Assembly: GCA_963681505.1 (NCBI GenBank)
Contig: OY811974.1
Location: 2,930,511 to 2,994,510 of the forward strand
DNA: 64,000 bases
Origin: Eunapius fragilis
Lineage: Eukaryota > Porifera > Demospongiae > Spongillida > Spongillidae
Reading direction: 5' to 3'
Position numbers and translations under genes: made by a program. The notes beneath the pieces were generated by a model. The model was not told the origin of the DNA. It saw nothing but the letters and a program-made list of their open reading frames with translations, and did no database searches. This document shows positions 1 to 64,000 of the stretch, one piece after another. Position 1 is the first letter of the stretch; every line of letters starts with the position of its first letter.

Positions 1-1
1 C

Positions 2-61
2 AACCTCCATCTAGTGAGGGCCAATGCCACTACCATCCTCACCAGATGCATTTTGAATTAA
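2..61 (+). pseudogene. C-terminal tail of REL-type non-LTR retrotransposon ORF (cut by window edge)
   Basis: The first bases read in frame 2 as the end of an ORF, containing NLHLVRANATTILTRC and a TAA stop. This matches the C-terminal signature LNLxLVRANxRAIL seen in the retrotransposon copies at 47.5-57.7 kb. Only the last 20 or so codons are inside the window. An AT-rich stretch follows, as expected for a 3' UTR and tail. It is on the plus strand, opposite to the EGF gene. Confidence 0.6.
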
Positions 62-330
62 CATTAACTACAGGCTATGTTTACGATTGTACCTATGTAT
101 TGAAATTAATGCTGATTATTATTTCTAGATAATATTCTTTTATTTTTAACAATGAAAAAAGTCATTACAAAAAGAAATTATAAACATACGATACATAAAT
201 AGAGTACACATACTTCAAAATACAGAATACACAAATGGGAATAAATGCACACACAGGATTATAAAGGATTATTATTGACTTTATTATATATTAATACATA
301 TACACATGGATACAATCTTAAATCTTAAGG

Positions 331-455
331 CGTGCCACTCTCACATGCAGGCCCAAGTCAGCTGTACTTAGAGACATCTATGGCAGACTCAACCTCCATC
401 TAGTGAGGGCCAATGCTACTGTCATCCTCACCAGGTGTATTAACAATAACTATAG
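331..455 (+). pseudogene. 5'-truncated 3' end of the same retrotransposon family
   Basis: The frame starting at 331 gives RATLTCRPKSAVLRDIYGRL followed by NLHLVRANATVILTRC and runs to a stop after AATAAC. It nearly repeats the tail at 2-61, about 390 bases downstream in the same orientation. It then runs into an AT-rich tail with TTTATTTATTTG and AATAATAATAATAC (about 505-556). Two consecutive truncated 3' ends resemble the tandem pair at 55.2-55.8 kb. No endonuclease or reverse transcriptase remains. Confidence 0.6.
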
Positions 456-679
456 GCTATGTTTAAGATTGTACCCATGTGTATGTATTGTAAGGATTAT
501 CATTATTTATTTATTTGTTTTTGGTTAAAATAAATAATAAAAATAATAATAATACAAATTCTCAAGCCATCCTATCCCGCTCTCTGTAAAATGTGCATGT
601 TAGATAAAGTGTGCATTATACCGTACGGTAGGTGATAATAATACTGGGAATAACAACAAATAGTGAATACACGTCTAAT

Positions 680-1135
680 CATTATTCAACATAGAAGGTA
701 TACATTGGGAGGCGAGTGCCTCAATCGTTGGCGCGAATCGAGCGGGAAAACGTGCAAGCACTTTGCACAGCATTATCTCCGTAACGGATGAAGTAAAAAT
801 TAACGAACAGGACAAATCGATAAGTACAGGATCCCTCTGCGTATCAAGTGTGAGATTTCTTGCCGTAAAATATGGCCAGTTTGAACCCCAAGGGCTATCG
901 GACGTTGAAACACCTGCACGATTCTAATGTAAGTCCCAAAAATATATTTTACCATGCCGAAATGGTTTAGCATGAAGTAAGAAAAACAGTAAGTCCATAG
1001 CATCTCCCGCTCCAAAGTTATAGTGACTCAAACGTGAATTATCCTTACACACACAACAATTATAGCGATATATCATTTTCTCAGAGTCTGTCCCATAAAT
1101 AATTATACACAAATATGCCTCTAGCAGATGAAACA
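680..1135. repeat. Old interspersed repeat (family also at about 23.0 and 30.6 kb)
   Basis: The block shares scattered but ordered words with 22985-23395 and 30520-30905: GCGGGAAAA followed by CGTGCA, a GTACAGGA(T/C)C segment, CAGTTTGAACCC, ATCGGACGTTG and CCAAAAATATATT. It is diverged and encodes nothing convincing. From 1140 to 1580 no gene or repeat is recognised; the EGF gene's next 3' exon is not apparent there. Confidence 0.45.
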
Positions 1136-1587
1136 TATTAAAACTGTGGCGGAGAGGGCTAGAATGCCAGGCAAACCATCACTCTACTCGTCACATAGGG
1201 CTCCTTGCACAACAAAGCCCGGGTGACAAGTGACATGTTTGTGAGTCCATGATGAGATCTACTTTAGCAAGGAATATGTAGCTTGCAACTTTAATTCAAT
1301 AATAATGAATATTACCATACTGTTGTTTAATAATGAAAATACCTTCACAAATGCATGGATACATGAACATGTACATTATAATTGTTGCCCCATTCTTTGC
1401 CTGCCATTGCTTGTGAATTTTAATGTATGATTTATATATTATTATAAATACCAAACGTAATGAAAAATAGGAAAAATATTGCTGTAATATGATGGTTTGG
1501 AATTGATAGATGACAATCTTCCATTAGCATATTCTTATTTTATCCCGTGTTCAAAACACATTCAAATTGTTATCCATAAGAACTAAC

Positions 1588-4500
1588 CATTGCAAGTACT
1601 GTTGTCTGCATTCAACGCATATCCAACCTGACATGAACATATATAGCTTCCATTAGTGTTAGTACAAATTTGGGAACAGTTTCCGTTTTTGGATGAACAT
1701 TCATTAACATCTGTGGTAACCAAAACATTAATAAACTTCCGATCATTCTCATAATAACAACTAACCGTTACAAGTTCTGCTGTCAGCATTCAATACATAT
1801 CCAAACCGACATGAGCATATGAAGCTTCCATTAGTGTTTGTACAAATTTGGGAACAGTTTCCGTTGTTGGATGAACATTCATTAATATCTGGTAACCAAA
1901 AAGACATTAGATACCTCCGATCATTTACACAAGAACAACTAACCGTTACAAGTTCTGCTGTCTGCATTCAATATGTATCCAATCTGACATGAGCATATGA
2001 AGCTTCCATTAGTGTTTGAACAAATTTGGGAACAGTTTCCGTTGTTGGATGAACATTCATTGACATCTGCGATAACCAAAACATGAATAAACTTCCGATA
2101 AATTTCTCAATTACAACTAACCGTTACAAGTTCTTCTGTCTGCATTCAATATATATCCAATCTGACATGAGCATATGAAGCTTCCATTAGTGTTTGTACA
2201 AATTTGGGAACAGTTTCCGTTGTTGGATGAACATTCATTCACATCTGTGGTTACCAATAGATTAATAAACTTCCGATCAATTTCAAAATAACAACTAACC
2301 GTTACAAGTTCTGCTGTCAGCATTCAATACATATCCAATCTGGCATGAGCATAGGAAGCTTCCATTAGTGTTTGAGCAAATTTGGGAACAGTTTCCGTTG
2401 TTGGATGAACATTCATTCACATCTGTGGTAACCAAAGATTAATAAATTTCCGATCAATTTTTCAATATCAACTAACCGTTACAAGTTCTGCTGCCAGCAT
2501 TCAATACATATCCAATCTGACATACGCACATGAAGCTTCCATTGGTGTTTGTACAAATTTGGGAACAGTTTCCGTTGTTGGATGAACATTCATTCACATC
2601 TGTGGTAACCAACAGATTAATAAACTTCCGATCAATTTTTCAAAAACAACTGACCGTTACAAGTTCTGCTGTCTGAATTCAATACATATCCAATCTGACA
2701 TGAGCATACGAAGCTTCCATTAGTGTTTGTACAAATTTGGGAACAGTTTCCGTTGTTGGATGAACATTCATTAATATCTGTGGTTACCAAAAGATTAATA
2801 AACTTCCGATCAATTTTTCAATAACAACTAACCGTTACAAGTTCTGCTGTCAGCATTCAATACATATCCTATCTGGCATGAGCATAGGAAGCTTCCATTA
2901 GTGTTTGAGCAAACTTGGGAACAGTTTCCGTTGTTGGATGAACATTCATTCACATCTGTGGTTACCAATAGATTAATAAACTTCCGATCAATTTTTCAAT
3001 AACAACTAACCGTTACAAGTTCTGCTGTCAGCATTCAATACATATCCAATCTGGCATGAGCATAGGAAGCTTCCATTAGTGTTTGAGCAAATTTGGGAAC
3101 AGTTTCCGTTGTTGGATGAACATTCATTAACATCTGTGGTAACCAAAAGATTAATAAACTTCCGATCAATATTTTTCAATATCAACTAACCGTTACAAGT
3201 TCTGCCGTCAGCATTCAATACATATCCAATCTGACATAAGCACATGAAGCTTCCATTAGTGTTTGAGCAAATTTGGGAACAGTTTCCATTGTTGGATGAA
3301 CATTCATTAACATCTGTGGTAACCAAAACGTTAAAAAACTTCCGATCAATTTCTCAATAAAAACTAACCGTTACAAGTTCTGCTGTCAGCATTCAATACA
3401 TATCCAATCTGACATGAGCATATGAAGCTTCCATTAGTGTTTGAGCAAATTTGGGAACAGTTTCCGTTGTTGGATGAACATTCATTCACATCTGTGGTAA
3501 CCAACAGATTAATAAACTTCCGATCAATTTTTCAATAACAACTGACCGTTACAAGTTCTGCTGTCTGAATTCAATACATATCCAATCTGACATGAGCATA
3601 CGAAGCTTCCATTAGTGTTTGTACAAATTTGGGAACAGTTTCCGTTGATGGATGAACATTCATTAATATCTGTGGTTACCAAAAGATTAATAAACTTCCG
3701 ATCAATTATTCAATAACAACTAACCGTTACAAGTTCTGCTGTCAGCATTCAATACATATCCAATCTGGCATGAGCATAGGAAGCTTCCATTAGTGTTTGA
3801 GCAAATTTGGGAACAGTTTCCGTTGTAGGATGAACATTCATTCACATCTGTGGTTACCAATAGATTAATAAACTTCCGATCAATTTTTCAATAACAACTA
3901 ACCGTTACAAGTTCTGCTATCAGCATTCAATACATATCCAATCTGGCATGAGCATAGGAAGCTTCCATTAGTGTTTGAGCAAATTTGGGAACAGTTTCCG
4001 TTGTTGGATGAACATTCATTAACATCTGTGGTAACCAAAAGATTAATAAACTTCTGATCAATATTTTTCAATATCAACTAACCGTTACAAGTTCTGCCGT
4101 CAGCATTCAATACATATCCAATCTGACATAAGCACATGAAGCTTCCATTGGTGTTTGTACAAATTTGGGAACAGTTTCCGTTGTTGGATGAACATTCATT
4201 AACATCTGTGGTAACCAAAACGTTAATAAACTTCCGATCAATTTCTCAATAAAAACTAACCGTTACACGTTCTGCTGTCTGCATTCAATACATATCCAAT
4301 CTGACATGAGCATATGAAGCTTCCATTAGTGTTTGAGCAAATTTGGGAACAGTTTCCGTTGTTGGATGAACATTCATTAACATCTGTGGTAACCAAAACG
4401 TTAAAAAAATTCCGATCAATTTCTCAATAAAAACTAACCGTTACAAGTTCTGCTGTCAGCATTCAATACATATCCAATCTGACATGAGCATATGAAGCTT

Positions 4501-7500
4501 TCATTAGTGTTTGAGCAAATTTGGGAACAGTTTCCGTTGTTGGATGAACATTCATTAACATCTGTGGTAACCAAAAGATTAATAAACTTCCGATCAATAT
4601 TTTTCAATATCAACTAACCGTTACAAGTTCTGCCGTCAGCATTCAATACATATCCAATCTGACATAAGCACATGAAGCTTCCATTGGTGTTTGTACAAAT
4701 TTGGGAACAGTTTCCGTTGTTGGATGAACATTCATTAACATCTGTGGTAACCAAAACGTTAATAAACTTCCGATCAATTTCTCAATAAAAACTAACCGTT
4801 ACAAGTTCTGCCGTCTGCATTCAATATTAATCCAATCTGACATGAGCATATGAAGCTTCCATTAGTGTTTGTACAAATTTGGGAACAGTTTCCGTTGTTG
4901 GATGAACATTCATTAACATCTGTGGTAACCAAAACGTTAATAAACTTCCGATGATTTTTTCTATAAAAACTAACTGTTACAAGTTCTGCCGTCTGCATTC
5001 AATATATATCCAATCTGACATGAGCATATGAAGCTTCCATTAGTGTTAGTACAAATTTGGGAACAGTTTCCGTTGTTGGATGAGCATGCATTAATATCTG
5101 TGGTTACCAAAAGATTAATAAACTTCCGATCAATTCTTCAATAACAACTAACCGTTACAAGTTCTGCTGTCAGCATTCAACACATATCCAATCTGACATG
5201 AGCATATGAAGCTTCCATTAGTGTTTGTACAAATTTGGGAACAGTTTCCGTTGTTGGATGAACATTCATTAACATCTGTGGTAACCAAAACGTTAATAAA
5301 CTTCCGATGAATTTTTCTATAAAAACTAACCGTTACAAGTTCTGCTGTCAGCATTCAATACATATCCAATCTGACATGAGCATACGAAGCTTCCATGAGT
5401 GTTTGTACAAATTTGGGAACAGTTTCCGTTGTTGGATGAACATTCATTAACATCTGTGGTAACCAAAACGTTAATAAACTTCCAATCAATTTCTCAATAA
5501 AAACTAACCGTTACAAGTTCTGCCGTCTGCATTCAATATATATCCAATCTGACATGAGCATATGAAGCTTCCGTTAGTGTTAGTACAAATTTGGGAACAG
5601 TTTCCGTTGTTGGATGAGCATGCAATAAGATCTGTGGTTACCAAAAGATTAATAAACTTCCGATCAATTCTTCAAAAACAACTAACCGTTACAAGTTCTG
5701 CTGTCAGCATTCAACAAATATCCAATCTGACATGAGCATATGAAGCTTCCATTAGTGTTTGTACAAATTTGGGAACAGTTTCCGTTGTTGGATGAACATT
5801 CATTAACATCTGTGGTAACCAAAACGTTAATAAACTTCCTATGAATTTTTCTATAAAAACTAACCGTTACAAGTTCTGCCGTCTGCATTCAATATATATC
5901 CAATCTGACATGAGCATATGAAGCTTCCATTAGTGTTAGTACAAATTTGGGAACAGTTTCCATTGTTGGATGAGCATGCATTAAGATCTGTGGTTACCAA
6001 ACGATTAATAAACTTCCGATCAATTTTTCAATAACAACTAACCGTTACAAGTTCTGCCGTCTGCATTCAATATATATCCAACCTGACATGAGCATATGAA
6101 GCTTCCATTAGTGTTAGTACAAATTTGGGAACAGTTTCCGTTGTTGGATGAACATTCATTAATATCTGTAGTAACTAAAAAATTAATAAACGTCCGATCA
6201 AATTTTTAATAACAACTAACCGTTACAAGTTCTGCTGTCAGCATTCAATACATATCCAATCTGACATGAGCATATGAAGCTTCCATTAGTGTTTGTACAA
6301 ATTTGGGAACAGTTTCCGTTGTTGGATGAACATTCATTAACATCTGTGGTAACCAAAACGTTAATAAACTTCCGATCAATTTCTCAATAAAAACTAACCG
6401 TTACAAGTTCTGATGTCAGCATTCAACACATATCCAATTTGACATGAGCATATGAAGCTTCCATTAGTGTTTGTACAAATTTGGGAACAGTTTCCGTTGT
6501 TGGATGAACATTCATTAACATCTGTGGTAACCAAAACTTTAATAAACTTCCGATCAATTTCTCAATAAAAACTAACCGTTACAAGTTCTGCCGTCTGCAT
6601 TCAATATTAATCCAATCTGACATGAGCATATGAAGCTTCCATTAGTGTTAGTACAAATTTGGGAACAGTTTCCGTTGTTGGATGAGCATGCATTAAGATC
6701 TGTGGTTACCAAAAGATTAATAAACTTCCGATGAATTCTTCAATAACAACTAACCGTTACAAGTTCTGCTGTCAGCATTCAACACATATCCAATCTGACA
6801 TGAGCATATGAAGCTTCCATTAGTGTTTGTACAAGTTTGGGAACAGTTTCCGTTGTTGGATGAACATTCATTAACATCTGTGGTAACCAAAACGTTAATA
6901 AACTTCCGATGATTTTTTCTATAAAAACTAACCGTTACAAGTTCTGCCGTCTGCATTCAATATATATCCAATCTGACATGAGCATATGAAGCTTCCATTA
7001 GTGTTAGCACAAATTTGGGAACAGTTTCCGTTGTTGGATGAGCATGCATTAACATCTGTGGTTACCAAAAGATTAATAAACTTCCGATCAATTTTTCTAT
7101 AACAACTAACCATTACAAGTTCTGCTGTCAGCATTCAATACATATCCAATCTGACATGAGCATATGAAGCTTTCATTAGTGTTTGAACAAATTTGGGAAC
7201 AGTTTCCGTTATTGGATGAACATTCATTAACATCTGTGGTAACCAAAACGTTAATAAACTACCGATGAATTTCTCTATAAAAACTAACCGTTACAAGTTC
7301 TGCCGTCTGCATTCAATATATATCCAATCTGACATGAGCATATGAAGCTTCCATTAGTGTTAGTACAAATTTGGGAACAGTTTCCATTGTTGGATGAGCA
7401 TGCATTAACATCTGTGGTTACGAAAAGATTAATAAACTTCCGATCAATTTTTCAATAACAACTAACCGTTACAAGTTCTACTGTCAGCATTCAATACATA

Positions 7501-8303
7501 TCCAATCTGACATGAGCATATGAAGCTTCCATTAGTGTTTGTACAAATTTGGGAACAGTTTCCGTTGTTGGATGAACATTCATTAACATCTGTGGTAACC
7601 AAAACGTTAATAAACTTCCGATGAATTTCTCTATAAAAACTAACCGCTACAAGTTCTGCCGTCTGCATTCAATATATATCCAATCTGACATGAGCATATG
7701 AAGCTTCCATTAGTGTTAGTACAAATTTGGGAACAGTTTCCGTTGTTGGATGAGCATGCATTAACATCTGTGGTTACCAAAAGATTAATAAACTTCCGAT
7801 CAATTTTTCAATAACAACTAACCGTTACAAGTTCTGCTGTCAGCATTCAATACATATCCAATCTGACATGAGCATATGAAGCTTCCATTAGTGTTTGAAC
7901 AAATTTGGGAACAGTTTCCGTTATTGGATGAACATTCATTAACATCTGTGGGGTAACCAAAACGTTAATAAACTTCCGATGAATTTCTCTATAAAAACTA
8001 ACCGTTACAAGTTCTGCCGTCTGCATTCAATATATATCCAATCTGACATGAGCATATGAAGCTTCCATTAGTGTTAGCACAAATTTGGGAACAGTTTCCG
8101 TTGTTGGATGTGCATGCATTAACATCTGTGGTAACCAAAATGTTAATAAACTTCCGATGAATTTCTCAATAAAAACTAACCGTTGCAAGTTCTGCCGTCT
8201 GCATTCAATATATATCCAATCTGACATGAGCATATGAAGCTTCCATTAGTGTTTGTACAAATTAGGGAACAGTTTCCGTTGTTGGATGAACATTCATTAA
8301 TAT
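1588..8303 (-). repeat. Type A EGF exon array: 38 units of 178 bases
   Basis: Exon ends fall at 1588, 1766 and so on up to 8181, an exact 178-base step (123-base exon plus 55-base intron). Each exon encodes a domain beginning [12 protein letters not shown], continuing [15 protein letters not shown] and ending [13 protein letters not shown]. Introns begin GTTAGT and end GGTTACCACAG and are about as conserved as the exons, which indicates recent duplication or homogenisation of whole units. N-C-S and N-G-S sequons suggest possible glycosylation. Variants seen include a shortened intron acceptor side at 1889-1890 and Gln-to-Leu in the exon ending at 8181; none of these breaks the frame. Confidence 0.9.
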
Positions 8304-11300
8304 CTGTGGTAACCAAAAAGGAATAATGATATAGATCGAACAAACGCCTACATGGAGGCGAAAAGTGCTGTTTTAGCCTACGTGTATAGGTGTTCTATTG
8401 CAACGTATGGTCCTCGCATTCAATGCCGTATGAAACTTTTAATAAGAATAAAGTAACACTTAAGCATAGGGCTTCGTCTTTAATTCGCCTAGGAGCTCAT
8501 TCAGCCATCGTCTCATTTGATACACGATCGAGATGGTGCGTACAAAAATTGCCTACGTTGGGAATGGTGTGTATCTGGCAAAGAGTTAAAATTATATCTG
8601 CCTATAAAACGAAGAATGTTTCTAGTACGCAAATCAGAACAACTCCAGCTAAATGAGGGGCGTCACCAACAGAGCGTTCAAAGCACTAGCAGCACGCTGG
8701 CGATGTTTTCTGTCACCAGCTTGCAAGTAGTCCTCTTTATTATATTGGTACTTATTATTTCAAGCGTTGGCTGTTTGTACATCGTTTGGAATAAAGGATT
8801 TGCAACGCCTACATTGATATGTAGGCTAAGGCGCCTACACGCGTAGGTGACGATCTATCATTAAGTTACCTCCGATTACTTTCCCAATAACAACTAACCG
8901 TTACAAGTTCTGCTGTCTGCATTCAATACATATCCAATCTGACATGAGCATACAAAGCTTCCATTAGTGTTTGTACAAATTTGGGAACAGTTTCCATTGT
9001 TGGATGAACATTCATTGATGTCTGTGTTGACCATAAAGAAAATAATTACCTCCGACCACTTGTAAGGCAGGGATGTAATGCAAGACAATGATTTAATAGC
9101 GCACCGTCACATGTTGATTTGTTCAATATGTACCCAGTGGTACATGAGCAAGAGAAATTTCCAACTGTGTTGTTGCAGATTTGAGAACAGCCTCCATTGC
9201 TGGTCAAGCACTCATTAATGTCTGCAAAAGGCAGTTATAAATATTAATGAAAGATAGCAATATAATAGCACACCATCGCATGTTGATTTGTCGGAGTTCA
9301 ATATGTACCCTGTGGTACATAAGCAAGAGAAATTTCCAACTGTGTTGTTGCAGATCTGAGAACAGCCTCCATTGCTGGTCAAGCACTCATCAATATCTAT
9401 GTAAGGAAATGATAAAACTTAATGCAAGAAGCAATATATAGCATACCGCCGCATGTTGATTTATCAGAACTCAATATGTACCCAGTTGTGCATGAGCAAC
9501 TAAAATTTCCGACTGTGTTGTTGCAGATATGAGAACAGCCTCCATTGTTGGTCAAGCACTCATCAATATCTATGAAAGGATGTGATAAAACTCAATGCAA
9601 AAAGCAATTTCATAGCTTACCATCACATGTTGATTGGTCAGAATTCAATACATAGCCAGTTCTACATGAACAAGAGAAATTTCCTACTGTGTTGTTGCAG
9701 ATTTGAGAACAGCCTCCATTGCTGGTCAAGCACTCATCAATATCTATGAAAGGATGTGATAAAACTCAATGCAAAAAGCAATTTAATAGCTTACCATCAC
9801 ATGTTGATTTGTCAGAATTCAATACATAGCCAGTTCTACATGAGCAAGAGAAATTTCCGACTCTGTTGTTGCAGATTTGAGAACAGCCTCCATTGCTGGT
9901 CAAGCACTCATCAATATCTATGAAAGGATGTGATTAAACGCAATGCAAGAAGTAATTTAATAGCTTACCATCACATGTTGATTTGTCAGAATTCAATACA
10001 TAGCCAGTTCTACATGAGCAAGAGAAATTTCCGACTCTGTTGTTGCAGATTTGAGAACAGCCTCCATTGCTGGTCAAGCACTCATCAATATCTATGAAAG
10101 GATGTGATTAAACGCAATGCAAGAAGTAATTTAATAGCTTACCATCACATGTTGATTTGTCAGAATTCAATACATAGCCAGTTCTACATGAACAAGAGAA
10201 ATTTCCTACTGTGTTGTTGCAGATTTGAGAACAGCCTCCAATGCTGGTCAAGCACTCATCAATATCTATGAAAGGATGTGATAAAACTCAATGCAAAAAG
10301 CAATTTCATAGCTTACCATCACATGTTGATTGGTCAGAATTCAATACATAGCCAGTTCTACATGAACAACAGAAATTTCCGACTGCGTTGTTGCAGATTT
10401 GAGAACAGCCTCCATTGCTGGTCAAGCACTCATCAATATCTATGAAAGGATGTGATAAAACTCAATGCAAAAAGCAATTTCATAGCTTACCATCACATGT
10501 TGATTTGTCAGAATTCAATACATAGCCAGTTCTACATGAGCAAGTGAAATTTCCGACTACGTTGTTGCAGATTTGAGAACAGCCTCCATTGCTGGTCAAG
10601 CACTCATCAATATCTATGAAAGGATGTGATAAAACTCAATGCAAAAAGCAATTTCATAGCTTACCATCACATGTTGATTGGTCAGAATTCAATATATAGC
10701 CAGTTCTACATGAGCAAGTGAAATTTCCGACTGCGTTGTTGCAGATTTGAGAACAGCCTCCATTGCTGGTCATGCACTCATCAATATCTATGAAAGGATG
10801 TGATAAAACTCAATGCAAGAAGTAATTTAATAGCTTACCATCACACGTTGATTGGTCAGAATTCAATACATAGCCAGTTCTACATGAGCAAGAGAAATTT
10901 CCAACTGCGTTGTTGCAGATTTGAGAACAGCCTCCATTGCTGGTCAAGCACTCATCAATATCTATGAAAGGATGTGATAAAACTCAATGCAAGATACAAT
11001 TTAATAGCTTACCATCACACGTTGATTGGTCAGAATTCAATATATAGCCAGTTCTACATGAGCAAGAGTAATTTCCGACCGCGTTGTTGCAGATTTGAGA
11101 ACAGCCTCCATTGCTGGTCAAGCACTCATCAATATCTATGAAAGGGTGTGATAAAACTCAATGCAAGAAGTAATTTAATAGCTTACCATCACATGTTTGT
11201 TTGTCAGAATTCACGACATAGCCAGTTCTACATGAACAAGAGAAATTTCCGACTGCGTTGTTGCAGATTTGAGAACAGCCTCCATTGCTGGTCAAGCACT

Positions 11301-14300
11301 CATCAATATCTATGAAAGGACGTGATAAAACTCAATGCAAGATGTAATTTAATAGCTTACCATCACATGTTTGTTTGTCAGAATTCACGACATAACCAGT
11401 TCTACATGAACAAGAGAAATTTCCGACTGCGTTGTTGCAGATTTGAGAACAGCCTCCATTGCTGGTCAAGCATTCATCAATATCTATGAAAGGGTGTGAT
11501 AAAACTCAATGCAAGAAGCAATTTAATAGCTTACCATCACACTGTGATTGGTCAGAATTCAATATATAGCCAGTTCTACATGAGCAAGAGAAATTTCCGA
11601 CTGCGTTGTCGCAGATTTGAGAACAGCCTCCATTGTTGGTCAAGCACTCATCAATATCTATGAAAAGATGTGATAAAACTCAATGCAAGAAGTAATTTAA
11701 TAGCTTACCATCACATGTTTGTTTGTCAGAATTCAATACATAGCCAGTTCTACATGAACAAGAGAAATATCCGACTGCGTTGTTGCAGATTTGAGAACAG
11801 CCTCCGTTGCTGGTCAAGCACTCATCAATATCTATGAAAGGGTGTGATAAAACTCAATGCAAGAAGCAATTTAATAGCTTACCATCACACGTTGATTGGT
11901 CAGAATTCAATATATAGCCAGTTCTACATGAGCAAGAGAAATTTCCGACTGCATTGTTGCAGACTTGAGAACAGCCTCCATTGCTGGTCAAGCACTCATC
12001 AATATCTATGAAAGGGTGTGATAAAACTCAATGCAAGATACAATTTAATAGCTTACCATCACACGTTGATTGGTCAGAATTCAATACATAGCCAGTTCTA
12101 CATGAGCAAGAGAAATTTCCAACTGCGTTGTTGCAGATTTGAGAACAGCCTCCATTGCTGGTCAAGCACTCATCAATATCTATGAAAGGATGTGATAAAA
12201 CTCAATGCAAGATACAATTTAATAGCTTACCATCACACGTTGATTGGTCAGAATTCAATATATAGCCAGTTCTACATGAGCAAGAGTAATTTCCGACCGC
12301 GTTGTTGCAGATTTGAGAACAGCCTCCATTGCTGGTCAAGCACTCATCAATATCTATGAAAGGGTGTGATAAAACTCAATGCAAGAAGTAATTTAATAGC
12401 TTACCATCACATGTTTGTTTGTCAGAATTCAATACATAGCCAGTTCTACATGAACAAGAGAAATTTCCGACTGCGTTGTTGCAGATTTGAGAACAGCCTC
12501 CATTGCTGGTCAAGCACTCATCAATATCTATGAAAGGATGTGATAAAACTCAATGCAAGATACAATTGAATAGCTTACCATCACACGTTGATTGGTCAGA
12601 ATTCAATATATAGCCAGTTCTACATGAGCAAGAGTAATTTCCGACCGCGTTGTTGCAGATTTGAGAACAGCCTCCATTGCTGGTCAAGCACTCATCAATA
12701 TCTATGAAAGGGTGTGATAAAACTCAATGCAAGAAGTAATTTAATAGCTTACCATCACATGTTTGTTTGTCAGAATTCACGACATAGCCAGTTCTACATG
12801 AACAAGAGAAATTTCCGACTGCGTTGTTGCAGATTTGAGAACAGCCTCCATTGCTGGTCAAGCACTCATCAATATCTATGAAAGGACGTGATAAAACTCA
12901 ATGCAAGAAGTAATTTAATAGCTTACCATCACATGTTTGTTTGTCAGAATTCACGACATAACCAGTTCTACATGAACAAGAGAAATTTCCGACTGCGTTG
13001 TTGCAGATTTGAGAACAGCCTCCATTGCTGGTCAAGCATTCATCAATATCTATGAAAGGGTGTGATAAAACTCAATGCAAGAAGCAATTTAATAGCTTAC
13101 CATCACACCGTGATTGGTCAGAATTCAATATATAGCCAGTTCTACATGAGCAAGAGAAATTTCCGACTGCGTTGTCGCAGATTTGAGAACAGCCTCCATT
13201 GTTGGTCAAGCACTCATCAATATCTATGAAAAGATGTGATAAAACTCAATGCAAGAAGTAATTTAATAGCTTACCATCACATGTTTGTTTGTCAGAATTC
13301 AATACATAGCCAGTTCTACATGAACAAGAGAAATTTCCGACTGCGTTGTTGCAGATTTGAGAACAGCCTCCGTTGCTGGTCAAGCACTCATCAATATCTA
13401 TGAAAGGGTGTGATAAAACTCAATGCAAGAAGCAATTTAATAGCTTACCATCACACGTTGATTGGTCAGAATTCAATATATAGCCAGTTCTACATGAGCA
13501 AGAGAAATTTCCGACTGCATTGTTGCAGACTTGAGAACAGCCTCCATTGCTGGTCAAGCACTCATCAATATCTATGAAAGGATGTGATAAAACTCAATGC
13601 AAGAAGCAGTTTAATAGCTTACCATCACATGTTGATTTGTCAGAATTCAATACATAGCCAGTTCTACATGAGCAAGAGAAATTTCCAACTGCGTTGTTGC
13701 AGATTTGAGAACAGCCTCCATTGCTGGTCAAGCACTCATCAATATCTATGAAAGGACGTGATAAAACTCAATGCAAGAAGTAATTTAATAGCTTACCATC
13801 ACATGTTTGTTTGTCAGAATTCACGACATAGCCAGTTCTACATGAACAAGAGAAATTTCCGACTGCGTTGTTGCAGATTTGAGAACAGCCTCCATTGCTG
13901 GTCAAGCACTCATCAATATCTATGAAAGGATGTGATAAAACTCAATGCAAGAAGTAATTTAATAGCTTACCATCACATGTTTGTTTGTCAGAATTCACGA
14001 CATAGCCAGTTCTACATGAACAAGAGAAATTTCCGACTGCGTTGTTGCAGATTTGAGAACAGCCTCCGTTGCTGGTCAAGCACTCATCAATATCTATGAA
14101 AGGGTGTGATAAAACTCAATGCAAGAAGCAATTTAATAGCTTACCATCACACGTTGATTGGTCAGAATTCAATATATAGCCAGTTCTACATGAGCAAGAG
14201 AAATTTCCGACTGCGTTATTACAGATTTGAGAACAGCCTCCATTGCTGGTCAAGCACTCATCAATATCTATGAAAGGATGTGATAAAACTCAATGCAAGA

Positions 14301-17300
14301 AGCAGTTTAATAGCTTACCATCACATGTTGATTTGTCAGAATTCAATACATAGCCAGTTCTACATGAGCAAGAGAAATTTCCAACTGCGTTGTTGCAGAT
14401 TTGAGAACAGCCTCCATTGCTGGTCAAGCACTCATCAATATCTATGAAAGGATGTGATAAAACTCAATGCAAGAAGCAGTTTAATAGCTTACCATCACAT
14501 GTTGATTTGTCAGAATTCAATACATAGCCAGTTCTACATGAGCAAGAGAAATTTCCAACTGCGTTGTTGCCGATTTGAGAACAGCCTCCATTGCTGGTCA
14601 AGCACTCATCAATATCTATGAAAGGATGTGATAAAACTCAATGCTAGAAGCAGTTTAATAGCTTACCATCACATGTTGATTTGTCAGAATTCAATACATA
14701 GCCAGTTCTACATGAGCAAGAGAAATTTCCAACTGCGTTGTTGCAGACTTGAGAACAGCCTCCATTGCTGGTCAAGCACTCATCAATATCTATGAAACGA
14801 CGTGATAAAACTCAATGCAAGAAGTAATTTAATAGCTTACCATCACATGTTTGTTTGTCAGAATTCAATACATAGCCAGTTCTACATGAGCAAGAGAAAT
14901 TTCCGACTGCATTGTTGCAGATTTGAGAACAGCCTCCATTGCTGGTCAAGCACTCATCAATATCTATGAAAGGACGTGATAAAACTCAATGCAAGAAGCA
15001 ATTTAATAGCATACCATCACACCGTGATTGGTCAGAATTCAATATATAGCCAGTTCTACATGAGCAAGAGAAATTTCCGACTGCGTTGTCGCAGATTTGA
15101 GAACAGCCTCCATAGCTGGTCAAGCACTCATCAATATCTATGAAAGGGTGTGATAAAACTCAATGCAAGATACAATTTAATAGCTTACCATCACACGTTG
15201 ATTGGTCAGAAGTCAATATATAGCCAGTTCTACATGAGCAAGAGTAATTTCCGACCGCGTTGTTGCAGATTTGAGAACAGCCTCCATTGCTGGTCAAGCA
15301 CTCATCAATATCTATGAAAGGACGTGATAAAACTCAATGCAAGAAGTAATTTAATAGCTTACCATCACATGTTTGTTTGTCAGAATTCACGACATAGCCA
15401 GTTCTACATGAACAAGAGAAATTTCCGACTGTGTTGTTGCAGATTTGAGAACAGCCTCCATTGCTGGTCAAGCATTCATCAATATCTATGAAAGGGTGTG
15501 ATAAAACTCAATGCAAGAAGCAATCTAATAGCTTACCATCACACCGTGATTGGTCAGAATTCAATATATAGCCAGTTCTACATGAGCAAGAGAAATTTCC
15601 GACTGCGTTGTCGCAGATTTGAGAACAGCCTCCATTGTTGGTCAAGCACTCATCAATATCTATGAAAGGATGTGATAAAACTCAATGCAAGAAGTAAATT
15701 AATAGCTTACCATCACATGTTGATTTGTCAGAATTCAATACATAGCCAGTTCTACATGAGCAAGAGAAATTTCCAACTGCGTTGTTGCAGATTTGAGAAC
15801 AGCCTCCATTGCTGGTCAAGCACTCATCAATATCTATGAAAGGGTGTGATAAAACTCAATGCAAGAAGCAGTTTAATAGCTTACCATCACATGTTGATTT
15901 GTCAGAATTCAATACATAGCCAGTTCTACATGAGCAAGAGAAATTTCCGATAGCGTTTTTACAGATTTGAGAACAGCCTCCATTGCTGGTCATGCACTCA
16001 TCAATATCTATGAAAGGGTGCGATAAAACTCAATGCAAGAAGCAGTTTAATAGCTTACCATCACATGTTGATTTGTCAGAATTCAATACATAGCCAGTTC
16101 TACATGAGCAAGAGAAATTTCCGACTGCGTTATTACAGATTTGAGAACAGCCTCCATTGCTGGTCAAGCACTCATCAATATCTATGAAAGGATGTGATAA
16201 AACTCAATGCAAGAAGCAATTTAATAGCTTACCATCACATATTTGTTTGTCAGAATTCAATACATAGCCAGTTCTACATGAACAAGAGAAATTTCCGACT
16301 GCGTTGTTGCAGATTTGAGAACAGCCTCCATTGCTGGTCAAGCACTCATCAATATCTATGAAAGGATGTGATAAAACTCAATGCAAAAAGCAATTTAATA
16401 GCTTACCATCACATGTTGATTGGTCAGAATTCAATATATAGCCAGTTCTACATGAGCAAGAGAAATTTCCAACTGCGTTGTTGCAGATTTGAGAACAGCC
16501 TCCATTGCTGGTCAAGCACTCATCAATATCTATGAAAGGATGTGATAAAACTCAATGCAAAAAGCAATTTAATAGCTTACCATCACATGTTTGTTTGTCA
16601 GAATTCAATACATAGCCAGTTCTACATGAACAAGAGAAATTTCCGACTGCGTTGTTGCAGATTTGAGAACAGCCTCCGTTGCTGGTCAAGCACTCATCAA
16701 TATCTATGAAAGGGTTGATAAAACTCAATGTAAGAAGCAATTTAATAGCTTACCATCACACGTTGATTGGTCAGAATTCAATACATAGCCAGTTCTACAT
16801 GAGCAAGAGTAATTTCCGACCGCGTTGTTGCAGACTTGAGAACAGCCTCCATTGCTGGTCAAGCACTCATCAATATCTATGAAAGGATGTGATAAAACTC
16901 AATGCAAAAAGCAATTGAATAGCTTACCATCACATGTTGATTTGTCAGAATTCAATACATAGCCAGTTCTACATGAGCAAGTGAAATTTCCGACTGCGTT
17001 GTTGCAGATTTGAGAACAGCCTCCATTGCTGGTCATGCACTCATCAATATCTATGAAAGGGTGTGATAAAACTCAATGCAAGAAGCAATTTAATAGCTTA
17101 CCATCACACCGTGATTGGTCAGAATTCAATATATAGCCAGTTCTACATGAGCAAGAGAAATTTCCAACTGTGTTGTTGCAGATTTGAGAACAGCCTCCAT
17201 TGCTGGTCATGCACTCATCAATATCTATGAAAGGGTGTGATAAAACTCAATGTAAGAAGCAATTGAATAGCTTACCATCACACGTTAATTGGTCAGAATT

Positions 17301-19095
17301 CAATATATAGCCAGTTCTACATGAGCAAGAGAAATTTCCAACTGCGTTGTTGCAGATTTGAGAACAGCCTCCTTTGCTGGTCATGCACTCATCAATATCT
17401 ATGAAAGGGTGTGATAAAACTCAATGTAAGAAGCAATTGAATAGCTTACCATCACACGTTGATTGGTCAGAATTCAATATATAGCCAGTTCTACATGAGC
17501 AAGAGAAATTTCCGACTGCGTTGTTGCAGATTTGAGAACAGCCTCCTTTGCTGGTCATGCACTCATCAATATCTATGAAAGGGTGTGATAAAACTCAATG
17601 TAAGAAGCAATTGAATAGCTTACCATCACACGTTGATTGGTCAGAATTCAATATATAGCCAGTTCTACATGAGCAAGAGAAATTTCCGACTGCGTTGTTG
17701 CAGATTTGAGAACAGCCTCCATTGCTGGTCATGCACTCATCAATATCTATGAAAGGGTATGATAAAACTCAATGTAAGAAGCAATTTAATAGCTTACCAT
17801 CACACGTTGATTGGTCAGAATTCAATATATAGCCAGTTCTACATGAGCAAGAGAAATTTCCAACTGCGTTGTTGCAGATTTGAGAACAGCCTCCATTGCT
17901 GGTCATGCACTCATCAATATCTATGAAAGGGTGTGATAAAACTCAATGTAAGAAGCAATTGAATAGCTTACCATCACACGTTGATTGGTCAGAATTCAAT
18001 ATATAGCCAGTTCTACATGAGCAAGAGAAATTTCCAACTGCGTTGTTGCAGATTTGAGAACAGCCTCCTTTGCTGGTCATGCACTCATCAATATCTATGA
18101 AAGGGTGTGATAAAACTCAATGTAAGAAGCAATTGAATAGCTTACCATCACACGTTGATTGGTCAGAATTCAATATATAGCCAGTTCTACATGAGCAAGA
18201 GAAATTTCCGACTGCGTTGTTGCAGATTTGAGAACAGCCTCCATTGCTGGTCATGCACTCATCAATATCTATGAAAGGGTGTGATAAAACTCAATGTAAG
18301 AAGCAATTTAATAGCTTACCATCACACGTTGATTGGTCAGAATTCAATATATAGCCAGTTCTACATGAGCAAGAGAAATTTCCAACTGCGTTGTTGCAGA
18401 TTTGAGAACAGCCTCCATTGCTGGTCAAGCACTCATCAATATCTGAATTGAATATCAATGGATGCTATGACATGAGTATGAATTTCTGATATACAAAACT
18501 GACCTATGCAAATACTTGTTGTACTGTTAAATGTGTAACCAGACCTGCAGGAACAACTGATGTTTTCAGATATGTTGTTGCAGATGGCATGGCAATCTTT
18601 ATACTTGGCCTCGCAGTGATTGATACTACCTGAAAGTGTATATCAACATTGCTAGTAATTTGTTGTATGTTGTTTAGGAGGTTTTGCCTGATTATGGCAT
18701 CATTGCAAATTTTCTGATTGCTATTTAATATCTGTTCTGTTTGCTCCATGTGCTACTCGAAAAATGCTGCATGAATATTCCCAGCTATCTATTTTCTTGC
18801 CTTCTACGAATCTGCCATGCATTTCAGCCTACTGGATGCATAAACCCAGGATACTCTACCCATCAATCACAACCCATTCACACCAAATTCGTTGTTAGTT
18901 ATACGCCATAAATGTTGGATCAGGGACATTGCCGTGCTATAATAAGTGGTCAGGTCATTGTTATTAGGTGGGAGGTTTGGTGTGTGTTACCTTCTGTTGT
19001 GTTGTTGATGAAGGAGCCAGTGTCACAACAACAGGAGCAATTTAGACCATCGTTGCTGTTACAGATCTGTGTGCATGCTTGACCTTCTGTTATGC
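1588..19095 (-). CDS. Giant multi-exon EGF-repeat protein gene (partial; about 95 EGF exons)
   Basis: This is the visible body of a gene read from high to low coordinates. Two diverged EGF exons lead into 54 type B and 39 type A exons, roughly 3,800 residues of EGF repeat. Each typical exon is 123 bases, starts after an AG acceptor (TTTCATAG in B, ACCACAG in A) and ends at GTAAGC or GTTAGT, with the codon split after base 1 on both sides (phase 1-1). Domains have six cysteines, a D-x-D/N-E calcium motif before Cys1 and the C-x-N-x4-F-x-C Asp/Asn hydroxylation pattern, so they are calcium-binding EGF domains of the fibrillin/Notch kind. Such proteins are normally secreted or cell-surface rods. 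No signal peptide, transmembrane segment or terminal exon was found, so the gene extends beyond what is visible. I did not check every exon for stops; those I sampled across the arrays are open. Confidence 0.85.
5042..8183 (-). repeat. Higher-order dimers in type A array (calcium-site Glu alternately lost)
   Basis: Exons starting near 5091, 5625, 5981, 6693, 7049, 7405, 7761 and 8117 read DVNAC or DLNAC instead of DVNEC. The last five are spaced exactly 356 bases apart, so normal and Glu-to-Ala domains alternate. The N-E pair just before Cys1 belongs to the calcium site of cbEGF domains, so the altered domains should bind calcium poorly or not at all. The dimer spacing shows that two-exon blocks were copied together. 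Confidence 0.8.
8326..8861. mobile_element. 536-base miniature inverted-repeat element in an EGF intron, TA target duplication
   Basis: The intron between type A exons 39 and 38 is 595 bases instead of 55. The extra sequence starts ATGATATAGATCG and ends with the near-complement CGATCTATCAT, and both ends are flanked by TA. Subterminal GCCTAC/GTAGGC words occur in both orientations near the ends. The TA duplication fits a Tc1/mariner-like nonautonomous element. Short open frames inside (8390-8656, 8517-8846) have no recognisable domain and are treated as chance. The intron splice sites remain intact. Confidence 0.6.
8899..9021 (-). CDS. Type A EGF exon 39 (first type A exon in gene order)
   Basis: A 123-base phase 1-1 exon reading [12 protein letters not shown], then [15 protein letters not shown] and [13 protein letters not shown]. 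The acceptor side reads GGTCAACACAG and the donor GTTAGT. It is separated from the main type A array by the inserted element at 8326-8861 and adjoins the type B array on its other side, so it marks the family boundary. Confidence 0.85.
9022..9104 (-). other. Hybrid 83-base intron at the type B/type A boundary
   Basis: Read on the minus strand, the 5' part (GTGCGCTATTAAAT, then CTTGCATT) resembles type B introns, while the 3' part (GGTCGGAGGTAATTA, then TTATGGTCAACACAG) resembles type A introns. The junction of the two exon families therefore lies inside an intron, as expected for exon shuffling or intron-mediated recombination. Confidence 0.6.
9105..9221 (-). CDS. Last type B EGF exon, two codons shorter
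   Basis: This exon is 117 bases rather than 123. The segment before Cys6 reads [11 protein letters not shown] where other copies have [13 protein letters not shown], an in-frame loss of Ser-Asp. Its acceptor is TTTTGCAG and its donor GTGCGC, both more diverged than in the main array, as expected for an array edge that escapes homogenisation. Confidence 0.8.
9274..18442 (-). repeat. Type B EGF exon array: 53 units of about 174 bases
   Basis: Exon starts run from 18442 down to 9569 and 9396 at 174-base steps, with one-base slips near the low end. Each unit is a 123-base exon plus a 51-base intron beginning GTAAGCTATTAAATTG and ending CCTTTCATAG. The domain begins [12 protein letters not shown], continues [15 protein letters not shown] and ends [13 protein letters not shown]. 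The calcium motif D-I-D-E and the C-x-N-x4-F-x-C hydroxylation pattern are retained, and N-F-S is a sequon. With the 117-base edge exon this makes 54 type B exons. Intron sequence is as uniform as exon sequence. Confidence 0.9.
10800..15660 (-). repeat. Higher-order repeats of nine and six units inside type B array
   Basis: Shared private variants mark copied blocks. The variant TCACGACATA starts at 11211, 11385, 12777, 12951, 13821, 13995 and 15387, giving offsets of 1566 (9 x 174) and 1044 (6 x 174) bases. The variant GTTGTCGCAG lies near 11605 and 13171, again 1566 apart. Neighbouring variants (an ACCGTGATTGG-like unit and GCATTGTTGCAGACTTGAG) follow in the same order, so multi-exon blocks were duplicated together. 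Confidence 0.75.
18504..18629 (-). CDS. Diverged EGF exon upstream of type B array
   Basis: A 126-base phase 1-1 exon with acceptor CACTTTCAG and donor GTCAGT. It reads [12 protein letters not shown], then [15 protein letters not shown], then [15 protein letters not shown]: six cysteines in EGF spacing. The calcium motif is weak (S-I-N-H), so calcium binding is doubtful. It joins in phase to the exon at 18991-19095 upstream and to the first type B exon (18442) downstream. N-I-S and N-S-T sequons are present. Confidence 0.75.
   Translation of the reverse strand, partial: VVSITARPSIKIAMPSATTYLKTSVVPAGLVTHLTVQQVFA
18991..19095 (-). CDS. Most 5' EGF-like exon seen (shortened domain)
   Basis: A 105-base phase 1-1 exon between acceptor CTCACCCCAG and donor GTAACA. 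It reads [16 protein letters not shown], then [19 protein letters not shown]. The C-x3-C and C-x-C pattern is EGF-like but Cys1 and Cys6 are not in the usual places, and an extra CC is present, so this is a degenerate or partial domain. No upstream signal-peptide exon was found up to 19.7 kb. Confidence 0.6.
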
Positions 19096-19432
19096 CTGGG
19101 GTGAGAGGTGGTATAAATGTAATACCAGTTAAAATACCCTCCACAGCTAAGCAATAATAAGATACTTGTTTCCGATGCAAAACGTAAAATTGAAATTGAG
19201 TGTATGTTTAATGGGTACACTTAGTAGTAGTAGTTTTCTTCAGACACAATTCAAACAATCTAATCATTCATGATAGTAGAACCAATAAAACACTCTGTGT
19301 GAGAAGGTGGCGTATTGGATCAAAAGGCAATGGCGGTGTATCAAGGAGCAACCAAGTGTCTAATAATAACTAGCCCAAATTTTCGCACACATACAACATA
19401 ATGTCCTTCAAAGGGGTGAATGTAGTAATGAA

Positions 19433-19664
19433 ACAAGTAAAACAAAACCTTCTCTATGAGAAAGTTGGTGGGATATAGGATTTGAAGGCAATGGAGGCGT
19501 GAGGGTCTGTAAAATGTCATAGTCCTATATTTAGCACGTTTGTAGCATATACTATGTTCGTATGCTAGGACTATTAGACCCTTGCTTCCTTGCTTTTTAC
19601 ACTACCATTGCCTTCAAATCCTTTATGCCACCAACTTTCTCATAGAGGTTTTTTATTTACTTTT
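19433..19664. mobile_element. Foldback miniature element, copy 1
   Basis: The left end starts ACAAGTAAAACAAAACC, then TTCTCTATGAGAAAG and TTGGTGGGATATAGGA. The right end is its reverse complement (CCACCAACTTTCTCAT, then ATTTAC). The arms are about 70 bases with a short centre containing CCTATATTTAGCA. A second, better preserved copy is at 24343-24631. A related fragment (GAGAAGGTGGCG, then AAAAGGCAATGG) lies at 19301-19336. No target duplication was identified. Confidence 0.7.
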
Positions 19665-19810
19665 TTCATTCATTTTTTCTTTGTTCGTGCACATTGATTC
19701 GTAATGTTCAGCCACCAGTGTCATATTGTAAACCAAGCTTTGTAAGAGTAGGTAGCTACATTTACATACCTTTGAATAACTTTATCGGTTTACTCTTTAG
19801 ATGGCCTCGT

Positions 19811-19939
19811 TTAGTTTTGCATGGTACGCTTAGCCTTCCCGTACCGCACTCTATTCGCCAAACGAGCAGATTCAGGACTCTTCCAATAACGTTGCCTTTT
19901 AGCGGACCATTTTTTCTCGGGTCCCCTTGATGCCGCCAT
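19811..19939 (-). pseudogene. Basic Lys/Arg-rich repeat ORF fragment (possible Helitron ORF start)
   Basis: A 42-codon ORF starts MAASRGPEKKWSAKRQRYWK, continues SPESARLANRVRYGKAKR and then stops. The RYWKSPESARLA-type motif resembles the repeated R-Y-x3-P-E segments found in long basic N-terminal regions of Helitron-like replication/helicase proteins of invertebrates; that link is from memory of the pattern only. The plus-strand fragment at 23909-24250 has the same style. No Rep or helicase domain is present. Confidence 0.3.
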
Positions 19940-20196
19940 TTTTACTTTAAGATATCTAAAATGTTACCTAATTATGCGTCTTACATATACCGTATAGTGG
20001 ATTGTTTACCAAAATTTAACATCGGCTATTTTTTATGAAAGCGGCTCTTCCAGTCTATTCTGAAGCTATTGGTGAAATTTTCATTGTTTAAAAGTGTTAC
20101 TATCCCGACTTATGCGTTGCTAAGAAGAAGGAGGAGGAGACTATGTTCCGGGACTATGTACGAGGGCGGGCAGTACCCTTTTGTTCTCTACAACCG

Positions 20197-20709
20197 CAGG
20201 GCTGGCGGAAGCTCTTTAGGATTGGTCCGGCGAAGAGGTGGAAACTTACAGCAAAGGGGTATGGGGGAGCGCTATAAGCTTCCCCACCGCTCCGCCCCAG
20301 CCGCTTCGCACTTTTTAAGTCAAAAAACATAGCATTTGTATGCATCACTTTATATATGCTAGCAATCATTAAATGATTCAACCGTTGCTGGTTCATAGTG
20401 GCTCGCAGATAGAACTTCACTCGCCTCAAGGGCCGCTCACTCACTGCAGGCATTACTAAAATGAGATGGCCAACATGCACGGCAAAGCTGGCCAAAAAGC
20501 ATCCTTTCTCCAATTGTGAGGGACCTTAAATGCGCTCTTTCATCTGAATTAGCAACCTTAAACCTTTCTCAAATACACCGTTTGCATGGAAAGGCAAATT
20601 GCATGGGAGGATACATTTGCAGCCATTATAATTGTACATGTACACTGAATTAATTAACTAGAAAATGGGCGTGGTTGGGTAAAAATACGAACCTGTTCCG
20701 CCAGCCCTG
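20197..20709. mobile_element. 513-base nonautonomous hAT-like element with 5-base target duplication
   Basis: The left terminus CAGGGCTGGCGGAA and right terminus TTCCGCCAGCCCTG are perfect 14-base inverted repeats. They are flanked directly by AACCG on both sides (20192-20196 and 20710-20714). CAGGG-type ends are typical of hAT elements, which usually make 8-base duplications, though some groups make 5 or 6. No transposase is encoded. The open frames here (20069-20332, 20154-20513) cross the element boundary and are rejected as genes. Confidence 0.65.
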
Positions 20710-20857
20710 AACCGCGCGGTTCTGTAACATAAAAGAAAGACGAAACTGCTCATTTTTGACTTCTAGTTCGATTGCTATCACAAGCTAAACGATCCGATCG
20801 AGCGATTAAACCCCTATGGCAGTGCGTCATCATTAGTGACTGGACGTACTGATGACA

Positions 20858-20931
20858 TACTCTGCATACCACCGGATAATAGCTAATAATAATAATAGAA
20901 TACTAGCGGTTATCCGGAGGTATGCAGAGTA
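20858..20931. repeat. 74-base foldback repeat
   Basis: TACTCTGCATACC followed by ACCGGATAA is mirrored by the reverse complement TTATCCGGAGGTATGC then AGAGTA. The arms of about 22 bases flank an AATAATAATAATAG loop. It may be a tiny miniature element or a solo terminal pair. Confidence 0.55.
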
Positions 20932-22215
20932 CCCATGTACGATTTTAAATTGGAATACCCCATTGCAATTGCATGGCTTACGCTTTTCGTTTCCATCATT
21001 TGCAGATCATCTCTGTATGAAGGATGATTCAAAGCCTCATTATCTTTCTACACGAGTGTGTTAGAATTGGGCATTTATAAGTCCATGCATGTTATTACTT
21101 GTGTCACCCGTATCCATGTTGATTCTATTTTACTCTAGCTAACCCGTGGTGAAAATTCATCTGCACAAGGTATTTGCGATGATTCGGCGCCTGTTTCATA
21201 TTTCATGCATGTAAAGTGATGCCCAAACAATCTCCGCGGGCGCAGATCGGGCGAAATAATTCATATTTGAGTCGATCAGTATACTGTTCTATATTTTAAT
21301 TAATGCTGTCACTCTTTTGGTTTCATGTTTACATTCATGAGGGCCGTCCGCGTTCCTCTATAATCCGCTCATTATAATTATCTACAAAGCATTTTAGTGT
21401 TTTGCTGCCGAATTCATTTGCTGCCTAAATTGCAGTCAACCGGTTATAATAGCGATTTCACAGACTACAAGTGAATGTACTGTTGCTAACACTGTGCCTG
21501 CTGCTGGACATATATACTAAGTCATATAGAGTGATATGTTTTGGTATTTATTGACAGACAAGATCAATCATGAACTGAACGAATGCAAATATTTTGGTTA
21601 TGTTAGTCGCGATATCCTTCGGCATGATGCATAATCTGATGTCTAAATACATAGTAACAAAGGTCATGTATGTTTAGGTTTTATTTACAAATCATAAACG
21701 CGTACTTAAGACGTGTACGTGTAAAATCTCAGGAAAAAAATCCCTGTGGGGACTGTCTATGCGGCTCATGCGACTGTGCATGAGCGTTCTATGTAATATG
21801 CGTACTCGCGCTTAAATACATGCGGTACATACACAAGCGAATGGGGGCGTGGAGACCCTGCATGCACATTATTCTACCACCTTCACTTACAGAATAGTCG
21901 CGATAGTCCCAGCGCCAGTAGCAGCACCACATGCGCTTGCATTGCCGGTTGTTCCCTCCTACGTTTACTGGAGCGTTTAGGAACAGATCTTTTATATAGA
22001 CATGCGTGTGTCAAATTCGGTTGAATTCCTGCTAATCGCGGTGCAAGGATTCGTTGTTGAGTAAACAGCGCGGTAATTAACACGCGCGTGCAACTTGAAC
22101 GGTTTGAAGCATTCTTTGTGCGTTAACGGGGTGACACCGGCATTCACAGACTAAGCCCGCAACAAATAGCTAGGAATCGACTAAAATGCCGCGCATATAT
22201 TTTCGTCCAGTTAAC
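20932..22215. other. No gene recognised
   Basis: Moderately AT-rich unique sequence with only short chance frames. No splice-bounded coding segment, RNA gene or clear repeat was recognised. Confidence 0.5.
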
Positions 22216-22227
22216 TTTGTATGCGCG

Positions 22228-22280
22228 TTGTTGTGTGTGTGCGTGTGTGTACATGTGTGCGCGCATGCGTTATGTGTGTA

Positions 22281-22327
<47 letters not shown>

Positions 22328-22330
22328 ACG
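22228..22330. repeat. (TG)n microsatellite
   Basis: Long TG run with GC and AC interruptions, and CG-containing flanks. Open frames across it are low-complexity artefacts. Confidence 0.9.
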
Positions 22331-22643
22331 CGTTGTAAAGTTGTAAAGTTAGCAAGGCTATACACACACTTATCAGGAACTACGATTGTAGTTCCTATAT
22401 AGGAATTGACCAAGATCGTGAAATCATTTAAAACAACCGCGACCCGCCTATAACTCGCGTACCGTGAAACGGATAGTGTAGCTCTTTGTTGCTATCGAAC
22501 CAGAATGCAAGACGGTCATTTTAATGTTTTATTCCAGTCTTCGAACTGTTTGCTTTTAGAGAACAAAAAAGGTCGTGTTGTACCACGTCCCCATGCCAAT
22601 TATTCTCCGTCGTCGTCATCGTCCTGTATAGACAGCAAAAAAA

Positions 22644-22769
22644 TTTACAAACTGTATCAGGACGAATTTCCCAACAGAGTATGTACCAGATATGATATAA
22701 CCATGAATATGAACATATCATACCTGGTACATGCTCTGTTGGGAAATTCGTCCTGATATAGGTTGTAAA
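22644..22769. mobile_element. 126-base foldback element
   Basis: Two arms of about 55 bases are reverse complements with few mismatches. The left begins TTTACAAACTGTATCAGGA and contains TTTCCCAACAGAG. The right ends with TCCTGATATAGGTTGTAAA. The loop is about 16 bases. This is a typical solo foldback or miniature inverted-repeat structure, noncoding. Confidence 0.7.
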
Positions 22770-22984
22770 AAATTGGCTGTGTATACTAAATGATGATAAC
22801 AAACGGTAATGGTACCACATGCTGAACACTCTGCCCGGCTGTTACCACATGAGAAATGATCGATTCTTCAACTATTGGTTCACGCATCACAACCTTCTTC
22901 ACCTTACATATATAAATACTTCATAATGGCTTAGGATCACCAGGTAACCTTTTCTGCAGTAAAGGGCATGTGTCAGATTGAAGC

Positions 22985-23395
22985 CTAAGACATCTGCTTC
23001 TGTCGCGTGGTGAGTCGTATCTGCTCTATAGGTACAGGACCTCTCTACCTATCCAAACTGAATTTGAAGCGATGTGATTACGCATGCCGAAATTTATAAA
23101 GCGGGTTCATATATCGGACGTTGTAATACTGGCACAGAGAATGACAGGACTCCAAAAATATATTCTGTATTAGAGAAATGGTGCAGTATGAATTAAGTCT
23201 TGAAAATAGGACGTCGATAGCGTTTAATTTCGGACGTTGTGCAGATTCAAATGCAATGTATTTTATACCATTTGAGTCACGGCTGTGAAAGTATGTCATT
23301 GCCGTATCGAGAGAGTTATTACGTTAGTAACTCGACCCCGATTATGAACTCATTAAAAAACGCGACCCGCTTCTAACAGGACTCCTGACGAACAG
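22985..23395. repeat. Interspersed repeat, second copy of the 0.7 kb family
   Basis: Contains GTACAGGACCTCTCTACC, AACTGAATTTGAAGCGAT and ATCGGACGTTGTAATACTGG in the same order as in the 30.64-30.90 kb foldback copy, and CCAAAAATATATT as in the 0.68-1.13 kb copy. A CGCGACCCGC word occurs both before (22440) and after (23362), suggesting a larger element boundary. Noncoding. Confidence 0.5.
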
Positions 23396-23908
23396 ATTAC
23401 TTATCTGGTCGTCATCATCGTACAAGAAGGCAACAACAAGCAGTTACGTGATTGTTTGATGTCACAAAACCGCGTGGTTGTAGAGAACTTTCCAAACTCG
23501 TACCCAGTCTCACGTACTTCTCGTTCTTCTTCTTCTTCTTGTTCTTGACACGCATAACTTCGAATAGGAACACTTGTAAGAAATGAAAATCACACCAATG
23601 GCTTGTTGGCATTCTCGTCAAAACGTCTCGAGGCTACATGACATATATTGGTGGTTGTGTTAGCAAATCACGTATAGTTAAGCTTACTGCACTGGCGCGA
23701 CTCGGATAGGTCATACTTCGCTTTTTTTACGAAGTACTAGCAGTATACATGATGTAATCAAGTGTGTACGGTCTGGGCACTACACGTAGAGATAACTCTA
23801 TCCAGTGTTGCAATTAATAACGTGCACGTGCGTACTATAATCATTCTTGTGCTTCGATCGTTGTAGGTTTGACGCTCTTTGTAACTTAGTGAAGTTGTTT
23901 TTCTAAAA

Positions 23909-24250
23909 ATGCCTTCATGTCAGGAAAAGAAGAAAGCCAAACAACGAGCAAAGTACCTCAAAACTTGAGACGACGTATTAGATTCAGCTCGTCGCGAGCG
24001 GAAAACTACAAAGCAGAGCCTGAAAAGAAACGGGCCTCTCAACGTGAAAAATATCGAGCAGAGCCTGAAAAGAAACGGACCTCTCGCCGCGCAAGGTATC
24101 GAACAGATCCTTAAATGGAACGGACCTCTCGACGTACATGGTCGAGCAGATCCTGAAAGGAACGGGCTGCTAAAAGACAGCGATATTGCCATAGTTCTGC
24201 ATGCATGAACGTGCATCTCACTCGGCGAAAAGAGTTAAAGTCACTCAAAG
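23909..24250 (+). pseudogene. Broken basic-repeat ORF (possible Helitron N-terminus)
   Basis: It starts MPSCQEKKKAKQRAKYLK and hits a stop. A shifted frame then continues with two tandem Y-(K/R)-A-E-P-E-K-K-R-(A/T)-S repeats, stops after YRTDP and continues again with RAAKRQRY. The 15-residue repeat and the KRQRY word match the minus-strand fragment at 19811-19939. Frameshifts and stops show it is a pseudogene. It is truncated before the foldback element at 24343. The Helitron assignment is inference from the repeat style only. Confidence 0.35.
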
Positions 24251-24342
24251 GTATGTCGTACCTTTACAACCTCCCTCTCATATCAAGATGGATTACTTAA
24301 CATGCTACGGCCCATAATCGGGTATGAATAAAAATCAATGAA

Positions 24343-24631
24343 ACAAGTAAATAAAAAACATTCTCTACGAGAAAGTTGGTGGGATATAGGATTTAAAGGC
24401 AATGGTGGTCTAAAAAGGAAGGAAACAAGGGTAAGGGAAAATGGAATAGTCCTATATTTAGCAACACATCTATATATGTATGTAGGATATAGTATGTTGT
24501 TCGTGTGCTAAATATAGGACTATTCCATTTTCCCTTATCAGTAGACCCTTGTTTTCTTTTTACACCACCATTGCCTTCAAATCCTATATGCCACCAACTT
24601 TCTCATAGAGAATTGTTTTTTATTTACTTGT
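24343..24631. mobile_element. Foldback miniature element, copy 2
   Basis: Ends ACAAGTAAATAAAAAACA and its complement TTTTTTATTTACTTGT. The arms include GAGAAAGTTGGTGG and GGAATAGTCCTATATTT on the left and their complements on the right, so nearly the whole element folds on itself around a TATATATGTATG centre. It is the same family as 19433-19664. It truncates the basic-repeat pseudogene region. Confidence 0.75.
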
Positions 24632-26149
24632 ACGCAATCAAAGGTCTTCGGGTATAGTGGCTTTCACACCTTGTTGATTATTTCATATATGAGTTGCAGG
24701 CACCCAGACCCTCCTACGAGATATCCTGTGTGCCCCCGTCCTGCAGTCCCACCATGTGCAGGCCGCACTCAATGTTTGCTAACTGATTGATTCTATTTTA
24801 CAACTAACCAGGGCTGCTGTTTTCACCTAGGCATGAAGTGCTCACTGAGATAGCATACCACCATCTGCATTCAGGCTACATGTTATTAAAACTATATTAT
24901 CCTCGAGAGGGTCTTGAAGTATAGCGTTTTCACAATTAATCAATATGTTACACCTATAGGTTCAGCTCCTGCCCCGCCGTGCCAAATGTTTGGTAAATGG
25001 TTGAATGAATTATGCCGATGAGCATGCATAGTAAATATATCAGTGCTGCAGTTATCGCGTCGAATCAAATTACGATTTTATTTGATGATAAAGCACATAT
25101 ACGCATGATCTTACACGTGATTGCAAAATCACCAATGAAAATGAAATCTTTTATGATTACCTGCTATAATTGTTCAATGCGGAAATGTGATCGATATCGT
25201 CAGAGTTACATACCTATACGCATGCCTTCATAATTGAGGGAAGTGTCAAATCTTGGATATTTGTTATTTGTTAGGCGAGGCAGATTTTTAATTTGGAGGT
25301 TCTGAAAAAAAAATGTAATCTCACTGGTGGTATTGCCTACTTGATTGCTGAGCATGAAGGTCAAGGGGGAAAATCTCTTCAGCTACCAAAATCATCCTGT
25401 GGATTGTATGGAACTTATTGTAACTACAGTTGAAGGATTCAAAATTAGCTGTATTGTGTGCAATGATTCTGTTAAGCCTGCGATAGAATAATACTAGCCG
25501 TAACATGCATGCATGCAAGGACCGCGAATCTCTTTTGACCAGACTAATAAAGTCACCGAAGGACATTGGTCAAATCATGGAATGGAACAGGTCTATGAAT
25601 ATAATTTCTACAGTTACTAGCCATATGGAGAAATGGCCCATACATCGGCGGTCATCTTGCATTTTTATTTCAAATTGAATTCTAAATAAACTCAGAAAAT
25701 ACTAAAAATTGGGCTGAATTCAAATTTTATTTTTCATTGCGTTGTAAGTATGCAACGTTATACAAAAATCAAGACAAAAATTTAATTACTATCGCAGGTA
25801 ATTATAATATTCAACACTCCCGTTAGCTTCAATAACTACAATAAGCAGCATTTCGTTAATAAACTCGTGCATGTATCCAGGCCAGCCCCACCCCATCCGA
25901 CGAGGGGTGGATGCGCATCAATTAGCACATAGACGGCCAACCACATTTTGTAAAGGTGGGTTATGTACAATTGCGGATTGTTACTAAGTGCAGAATGGCA
26001 CATTGTTACTGTTACAGAAGTGGCGGATATAGTACACGCCACGTTCGCTAGTTGTAACTTAACGCGCTGACACCTATGGGGGCGATCGCATACTGTACTC
26101 CTTCCAGCCAATCAATTTGCTCCCCCATAATTCAGGAACGGCCACAATC
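24632..26149. other. No gene recognised
   Basis: AT-rich sequence with only short frames (25012-25233, 25321-25566, 25836-26111) lacking motifs or splice context. Nothing further could be supported. Confidence 0.45.
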
Positions 26150-26278
26150 ATGACCTCATCCTTTGATATCAACCTGTTCGTATTGTACTGTCTGAAAATA
26201 GCCGTATTAAAAGTTAGGAGCGCATATTCGTATGGGCCTAATAGGGGTGGTCCGTGCTACATGTATATGAAAGGAACG
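26150..26278 (+). CDS. Candidate first coding exon, unrecognised
   Basis: An ATG opens a 43-codon frame with a hydrophobic start (MTSSFDINLFVLYCLKIAVL) and then KVRSAYSYGPNRGG, ending exactly at a strong donor ACG|GTGAGT. A further acceptor/donor-bounded segment lies at about 26413-26490, but all its frames contain stops, so the continuation is unclear. No family was recognised. The frame could be chance; the donor is the main support. Confidence 0.2.
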
Positions 26279-26554
26279 GTGAGTCTCAAATTATTTAATG
26301 CTTGAGTATCCTTTTTGCTTATGTGTCTTGTGGCTTCTTGGGGTGCATAAATTTGTATATACATGTATGCTGTGCTCTTTACATCTACCATTGTATGGTG
26401 CTTGGGTTTTAGCATACTGGCTTCATCTCCTGGGAAACATCAGCTAGTATGACTTCAGGCAACATGGCCACCATGTGATCAAGCATACAGGTGAGTTTTA
26501 ATGTTGTCCTGCACAGTATTATACTCACCATCACACACATAACAGCTCTAGGCG

Positions 26555-26830
26555 GATCCAGGGGGGGGGGGTTTGGGGGGTTGCAACCCCCCCTTTCATA
26601 TATGGTAACGCCCCCTCTTCTGTAAAAACAGCCCCTCTTCCTTCCCCGCTGTTTGTATCGGGCCTGAAGCGCTGGACAGCACCCCCCCCCCCCCCTCCGC
26701 TTTTCGTATCAGGCCTTAAATGGACAGCACCCCCCCCCCCCCCCGCTTTTTGTATCAGGCCTGAAGCGGACAGCACCCCCCCCCCCCCCCCCCCCCCCCC
26801 CGCTTTTCGTATCGTGGGTCTCAACCCCCT
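26555..26830. repeat. Tandem repeat with expandable poly-C tracts
   Basis: Three to four copies of a unit containing TTTTCGTATCAGGCCTGAAG, then CGGACAGCA, each followed by a C run of different length (up to about 26). GGATCCAGGGGGG lies at its left edge. The long open frame on the minus strand here is pure low complexity. Confidence 0.7.
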
Positions 26831-26916
26831 CTTTTGGAAAACCCTGTAACCGCCCCTGTATAACCCACAGATACTAACAAGTGTGCACTCCCATGGGTGC
26901 CCCAGCTTTTCTAGAA

Positions 26917-26948
<32 letters not shown>
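26917..26948. repeat. 32-base poly-G tract
   Basis: Uninterrupted G run followed by GAGGGGAGGGGAGGGG, potentially G-quadruplex forming. Other homopolymer G/C runs lie at 27240-27256, 27619-27646, 30990-31007, 33446-33463, 46448-46466 and 62430-62453. Confidence 0.85.
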
Positions 26949-26951
<3 letters not shown>

Positions 26952-27797
26952 AGGGGAGGGGAGGGGCACCAATTATAGGGCAGTGGCGGCAGAGCAATAA
27001 AAAAAGTGATACGGCGGACTGGGGGGGGTGGAAAGAGGGTCTTCAATATATGAGCAGGGGTGTAACATAAAAAGTGCTACGGCGTTCGCCGTACTTGCCG
27101 TAGTGTCAGCGCCGCCTATGTAGGGAGGTGGGCAGGGGGGAGGCGCATGTAAGTAGACATCAATACTGGGACAAGGGTTAAATTATTTAACAAGCATTAA
27201 TTACAAGGGGTTGGGGGTGGGGCGCCATTGAGTCTCAAAGGGGGGGGGGGGGGGGTGCCCATGACTCAAAACACAGTCACACTCAGAATTCTATATTACT
27301 CACCCAACACATCAAATAACATTTTTCACCAACATGAGTGTACACTCCCAGCATACACAACTAAATGACCTCCCATCAGCATACACACCCAACTCATATT
27401 CTCCACCAACCACATACCAGTACACACTAGCAACAGTGTGCACATTCCCAATGACCCTACACACCAGCATAGTTTCATTGATGGGGCGGGAGTGCCCCAC
27501 ACCTCCCATATTTTTGCCCCCTCTTGGCAATGAAGGGATAACAAGTTACACAACCCATTCACAGAATTGGCTCGCTTGGTATAAAGTCCTCCTAAAAGTT
27601 TCAACTTAACATTTGTCCCTCCCCCCCCCCCCCCCCCCCCCCCCCCACTGATGTTTTTTCTCGGTGATGGATTGTGTCACCTGTTATCCCTTAATAACAG
27701 CATGTACACACCAGGTTACCCCACAGGCACACCAGCACCCTAGCGTATAGCTGGCCAACCACCTAGCCTACAGATCATTAGACCAACATGAGTTTAA

Positions 27798-27799
<2 letters not shown>

Positions 27800-27833
<34 letters not shown>

Positions 27834-27858
27834 ACACACATACACACACACACACACT
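27800..27858. repeat. (AC)n microsatellite
   Basis: CA repeats with occasional TACA interruptions; no coding function. The flanking 27.0-28.1 kb holds homopolymer tracts and no recognisable gene. Confidence 0.85.
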
Positions 27859-28110
27859 ACACATCACACACTAGAACAGTGAGCATAACAGTGAACACTA
27901 CCAGTCCCACACATGGGGTTTCTTTGATAAAAACCTTAGAGGGGGAATTTTAAAAATTCGTTGCTAAGGCAACTCTGAGGTTATATCACTTATTGCCAAG
28001 GGGCAACAATATGGCATGCACCCCATACACCAACTCATATGTACTACATGTAACAACAAGATAACATATGCAGTTCCCTTCATACATGTACCCATAATTC
28101 TGCCTTACAT

Positions 28111-28194
28111 TTGTTCTTAGCCTACCCCTATCAGAGGTCATCTGCCCAACATAAAGGGGTAGTGATCAACAGGATAGGCTAAGAACACTAACCG
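28111..28194. repeat. Short foldback repeat
   Basis: TGTTCTTAGCCTA at the left and TAGGCTAAGAACA at the right are inverted, with inner ACCCCT/AGGGGT pairing. About 80 bases, noncoding, likely a miniature element remnant. Confidence 0.45.
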
Positions 28195-28337
28195 TTCTTT
28201 TTATTTATTTTTCCTACTCCACATGAAATGCTCCCTAGATGGCTGTATGGTCAATGTGATACAGCCAGCATGACAAAAAGCTTCAGCAACAACTCAAATA
28301 GAAGGGACATTGCAGGCTTTGTGTGGTCCTCAAGTAG

Positions 28338-28876
28338 CTACAAGGCTCTACAGACTTCATGTGATGCATGCATGTAGATTTGTGGTGTGCTTGGCATTTG
28401 TATTTGGTGGTGTAAGAACTGTATGTGTGAATGTGGATAGTTGCTGGTATTGATGGACTTGCTGAAAGCAGACAGGAGGCTTGGTCTTTTAGATAAGAAC
28501 TATGTATATAGGTAGTTGTGGGTGATTATGTAAACTTTTCCTTCCCACTTTATAAAAACTGACCTGTTGAGTGTGTGTAGCAATACAGATGCCTGTACAT
28601 GTAATAATATAACATCCAGCCATTTGGTCATATTTTTGCTGCTGAGTATCCACATGTGTGAGGTGTACTGGTATGTCATCATAGTGTGTAGGTGATGGTC
28701 TGTGTACATGTGATGGTGTGTAGGTATGGGTGGCCTGGTAGGTTACACTCTTGTCTGATCTGACGATACTGTGTAAGCCAAAAGTTGTAACGTTCGTACC
28801 TTGCATTATACATGTCTGTTTGCCGAGCCACATGTTCTAAGTAATTCCGTTCAAATAAATAGCTCCCGCACACACC
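28338..28876 (-). CDS. Candidate three-exon gene fragment, unrecognised
   Basis: Three segments on the minus strand are bounded by splice-like sites and agree in phase. Exon a (28876-28747) follows a T-rich acceptor and reads YLFERNYLEHVARQTDMYN, then ARYERYNFWLTQYRQIRQE. Its donor is GTAACC. Exon b (28699-28564) ends with MTKWLDVILLHVQASVLLHT at donor GTCAGT. Exon c (28461-28338) follows GCTTTCAG and ends VCRAL-stop. The introns of 47 and 102 bases are similar in size to the EGF-gene introns. No family was recognised, and parts of exon b are compositionally odd (His/Thr-rich in other frames). The upstream exon is unknown. Confidence 0.3.
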
Positions 28877-29110
28877 CTACCAGTCTAGTAAAAAAAAAAA
28901 GTATCAACGCGCAAGAGCAGTTGATTTGATTAATAGTTACACGCAGCCAGATGTAACTTCGGTGGGTCTACTTCAAGCTTTGTGTACGATCGAACTAACC
29001 CACAGAACAGGATCCGTGATTATAAACACTCAACAACACACATGGGAGAGCATATATACAATGTTCAGAACTAGGACATTGTTTTATATGAATAATAGGT
29101 GTTGCTTTGG

Positions 29111-29325
29111 ATGGAGCACCACATAACGAAAGTCAAAGAGCGTTGCAGAGTGTGTGGCCGCTTCTTGGTGGAGGCTAGGGAAAAGAAAACAAGGAGCTCA
29201 TATACCTGCCAAGAGTTTGCAGCTCATTTGTACACTGTCTTTGCTGTTAACACCGGCAATTACATAGTTAACACTCACCCTCCTACCGTTGTAAAATTGT
29301 ACAACCATTGTTGTACAACCATCTG
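29111..29325 (+). pseudogene. RAG1 N-terminal-like zinc-motif ORF (possible N-RAG/transposon relic)
   Basis: The frame reads MEHHITKVKERCRVCGRFL, then SSYTCQEFAAHLYTVFAV, then NTGNYIVNTHPPTVVKLY and NHCCTTI. The order C-x2-C, a C-x-E/x-F helix, an F-x-V/I-N segment and HPP ending in a C resembles the zinc-binding N-terminal region of RAG1 and of N-RAG-like sequences in invertebrate mobile elements. The Cys normally two residues before the last Cys pair appears to be Tyr (LYNHC). The frame is cut off by antisense retrotransposon sequence from about 29330. The similarity is from pattern memory, not a search. Confidence 0.35.
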
Positions 29326-29329
29326 CGTT

Positions 29330-29860
29330 CTGCCACCATGTCCATCTTGGCAGTACACCAGACTTAAGCCGCCCGGCCAGTGGATGTATTCTCTCTCCCA
29401 ATCGAGGACAAGTACATCCGCTGGCTGGGTATGGCTTAGGTCTGGTGTACATAATGGTACTGCCTGACTCTACTCTCACTCCTGGAAGATGGGCACGATG
29501 GCAGAACTCAACATACACGTTATGCAGATGGTTGTGGCCATGCAGTGACAACATCACCACCCTGTTTACAAGTAGTAGCGCCAGGGCACAAAGAACATGA
29601 GGAGCCTCTAGCCATCTCCATCCCTAGCCACCATTGGATGGAGAATTACAGTTCATTGGGTTCAAAGTTCAGGTCAAGACTAGGAGGTGTGACCAGTAGC
29701 CAGGATGCAGCATGAGGTGCTGACACAGAGAGGAGCCGAGCCTTGTCAGCAGGTGATGATGCTTTCAACAACAATGAGAACTGGTGGGTCCTCTAGTTTC
29801 TTTGACAGTATACCCTTTGGTGGACGGGTGAGGCTGTGATAGCATCCACAGAGATTACTT
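29330..29860 (-). pseudogene. Truncated copy of REL-type retrotransposon (knuckle region)
   Basis: Across two frames the minus strand reads ASSPADKARLLSVSAPHAAS, a WWLGM segment, CSLCPGATTC, then KQGGDVVTRHGHNHLHN, HRAHLPGVRVESGS and PASGCTCPRLGERIH. These align in order with the 47-57 kb copies (SSPANKARHLS, KWWLGMN, CPFCPD, GGDVV-RHN-LRD, RAHFSV, PADVL). The copy lacks the catalytic DVTVTSPLTP and everything after it, contains stops and frameshifts, and loses the middle of the CCHC knuckle. It abuts the RAG1-like ORF on the opposite strand. Confidence 0.65.
29353..29450. repeat. 98-base imperfect palindrome inside the retrotransposon fragment
   Basis: GTACACCAGACTTAAGCC is mirrored by GGCTTAGGTCTGGTGTAC, with inner GGATGTA/TACATCC pairing. 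It lies where the retrotransposon similarity ends and may be a local inverted duplication. Confidence 0.55.
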
Positions 29861-30640
29861 CAGACAGGGAGACTAAGTCTTATATTTGTGTCCCATAAAA
29901 CAAATATCAGTCCTAACAAGATCTGTTTATCACGTTTGGAAGCAATTCATTACTTAAAACAAAAGATTACATATAATTAAGTGGCCAGAAAGCAATAGGC
30001 CCACACTAATGTATCACTAACTCCAATCCTAAATTAAAATTCAACTTGACTGTGACCTATTTTACATCTTGCAGCACTCTTTCAGGCGGGAGCATGTCAA
30101 ATAGTTCAAGAGCGCTGACACTGAATCACTAACATAGCTACACACGTGGTTCTTCATCAGTGAGTCTCTACAAGGCTGAGAAAACATGAAGGTAAAGAAC
30201 ATAGAATTTTATTTGTACATGTTTGTTTATGGTGCTATTGTTACTTCAAACGATCAATTGTATACACATGCACACACATATGCATGTACAGACATACATA
30301 AAACACACACATACATACAAGTACACATGTGTACATAATACACATACATGTGAAAACATACACAAATACATACATGTACACACATACATAAAACATGCAC
30401 ACATACATGTACACATACACATAAAACACACACTGATACATACATTTTCACATATATACATGTACAAAAAACACATACATGTATGCACACATTTATATAT
30501 ATGGGACAGTTTCCAACAAAATTGCCCCTCAATATTCCCTTGCGTTTGAATAACTATAACTTCCGAACGGTTAAGGCTAATGACTTCTTATTCTCAACAC
30601 TTCATAGTACACCATTTCTGCATGGTGAAATACATTTTGG
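29861..30640. other. Intergenic, with diverged (AC/TA)n microsatellite
   Basis: 30258-30500 is an impure ACATACATGTACAC microsatellite. The remainder shows no gene. Reading frames across the microsatellite on both strands are artefacts. Confidence 0.7.
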
Positions 30641-30641
30641 G

Positions 30642-30905
30642 GTATTGCAATGTGTGATACCCCACTAGGTTCAAACCCGCCAAATACTTTTCGGTTCTCC
30701 TATAATCAAATCACTTTTAAAATTCGGTTTGTGGGTAGAGAGGTTCCTGTACCTATCACGGCAAGTTATGTCCCGCTATATCAAGCGGGAAAATGTGCAT
30801 GTAGGGACCTCTCTATTTGCAAACTGAATTTGAAGCGATTTGATTACTCCTACTGAAAGTTATGGTAGGTTTGAACCCGGTGGGGTATTGGACGTTGCAA
30901 TACTG
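30642..30905. mobile_element. Foldback repeat, best copy of the 0.7/23.0 kb family
   Basis: The left arm (GGTATTGCAATGTGTGATACC, then AGGTTCAAACC, TAATCAAATCACTTTTAAA and TAGAGAGG) pairs with the right arm (CCTCTCTATTTGCAAACTG, ATTTGATTA, GGTTTGAACC and GTTGCAATAC). The arms are about 100 bases with moderate divergence. Noncoding. Confidence 0.6.
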
Positions 30906-31459
30906 GGGAGTTAGGAAAGGCCATCAGTTTTACATTACCAAACTAAGGCTAAGGTTGATTTCAGCGATCTAGCCATGTGCATGCGCCCACCCCCCCCCCC
31001 CCCCCCCAAATTCATATCCCGCCCCTCTGGTACCAATTGGATTATTCCATTATTTAACTGTACACTCCTACAGATGACAACAATGGTGTCCATGGTGGGG
31101 GGTTGTGTTTAGAAACATGTCGATGTCGTTGTCCAGGGTTGCAAATATGTCCTGAGGGGGGTAGTATAAATGCCTGTCCCGGGGTGCTAGCAGATAAAAC
31201 ATAAGCTTGTACTTGGGGGGTGGGGGGGGGGTGGGAGTGGTAGGGGTTAGCAGGTATAACATAAGCTTGTCCAGGGGAGATGTAACCAAATAGAAGCTTG
31301 TCTGGGGGTATTAAAAAACTTAACAACAAAAGGTGGTTTTATATATTGTCCTGGGGGTTACGTTTGCAATTATTGTCATCTGTAGGTGTGTATGGTTAAA
31401 TAATGGAATAGCCCAAAGCTGCCCCGCCCTCTCATACACAATCATGTGTATGGCAGACT

Positions 31460-31640
31460 ACTTAATTCCTATGCAGACACTGGCGGACAGAGGGGAGCGG
31501 GGGGAATTAGGTCTGCAACCCGAGCACATCTCCCTTTGGTGTCTCTGTCCCTCCAATCCCCCTTTAATTTAATTCTGGATCTGCCACTGGCTTCACATAT
31601 ATTTATTATCAATGTGCCCCCCGCCAAATCCTGGATCCAG
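31460..31640. repeat. Degenerate GGCGGA-ended miniature element
   Basis: CACTGGCGGACAGAGGGG at the left and CTGGATCTGCCACTGG at the right resemble the termini of the hAT-type element at 61044-61265. No target duplication is seen, so the boundaries are uncertain. Confidence 0.35.
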
Positions 31641-32098
31641 GGCTAATTACAACCATACATAAAGATTTTTGTTGAGAATAGGAATGACTGCGCTCAAATG
31701 GGTGGTTTAGCTATCTATCACATACACATGCAAACATACACACAACCCACAGCTGGAAAAACAATGTAAGTGCTTGCATACTATACATACCACCCACACA
31801 CGCTCACATACATGTACCTGCATGTTTCTTACTAAACACTGTTCAATGGCCAGTAACACAAAACAGGATGCCATGGTGATCGATGGCATGAAGGCTGGCA
31901 CTCATCACTCACATACACAATCGCAAAGATGCTGGTGTATGTGTTTAAAATAAAAAACATGTACTACAATCTGGTAAATTGCTCTAACTATACCTCACAG
32001 TAGTGAGCTCTTCATACCTCTTGAGGATACCATGCATCACTTGTGCAACTTCGTTGCCTCCTGAGCATGGGATCCAACAATTTGAGGAAAAGAACCAT

Positions 32099-32197
32099 GG
32101 CCGTACCCAGAGGGGGTTCGTAACCAAGGAAACCTATAAAATTGCTATAGCAATTTTATTGGTTTCCTTGGTTACGGAACCCCCTCTGGGTATGGCC
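32099..32197. mobile_element. 99-base near-perfect palindromic miniature element
   Basis: The left arm GGCCGTACCCAGAGGGGGTT, then GTAACCAAGGAAACC, is complemented by the right arm ending AACCCCCTCTGGGTATGGCC, around the centre TTGCTATAGCAA. Only a few mismatches and one indel separate the arms. It forms a long hairpin and is noncoding. Confidence 0.75.
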
Positions 32198-33058
32198 CTG
32201 AGAACCTAGAGTGCTTTTAGAGATGCTATCTGCTTACACTATGGCTGGTAACCTCCTTTATTACCATCACATTGCATATGTGGCTCCATCTATACTGTGG
32301 AGCATGCCATGAATTGCCCATCAGGAGGCTTTCCTTCAATTCGACACAATGAGGTGCGAGATCTGACCTCAGTGAGGTATGTCATAATGCAGAACCTACA
32401 TGTACTTTGCAGCCATTGCAGAGTGAGTGCCTTACATATTACTTAATAAGTCTGCCAATGCAGAGCTAGGAGCAAGAAAAACAACGAATTATCTGACCTC
32501 TTAATTGAAAAGTTTACATAAAACCCACAACCAATAACAATTCTTCCACATGTCACCACTCCTAATTAAAGAGGCAGTACTTATGAAACCACAAAGACTC
32601 AGACAGCAGCTAATACAACTACCAGCCCTTCTTCAACTGTCTACATTTGATACATTTGGTACACAAACATACAAACTTGTGTCAACACCATACACAACAT
32701 CACTGAACAACTTTACAGTCTGCATATACAGTAGCAAGCATTATATGATGAAAACACAAAGCTTTACATTTGAGTAGTGGTTCTCCTGGTGGAGGTTGGA
32801 AGGGTGACTGGCACAGTCCATGAGCTACATCACATTGTTCGGTATGATGGGTTCAGTCCCTGGTCCATACCAGGCAGTCATGTAGGTAGCCCACTGAGCC
32901 TGGAACCAGAGCTGCTGGCAGACCACCTGGGTATACCTTCACTCAATCATCAGGAGTTTTTCTGACCAATTTGATGGGAAGAGGGGGGGGGGAGGAGCTC
33001 AGAGAGCTTACCAGAAAATCTGACTGGATGTCTTCTCATCACTGCTGCCTCCTCCCCA

Positions 33059-34257
33059 TCAATTCACAGTGATGGGGAGGAGGGAATGATGGGGAAGAGG
33101 GGAACGGTACAGCACAAACAAAAGCCTGACCATCTCTTGAGCAATGTTCTCCACATTGTTATTATCTAGGAGCACATAGGTGGCTCCACCATTCTTACTG
33201 CAGTGACAATGTGCCAACATATGCTCCGTGTATGGATACAGGTAAAGTGTAGGAGATGTGTGTGCTCCCAATGGGGGGAGGGGGTGGACATTTCATCTCC
33301 CTTAACTAAAACCACACCTCTTCCTACTTCCTGTAACTAAAATGACTCGACAGGGTCAGGGATTAGAGGAGAGTTTAAAACACTATGAGTGAGGACCAAT
33401 GAGTGAAGACCAATACATGTAGGATACGCAGCCTTCAGGAAGAGGGGGGGGGGGGGGGGGGGGTTGAATTTGGTTAATAGGTGAACTTACAATAACATAC
33501 ACGCATCATACAATATATTTTGTTCTTAATAAAACTGATTAGACTCAATGATGAAGGCGATCTCGCTTTGGAGATAGGACGGGGGGTTGTTCAAACCCAA
33601 TGACCCCCCCCTGTGTACACCCATGATATGTGTAGGACCAATGGACACATACATGTAGCGCCAATGGAGACATACCTCCAAATGATGGTAACTAATAAAC
33701 TCCATACTGCAGAGGACAGGCTCATCCCCCGTAGAGCTGCCATGGCAACAGTGATGAGCTCACAGACCACACATCTTCGGGGCAGGAGAGGGAGAAGTGT
33801 GAGGATGGGTATAAGTAGAAAGGGGAGGAGGAGAGAAGGGGGAGGGAGGAGGAGGATGGGAGGAGGGAAGGAGAAAGAGGTGGAGGAGAAGAGAGGAAAA
33901 ACAGCAGTGTGGTAAATGAACTTGTGGTTTCACAAGATATGTAAATAAATTTGTACTTTCATAATCATAATTAAGGTACTGTAATATGGCTTACTACAGT
34001 TAAGATACATGAACATGGATTATACACCTACAGTAAAAAAATTTTAAGCTACGAGAGTCCGGGCCATAATTGCTCTTACAAGAGACCTAGTCAAGGTGAG
34101 GTTAAACCTACTGTATGTTTCATACACAAAGCTGCATTTTGATTTTGGAGACCCAATATGGCAAAGCTGGGTGGCTAGACAGGAAAATGTGTCCCTAGCC
34201 TCCTTCCCCCAATTACACTACAATTAATTTCAGGCTTGTGAAGTAGGTATAAGGGGT

Positions 34258-34316
<59 letters not shown>

Positions 34317-34380
34317 CACACACACACACTCACACACACACACACACACACATACACACTCACACACACACACACACACA

Positions 34381-34458
<78 letters not shown>

Positions 34459-34585
34459 AGCGATAAGGTACTGAAGGGAAGTACGGACTTTTACACATAC
34501 CTGGCCTGGAATGAGGCAGTTGGTATAGTGAAGTGGAGGATCACGGGAGACTTTTTAATATGGTGAGGTGTTGCCATAGATAACA
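33059..34585 (-). CDS. Candidate three-exon gene fragment, unrecognised
   Basis: Exon 1 (34585-34501) reads MATPHHIKKSPVILHFTIPT, then ASFQA, to donor CCAG|GTATGT. Exon 2 (33774-33676) follows a very long pyrimidine tract and CCCCGAAG; it reads CVVCELITVAMAALRGMSLS, then SAVWSLLVTIIW, to donor GGAG|GTATGT. Exon 3 (33197 to stop at 33059) follows CACTGCAG and reads SKNGGATYVLLDNNNVENIA, then QEMVRLLFVLYRS. All three joins are in phase (AG+A, AG+T). A further exon-like segment with donor CAG|GTACAT lies at about 31890-31807. No family was recognised. Exon 3 may end earlier at a GT donor and continue. Confidence 0.35.
34261..34456. repeat. (AC)n microsatellite, about 195 bases
   Basis: Nearly pure AC repeats with ACAACAC and TCAC interruptions, lying in the intron between candidate exons at 34501 and 33774. 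A second impure block is at 34600-34800. Open frames through it are rejected. Confidence 0.9.
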
Positions 34586-34804
34586 CTAATTCATATATAC
34601 ACATACATGTACACATACACACATATACATATACGTACACACATACAAATAAAACACATGCACACATACGTGCACATAAAACACACATGTACACATAGCC
34701 ATAAACACTGTCACACACACATACTTAGTCATAAACGCACACACATACATATATACATCTATACATACATGTACATATACATGTACATGTATGTTCACAC
34801 ATGG

Positions 34805-36010
34805 GACATTGTACGAGAAAACATGGTAGTTTTCAAATGCTGCAGTTGGCACAAATCTAATGCACCTAAACTTAAAGTCGGACTAGCTTTTGCAAAGTTA
34901 GAAGTATTCAATCTTTTATGATGCATTCATTTTCAATGGGAAAGGTCAATTAAGTGCGTACCGTCAGTCGTATAGAAATATGGCAGCTCTTGTATATTTG
35001 ATGCTCCCGCCGTTTGTACCAGACGTTACCTCTACGTGTATGCTCTTACATGTACTACCGCTCCGGTATATAACCTTTTAGCGTATTACGAACAGTCACT
35101 ACCATCCAATATACGTTTTGCATTCATGCTACTTAACTAGTACTCTGAGACTTACAAGATCCTTCCGTAATAAGTCTGGTTGTATGCCCGTGTCGATTCT
35201 CTGAGTGGCAAACTCCTTTGTGTAATCGCAACCTCCGTCTTTCCCGATTAGTGCCACCTAGCCACTCCTACATGTGGTCATCATGCTAAGTCAGTACATA
35301 GCAATAATTATTGGTCATTTAACTACAACATCAAAAAACAGCTAGGTCTGGGCACGGCCGACAGATGATAAGGGGCACGTGATGATCGTCTTGTATGCGG
35401 GGTGTATCTCACTAACCATTCAACGGAAGTGCGATTTGAAGGCCCTAAGCTCTGAAAAAATGATGATAAATAAGTACACTTACTGCTCTCATATAATCCG
35501 TTGGCACCTAACGAAATTATCATTTGGTTGGGAAACTATTGATGACTGAATAACGAAATGAGATAAAATGAATGGACATTGGAAACCTTGCATAATTAAT
35601 GTGGAAGTGCGGATATAAGTACCTAAGGTGCGAAAAACTACTCAAAATATGCCAAATAGTCCCCACATTACAAATCCAAGAGCACCTAGTCAATATAATT
35701 TTTTTTTCTGCAGTTAGATGCAGTTTTCTGAATGCGTCCATACATTTTCTATGGACACCGAATTACGCAATGACCGAATACCGCGTAATCCTTTTGACCG
35801 CCAATTTCTCGATATGCTGTCCGCGTTTCGCCGGAAGTGCTTCAATTCCCATGGCACATGTACCTTTTACTACTGTACTCCAGCAGGTACTTGTGTCTTT
35901 ATGGTATAAAGAACCTCAATTCCTCTTTCTCATTTTAACTTCGAGCGCACCAAAATTTACAGCATAATCATGGGCTGCATGGTTAAAATTTATGCTCTTT
36001 GTAAGGAGTA
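34805..36010. other. No gene supported
   Basis: Several open frames (35599-35967, 35718-35909, 35323-35523) exist, but none shows a domain, splice context or low stop density beyond chance. Confidence 0.45.
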
Positions 36011-36205
36011 AGAGGCATAAAATGGTGGTGTCTATAGGTGGGTGTAACGGCATTCCACGATATAAATTACCAACAAATAGTGTTGTTACGCATAAATCCT
36101 TGTTCTAGACTCCATCAATTAGCCATTACTTCAATCCCATCTGCTGAATCATGAAATGCATACCCACCTTAAACAGCCATAAAATGGTAGTGATGCTGCA
36201 TGGGC
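36010..36205. repeat. Diverged repeat carrying a CAGCCATAAAATGG-type word, first copy
   Basis: Contains CATAAAATGGTGGTG, ACAAATAGTGTTGTTACGCA, a CTCCATCA segment and CATACCCACCTTAAACAGCC, in the order found repeatedly at 39.8-40.8 kb. Noncoding. Confidence 0.6.
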
Positions 36206-36530
36206 AGGTTATTCTTATAGCAACATGCTAGTGCTTGTGTAATTATCAGTACCATTCAATTTGCGGTTAACCCAAAATTAAAGACAGCAGTATTATCTTT
36301 GTATGGTAGAGCAAAGGAACCTATTAAGGAACAACCAACTTCTCTTGACTGATGCAGACAAACTATGCATGCTAGAAAGATAATTTAAACACTGTTGGAT
36401 AGAGAATTTAACGGAGATTACAACCATAGTAATCGTAGCAAATGTTGCATGAATCCTGGTACCGAAAACTCATTGTTCGGCAAACATACCTCAATGTATA
36501 TGGGAAAGGAACAACCACATCAAAGGGTTG

Positions 36531-36767
36531 TTATATAAACACACAGCTGCATGCATAGGGTTTGCCTTGGGAGGTGCTACTGCGAAATCTATCGTCTATC
36601 CAACTTCATTGTAGTGTAATTATGGCCGATAAACGTAAAGGCTATTCTTGAACTTAAGGGGTGTGGGGATGATGAAAGAAGAGGTGTTCGAAGCTGCAAA
36701 GGCACTAGAGCCTGAGAAGAAAGGCTGTACGTTTTATTTTATTGTGCTAGGCATCAGCTTTGAATGA
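36531..36767 (+). promoter_or_regulatory. TATA-like promoter with short ORFs (speculative gene start)
   Basis: TTATATAAAC at 36531 lies about 90 bases before ATGGCCGATAAACGTAAAGG (MADKRKGYS, stop). A second ORF from 36669 reads MMKEEVFEAAKALEPEKKGC, then TFYFIVLGISFE, and stops at 36767. The codon content looks protein-like, but the pieces do not join by a plausible intron. It could be a degenerate gene start or chance. Confidence 0.2.
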
Positions 36768-37887
36768 ATATCTATAGTAGATACAACATCTGTGGGTCAA
36801 TCAGTTCATTGATCTGCGCTAAAAAAAAACAGCAAACCCATAATGTTGATTATATTTTTGAATGAGATTTAGTGTTCCTTAATCGGGGTGGCAAAACATA
36901 TTGGATACATCTCTGCTTGCTAAGATCGATGTTTCAAATATGTCTTTTGCTATGGTACAATCACCATTTATGATCCAAATGTAGAATATCCTGGGTGTGT
37001 GTAGTAGTGCTCCGTCTCTCGTGCCCACAAAATCGAAATACGGATGGGAAGTGTGCCGCGCGCTCTTTCTGCTAACGCTACTAATGGCAAGGTTTGTTGC
37101 TCAGTATACTGAGCGCAAGCACTTTCATATATGCATAGGCTATTGTATGGATGAGCGGTCACTAAGTACTAGTATAGTAGCTTGTTCAGCCGACAGCCGT
37201 GTGCATCCACGGCTGCCTGCTATTGGCTATATAAATTATAGTGCCGGAGCACTACGCCTTGGACCCTACAGTGGCATGCGCTATAATCTTGAGCACTAGC
37301 AGTGTGTCATAAGTCGTACAGCCGTGCGTGCTCTAATAAATGCACACAGAGGTTGTTTTTAATTTAGTTCTGTTGCGGTTTGGTGTAGATTACTTATATG
37401 TATCGTCAATAATTTTGCACCCACCTCAATATAGGAACACTTGGTCTGACGCCACAATCATCTGCAATGAATTGCCACCCTCTATCAACAAGCACAGGCA
37501 CAGGATGAGGTAATAAAAGTAAGTTGCTAGGTGTGAGGGTCATAAATGTATTGCTCAATAGTTAAGTGATAATCACTACTTCTCTGGCTGTCACAGATAA
37601 TCTGACCTATGGATCAGGTCCCTACTGCAATAGATGTAGATTTGTTAGCTTGAATTAAGGGAGGGTGTAAGACGTAATATGGAAGTGATATGAAGAGACT
37701 TCAGTCTTTCAGTCTGCCCCAAAATTAAATTAAATAATACATTATGCACTTATGACTGAGCCATTTTAGAATGCTCCCAAACCAGCTCCATTTGGGTTCA
37801 CTGGAATAGTTCACATTATTATCACATATTGGTCCCCCACTTAGCACACTACCCTGTACTCAACCATAAGGGTGTGCACAGGTATAT

Positions 37888-38140
37888 GAACAAAGCTGCA
37901 ATCAGAAAACGTGTGAGCTAGTTTCTAGTTGAAAGTTTTCAATGGAGCCATTCTGTCTGGCATGCACGTGTGCAGCATTGGTGCAATGTTGGATGCAAAG
38001 GATGGCTATTATGGGTGGTGGGCAAGTCCTAGTTAGCTAAGGGATAGTGTTCAAACGATTTGTGCGAAGCATGTAACCAAATGTAACTAAATCCTCTAAA
38101 CAAATTCCTGACATTACAATAGAGTTTGGCAGCCTTTGAT
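37888..38140. repeat. Direct duplication, copy 1
   Basis: About 250 bases including AAGCTGCAATCAGAAAACG, ATGGAGCCATTCTGTCTGGC, CATGCACGTGTGCAGCATTG and TTTGGCAGCCTTTGAT, repeated at 38744-38992 at high identity. The offset is about 855 bases. The region between contains the palindrome at 38314-38437. Confidence 0.8.
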
Positions 38141-38313
38141 CATATGTGCTATACTTATCCCTTGAGGTGTGGAAGGCCTGTTTTGTGCCCATGCAACAAC
38201 TATGATGTTGCATAGTCTACACAGTTGTGAGGCTATCGCCTGGTTTCATCATTTGCAGCAACCACTCAGAGCTGAACATAGACAAGTAATACGTTGGTAA
38301 AGATTACAGATAC

Positions 38314-38437
38314 GACGTTAATTAGGTTTTTTAAAAATTCCCTTAAAAGAACCACACAAATTTTATATAGGCACCATCCTCAGACTAAAATTTGTGTGGT
38401 TCTTTTAAGGGAATTTTTTAAAAACCTAATTAACGTC
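38314..38437. mobile_element. 124-base palindromic miniature element, perfect arms
   Basis: Arms of 52 bases (38314-38365 and 38386-38437) are essentially perfect complements. The left begins GACGTTAATTAGGTTTTTTA and the right ends with TAAAAACCTAATTAACGTC. The loop is 20 bases. Perfect arms suggest recent origin or gene conversion between arms. Noncoding. Confidence 0.8.
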
Positions 38438-38743
38438 GCACATATTAATGGTAGTTTATTGAGAGCATTATTAATGACACTTAATAAATGACACTTTATA
38501 AGGTGGCGTGGTTATTTGTACTACATCTTAGGATTTAAATAGAAAAGCCCTCCTGCTTTACACAATGCAGCCATGAAATGGTAAAAATATCAACAAGATA
38601 GTTCAGTTCAAATGTGGTTAGTGTTACAGAGTTCAAACTTTGCACTTTATCACGTCTTCATGATACATACAAGATGGTTAGTTATGAAAAAGATTGGACA
38701 ATGTCATGCAAAAAGTTGATAGAACTGACCCAAGTACGTGAAA

Positions 38744-38992
38744 AGCTGCAATCAGAAAATGTGTGAGCTAGTTTCCGATTGAAAGTTTTCAATGGAGCCA
38801 TTCTGTCTGGCATGCACGTGTGCAGCATTGGTGCAATGTTGAAAGCAAAGGATGGCTATTATGGGTGGTGGGCAAGTCCTAGTTAGCTAAGGGATAGTGT
38901 TCAACAATTTGTGCAAAACATGGTAACTAAATCATGAACCTTAAACCCAAATCCTGACACTACCATAAAAAGAATTTGGCAGCCTTTGATAT
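38744..38992. repeat. Direct duplication, copy 2
   Basis: Second copy of 37888-38140, with small substitutions (for example ACGTGTGAGC versus ATGTGTGAGC) and a short deletion around GTTCAACAATTTG. Confidence 0.8.
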
Positions 38993-39829
38993 TTAATAAG
39001 GATGCACCCCTCCCTAAATCATGTTGTGTCAAATTATCATTCCATTTATAAATAGTTTGGACACACTTGAAGAATCAAATCCACCTGCCTGGCTTATAGG
39101 GCCAAGGGGTTGCCTGCAAACTACATCTAGGTTTACCATTGTTAATATTTGAGGAAAAAATTAATACACTGGCCACTAAAAATATAGCTCTGCTTTGCAT
39201 CTCAAAATGAACTTGAACTTGTAACAGTAGAAGGGGTTGGATTTTTACGGCATGGTTATGTGTGTTCTATGTGGTGTGTGTAAGTGTTTGTGAATTGTGT
39301 ATGTGAGGTATATGTATGTGTGTGTGGCTATATGTGAATCTCCATTGTCATAAGACTAAGGCTGTTCTTAGTGCATGTGTATTTTTGTATGTGTGTATTT
39401 TGGTGCATGTATGTGTGCGTGTGCATGTGCGTGTGCTTTATTACACTTAAACATCATTTCTAGATATATCATTTTTGGGACTGGTTACAATGTGTCAGGA
39501 CACAAAGATTGGCTGACGTAAGCACACATGACAGATACACATATCTGCATCATAAATGGGTTTACCGTTCCCAATGAATTCATCCAGACCTTTACCAATA
39601 TGAAGTTACTCATGTTCACGGCTTTGGATTATGTTGTTTAAACCCCTTCCAGCTACCTAAGATTTTTCTTCTGCCTCATTTAGCTGGTTTTGGACACCTC
39701 TACTTTTAGCTAAACTAAAATATTCCGATTTTAATCGGTTAAAAGGTGCATCTACATCTGGTTATGTGAATGAACAAGGACGAGGTGTAGTGCTATGTAA
39801 AAATATCTATTACTTCAACCCGTCACTGG

Positions 39830-40830
39830 GTTGAGCTGAATCATGGAATGCATACCCACCTTAAACAGCCATAAAATGGTGGATAGGTGGCAATATTATC
39901 TCATAATACTCTAAACACTGTCCTCCTTACTTTAAGACTCCATTCGGTATCTCAACTCGTGTCCATGTGCTGAGCCCAACACATGCCTGCATGCTCTTTG
40001 ACTAATCGAAATTCGATACCTCTATTCAAAACTCTTGGTTGGCCCCAATTGTTGGAATGCCTTGAAATACTGTCAGTTGTTACATGTAGGTTAGATCACT
40101 AGATGTACACCACCATTTTATGGCTGCTTCATGTGGGACTATGATTGTAGTGATTTTGAATAATATCTAACTATCTAATCTAACAACAGACAGTGTTTAT
40201 AGGCATGCTTCCTTGCTCTATGCTCCATCTGGTACCTCAACTCCATCCCTGGGCTCAATGTGCTTACACACCTAAACAGGAATTGGTGGTGGTGGTGAGT
40301 GGGTGTGGCAACATAACTTGCAACAGACATTGTTGGTCCTTTTTATAGACTCCACTTGGTACATTCATTGGTATGCATAACCACCTAGACAGCCATAAGA
40401 TAGTAGTGGTGTTGGGTGGGGATGGCATCATCTTGAGATCTAACAACAGTCTACTTGCCCCCTCAGCTTCATCATGTACCTCAATTCCATCCCTGTGCTG
40501 AGCCCAACACACCCCACCTAAAATGGAAGTGATGGTAATGCTGGGTGGAGGCAGTGTTTTTTGGCATGCCTCCATGCTCTAGCTAGACCCATTTAATTAG
40601 TACCTAAACTCCTATACTGGGTTGAGCCAAATCATGGAATGCATACTCTGCACCTAAACATGCAGGCAAATGCTGGGAGGGGTTAGCAACATCTTATGAT
40701 CTACCTATACCAACAGATAGTGTTGCTAAGGAATGCATCCTGGCACTAGTCTCCATTTAGTTCATCAACTCCACCCCTGGGCTGAGCCCAAACATGGATT
40801 GCATACCCACCTAGATGGTGTTGATCAGAT
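39830..40830. repeat. Diverged tandem/dispersed repeats with CAGCCATAAAATGG core
   Basis: The block repeats an ordered set of words: GAGC(C)AAATCATGGAATGCAT, ACCCACCTAAACAGCC, ATAAAATGGTGGTGATGCTG, GGGTGG, ACATCTTATGATCTA, ACAGATAGTGTTG and a CTCCATTTAGT-CATCAACTCC segment. At least five partial copies of about 150-240 bases occur, varied by indels. The frame at 40264-40575 is a by-product of this repeat. Confidence 0.6.
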
Positions 40831-41142
40831 GCTGGGTGGTTGTGGCAAAATCTTGCCACATTCATGTATGCATGGGCAGCCTCATCTTATTTTGGGCCGG
40901 TAATAGACTTTTTCAGCCACTGTTTTCCAATGTCACAGTTGTAATGCTGATTGGGCGTGGCTTATTTACACTGATAAGGTGGAACGACAAGATGGATGAT
41001 TTTTATACATGATTATTACTTTCTCAAGCAACAAATGCAGGAATGTAGTTACATCTGGAATGTATTGTAGTAACCATGTTGCATTTGGCTGTATACACAC
41101 AGACACATAACTGTCACAGCATATGTGGGCATGTGTACATGC

Positions 41143-41210
41143 ACATGTAAGTGATCTTAGAGGAAACATTGCATACATGTAAGTGATCTTAGAGGAAACA
41201 TTGCGGATGT
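41143..41210. repeat. 34-base tandem duplication
   Basis: Two copies of ACATGTAAGTGATCTTAGAG plus GAAACATTGC in direct tandem. Confidence 0.85.
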
Positions 41211-41448
41211 TTGTGAGGTGCGATTGATATTGATATGTTTACCCTATTCACTTCCAATTTAGCTTTATCATTTGTTCCTCAAGTCCATCCGTTCGTTCAT
41301 GTGGGTGTACTACATTGAAGGGTGGGGGGTAATGAAAAGGTGTCTAATTTCATTGCAAATATGTATATTTGCAGCAGACCCCGCCTCCACCCTCAGTCTA
41401 CGTCCTGCTCTTCCCAGTAATGGGAGACTAGTGTGGGGGAGGTGGAGA

Positions 41449-41650
41449 GGCTAGTGTAGGGAAGGTGGGGAGGTTAGCATAGGGAAGGTGGGGAGGCTAG
41501 CATAGGGAAGGTGGGGAGGCTAGCATAGGGAAGGTGGGGAGGCTAGCATAGGGAAGGTGGGGAGGCTAGCATAGGGAAGGTGGGGAGGCTAGCATAGGGA
41601 AGGTGGGGAGGCTAGCATAGGGAAGGTGGGGAGGCTAGCATAGGGAAGGT
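41449..41650. repeat. 23-base minisatellite, short array (about 9 units)
   Basis: The unit is AGGCTAGCATAGGGAAGG followed by TGGGG. Apart from the first two units the copies are identical, all of the AGCATA type. It sits immediately before segmental duplicon 1. Confidence 0.9.
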
Positions 41651-41843
41651 AAAATGTGAGAGCCCTTTACTTTTTGAGAACAAATGAAACCATGCAGGTG
41701 TGCAATTATTGGTTATCTTATTTGTGGTTAACAGAGTTTTTATACAGTACATGTAGGTTATAGATTTCTGGATGTGTCATGTACATGTAGGCCTCTCACC
41801 TTTTGTCCTCTATACTTTTTACTGATTCGATTTCATCATCCAG

Positions 41844-41938
41844 ATCTTCGGAAGCAAACCTCATGTGCTGGAACTGGGACTCCTTTTATTCTTCCACCTC
41901 CCCTGAAATCAATCTTGAAGTGGCTACTAACACTCAAG
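41844..41938 (+). CDS. Exon-like block in duplicon 1, unrecognised
   Basis: Acceptor CATCATCCAG and donor CTCAAG|GTATCA bound 95 bases with an open frame SSEANLMCWNWDSFYSST, then SPEINLEVATNTQ. The duplicate at 45737-45831 keeps both splice sites and the frame; its two differences are Asn-to-Asp and a silent Ala change. A second frame is also open, so coding is not proven. No adjoining exon was found. Confidence 0.3.
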
Positions 41939-42442
41939 GTATCACACATCCAGGAGTCACACTACTGATGCAACTTTTGCTAGATATTTGACCATGACCA
42001 CAGTCAACTGAGCAGATATATGAAAAGTACTGGTAATGGTTTTAGGGCTATGTCATACATTTTTGTTGGGGGGGGGATGGTTGGGATGGGGGGGTACCTC
42101 TTAGGCACCTCATATAAAACATGTACTTTCGTTAGAGATTCACTGTTAACAGATGTCATCAACAGAGAGAAGGTCTGTAACTTATAGCAGTATTGATATT
42201 GGAAGGAGGGATAGAAGAGAGATTAGAGTGTTGGAGGAGTAGTGGTGGAAGAGAGGAGGGGGAGAGCGGTGAGGGAGGAAGGGAGAAACATAATAGTAGT
42301 GTGAATACATATATGTGACATTCATTACATGTATCATTGTTCACAATTCCTCTCAATGATATCTGAACATTTATTTGAGTTTTGGGCTCAAGAGGTACAC
42401 ACAAGGATGTGCTCACTTCAGGCAAACACAGCCTTGTGTGTA

Positions 42443-42543
<101 letters not shown>

Positions 42544-43139
42544 ATTAGTGTGTGTGTTTGTAATCACTAGTTACCTAACATTGCTGACATTGTTGCACAA
42601 GAAATCACCTTACATGTAGAAGGTTCAGGGGAGTATTCAGGGTTTAGAGTGACAGAAAGGGGGGGGGGCACATTATAGTGTAACTGGGATGGGTTACCCT
42701 TCCCACCCCATGCAGCTATGTGGGGTGTGTATTAGCTGCCCCATGGAAGCTTTGCTCATTGTTTTCTCTAGTGGGTTGAGCGGACCCATACTGCCCACCA
42801 ACATCCCACCCCCCCCCCCCCCCAACACCCATACCCTCATTGACCGGATCCACCCCTGCGGTTGTGCATGCAGAAAGGGGTCTTTTTTTTACAGTTACCT
42901 TTTGTCAGCGAGGGGGCATGCATGCAAAGATTATGTATGTGCACATAGGTACAGGGGAGGGTGGGTGGGTGGGAGAGTAACTTTGTAAGTGTGATGCAAG
43001 CTACTGCATGCAGCAATGTGTTTATAGAGCATAATGGGGAATCCAATTTGGATGGTTACTTCTAGAGCTTCTCTTCCATGTGTCATTAATGACTATCAAA
43101 ATATGTGACTGCACAATGGCATTAGATGGTTACCTGGCA

Positions 43140-43395
<256 letters not shown>

Positions 43396-43683
43396 TGTGT
43401 GTATATATTAAAGTTATAAAACACTGAATTTATAATCCTGCAATTTTCTTGAACCTCTTTGTCACCCATTCCCTGCATATGATCCATTCCCTTTATACTA
43501 TATTTCTTGGCCATGCCTTTCACCCACTGTGTAGGTGCATATATGAATGTTGTTGTTGTCAGCGTACATACATGTACATGTAGGTCTGTTTGAAACAGCA
43601 AGCCATATGACCCTAGTCTTGTACCCTGACCCCATATTTTCATACATGTACAGTAGCTGTGGATGGCCTGTCTGACATGAGCT

Positions 43684-43742
43684 GTGTGTGTGGTGTGTGT
43701 GTGTGTGGTGTGTGTGTGTGTTTGTGTGTGTGTGTGCATGCC

Positions 43743-43803
<61 letters not shown>

Positions 43804-43888
43804 ATATGCGTGTACAGCCATCATTAGTTCTGTTATCAGGAACAGCCAGTCTATGCACACACACATGCACACGAGCACACACACCACA

Positions 43889-43976
<88 letters not shown>

Positions 43977-44067
43977 ACACACGCTAACACATGGCCCAAA
44001 ACTGACAGGCAAAACGATTTCCCAATGGATAATATTATTCCCACTGTAGTAGCACGTTATGTACTTG

Positions 44068-44104
<37 letters not shown>

Positions 44105-44350
44105 ATTGAGTGCGTGCTTGTACGTGACATCATTAGTTCTGTTATCAAGAACAGCCAGCTATACATGTATATGCACACACACACAGGCACACACACACAC
44201 ACACAAAACAAACTTACATGTATAAACTTATAAATTATTCGCACTGTAGTGGCACATTATGAACTTGTAGGTGTGTGTGCATGTATGTGTGTGTGTTGTG
44301 TGTGCATGTGTGTGTGCATGTGCACGTGTGTGAATGTGTGTCTACATCAA
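43684..44350. repeat. Opposed (TG)n and (AC)n arrays with duplicated spacer
   Basis: A TG array (43684-43800), a spacer with CATCATTAGTTCTGTTATCA and GGAACAGCCAG, then an AC array (43858-43980). The spacer word recurs at 44130-44158 between smaller TG and AC blocks, so the TG-spacer-AC cassette is duplicated. Opposed TG/AC blocks can fold into hairpins. Noncoding. Confidence 0.75.
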
Positions 44351-44604
44351 GAAGATTAAGCTCCACATCCCTTTATAGACATTTCATTTTCAATTGGGTA
44401 CAGGAACTATTCTACATGTATACATGTGTATGTACATGCATGCACACGTACTGAGCACTAGGTTATGTGCTCAACAAGGTAAAGATGAGCAAAAGCTGTC
44501 TCTCTACACACATCATTCAATGTTGCACACCAGGACTGTACATGCATATACACCCACACAATGCTCAACTCTACATGATGGTTAGCGCTATACCTAGTGG
44601 TAGG

Positions 44605-45550
44605 TTAACGTAGAGAATGTGGGGAGGTTAGTGTAGGGAAGGTGGGAGGCTAGTGTAAGAAAGGTGGGGAGGCTAGTGTAGGGAAGGTGGGGGCTAGTGT
44701 AGGGAAGGTGGGGAGGCTAGTGTAGGGAAGGTGGGGGCTAGTGTAGGGAAGGTGGGAGGCTAGTGTAAGGAAGGTGGGGAGGCTAGCGTAGGGAAGGTGG
44801 GGAGGCTAGTGTAGGGAAGGTGGGGGCTAGTGTAGGGAAGGTGGGAGGCTAGTGTAAGGAAGGTGGGGAGGCTAGCGTAGGGAAGGTGGGAGGCTAGTGT
44901 AAGGAAGGTGGGGAGGCTAGTGTAGGGAAGGTGGGAGGCTAGTGTAGGGAAGGTGGGGAGGCTAGCGTAGGGAAGGTGGGGAGGCTAGCGTAGGGAAGGT
45001 GGGGAGGCTAGTGTAAGGAAGGTGGGGAGGCTAGTGTAGGGAAGGTGGGGAGGCTAGTGTAAGGAAGGTGGGAAAGCTAGTGTAGGGAAGGTGGGGAGGC
45101 TAGTGTAGGGAAGGTGGGGAGGCTAGTGTAGGGAAGGTGGGGAGGCTAGTGTAGGGAAGGTGGGGAGGCTAGCGTAGGGAAGGTGGGGAGGCTAGTGTAA
45201 GGAAGGTGGGGAGGCTAGCGTAGGGAAGGTGGGAAGGCTAGTGTAAGGAAGGTGGGGAGGCTAGTGTAGGGAAGGTGGGGAGGCTAGTGTAAGGAAGGTG
45301 GGGAGGCTAGTGTAGGGAAGGTGGGAAAGCTAGTGTAGGGAAGGTGGGGAGGCTAGTGTAGGGAAGGTGGGGAGGCTAGTGTAGGGAAGGTGGGGAGGCT
45401 AGTGTAGGGAAGGTGGGGAGGCTAGTGTAGGGAAGGTGGGGAGGCTAGTGTAGGGAAGGTGGGGAGGCTAGCATAGGGAAGGTGGGGGCTAGTGTAGGGA
45501 AGGTGGGGAGGCTAGTGTAGGGAAGGTGGGGAGGCTAGTGTAGGGAAGGT
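44605..45550. repeat. 23-base minisatellite, long array (about 41 units)
   Basis: Same unit as at 41449-41650 but mostly AGTGTA and AGCGTA types, with GTAAGGAA and GTGGGGGCT variants arranged in recurrent blocks. It directly precedes segmental duplicon 2. Confidence 0.9.
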
Positions 45551-45736
45551 TAAATGTGAGACTTTTTGAGAACAAATGAAACCATGCAGGTGTGCAATTA
45601 TCGGTTATCTTATTTGTGGTTAACAGAGTTTATGTACATGTAGGTTATAGATTTCTGGATGTGTCATGTACATGTAGGCCTCTCACCTTTTGTCCTCTAT
45701 ACATGCACTTTTTACTGATTCGATTTCATCATCCAG

Positions 45737-45831
45737 ATCTTCGGAAGCAAACCTCATGTGCTGGAACTGGGACTCCTTTTATTCTTCCACCTCCCCTGAA
45801 ATCGATCTTGAAGTGGCGACTAACACTCAAG
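45737..45831 (+). CDS. Exon-like block in duplicon 2, unrecognised
   Basis: Duplicate of 41844-41938 with the same acceptor (CATCATCCAG) and donor (CAAG|GTATCA). The frame reads SSEANLMCWNWDSFYSST, then SPEIDLEVATNTQ. Retention of splice sites and frame is weak support for coding; the duplicons are so similar that chance retention is also possible. Confidence 0.3.
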
Positions 45832-46022
45832 GTATCACACATCCAGGAGTCACACTACTGATGCAACTTTTGCTAGATATTTGACCATGACCACAGTCAA
45901 CTGAGCAGATATATGAAAAGTACTGGTAATGGTTTTAGGGCTATGTCATACATGTACATTTTTGTTGGGGGGGGGGGGGGGGGATGGTTGGGATGGGGGG
46001 TACCTCTTAGAGAGAGAGAGAG

Positions 46023-46200
<178 letters not shown>

Positions 46201-46802
46201 AGAGAGAGCATTAGTGTGTGTGACTGTAGTCCAATATCATTGTTGCACAAGAAATCACCTTACATGTAGAATGTTCAGGGGAGTATTTAGGGTTTAGAGT
46301 GATGAAAGGGGGGGCACATTATAGTGTAACTGGGATGGGTTACCCTTCCTACCCCATGCAGCTATGTGGGGTGTGCTTTAGCTGCCCCATGGAAGCTTTG
46401 CTCATTGTTTTCTCTAGTGGGTTGAGTGGACCCATACTGCCCACCAACCCCCCCCCCCCCCCCCCCAACACCCATCCCCTCAGTGACTGGATTCACCCCT
46501 GCAGTTGTGTATGCAGAAAGGGGTCTTTTGTTAACAGTTACCTTTTGTCAGTGAGGGGGCATGCATGGGAAGATTATGTATGTGCACATAGGTATAGGGG
46601 AGGGTGGGTGGGTGGGAGAGTAACTTTGTAAGTGTGATGCAAGCTACTGCCAGCAATGTATGTAAATTTTGTTTATAGAGCATAATGGGGAATCCAATTT
46701 GGATGGTTACTTCTAGAGCTTCTCTTCCATGTGTCATTAATGACTATCAAAATATGTGACTGCACAATGGCATTAGATGGTTACCTGGCAACTACTCTGT
46801 GT

Positions 46803-46843
<41 letters not shown>

Positions 46844-46856
46844 TGGGTGTGTGTGT

Positions 46857-46900
<44 letters not shown>

Positions 46901-47559
46901 CAAAATTACCCTTCTGGTAGTTTTTCATATTTTCAATGTTTTCATTATCTGTCAAATCCTAACAGCTTCTATCAAATGGTTCTTATGCATCCTAAATTGG
47001 ACTATTCGTCGTAAAGTTATAAGACACTGAATTTATAATTAGCCATACATGTACATGTAGATTTCAATGCAAGCGTTACTTTTCTTTTGCTTGTCCTGGA
47101 AAATTTGTCAATGTATCACAAGGGTGATTTTGCTGGACACTGTCCCATATGCTGTATGTATGTAGTATGTGCTTGAATGTTTGTAGGTACAGGCATTGTG
47201 TGCGTTCTAATAACCGTAAGATTGATGTGCTTATATCATAGCATGAAGCAGGGCGAAACTTACTATTGGTATACAAGTTCACCTTCTTACATAGTCATGG
47301 AGCCAGCTTAGATATTTTCTTTTGTGTCAGTGGTACACTCATATAATGACATTTTTAATGTTAAATTTAAATATAAGTGTTGCAGAGTCATCTATATGTA
47401 GCCATCCAATGCTACAAATAATTTTCTTTGGAAATGGCTTTACTTTGGCTAAGTGCCGCAGGTGGTTGTGTATGCACGCCAAACGAAGCTACCACACACG
47501 TACCTCTCTTGTTATTAAGTAATGATCTTTCATTGATCCATAGGACAGAGAAGGCAAGG

Positions 47560-48740
47560 AGACTAACAGCCAGTTGCCAACGAATGGGATATCAAAGCTC
47601 TGGCATTCGCTCTGACTAGGACCAGGTTTAACCTGCGAAGTGGCCTGGGACTTGCAACAATTTGATAATTGCAAGACGCGCAGCAAGTCAAGAAAAGTTG
47701 GTCTGTGCTTCAGGCTCCCAACAACCATAAACCTCAACTGCCAAAGGCACACACACCCACTCAATCTCCGAGCACTTTGCATCATTGCTGGCATGTTTCC
47801 TGTTCTCAGCCACCTGAGCTGTCGACCCAAATCGCTTCATGTAGAGTAATTGGAGTAAGCGGTGATGTGACAGTTATGTCAAAGGCTGCAGGTTTACCCA
47901 GCACTCAATTAGGAACAAGCATGTCGGCCGGCATTGTACGTCGGGCATCATGTCCCAAGTTTACCACTTCCCACTTCCATTTGTCCACCAATACCAGCTT
48001 GCCTACAAGATTCAAAAAAAGCATCTTGAAGCCTATTGTGGCGAGAGACCACATCAACATTACATGTATACCGAAAAGTTAGTGCATGCAATGGCCCAAG
48101 GATCTAGTGACAGAGCAATACAACAAGGGCATTTCTCCCCTACTGAATAGGTCAATCCCAAGCCACCATTTAATTGCTGTTTGGAACTCTGCAGATTCTA
48201 GATGGAGGTTGAGACCTGGAGATGGCACAACAGAAAGCCAAGAAGCCGCATGAGGGGATGTGACTGATAGTAGCCGTGGGCAGTGAAGAGCATTCAAAGA
48301 ATGCTCGAAACTGACTATTTTCAATCCTGCTGGAAACCTCCTTCTGATTCTTGGGTGAAGTCAACAATTCATCAATGGAAGTAGCTTCAACTGGAGAAAC
48401 AAAGCTATTAAAGAAATCTAATGACTGGAGAAGATGGTGACTTGTGTTGGATGCAGAGCCTGACACTGCAAAAGAAGCTGCATTGGCTGCCGCTGAATGC
48501 AGAGATAAGCCAGACCAAGCTCAGCAGGGCTTGTTGCCATGCTGTGTTGGGTGGGTCAATAGACAAACAGTCGGAAAAATACTGGCAAATATCAATGTCA
48601 AAGAAATGAAGCCCTCAGAAGCAAGGGAGGGGTGCATCTACAAATGTGAACAAATTTACAGAATCCTCGACATTGGCGAAGGAGTACCAAAGCAACTTGG
48701 GGAATCAAGGGATCCGACTTCCTTCAACAGTGCCAAGAAT
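47560..48740 (-). pseudogene. REL-type non-LTR retrotransposon copy a (5'-truncated, degraded)
   Basis: In shifting frames from high to low coordinates: LLRQCRGFCKFVHICRCTPP, AWQQALLSL, SLHSAAANAASFAVSGSASN, FNSFVSPVEATSIDELL, LHLESAEFQTAIKWWLG, the endonuclease core D-x-TVTSPLTPITLHEA, RKHASNDAKC, VCVPLAVEVYG and finally LNLVLVRANARAL. This is the thumb-to-C-terminus order of the family. Several frameshifts and a stop in the ADML segment show it is dead. The plus-strand open frame at 48444-48785 is its shadow. Confidence 0.7.
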
Positions 48741-48951
48741 TTGGAAGCACCTACTCTCTTCTCTGTCATTATTATGATTATTTAACAAACAATTATTATT
48801 TTATTTTATAAACCAACAATTTATTAGAAATATGCAAGAATTTTTTTAAAATATAATATAATAAACATGGATACACATAATACATATAGATAGAACTTAA
48901 TTAAATAAACATATTCAAGCACATGCACACACATAATAGCACATACAATTT

Positions 48952-49560
48952 CTACTCATAAGCTGATGTTGGTAGTCCAGCCCCATCATCTCTGTGTATA
49001 GCACTCCTCCATTTCACTCTGCTTCCTCTTATACACAGATTTGTGGCTCTTAGTATAGCAAATGCCAACCTCGCCCTTACCCATCCAGTCACTTCACTTA
49101 GTGGTTTTTCCCACTTCAATGCAATTTTTGTTGCTAAAAGTTTCATGACAGAGTTAGCTTCACGAGCTAGGACACCATCAATTGAGGTGACAGAAGGGGT
49201 GAAAGATGCATATCTAGCCTCAACAGCATCTAGGTATTTCTTTTTCTTCTCATTTTCAGCTGATAGCAAAATGGAATCAACAGTGCGGCTAGTATATGAC
49301 TGGGCGTTAGTGTCCATGACACGAATATCAAATAACGCCTCAGTCTGGGCAGCCCACAAACCTCTCACACCAAGATCAGTTACCAAGGCAGGAAGACCTC
49401 TCACTGGATCAGCATCTCTCACAATTGGTTCTTATCACATCTCTAAATGCAATGGATGCAAGGTCACCCAAAGCTTCTCTCACCTCATTGTGCCGTTTGA
49501 TGATCAAACCACCTTTTCTGTAGTCCAAAGCATGCTGAAGGGTAAACTCCACCACATCCA
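48952..49560 (-). pseudogene. Second-lineage retroelement endonuclease fragment
   Basis: Reads GGLIIKRHNEVREALGDLAS, then after a one-base frameshift near 49415 LVTDLGVRGLWAAQTEALFD, IRVMDTNAQSYTSRT, AENEKKKKYLDAVEARYASF, SIDGVLAREANSVMKLLATK, then GWVRARLAFAILRATN and CIRGSRVKWR. The R-H-N start, then L-F-D-I-R-V-x-D-T, has the layout of the REL endonuclease domain, but the sequence differs from the main family, so it is another lineage. Similar C-terminal sequences are widespread in invertebrate retroelement proteins (from memory). Only the C-terminal domain is present. Confidence 0.6.
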
Positions 49561-49643
49561 TCACAGTCAGCAGGCAATTTTGAATACATACATGTACATG
49601 TATGTACATTATTCAAGAATAAATACATGATATTAAACACAAA

Positions 49644-50530
49644 TCACAAAAGATGTATTCCTGGGCATGAAAGTCTGCACAAAATAGCCCTCACATTTGC
49701 CCTAACTAAATGACGATTGAGCCAGCCATACAGTTCAGATGATTCCCTAGACTTTGGTCTGGATGAAGAAGTGGTTAGGCGAGAGGCTAACATGGAAAAC
49801 GCCTCCAAAGCCTCCTTCCCCCATGCTCCGTATGTTTCCACTACCAGAGGGATACAGATCCACCCAAGATCGCAACACTTAACATCATTAGCCTCATGTT
49901 TTCGGAGCTCAGTAGCATGTGCAGCTGCTCCAGCAGTTACTCCCGCTTCAGAAAAATTTCGGAGTTTAGCAGTTTTGCCCAGAACCCAGTTGGAAATGAG
50001 AACATCCGCAGGACAAGAATGACTGTGATCAGACGTGAGGTCGCAACCGGCTTCCACTTGAACACTAAAATGGGCTCGCCTGCATGTTTCAGCCACTATA
50101 TCCCTCAACTTGTTGTGGCGAAATACCACATCCCCTCCACGCTTACAAGTAGTGGCATAATGTCCCAGGGGATCCAACATCTTATCTGGGCAGAGGGCAC
50201 AAAGGGAACCCTCTGCTGTGTCAAGCCTTAGCCACCACTTCAATGCTGTCTGAAAAACTGAGGGGTCTAAGATCTTCAGATGGAATAACCGTCAGCCATG
50301 AAGAAGCATATGGGGAGGATGCTGATAAAAGACGAGCTCTGTCAGCAATAGACAGAGAACTGACGAGAACATTGATTGACCAACATATTGGAAAGAGCCT
50401 TCTGTGAAAGAAACTTGTTAAGTAGAGAGCTGATATGGATGAAGTCTGAAGGATGAACTGATGAATTGAACATCTCTATTGCCTGGAGAAGATGTGCATG
50501 AGAGTCGGAACCCAGGCCAGAGAAACATTT
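49644..50530 (-). pseudogene. REL-type retrotransposon copy b (open C-terminal 200 codons, catalytic segment lost)
   Basis: Positions 50243-49644 stay open for 199 codons: KWWLRLDTAEGSLCALCPDK, H-x4-C of the CCHC knuckle, GGDVVFRHNKLRD, CPADVLISNW, KHEANDVKCCDLGWICIPLV, VETYGAWGKEALEAF and LVRANVRAILCRL. Where other copies have GKPAAFDVTVTSPLTP this copy reads GKTAKLRNFSEAGV, so the D-V-T acidic residue of the nuclease is missing. Upstream (50530-50342) the FNSSVHPSDFIHISSLL region follows with stops. Its 3' UTR (TGATTTGTGTTTA, TATTTATTCTTGAATAAT) matches that of copies g and h. Confidence 0.75.
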
Positions 50531-50671
50531 TATAATAATATATAACAAATACAACACAGATTATTTCATACACAGGTACACTATTATACATGTATGAACG
50601 TAGAGCTACAATGTATATCAGGCTACAAAGTTATTCTTATGACTAATACACTACATACATATATAGAGTAA

Positions 50672-51120
50672 CTAAACCAAATTGCATGCTCTGCTTAGGA
50701 GAGCTCTGGCATTGCACCTCACCAGTGTCAAGTTTAGCTTCCCGTAGATATCTACCAAGAGCTTCGACTTCTGGTGTCCTATGCCAAAGGACAGGCACGA
50801 GGCCAAATGGGAAAAAGCCTGCCTGGCTTCAAGACCCCAGTTCCCATAGCTCTCCACAGCAAGAGGGATGCATTTCCATCCAAGGATATCACACTTGGGA
50901 TCATTTGCTTGGTGCTTCCTCTGCTCTGCCAGTAGTGCAGCTGTTCCTGCAGTAACGCTTGATTCATGAAGTGACACAAGTGTAAGAGGAGACGTCACTG
51001 TTACATCAAAAGCGGCAGAGATTCCACCTATCCAATTGTTCACTAGGGCATCTGCAGGATGAGACTTAGAAAGGTCAGGGGTAAGTGCACTACCTGCATC
51101 GATCCTCACTCGCCTTGTGT
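50672..51120 (-). pseudogene. REL-type retrotransposon copy c (endonuclease and C-terminus)
   Basis: Open from about 51120: RRVRIDAGSALTPDLSKSHP, ADALVNNWIGG, AAFDVTVTSPLTLVSLHESS, RKHQANDPKCDILGWKCIPL, AVESYGNWGLEARQAF and NLTLVRCNARALLSRA, then stop. It keeps the D-V-T acidic motif. It is 5'-truncated just before the ADAL segment and joined to AT-rich sequence. Its 3' UTR differs from that of copy b. Confidence 0.75.
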
Positions 51121-51229
51121 ATTTTTTAACTCCACAAATTCTTTTTATTATTCGTACAATTATTTTTATTGAGATATACACTATTCACAAAAAAATTTAA
51201 ACGCCTAGCCTACCTACAAAAGTTTTAAT

Positions 51230-52287
51230 TAACTGTCTCTCTTCCCATAATGGACCTAGCCACAGACCTCATCAGAGAGATGCTGAGGTGACCATAGATG
51301 TCTCTGACAACTGTAGATTTAGGTCAACCTTGTCGTAGGGCCAGCAGAGCGGCCAAGTGAGAAAAAACACATTGTGCCTCTCTTCCCCAATTTCAAAAAG
51401 TTTCCACGGCAAGAGGAATGCATGACCATCCGAGTGCTTGGCATCTAGCATCATTAGCTGCATGCTTCCTGGTCTTGGCAGCCAAGGCTGCTGCTCCTTC
51501 ATGGATGCATGCCTCATTCAGGATGACTGGGGTAAGAGGAGAGGTGACAGTTACATCAAAGGCAGCTGGCTTAGCCCCAAGTGGGTCCAATGCAATGTCT
51601 GGACAGAAAGGGCAAGACGATCTAGCAGTAGAGTTCATGCCAAGCCACCATTTCACTGCAGTATGGAACTCAGAAGATTCAAGATGCAATCCAAGACCAA
51701 CAGAAGGAACAACTGACAGCCAAGAGCTAGCATGAGCAGCAGAAGAGGAAAGATGACGTGCCTTGTTAGCAGGAGAGGAGGTCATCAAAACTGAATGAAA
51801 AAGTTGACTGTCTAATTTCCTAGACGAGGCATGCTGGGAAGGAGAGGATAAAATAGCTTCTACTCTGATGGCATCACTAGGGGATACAAGAGTGTTGAAG
51901 CTTGAAATGGCATTCACTAAATGCCTATTGCTAGCCCTACTGATACCTGAGAATGATAAAGAAGAGATGAAAGCAGCACAGCAATGGTGGAAAGAGAATG
52001 AAAACCTAAACCTCCTAAACTGAGGCTAAGTTGTACTTGCTGCCAACAAACATCAGGAATGTCGACTGCCGAGCATGAGGAGAAACAATGCCTTACTTCT
52101 TCATCGAAGAACCGTAGGGAATCATGGGAAGTACTGGAGGAGTGGTTCTTGCTAGGTGAATTAGTTTGCAGAAACTGCCACAGATCCGAAGGAGAGACGT
52201 TGCCACATGTAGATCAGCTGCAGCTACCTCCACTAGAGCTGATAGCAACCCCTTAGCTTGGGAAATTTTCTCACTTATGAAGTGCAT
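51230..52287 (-). pseudogene. REL-type retrotransposon copy d (3' part; internal deletion)
   Basis: Starts at HFISEKISQAKGLLSALVEV, then AADLHVATSLLRICGSFCKL, WQQVQLSLSLGGLGFHSLS, FNTLVSPSDAIRVEAIL, SSWLSVVPSVGLGLHLESSE, KWWLGMN and CPFCPDIALDPLG. It then jumps straight to AKPAAFDVTVTSPLTPVILN, losing about 65 residues (rest of the knuckle, RHN and PADVL). It continues KHAANDARCQALGWSCIPLA and VETF, and after a frameshift ends near LMRSVARSIMG. At its 5' end it is joined to an inverted upstream piece (52285-52428). Confidence 0.75.
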
Positions 52288-52428
52288 CTGTTAGAGGAGT
52301 TGGGCCCTGCTCTGGGTATCCATATCAATCTGACCAAATGTGAATTTTTTGGTAGGATGGGCAACACTTCCTTCCCTCCTTCTGTGAGAAGTTCACTCTT
52401 GCTTACCCTTGACATCCTTGGAGGCACC
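52285..52428 (+). pseudogene. Inverted 5' segment of copy d (twin-priming structure)
   Basis: The plus strand reads HLLEELGPALGIHINLTKCE, then FFGRMGNTSFPPSVRSS and LLLTLDILGG. This is the part of the ORF that lies just N-terminal of HFISEK, where the minus-strand copy d begins. The inverted segment and copy d share the junction at about 52285-52288, with roughly eight codons missing between LDILGG and HFISEK. This is the layout expected of a 5' inversion made during target-primed reverse transcription. Confidence 0.7.
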
Positions 52429-52614
52429 AATAAGTGATTACCTGCATTGCACCCACCACTCGAAGTATAAAAAATAAACTATTACAATAATAATAATAAA
52501 ATGGAATACATACACATATGGTTAACAACAACAACACAACATAACATATACTTATCCTAACACACTCACTCACTCACTCATACATGTACAATACAACAAT
52601 TTAAACTCTGTCCT

Positions 52615-52745
52615 TCATTGTTCCCAACACGAAAGCAGCATTGCCACATTGGACGGCAATTGAGAGTCTCTGAGTGAGGTATGCAAAGGAGTTGGCTTCT
52701 CGTGACACCTGCCTCAATCGATGCCCCAACTCTTTCAGGAACTCC
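52615..52745 (-). pseudogene. C-terminal fragment of another RT-endonuclease lineage
   Basis: Reads KELGHRLRQVSREANSFAYL, then TQRLSIAVQCGNAAFVLGTM, then a stop. The Q-R-(L/I)-S-x-A-V-Q-x-G-N-A motif is a known C-terminal ending of retroelement ORFs in invertebrates (from memory) and is unlike the LVRANAR ending of the main family. The tail carries TTATTATTATTATTG. It is 5'-truncated. Confidence 0.5.
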
Positions 52746-52869
52746 GTTGTCCTTGATCCAAACACTTATTATGAATTTTTTTTTGAGCTATAATAATTAT
52801 AATCAGATACATGTACAATACAGACACATTATTGCTATACTATTTATTTTAATGAATCTACAGTTCTAC

Positions 52870-54290
52870 TTACTCTGAGCCTCCGTCCCCCAATTGCCAT
52901 ACGTTTCCACAGCTATAAGAGGATACATAAATAGGTTAGAACCGCTTCAGCTGTGTTTGACTCTTGAGGGTGAACTTGAGTATTGAAGCGTGTCACAGCC
53001 TGGAGAATGTGGATGTTGTCTGGACTACAAAATCCTGATGAAGCAAAGGAGGCTATGAAAGCAGCAGAAGAGTGCAGAGCAAGTGAGCGAAAGCCAAGCC
53101 CATCAGACTTGGACTAAATTGTGCTTGCTGCCAACTAGGGTCAGGGACATCTACTGCAATTCAATTCAGGAGGTGAAGCACAACCTTACCTCTTCATCGA
53201 AGAGCATCAGATAGTCAGCACAATGGCTTGGAGGAGTGGCTCTGGCTAGATGTACTAACTTACAGTATCTACCACACATGCGGAGAATTGAAAAGGCCAC
53301 ATGAAGGTCAACTGCAGAGACATCCACAAGAGATTTAAGCAGGTTTTGGGGGTTGCACATTTCTCTGCAATGAAGTGAGAACAGTGCACAAAATCCCCAA
53401 TGAGGACCCCTAGAATGTCCAGGTTTGGAAGGAGAGATGACTCCACCGCTGGTGGAAAATCTGAGTTTCCATTCCTGCTGAAAAGTTCGCACTTGGAAAT
53501 GTTTATGTGAAGCCCCAAGTGTGGACCAAGCCCTTCAATAAGGTGCAGTACACGTATTACTGTGGACCTCTCCCATGCAAGGACTCCATCTTCAAGATAC
53601 CAAGCTTCCAGTATGAGGTGGAGACAGTCGTCATCTACCTCTATGCTGGTAACAAGCTTGTGGAGGACCAGGGCAAACAGCATAGGACCCACTGGGTCTC
53701 CTTGCTGTTTCTGACTGAGAACTTACCCGGCCCATAGGGTGCCACAATGAACTATGCGATCCATAGCACCACGAGACCCACGGTAGAAGCTCAGGGAAGA
53801 ATGTCTCATCCAAGACTGCCTGCCTAGATACCATGTTAAAGGCATTAAACATGTCCACCTTGAAAACTACGAAGTTGCCATTCAACCAATTGTCTTCAAT
53901 GCACCTCCTGAAGCTGTGTACGATCTTCTCTGCACCTGCTTTACATGCAACCCTGAATTGTGAGGGTTCAAAGAATGAAGAGAAATTGTTCCTTAGGATG
54001 GTGCAGATGCATTTCCCTGTAAGCCTATGCAATGTTTCCCCCACTGCTATGGGCCTAACATCTGGTGGGCTACCTTCCTTGCTCTTATCTAGTGCTATCA
54101 GTTTTCCGCTTGCCAAATATGCTGAAACACGCACAGGGACCTTTCCAGAGGCTAGGAGGTTTACAATACCCTTAAGGGAGGTACGTATTGGTGTGTGAAG
54201 AGGAACAGATATGGCATCCAAAAGGTGTTGAACAGAAAGACCCGAAGGGCCTGGAGAGGTTCCTTTAGGGAAGAATCTCAAGATTGGGAT
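52870..54290 (-). pseudogene. REL-type retrotransposon copy e (reverse transcriptase part)
   Basis: Contains most of the RT: FFPKGTSPGPSGLSVQHLLD, DVRPIAVGETLHRLTGK, VFKVDMFNAFNMVSRQ (motif A), then after a frameshift DP-x-GPMLFALVLHKL (motif B end) and AWYLEDGVLAW, the YxDD box with Asp changed to Glu. It continues LIEGLGPHLGLHINISKCE, LLPNLDILGVLIGD, then AFSILRMCGRYCKLVHLARA and DEEVR. Near 52920 it jumps from the FNTQVHPQES region to AVETYGNWGTEAQ, deleting the knuckle and nuclease. Frameshifts and the altered YxDD make it inactive. Confidence 0.8.
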
Positions 54291-55170
54291 ACTCTATTGA
54301 ATGCATTTGACATATCCACCTTGAAAACTGCAAAGTCTCCACTCACCCAGTTATTTTCAATGCACTTTCTCAAACTGTGGACAACTTTCTCTGCACCTGC
54401 CTTGTATGCTACACCAAACTGAGATGGTTGGAAAAAGGGCAAAAACCTATCCCTCATAATTGCACAGATGCACTTACCTGTCAGACTGCATAGAGTTTCA
54501 CCAACAGCAATGGGTCTAACATCAGTGAGCGCACTACTTTCCTTGGAATTGTTTTTACTTAGAGCAATCAGTCTAGCACCGGCTAAGAAGGGTGAGACAG
54601 ATTTAGGGGCCTTACCAGATGCCAAGACATTAACAATTCCTCGTAGGGTGGCACAGATTGGTGAGTGGAGAGGAACTGAAGCTGCATCCAGCAAGTGTTG
54701 CACAGATAGTCCTGAGGGGCCTGCAGAGCTGCCTTTTGGGAAAGATCTCAGGATGTGGAGGATGTCAAAGGAAGGACTGATTGTAACAGGTTCAGAAAAC
54801 GATACTGGAGACAAAGGAACTGGGCAGGAAGGATGCTTGTCGTGTAACAAGTGTAACATGGTGTCGGTGATTGGAGCAGTGCCATTGGACAACAAAATTC
54901 GGCTAACTTTGCCCAGTAACCCTGCTTGGCCCAGGGAAACAGCAGAGGAGACAGTTCGTTTGGTGTTGTTGGATGTGAGGTGACCCTTTGTAGAGCTGAT
55001 GTCATTGGCCCTGTTTTTTACCATTGCCAAGAGGGTGATCAGGTCATCGTCAAGCCAAAGCTTGCAGAGAGACTCAATAGGTGTGTGGAGGTTGGTGACT
55101 CCTTTGTGTTTAAGAGAAGGGAGGACACACTTTGGGAGCATGAAGAGCTTCAACCATGCTTCTTCTGTGT
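54290..55170 (-). pseudogene. REL-type retrotransposon copy f (N-terminal region to RT motif A)
   Basis: Open for about 290 codons: LPSLKHKGVTNLHTPIESLC, KLWLDDDLITLLAMVKNRAN, TITDTMLHLL-like ITDTMLHLLHDKHPSCPVPL, ILRSFPKGSSAGPSGLSVQH, TDVRPIAVGETLCSLTGKCI, FGVAYKAGAEKVVHSLRKCI and VFKVDMSNAFNRVSQS. It ends at motif A, where it is fused to copy e at ILRFFPKGTS, so the ILR-to-motif A segment is present twice in tandem. It gives the farthest N-terminal view of the family in this window. Confidence 0.75.
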
Positions 55171-55179
55171 TATGTAGAC

Positions 55180-55540
55180 GAATATGCCACTGAGCTCTGA
55201 GGCTAATGATGTTAAGTGTTGAGATATTGGGTGGATCTGTATCCCTCTGGTAGTGGAAACATATGGAGCATGGGAGAAGGAGGCTTTGGAGGCATTTTCC
55301 ATGTTAGCCTCTCGCCTGACCACTCCTTCATCCATACCCAAGTCTAGGGTATTATCTGAACTGTATGGCCAGCTAAATCTTCATTTAGTTAGAGCAAATG
55401 TGAGGGCTATTTTGTGGAGACTTTCATGCCCTCATCAGGAATTCATTTGAGTTTGTATGTGTTTAGTGATTTGTGTTTATTATTGTGTATTTATTCTTGA
55501 ATAATAACATATTAACGTTTATTTAAATAATATATATAAT
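55180..55540 (+). pseudogene. Retrotransposon 3' end copy g (opposite strand)
   Basis: Reads NDVKC, GWICIPLVVETYGAWEKEAL, EAFSMLASRLTTPSSIPKS, LYGQLNLHLVRANVRAILWR and a stop at about 55450, then a 3' UTR with TGATTTGTGTTTATTATTG and TATTTATTCTTGAATAATAA. It is very close to copy b. It lies head-to-head with copy f. Confidence 0.75.
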
Positions 55541-55554
55541 ATACATGGGGGAGC

Positions 55555-55800
55555 GTTTTTCATGTTAGCCTCTCGCCTAGCCACTTCTTCATCCAGACCC
55601 AAGTCTAGGGAATCATCTGAACTGTATGGCCAGCTAAATCTTCATTTAGTTAGGGCAAATGTGAGGGCTATTTTGTGCAGACTTTCATGCACTCATCAGG
55701 AATTCATTTGAGTTTGTATGTTGTTTTGTGATTTGTGCTTATTATTGTGTATTTATTCTTGAATAATAACATATTAAAGTTTATTTATAATAATATGTAT
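55555..55800 (+). pseudogene. Retrotransposon 3' end copy h (tandem to g)
   Basis: Repeats the last part of copy g from CATGTTAGCCTCTCGCC through the stop and 3' UTR, about 260 bases downstream. It ends in the same ATAATAACATATTAAAGTTT tail. It is either a second truncated insertion into the tail of the first or a local tandem duplication. Confidence 0.75.
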
Positions 55801-55959
55801 AATATGACTGTAAAAGTGATTACCAAAAAGAAACAGCATTTGTTTGATGCACATACAAAATGGGTACTATTATAGGATCTCACACATAACTCAATCTATA
55901 TATATACATTAACATAGAATGCATTAATTTAAAACATAAGCACTATCAATAACTAAAAG

Positions 55960-56195
55960 TCACAGCAAGTGTTTGGTGAGACACATCTGGCCAAAATTGC
56001 CCTGGCATTCTGCCTCATGAGGGTGAGGCTGAGGCGACTGTAGATGCCCGACATAACCTCATTCAGAGGTCGACAGAGTTGAGTGGCTACCTTTTTGGAT
56101 ATGGCCAAAACTACATTGATGGCTTCATTGCCCCATCCTCCAAACACTTCTACAACCAAAGGGATGCATGACCATCCTCTAAGGGCACATACATA
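55960..56195 (-). pseudogene. REL-type retrotransposon copy i (last ~75 codons)
   Basis: Reads RGWSCIPLVVEVFGGWGNEA, INVVLAISKKVATQLCRPL, then YSRLSLTLMRQNARAILARC and a stop. It is 5'-truncated at RGWSC, replaced by unrelated sequence upstream. Confidence 0.7.
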
Positions 56196-56289
56196 TGCAC
56201 TATAAAACTTTATGATCCCAATACACTCTAACTTAAAGTTCCAGGAGCTACATAACCTAAACAAAGACCCGACCCGTAATGGCTTTAGC

Positions 56290-57690
56290 AGCAGACTTCA
56301 CCAAAGACATGTTGAGGTGGTTGTAGATCTCGTTGTAGAGGCGTAGCTTCGTGCTTGGGTGTCCAAAAGAACAAGGCAATTGAAGACATCACAAGCCTCC
56401 TTACCCCAGTTTCTTATGAGTCTCCACTGCGAGAGGAACCCCAAGTCCACACATTTGGCATCATTGGAGGCATGTTTCCTCTCTTCAGCGGCCTGGGCAG
56501 CTGCTCCCACTGTGACAACGGGGAAGTTCAGTGTGGCAGGAGTTAGAGGTGAGGTGATGGTGACATCTAAAGCTGCAGGTTGACCTCTGTCCCAACCTTG
56601 TATGAGGATGGGAGTAGATGGATGGATGGGAGTAGATATTAACCCTACCCAAGCCATGCCCAACCTCTATCCTCACCGACAGGTGTGCCTTGCGGCAAAA
56701 GCCTGCCAAAGTGTCCCTCAGGAGGTTGTGGCGTGGGACCACAAAGCCTCCATGTCTGCATGAGACCACATGGTGCCCCAGAGGGTCAAAGATGGTGTCT
56801 GGGCAATAGGGACAAAAGGAATCTCCAGATGTGTCAAGGCCCAGCCACCAACTAAGAGCAACTGGGCATTCAGCTTGGTGTCCAGTTGACTAGAGAGGAG
56901 GAAGAGAATCAGGATGGAAAAATGAAACTATCCAATTTCTTAGAAAGGCTACTCTGCTGTGGGGGAGAAGCAAGAACATCCTCAACTGTAACAGTATCAT
57001 GTTGTGACATGTGAGAGTTAAACTGAGCAACAGCCTGCTGCAGGTGAGTGTTGGCAGGTGAACCAAACCCTGAAGCAGCCAACGAGGAGATGAAAGCTGA
57101 AGGGGAGTATCCAGAGAGCAAGCAAAGGCCTAAGCCTTCCATGTTGGGGCTGAGTTGAGCCTGTGTCCAGTTGGAATCAGGGATGTTCACAGCCAAACAT
57201 GAAGTAAGACATGACCGGACATCCTCATCGAAAAGCTTCAGAAAAACTGAACAGATGCTTGGAGGAGCGGTGTGAGACAGGTGTTCATGCTAGCAGAAGC
57301 TTGCACAAGGGCGAGAAAGCCACGTGAAGGCCGCAACCTCTGTTATTGCTCCAAGCAAAATCTTAGAGTGGGTGCATCTCTCAAAATCTGGTGCAATGGA
57401 TAAGGTCTCCCAAGGGGGATCCCAGAATGATCATGTTAAGAGAGGGAGAAAACTTTACTGAGGTGGGGAAGAGTGAATTTACATTTCTACTAAACAACTC
57501 ACACATATATGAAGATTGATATGTAACCACGATGAGGACCTAGTTCCGTCATGAGATGCAGAGCACGGACCACTGCTTGTCTACCTCCTGCAATGATGAC
57601 ATCATCACGGTACCAGTTCTGTTGGGAGATACTGAGCCTGAGGCACTCATCATCTGCCTCTACAGACCCGGTGCACTCGGTCCAAAGTTG
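56290..57690 (-). pseudogene. REL-type retrotransposon copy j (RT motif C to endonuclease)
   Basis: Starts near 57690 with SVEADDECLRLSISQQNWYR, DDVIIAGGRQAVVRALHLMT and ELGPHRGY, so it keeps the YxDD box as YRDD. It continues in shifting frames: IPDSNWTQAQLSPNMEGLGL, AAFISSLAASGFGSP-like SAFISSLAASGFGSP, FNSHMSQHDTVTVEDVL, GGFVVPRHNLLRDTLAGFCR, PAALDVTITSPLTPATLN, RKHASNDAKCVDLGF and NWGKEACDVFN. Stops and frameshifts are frequent. At its 5' truncation it joins an AAAGTTGGTGCGGCCA word also found at 59955. Confidence 0.75.
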
Positions 57691-57999
57691 GTGCGGCCAA
57701 TTATTATGGGCGTGGCATCCGGTACACGCGACGCTTTGTACAGACAAGTTAAACACAAGAACAAAATCAATCATAATTTCAATAGACAATGCGATACAAG
57801 GGTGAGCTGAAGTAAATTAAAAGAGAAAACTGATGGAACCGGAAGTATTATATAGGTGTCGTGATCATGTACGCTCTGAAGTGGCATTTATAGCAGGCAT
57901 CACTAGAATATGCATCATTACTGTACACACTTCAGACAGAAGCTGTTTTTAAACTGGATATGCATACTTTATGATGTCCAGAATAGTTGGCGGAATTCG
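57690..57999. other. Junction sequence, no gene
   Basis: Contains CAAAGTTGGTGCGGCCAAT and ATGGGCGTGGC. Related words (AAAGTTGGTGCGGCCA, CCACGCCCAT) recur at 59935-59970 on the other side of the GAAATC element, hinting at one split older repeat. Confidence 0.4.
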
Positions 58000-58387
58000 A
58001 ACTGTTCGAGGGGTCCGCCACCCTGAAATCTCGTACGCTCTACTGAGAAATCAACAGGAAATCTTGAAATCATTAAGTTATTTAGAAATCCGGCAGAAAT
58101 CACCTAAACCTATGAAATCATGTTTGAAATCTAGAAATGCGGTAGAAATCGCCGTAAATTAAGAAATCATATGTGAAATCTCTGTCTATCTCTGTATTTT
58201 ACAAAATCATACTACGTTGCCTAGCAACAAAATGTATATGTTAATTGTTAATTTCGGGGCTAATTGAATCCGTTCGTTGAATTACATGTATTGCATGGAG
58301 TTCTGAGACGGCGATGAATCGCAGAATCGAAAGTCCAGTATGCTGAGCGTTTGTTGGGGTCAAAACTGCCCGGTTACATAGGCGGCC

Positions 58388-58475
58388 CCAGCGCTCACCG
58401 AAGGGAGGGGCCAACCCCACGAAGGGCGCCTAAGGGGGAGGGGCTAACCCCACGAAGGGCGCCAAAGGGGGAGGG
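58388..58475. repeat. Short tandem repeat, GGGCGCC-containing
   Basis: Three imperfect copies of CGAAGGG(C)GCC-AA-GGGGGAGGGG-C-AACCCCA; the open frame through it is a repeat artefact. Confidence 0.7.
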
Positions 58476-58666
58476 GCATTATCGATTTGGCATTCTTAGT
58501 CATTTGTTAATCGCTATTTGTACCTCAGATGAGTGTCAGTAGCTATTTTACACATAGTTACATGATAGTATTCTTATTGCAAGGCTACAGTAAAAACTAC
58601 TTATAGGGGCTGAGGGGGCGCCATAACCAGGGGAGGGGCCCGGGGGGTGCCATGGCCCCCTCGCCC

Positions 58667-58693
58667 CCCCCCCCCCCCCCCCCCCCCCCCCCC
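58667..58693. repeat. Poly-C tract
   Basis: Uninterrupted C run of about 27 bases next to GGGGCCCGGGGGG; potential i-motif or G-quadruplex on the other strand. Confidence 0.85.
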
Positions 58694-58864
58694 TTCGGGG
58701 CTGCCTATGCGGCTACATAGTCAATTGCATGTTGGTTCCTGACACGTAACCGTGAGATTTTGATCGTACATGTACATAATGTTGAACACGTGGGCGTGGC
58801 CTATTCATATCTACTCCCACGCGAAGCGCTCAAGCGTTTCGAGTATAATAGTACGGTACTACGG

Positions 58865-58986
58865 TAGTCTCGTACCCAGACCCACATCGCAGCTGCGGAT
58901 GGAATACATCACCGCCTACGCGAGTACTCGCGTAGGCGGTGATGTATTCCATCCGCAGCTGCGATGTGGGTTTGGGTACGAGACTA
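58865..58986. repeat. 122-base near-perfect palindrome
   Basis: Symmetric about 58925/58926 (GAGTACTC). The left arm starts TAGTCTCGTACCCAGACCC and the right arm ends GGGTTTGGGTACGAGACTA. Essentially one mismatch separates the arms and there is no loop. It could extrude as a cruciform. It is likely a small miniature element nested in the GAAATC element. Confidence 0.8.
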
Positions 58987-59094
58987 GTACTACGGTACCT
59001 TTGCAATACCAGCGCACAATCCGCTGCCGGATAATGCCCCCCCGACCCAGTTGGGTACACAGACTGGTGCATCTAACTTGAATCTTGGTTGATA

Positions 59095-59219
59095 CGCACA
59101 CATGTAGTACACATGCGCGCGTACGCACATGCACACACGCACGCAGTCACACACGCGCGCGCGCACACACAGACACGCATATGCACACACGCACACACGC
59201 ACGCACGCACGCGCACACG

Positions 59220-59268
<49 letters not shown>

Positions 59269-59292
59269 CACACACACACACACACACACACA
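59095..59292. repeat. (AC)n / (ACGC)n microsatellite
   Basis: Mixed CACGCACGCAC and CACACA repeats inside the GAAATC element. Open frames in all directions here are artefacts. Confidence 0.9.
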
Positions 59293-60040
59293 TCAACACG
59301 TCAGAGCACCGAGCGTCACACTTTTAAATAATGCCATGCCATGCATTGCTACATTACAGGAATTTGAATTCAACCCCCACATATTAGTATTCACGAATCA
59401 AGTGACGAGTTTATTTTTAACGTCAAAAGAAATGTTGAAATCTAAGAGAAATCTTACGTATTTAGAAATCACAGAGAAATCTTGGAATCCGTAGAAATCA
59501 GACTGAAATCCGGAAATCCAAAAGAAACCCAGAAATCAGTTAGAAATCTGGAAATTGAACATAAATCTAAATTGATTTCGAAATCACAGTGATTTTGAAA
59601 TCTCGTAGGGCTTATAGACTAGTGGCGGACCCCTCGGAACAGTTAAATACTTGTAGCGTAGCAATTAACCAACACATACAATTAGATAATACTTAAGTTA
59701 TTAAAAAAGTGAATAGTGAATAGTGATTTCGAAATTCCGTGGAAAAAATGGTTGAGAGCATAGGATGGAGCCTTACCTTTCATTATTGAGAGCAAAACAT
59801 TGGTCATAGTATGATAGTAAGTTGCGCAGCAGAAAACCCATACAATGGTTAAAACTTAAAATTATTAACATGAATTGAATCTAATGAAATCAGTGTAGCA
59901 GTGGACTGGGCGACAAGCACGCCCACATAATTGACCACGCCCATATTTGGGGATCGAAAGTTGGTGCGGCCAAAACCGTACCAACCGCACCGTGTATGCC
60001 GGGCCTGGGGCCCTCTATGCTGGACACCACACTATGGAAA

Positions 60041-60245
60041 AAGGCAGTTATACACTGGGTGTATTTGTACTATATACGCAGAGTTATACACCAAAACGTA
60101 TATAGCTGTTATACAATAAGTGTATTACAAGCGTATCAAGTGTAATACTGTTATACACAGTTATACACATCGTTGAGGTAAGTGTGCGGTAAGATTGTGA
60201 TTGCAGATACTACACATGACGTATGCATACTGTGTATAACACAGC
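60041..60245. repeat. Cluster of GTTATACA motifs
   Basis: GTTATACA occurs five times within about 130 bases (near 60047, 60081, 60107, 60146, 60157), along with TGTAT/GTGTAAT variants and a TGTATAACAC at the far side. It looks like a protein-binding or element-end array; no partner terminus was found. Confidence 0.4.
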
Positions 60246-60295
60246 GCTTAACATTTACTTATTCATCGTTATCGCTGCACGTGCTTGGTAATAAA

Positions 60296-60335
60296 TCAGA
60301 GACCGCCTCCTGAACGAGAGGAGGCAGTTTTATAA
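60296..60335. other. Short hairpin
   Basis: CCGCCTCCTGAACGAGAGGAGGCAG forms an 8-base stem (split here for reading: CTGCCTCC pairs with GGAGGCAG). It is too isolated to assign as a terminator in a eukaryote. Confidence 0.25.
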
Positions 60336-60469
60336 ACACTTTGAACCACCGCGATCGACGATAAGTACACGGCCTAGAATGTAAGTTGATGACGTTTCTC
60401 GCTAGCCTCAGCTCATTTACGGAAATTCATACAGTTCATGGACTTTGAACATAATATGTGGGGGGCATT

Positions 60470-60960
60470 TCTGTGTGGTATATCACTTTGGAAGGAGTGC
60501 CTGGCCTTTGTGGGATGTGGGAGGTGTGGTGTATGGAGGCGTGTCTGTGTGGATTGTGGGAGGCGTTTCTGTGTGGGCATGAAACGCGTGTCTGTGTGGG
60601 GTTTAGTAGTAAGCTGTGTGTTGTGACATGGGAGGTGTGCATGTCAGCAGTCTGTGGTGTGGGATATTACATTGGCAATGAACACAGCTCCCCGGAGAGA
60701 GGAGGGCTGGACCCCAGCTCACTGCGAGGACAAATACTCCCACCGACCGTGTGGACAGATGTTCCACCACTGTGAGGGAGACCTGCCACCGTGGATGACA
60801 GAACGTGCCTACCGCTAGTGGGGAGTCCTGCTGCCACTGAGGAGGTAATGCCTGCCCCTTGATAAGGTTCTGGGGAGGAAGTTGCCAAACACTGGATAAG
60901 GTCTGCTGAGTGCCTTCCACCATGGAGGAGAGTTCAGCTGCCACCAAGGAAAGAAGCGTC
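60470..60960. repeat. Diverged short tandem repeats
   Basis: 60470-60610 repeats GGGAGGCGTTTCTGTGTGG-like units; 60760-60950 repeats CTGCCACCGTGGA-like units. Open frames on both strands follow from this. No gene is supported. Confidence 0.4.
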
Positions 60961-61043
60961 ATTGGTGTTGATTACTATCCCTGGAGCAAACGCTCCAGGG
61001 TTGAGAGTGGCTGAGCATTGTGAGGAAGCATTGGTCTAACCCA

Positions 61044-61174
61044 CACTGGCGGAGCCAGGATTTTATAGTAGGGGGGGGGGGGGGGGGCCATCTAAGGGAA
61101 TGGAGTACCTCTGTTGATATCAGTAGTGGGGGCCAAGCATCGACATCACTGTACAATGTGCAACCTAAATCGTA

Positions 61175-61223
<49 letters not shown>

Positions 61224-61265
61224 GGGGACCAAGCCCCCTCCAGCCATCCCCTAGCTCCGCCACTG
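61044..61265. mobile_element. 222-base hAT-type miniature element with perfect 8-base target duplication
   Basis: Termini CACTGGCGGAGCC and GCTCCGCCACTG (complement CAGTGGCGGAGC) are flanked on both sides by CTAACCCA (61036-61043 and 61266-61273). The 8-base duplication and CA-G-TGGCGGA ends are hallmarks of hAT elements. The interior has two G tracts (about 61071-61087 and 61175-61222, the latter about 48 bases). Noncoding. Confidence 0.8.
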
Positions 61266-61273
61266 CTAACCCA

Positions 61274-62425
61274 ACAGGTATAGTGGTATGAGGAGAGGGA
61301 GATGGTGCATTTCAGGTGCATGGAAGGGTTGCATATAAGCTGTGTGTGATAGTTGTGCAGAAAGCTGTTGTGTATGTGTAATGTTCTGTTGTGAATTCAG
61401 TAGTATGTTGTGTTGATATGTGTATGTGTAGCAGTCAATTGTGAGTGTGGCAATTGTAGAAGGGAGGTGTTGGTGAGTGTAGAAGGCTGCTGTGTGGAAG
61501 CAATTGCATTTGGGGGATGTTTACTTATGGAATAGGTATGGGTGTAAGCAGTTGGGATGTCAGTGCAGGTGTAGGAAGCATAGGGGCCATAAATGTACAC
61601 ATGTGTTCATCTTCTAACACCTATATGTTACACAGGAACTGTGTGATCTTTTACAAGTGTCTTTTCATGCTTTTATCCTCTAATGTTACCTTCTTTCTAG
61701 AATCAGCCATTGCAACTGAGTGCTTAAAAATCTATGCAGTAAATTGGAACGTTTGTTACTTTCCTCATCTCCCACTGATGGAAGCGAGTATGAACACAAT
61801 TGAAAAATAGCGGTGCTGCTGAATTTAACTTACATGTGATACATACGACACTATCCAAGGTGGGAGGGCCTTTCAATACACATTGTATTGGCACACAAGG
61901 TGATTCATATGGTTCATAAGAAAGTACTGCCTTCATGTAGTGGGTACTATTAGGTATGTCACTGTCCATGCGTTCATTTTTCATACATAGGGTTATATGT
62001 TCTCATCCAAGGTGCCATTCTCTTTTTTGTTTTGTGTACTACCTGAATAAGTGTTTCTAAGTGGGCACTAAATAGATTTGTTCTCACTGGTCAATGCGTT
62101 TGATCACTTGCTGTATTAATATATGCGTACATGTAGGTCATAAGCATCCATACCACTCAACATGGAGGTGGCTATTATCCCTCCCCTTTCCCAAAAGATT
62201 TGATATAGGGGGTGGGGCTATTGCCCCTCCCCTTGGACTCGGAAGACCACAATGGCGGGTACAGTGAAGATTCTGGGTAAGTGGAGGTGTACAGTTTGTG
62301 TTGGAGGGTGAGGGTGGGTGGAGTACTGGAGGGGTACAATTGTGATGGTGAAAAATTAAAGTGGCGTATAACGCAGTCTAGCAAGGGTACTACTCCATAT
62401 TAGTATATTTGGCCTTAATCCCTTC
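61274..62425. other. No gene recognised
   Basis: Sequence with short chance frames; 61.33-61.5 kb is TGTGTG-rich but unstructured. Around 62165-62240 the word GGCTATT(A/G)TCCCTCCCC occurs twice. Nothing coding could be supported. Confidence 0.45.
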
Positions 62426-62535
62426 TGCCCCCCCCCCCCCCCCCCCCCCCCCCCAACGTTATTGTATTTAGCCAATGTGAGGGGGACCCCCGGCTGTAGC
62501 ATATTTTAGCCCCTCCCCCTCCCCTCAGGCTTAAT
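62426..62535. repeat. Poly-C tract and C-rich low-complexity block
   Basis: C run at about 62430-62453 followed by GGGGGACCCCC and CCCCTCCCCCTCCCC. It resembles the interior of the poly-G miniature elements, but no termini were found. Confidence 0.5.
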
Positions 62536-64000
62536 GAAACTGTACATCTATGGTATGATGTGTGTGTCTGTGTGTGTGTGACTGTGCCATTACAAACATG
62601 CTTTGGTCATTCTTCAGGTTGGAGCTGAACATGTGTAGGGATGAAGTATCAAGACTTCCATCCTTACAAACTAAGACTGATTGTTCTGCATTCTTGTACA
62701 GCTTAATGAATCGATTTCAACCCTTATAGAATATTTTAGTTGTACAAACGTGTACTGGACTATTGACATGCATGGCACCAACAACATGCTATTAATGGTA
62801 TTAGATGTACAGTGCACATTAACCCAGCCAGGGTGTATGAAGAACGCTGTTAGTTTGCCCAAGTTAGGGCAAAGCTGACCCTCTTGGTGGAAGACTGTGG
62901 AGATCAGGGGAGGGAGGGATCCACCAGTGGGATTGGACTAAGAAACTGACTCCCACAGTCTATATAGACACTCTACTTTATTGGGAGGGGGTGTTTTATA
63001 TTCCTTGGATCTTCTGTACAGTACACTATTGGTATAATGTGAGATAGCTGTTCCAAACTGAGAATCCCATGGCTATCTCAATCTCTCATGAACATCTACA
63101 TTACACACACACATACCTAATCATATTCATGCTGTCAGTAACCTCAAGGTCAGACCTTACCATGCAGGCAGCTGCAAACCCTATGTCAAGACATGTCAAC
63201 AAGCCATAAATGGAAGATATCTGGATTCATATAAGCACACTAATATATTCATCTGAAATGGGTTCAATTCTGATCTGGAATCAGACTTTCACTTAAAACC
63301 TTTTACACTTTTCTGACAAAATGGAAGCTCGGACAATAAAACGCATAGAAGCAAATGTGTATCATCTTACCGCTTTCATATAATAAGCAAAAAATATGTA
63401 TGTCTTACCCCACCCCATCCCGCCTCCTCTATCCTTATACCACACCAAGCTCAATCCATGTATGTGTGTGTACATACACTACTAGTGTTGGTCAGAACAG
63501 TAAAAAATAGTGCATGTAAGTAATGGTTTTTACTTTTTTTATTTTTGCACATGAAATGCATGGGAGGAAAAATATAATAAATGCCACAAGCCTGAGCTGT
63601 AAATGCTTTGAGATTGTAACAACTGAGGGGATTATATATGTACCACATGTTGCATTGGAAAGGATCCTGACAACATATCATCAGAGCTGGTGTGAGTAAC
63701 AACATATCAGCACAATATTAATCAACTTTGAAGTATAAAACAGTGGAATAGTATATGTAAATCAAGTAGTAATATTAATATGACTGATCCTATGAAATAA
63801 ATAATAATCATTTTTTTAGTTTTACAAATACAGTACAGCAGAGTATTCATACAAAGGTTCACTATAATATAAATGTACACAAAATGCTAATGATACCTGC
63901 TTTGACATATTACAGTAGGATAAATGAAACAAATAGCTATAGACCATAGTACCCCTATATACAACATCTTGCATGATTGCTTTGAGAAAGGACTCAGATG
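62536..64000. other. No gene recognised
   Basis: AT-rich sequence with only short open frames (62681-62878, 63451-63705) lacking motifs. No repeat or RNA gene was recognised. Confidence 0.45.

Follow-up and report, generated by a model that had tools for sequence, protein, structure and literature searches.

Genes with homogenized exon-intron repeats are already known. The kringle IV-2 (KIV-2) coding repeat of LPA has a unit of 5.6 kb with two exons and is variable in copy number (PMC6314250). The exon and intron repeat units of the flagelliform and MaSp2 spidroins are reported to evolve in concert (PMC9779670), and a title in the reference list of the same paper describes homogenized repeats in tenascin-X. 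The SmPoMuc mucins of Schistosoma contain concerted exon-intron units of approximately 1 kb around a 27-nt exon (PMC2576457). Among the coding repeats with homogenized introns that we found in the literature, unit length runs from 1 to 5.6 kb in SmPoMuc and LPA, and the spidroin repeats are small and of low complexity.

The array described here lies on chromosome 4 of the freshwater sponge Eunapius fragilis, in a window of 64,000 nt. Its repeated unit packs a folded, disulphide-bonded domain and its own splice sites into 174-178 nt, 93 times. As in the LPA coding VNTR, an in-frame unit of exon and intron is multiplied inside a gene, but the LPA unit spans 5.6 kb with two exons and is known to vary, whereas the sponge unit has a single exon in 174-178 nt. 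Spidroins, tenascin-X and SmPoMuc differ from the sponge array in unit size, domain type and host. The array resembles a coding VNTR in that it is composed of tandem in-frame exon-intron units whose homogeneity is block-specific. Literature searches on EGF exon arrays and on sponge EGF polymorphism returned no report of the array among the matches listed. The array differs from these cases in how compact its unit is, in how many copies there are and in forming the predicted stalk of a sponge protein of MUC4-like type. We assign a probability of about 75% to the overall reading that the locus encodes a MUC4-like membrane protein with an EGF-rod stalk, whose exon-intron units undergo unequal crossing-over under purifying selection. 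The locus offers a clean case in which to test satellite-like turnover when selection acts on the protein, and to ask whether an EGF rod can replace the mucin stalk on a MUC4-type surface protein in an early-branching animal.

Organization of the EGF exon array

The array occupies positions 1588-18442 on the minus strand, which agrees to the base with the span proposed in a sequence-only reading of the window. The approximately 93 EGF exons of that reading proved to be 93, of which 92 have six cysteines and one has lost a cysteine. A search for the six-cysteine pattern also lists 93 exons, 92 of them inside the array and one the divergent exon at 18504. The proposed periods of 178 and 174 bases were both recovered by TRF (37.8 copies with 91% matches and 53.6 copies with 94% matches, respectively) and correspond to two blocks. 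The block with the 174-nt period (9105-18442, minus strand) contains 54 cbEGF exons, and the one with the 178-nt period (1588-9021, minus strand) contains 39, 38 of them at 1588-8303 and one at 8899-9021. The exon length of 123 bases holds for 92 of the 93 exons and fails for one exon of the 174 block (9105-9221), which measures 117 nt. A second atypical exon of this block (14493-14615, minus strand) has a cysteine changed to glycine (TGC to GGC) while its frame is open. All array exon lengths are multiples of three, intron lengths vary, and throughout the EGF part of the gene all exon junctions are in phase 1, as expected from the phase 1-1 junctions originally described. Since the exons are symmetric, each gain or loss of a unit is in-frame. 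None of the 93 exons contains an in-frame stop, and all of them fit a single spliceable gene model made of frame-keeping duplication units. Two array units scanned against Pfam matched EGF_CA with E-values of 2.8e-9 and 6.7e-8.

The introns follow the initial description less closely. The range of 51-55 bases holds for 84 of the 92 array introns (51 nt in 50 of them and 55 nt in 32), but eight fall outside it, with lengths of 50 nt (two), 57 nt (four), 83 nt and 595 nt. Similarly, introns are as uniform as exons in the 174 block, where adjacent units share 0.947 identity in exons and 0.952 in introns, but not in the 178 block, where the corresponding values are 0.936 and 0.868 (same-length pairs only in both blocks). 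Nor are short introns a special trait, as they are ordinary both for the gene, in which 14 of the 18 modeled introns 3' of the array are shorter than 90 nt, and for EGF exons elsewhere in the genome, where 12 further loci have intron medians of 51 to 62 nt.

The 595-nt intron (8304-8898) contains an inserted dispersed repeat that matches elsewhere in the genome. This repeat is approximately 560 nt long and MITE-like in size and spread, with 39 further copies scored at 78-85% identity on many chromosomes (from 234 candidates).

A predicted MUC4-like membrane protein with the array as its stalk

By joining the array to the exons on both sides of it, we obtained a model of 114 exons (C4:2923386-2952452, minus strand) with 15,381 nt of spliced sequence, 5,126 amino acids, no internal stop and GT-AG boundaries at all 113 introns. 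Splice sites were picked by hand from minus-strand frames and neighboring sequence, with exon 1 as the weakest assignment. The array is the middle, or stalk, of this larger gene, which is predicted to encode a membrane-anchored MUC4-like protein. The sequence-only reading had the position and exon count of the array right but did not see either end of the gene, namely the N-terminus at 18504-21942 and the C-terminus beyond the window.

On the N-terminal side, the putative exon 1 (21891-21942, minus strand) would provide the ATG and a signal peptide (MQAHVVLLLALGLSRLF), recognized as a hydrophobic start, followed by a GTAAGTG donor in phase 1. Splice sites, phase and hydrophobicity suggest that it is joined to the rest across a 2.8-kb intron. 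A TATA-like sequence match (TATATAAAAG; 21989-21998, minus strand) starts 56 nt before the ATG. Exon 2 (18991-19095, minus strand) is a degenerate, cysteine-rich EGF-like exon (CSCCC) with no Pfam match, and exon 3 (18504-18629, minus strand) is a divergent EGF exon of 126 nt whose match to EGF_3 falls short of the curated cut-off (E 1.5e-5). On the opposite side, positions 1-1587 (minus strand) are part of a 2,836-nt intron downstream of the array, and the gene continues beyond the window to C4:2923386 with seven more EGF exons and then 11 exons that encode NIDO, VWD and the remaining C-terminal parts. The resulting order is signal peptide, degenerate EGF-like exon, approximately 101 EGF modules (93 of them in the array), NIDO, an AMOP-like region, VWD with a GDPH motif, C8-3_MUC4, EGFs, one transmembrane helix and a 57-residue tail.

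The C-terminal 937 amino acids match the Pfam profiles of NIDO (E 2.6e-27), VWD (1.5e-14), C8-3_MUC4 (1.1e-9) and EGF_CA (4.5e-10). The GDPH motif lies inside VWD at residue 4564, and the 19-mer with the highest hydropathy, IVIACVVTEILLATIILLV, is the predicted transmembrane helix. The region between NIDO and VWD has no match to Pfam AMOP; an AMOP profile search of the genome was also without a match, and the control of that search was equally silent. The NIDO-to-VWD stretch is nevertheless collinear with Mucin-4 of Geotrypetes, in an alignment that extends in all over 733 columns with 26% identity.

By domain order, the predicted protein is of the MUC4-like or 'mucin-like' type. It shares with MUC4 and with the invertebrate 'mucin-like proteins' the succession of NIDO, VWD with GDPH, C8-3_MUC4, EGFs and transmembrane helix, as well as a giant repeated N-terminal stalk. 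The stalk of MUC4, however, is a Ser/Thr/Pro mucin repeat, whereas the sponge stalk is composed of cbEGF exons, and the sponge region lacks the AMOP match. No proline occurs in the 92 array units counted (the unit at 14493 was left out) or in the consensus of either block, and for this absence of a mucin repeat we do not call the protein a mucin.

Both blocks are under purifying selection

Selection acts on the units of both blocks. The pairwise dN/dS, whose values are non-independent, is 0.36 in the 174 block (1,378 pairs of 53 units, leaving out the 117-nt one) and 0.30 in the 178 block (741 pairs of 39 units). We also scored departures from the block consensus, taking every distinct change a single time, with transitions weighted 2 and without the 117-nt unit. 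Distinct synonymous changes are 46 against 27.7 expected, and only one distinct substitution alters a cysteine against 14.6 expected without selection. Together with the open frames and the exon lengths in multiples of three, this speaks against a chance pattern. Both blocks are therefore under purifying selection. The introns diverge somewhat less than synonymous sites (0.087 in intron interiors and 0.12 for pS in the 174 block, 0.128 and 0.146 in the 178 block), so that their likeness chiefly reflects recent copying.

The same count flagged 13 and 2 'stop' changes, one distinct in each block. We read these as two-change codons scored base by base, given that the spliced frame has no stop.

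These figures bear on whether the array could be a dead, unexpressed satellite of EGF exons. Satellite-like homogeneity and the unit with a lost cysteine are what such a satellite would display. The excess of synonymous changes, the near absence of cysteine changes, the 15,381 nt without a stop and the intact flanking NIDO-VWD-TM exons all speak for a functional gene and make the idea hardly credible.

Turnover of the exon-intron unit

In the midpoint-rooted topology of 338 EGF exons from ten genome loci, the 174 block (54 of 54 units) and the 178 block (39 of 39) are each monophyletic, and all 93 array units have their nearest neighbor within their own block. The synonymous difference between the two blocks is 0.69, and they are thus separate amplifications. 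Exact 120-mers recur most often at shifts of three and eight units in the 178 block, and of nine, four, one and seven units in the 174 block, which indicates that both blocks hold multi-unit duplications. A single higher-order period was rejected, since multiple shifts recur with none dominant and lag identities are flat.

Units at the edges of an array are expected to resemble the consensus less when the array evolves by unequal crossing-over. The mean likeness to the consensus of the three edge units at each end, as compared to the rest, is 0.936 and 0.965 in one block and 0.943 and 0.962 in the other (plain averages), and in the 174 block the divergence is confined to the 3' end. Among the inner units of the 178 block, identity drops with distance (Mantel r -0.192, 3 of 999 permutations). 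In the 174 block, the inner units show no such drop (Mantel r 0.007, 557 of 999 permutations), and gene conversion or rapid turnover on a large scale explains them as well as local crossing-over does. We propose that unequal crossing-over, whether or not accompanied by gene conversion, operates on the 174/178-nt unit of exon and intron. The length of the stalk would drift, while selection would hold the units to a working EGF fold, calcium site and set of splice signals. A protein length that differs between alleles, as put forward in the sequence-only reading, is plausible. Crossing-over is likely the driver of this turnover, possibly with gene conversion alongside.

A different use of symmetric exons would be combinatorial splicing, in which the array is a reservoir and cells include variable subsets of it to produce many isoforms in place of a single full-length rod. 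All array exons are in phase 1-1, so any subset is in-frame, and SmPoMuc transcripts carry more repeats than the genes do, a difference ascribed to trans-splicing (PMC2576457). The units of the sponge array, however, are nearly the same (31 distinct peptides in 53 units of the 174 block and 31 in the 39 of the 178 block), so that skipping would alter length more than identity. Donors and acceptors also group into a few common types, none of them obviously weak. For these reasons we regard combinatorial splicing as unlikely.

Because units are so similar, their number could also have been inflated or collapsed during assembly. Libraries of ultra-low input ('ULI') are made with amplification. 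The published reads of E. fragilis derive from a 'ULI' library and total 184.53 Gb over 18.74 million (PMC12616128), which by division gives a mean read of approximately 9.8 kb, shorter than the 16.9-kb array. On the other hand, distinct exon-intron units number 48 of 53 in the 174 block and 39 of 39 in the 178 block, so that accurate long reads should be placeable. The longest exact repeat in the array is 390 nt, and the lack of any exact repeat of at least 400 nt argues against an artifact, as do the absence of N in the 104 kb examined and the published QV of 60.4 (PMC12616128). An assembly artifact is therefore very improbable.

A calcium-binding EGF rod

Calcium-binding EGF domains are recognizable by the consensus of their calcium site and of beta-hydroxylation. 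The beta-hydroxylation consensus is present in 92 of the 93 array units, and the glutamate of the calcium site, before the first cysteine (C1), in 85. C6-to-next-C1 spacing is five residues in 93 of 98 neighboring modules, and the EGF units have sequence matches to solved EGF domains of LRP2, thrombomodulin and fibrillin. The eight units without the glutamate have alanine in its place and all lie in the 178 block (4975-8125). Several of the alanine units, at 8003, 7645, 7289, 6933 and 6577, alternate with normal ones. There are 184 N-x-S/T sequons, or 138 when the poorly used N-C-S/T form is excluded.

The calcium-site and hydroxylation consensus and the five-residue C6-C1 spacing are shared with fibrillin and other tandem cbEGF proteins. 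The sponge protein differs from fibrillin in its near-identical units, its membrane anchor and its other C-terminal domains. No fibrillin-type TB (8-Cys) domain is found among the Pfam matches of the C-terminal 937 amino acids, and the stalk, whose composition was read from the exons with a Pfam scan of two array units, consists of EGF exons only. The product would be a membrane glycoprotein of type I, with an EGF rod that calcium stiffens and that is N-glycosylated. With the per-domain length of fibrillin, the rod would measure approximately 0.25-0.3 micrometre and hold the N-terminus far from the cell. MUC4 is putatively cut at its GDPH site into two subunits (PMC8660890). If cleavage occurs as proposed for MUC4, the rod would be held non-covalently on a membrane stub. 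An extracellular rod had been suggested from the outset, and cbEGF-type domains would indeed form one; the adhesion or recognition role attached to it would be a possible one. The protein would likely act as a cell-surface barrier, spacer or adhesion molecule, selected for length and glycan load over exact sequence.

We compared the window protein with other EGF proteins, collected through searches with length windows and word filters (best 120 rows), of which 213 out of 230 had at least six EGF modules. A twin with 90% identity exists for 88 of 100 modules of the window protein. The most twinned comparison protein by number has such twins for 14 of 24 units, while by fraction the highest are two Branchiostoma proteins (nine of nine modules, adjacent identity 0.96), which have equally similar modules but in short runs.

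Other EGF arrays and relatives of the gene

EGF exon runs were read at 12 other loci of the genome, two of which form an inverted pair, while the run on C20 has fewer than five matches. Mean identity is 0.90 on C3 (24 matches, in two inverted copies), 0.87 on C2 (37 units), 0.79 in the 29 units at 2.50 Mb on C4 and 0.61-0.82 at the remaining loci. Among the arrays read, none exceeds the window array in number of units, the stretches at other loci being of 10 or 20 kb such that arrays there may extend further. Its identity as a whole (0.78) is lower than on C3 and C2. When its blocks are taken singly, they are the most uniform (0.95 and 0.94, compared to 0.92 on C3 and 0.89 on C2). The closest match to the 178-block units outside the gene is a 133-nt stretch at C20:3299410-3299541, with at most 90% identity.

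The inverted copies on C3 (C3:9658267-9668000 and C3:9752269-9762000) extend over at least 9.7 kb each, are 99.93% identical and lie approximately 84 kb apart. They form a palindrome, a recent duplication or an assembly duplication.

Four other arrays (C2, C3, C4 at 2.50 Mb and C17) were tested for monophyly, and none of them forms a clean clade. The smallest clade that encloses all units of an array contains 50 exons for the 37 of C2, 119 for the 23 of C3, 181 for the 29 of C4 and 338 for the 42 of C17. Nearest neighbors fall within the same array for 36 of 37, 23 of 23, 28 of 29 and 32 of 42 units, respectively. A search of the genome with the NIDO exon returned at least 17 places, query included; on C4, three of the other places share 71-86% identity with it. 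The 2.50-Mb array of C4 ends approximately 0.9 kb before a NIDO exon, and that of C2 is followed on its own strand, after approximately 4.4 kb, by a NIDO exon (the intervening sequence was read in part).

Within the length windows searched, the best homolog is Em0010g757a of Ephydatia muelleri, likewise a freshwater sponge, which aligns to 91% of a 1,060-residue query with 65% identity. It starts with five 41-residue repeats (residues 1-205; 83-95% alike) that, by eye, appear to be an array of near-identical EGF exons translated in the wrong frame. If the repeats are so read, E. muelleri likely has an array of another unit. Em0010g757a differs from the E. fragilis gene in unit sequence, and its Pfam scan shows no above-threshold VWD. 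As this model is apparently out of frame inside the array, gene prediction may mis-handle such loci.

A broader possibility is that freshwater sponges have a fast-evolving family of MUC4-like receptors, whose stalks would vary in length between alleles and be regrown, satellite-like, in different genes and species, each time starting with a single founder EGF exon or a small number of them. Selection would then act on length and glycan load, and hence on barrier height or cell-cell spacing, perhaps also on self-recognition, and not on a fixed list of domains. Since the arrays at other loci are not clean clades, we consider this extension doubtful. The arrays of several genes could furthermore be length-polymorphic labels for self/non-self recognition in the graft or gemmule compatibility of sponges. 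The genome does hold several EGF arrays, at least two of them adjoining NIDO exons, and block-specific turnover would yield new lengths quickly. Purifying selection and homogeneity, however, favor sameness within a gene, and literature searches on sponge allorecognition with EGF and repeats gave nothing relevant in the titles and abstract beginnings of the matches listed. We consider such a recognition role improbable.

Other features of the window

An Rfam scan at the gathering threshold and a tRNA scan of the window gave no matches. Two minisatellites, at 41422-41650 (10 copies) and 44610-45550 (41.5 copies), share a similar 23-nt unit, GGGAGGCTAGCATAGGGAAGGTG and a slightly changed rotation of it. 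Between 49647 and 55303 there are minus-strand open frames, partly repeated, which are perhaps pieces of a retroelement; one of them is weakly reverse-transcriptase-like (PF00078, E 0.025, under the cut-off). An inverted repeat at 22644-22769 has 55-nt arms with 93% complementarity, separated by a 16-nt spacer.
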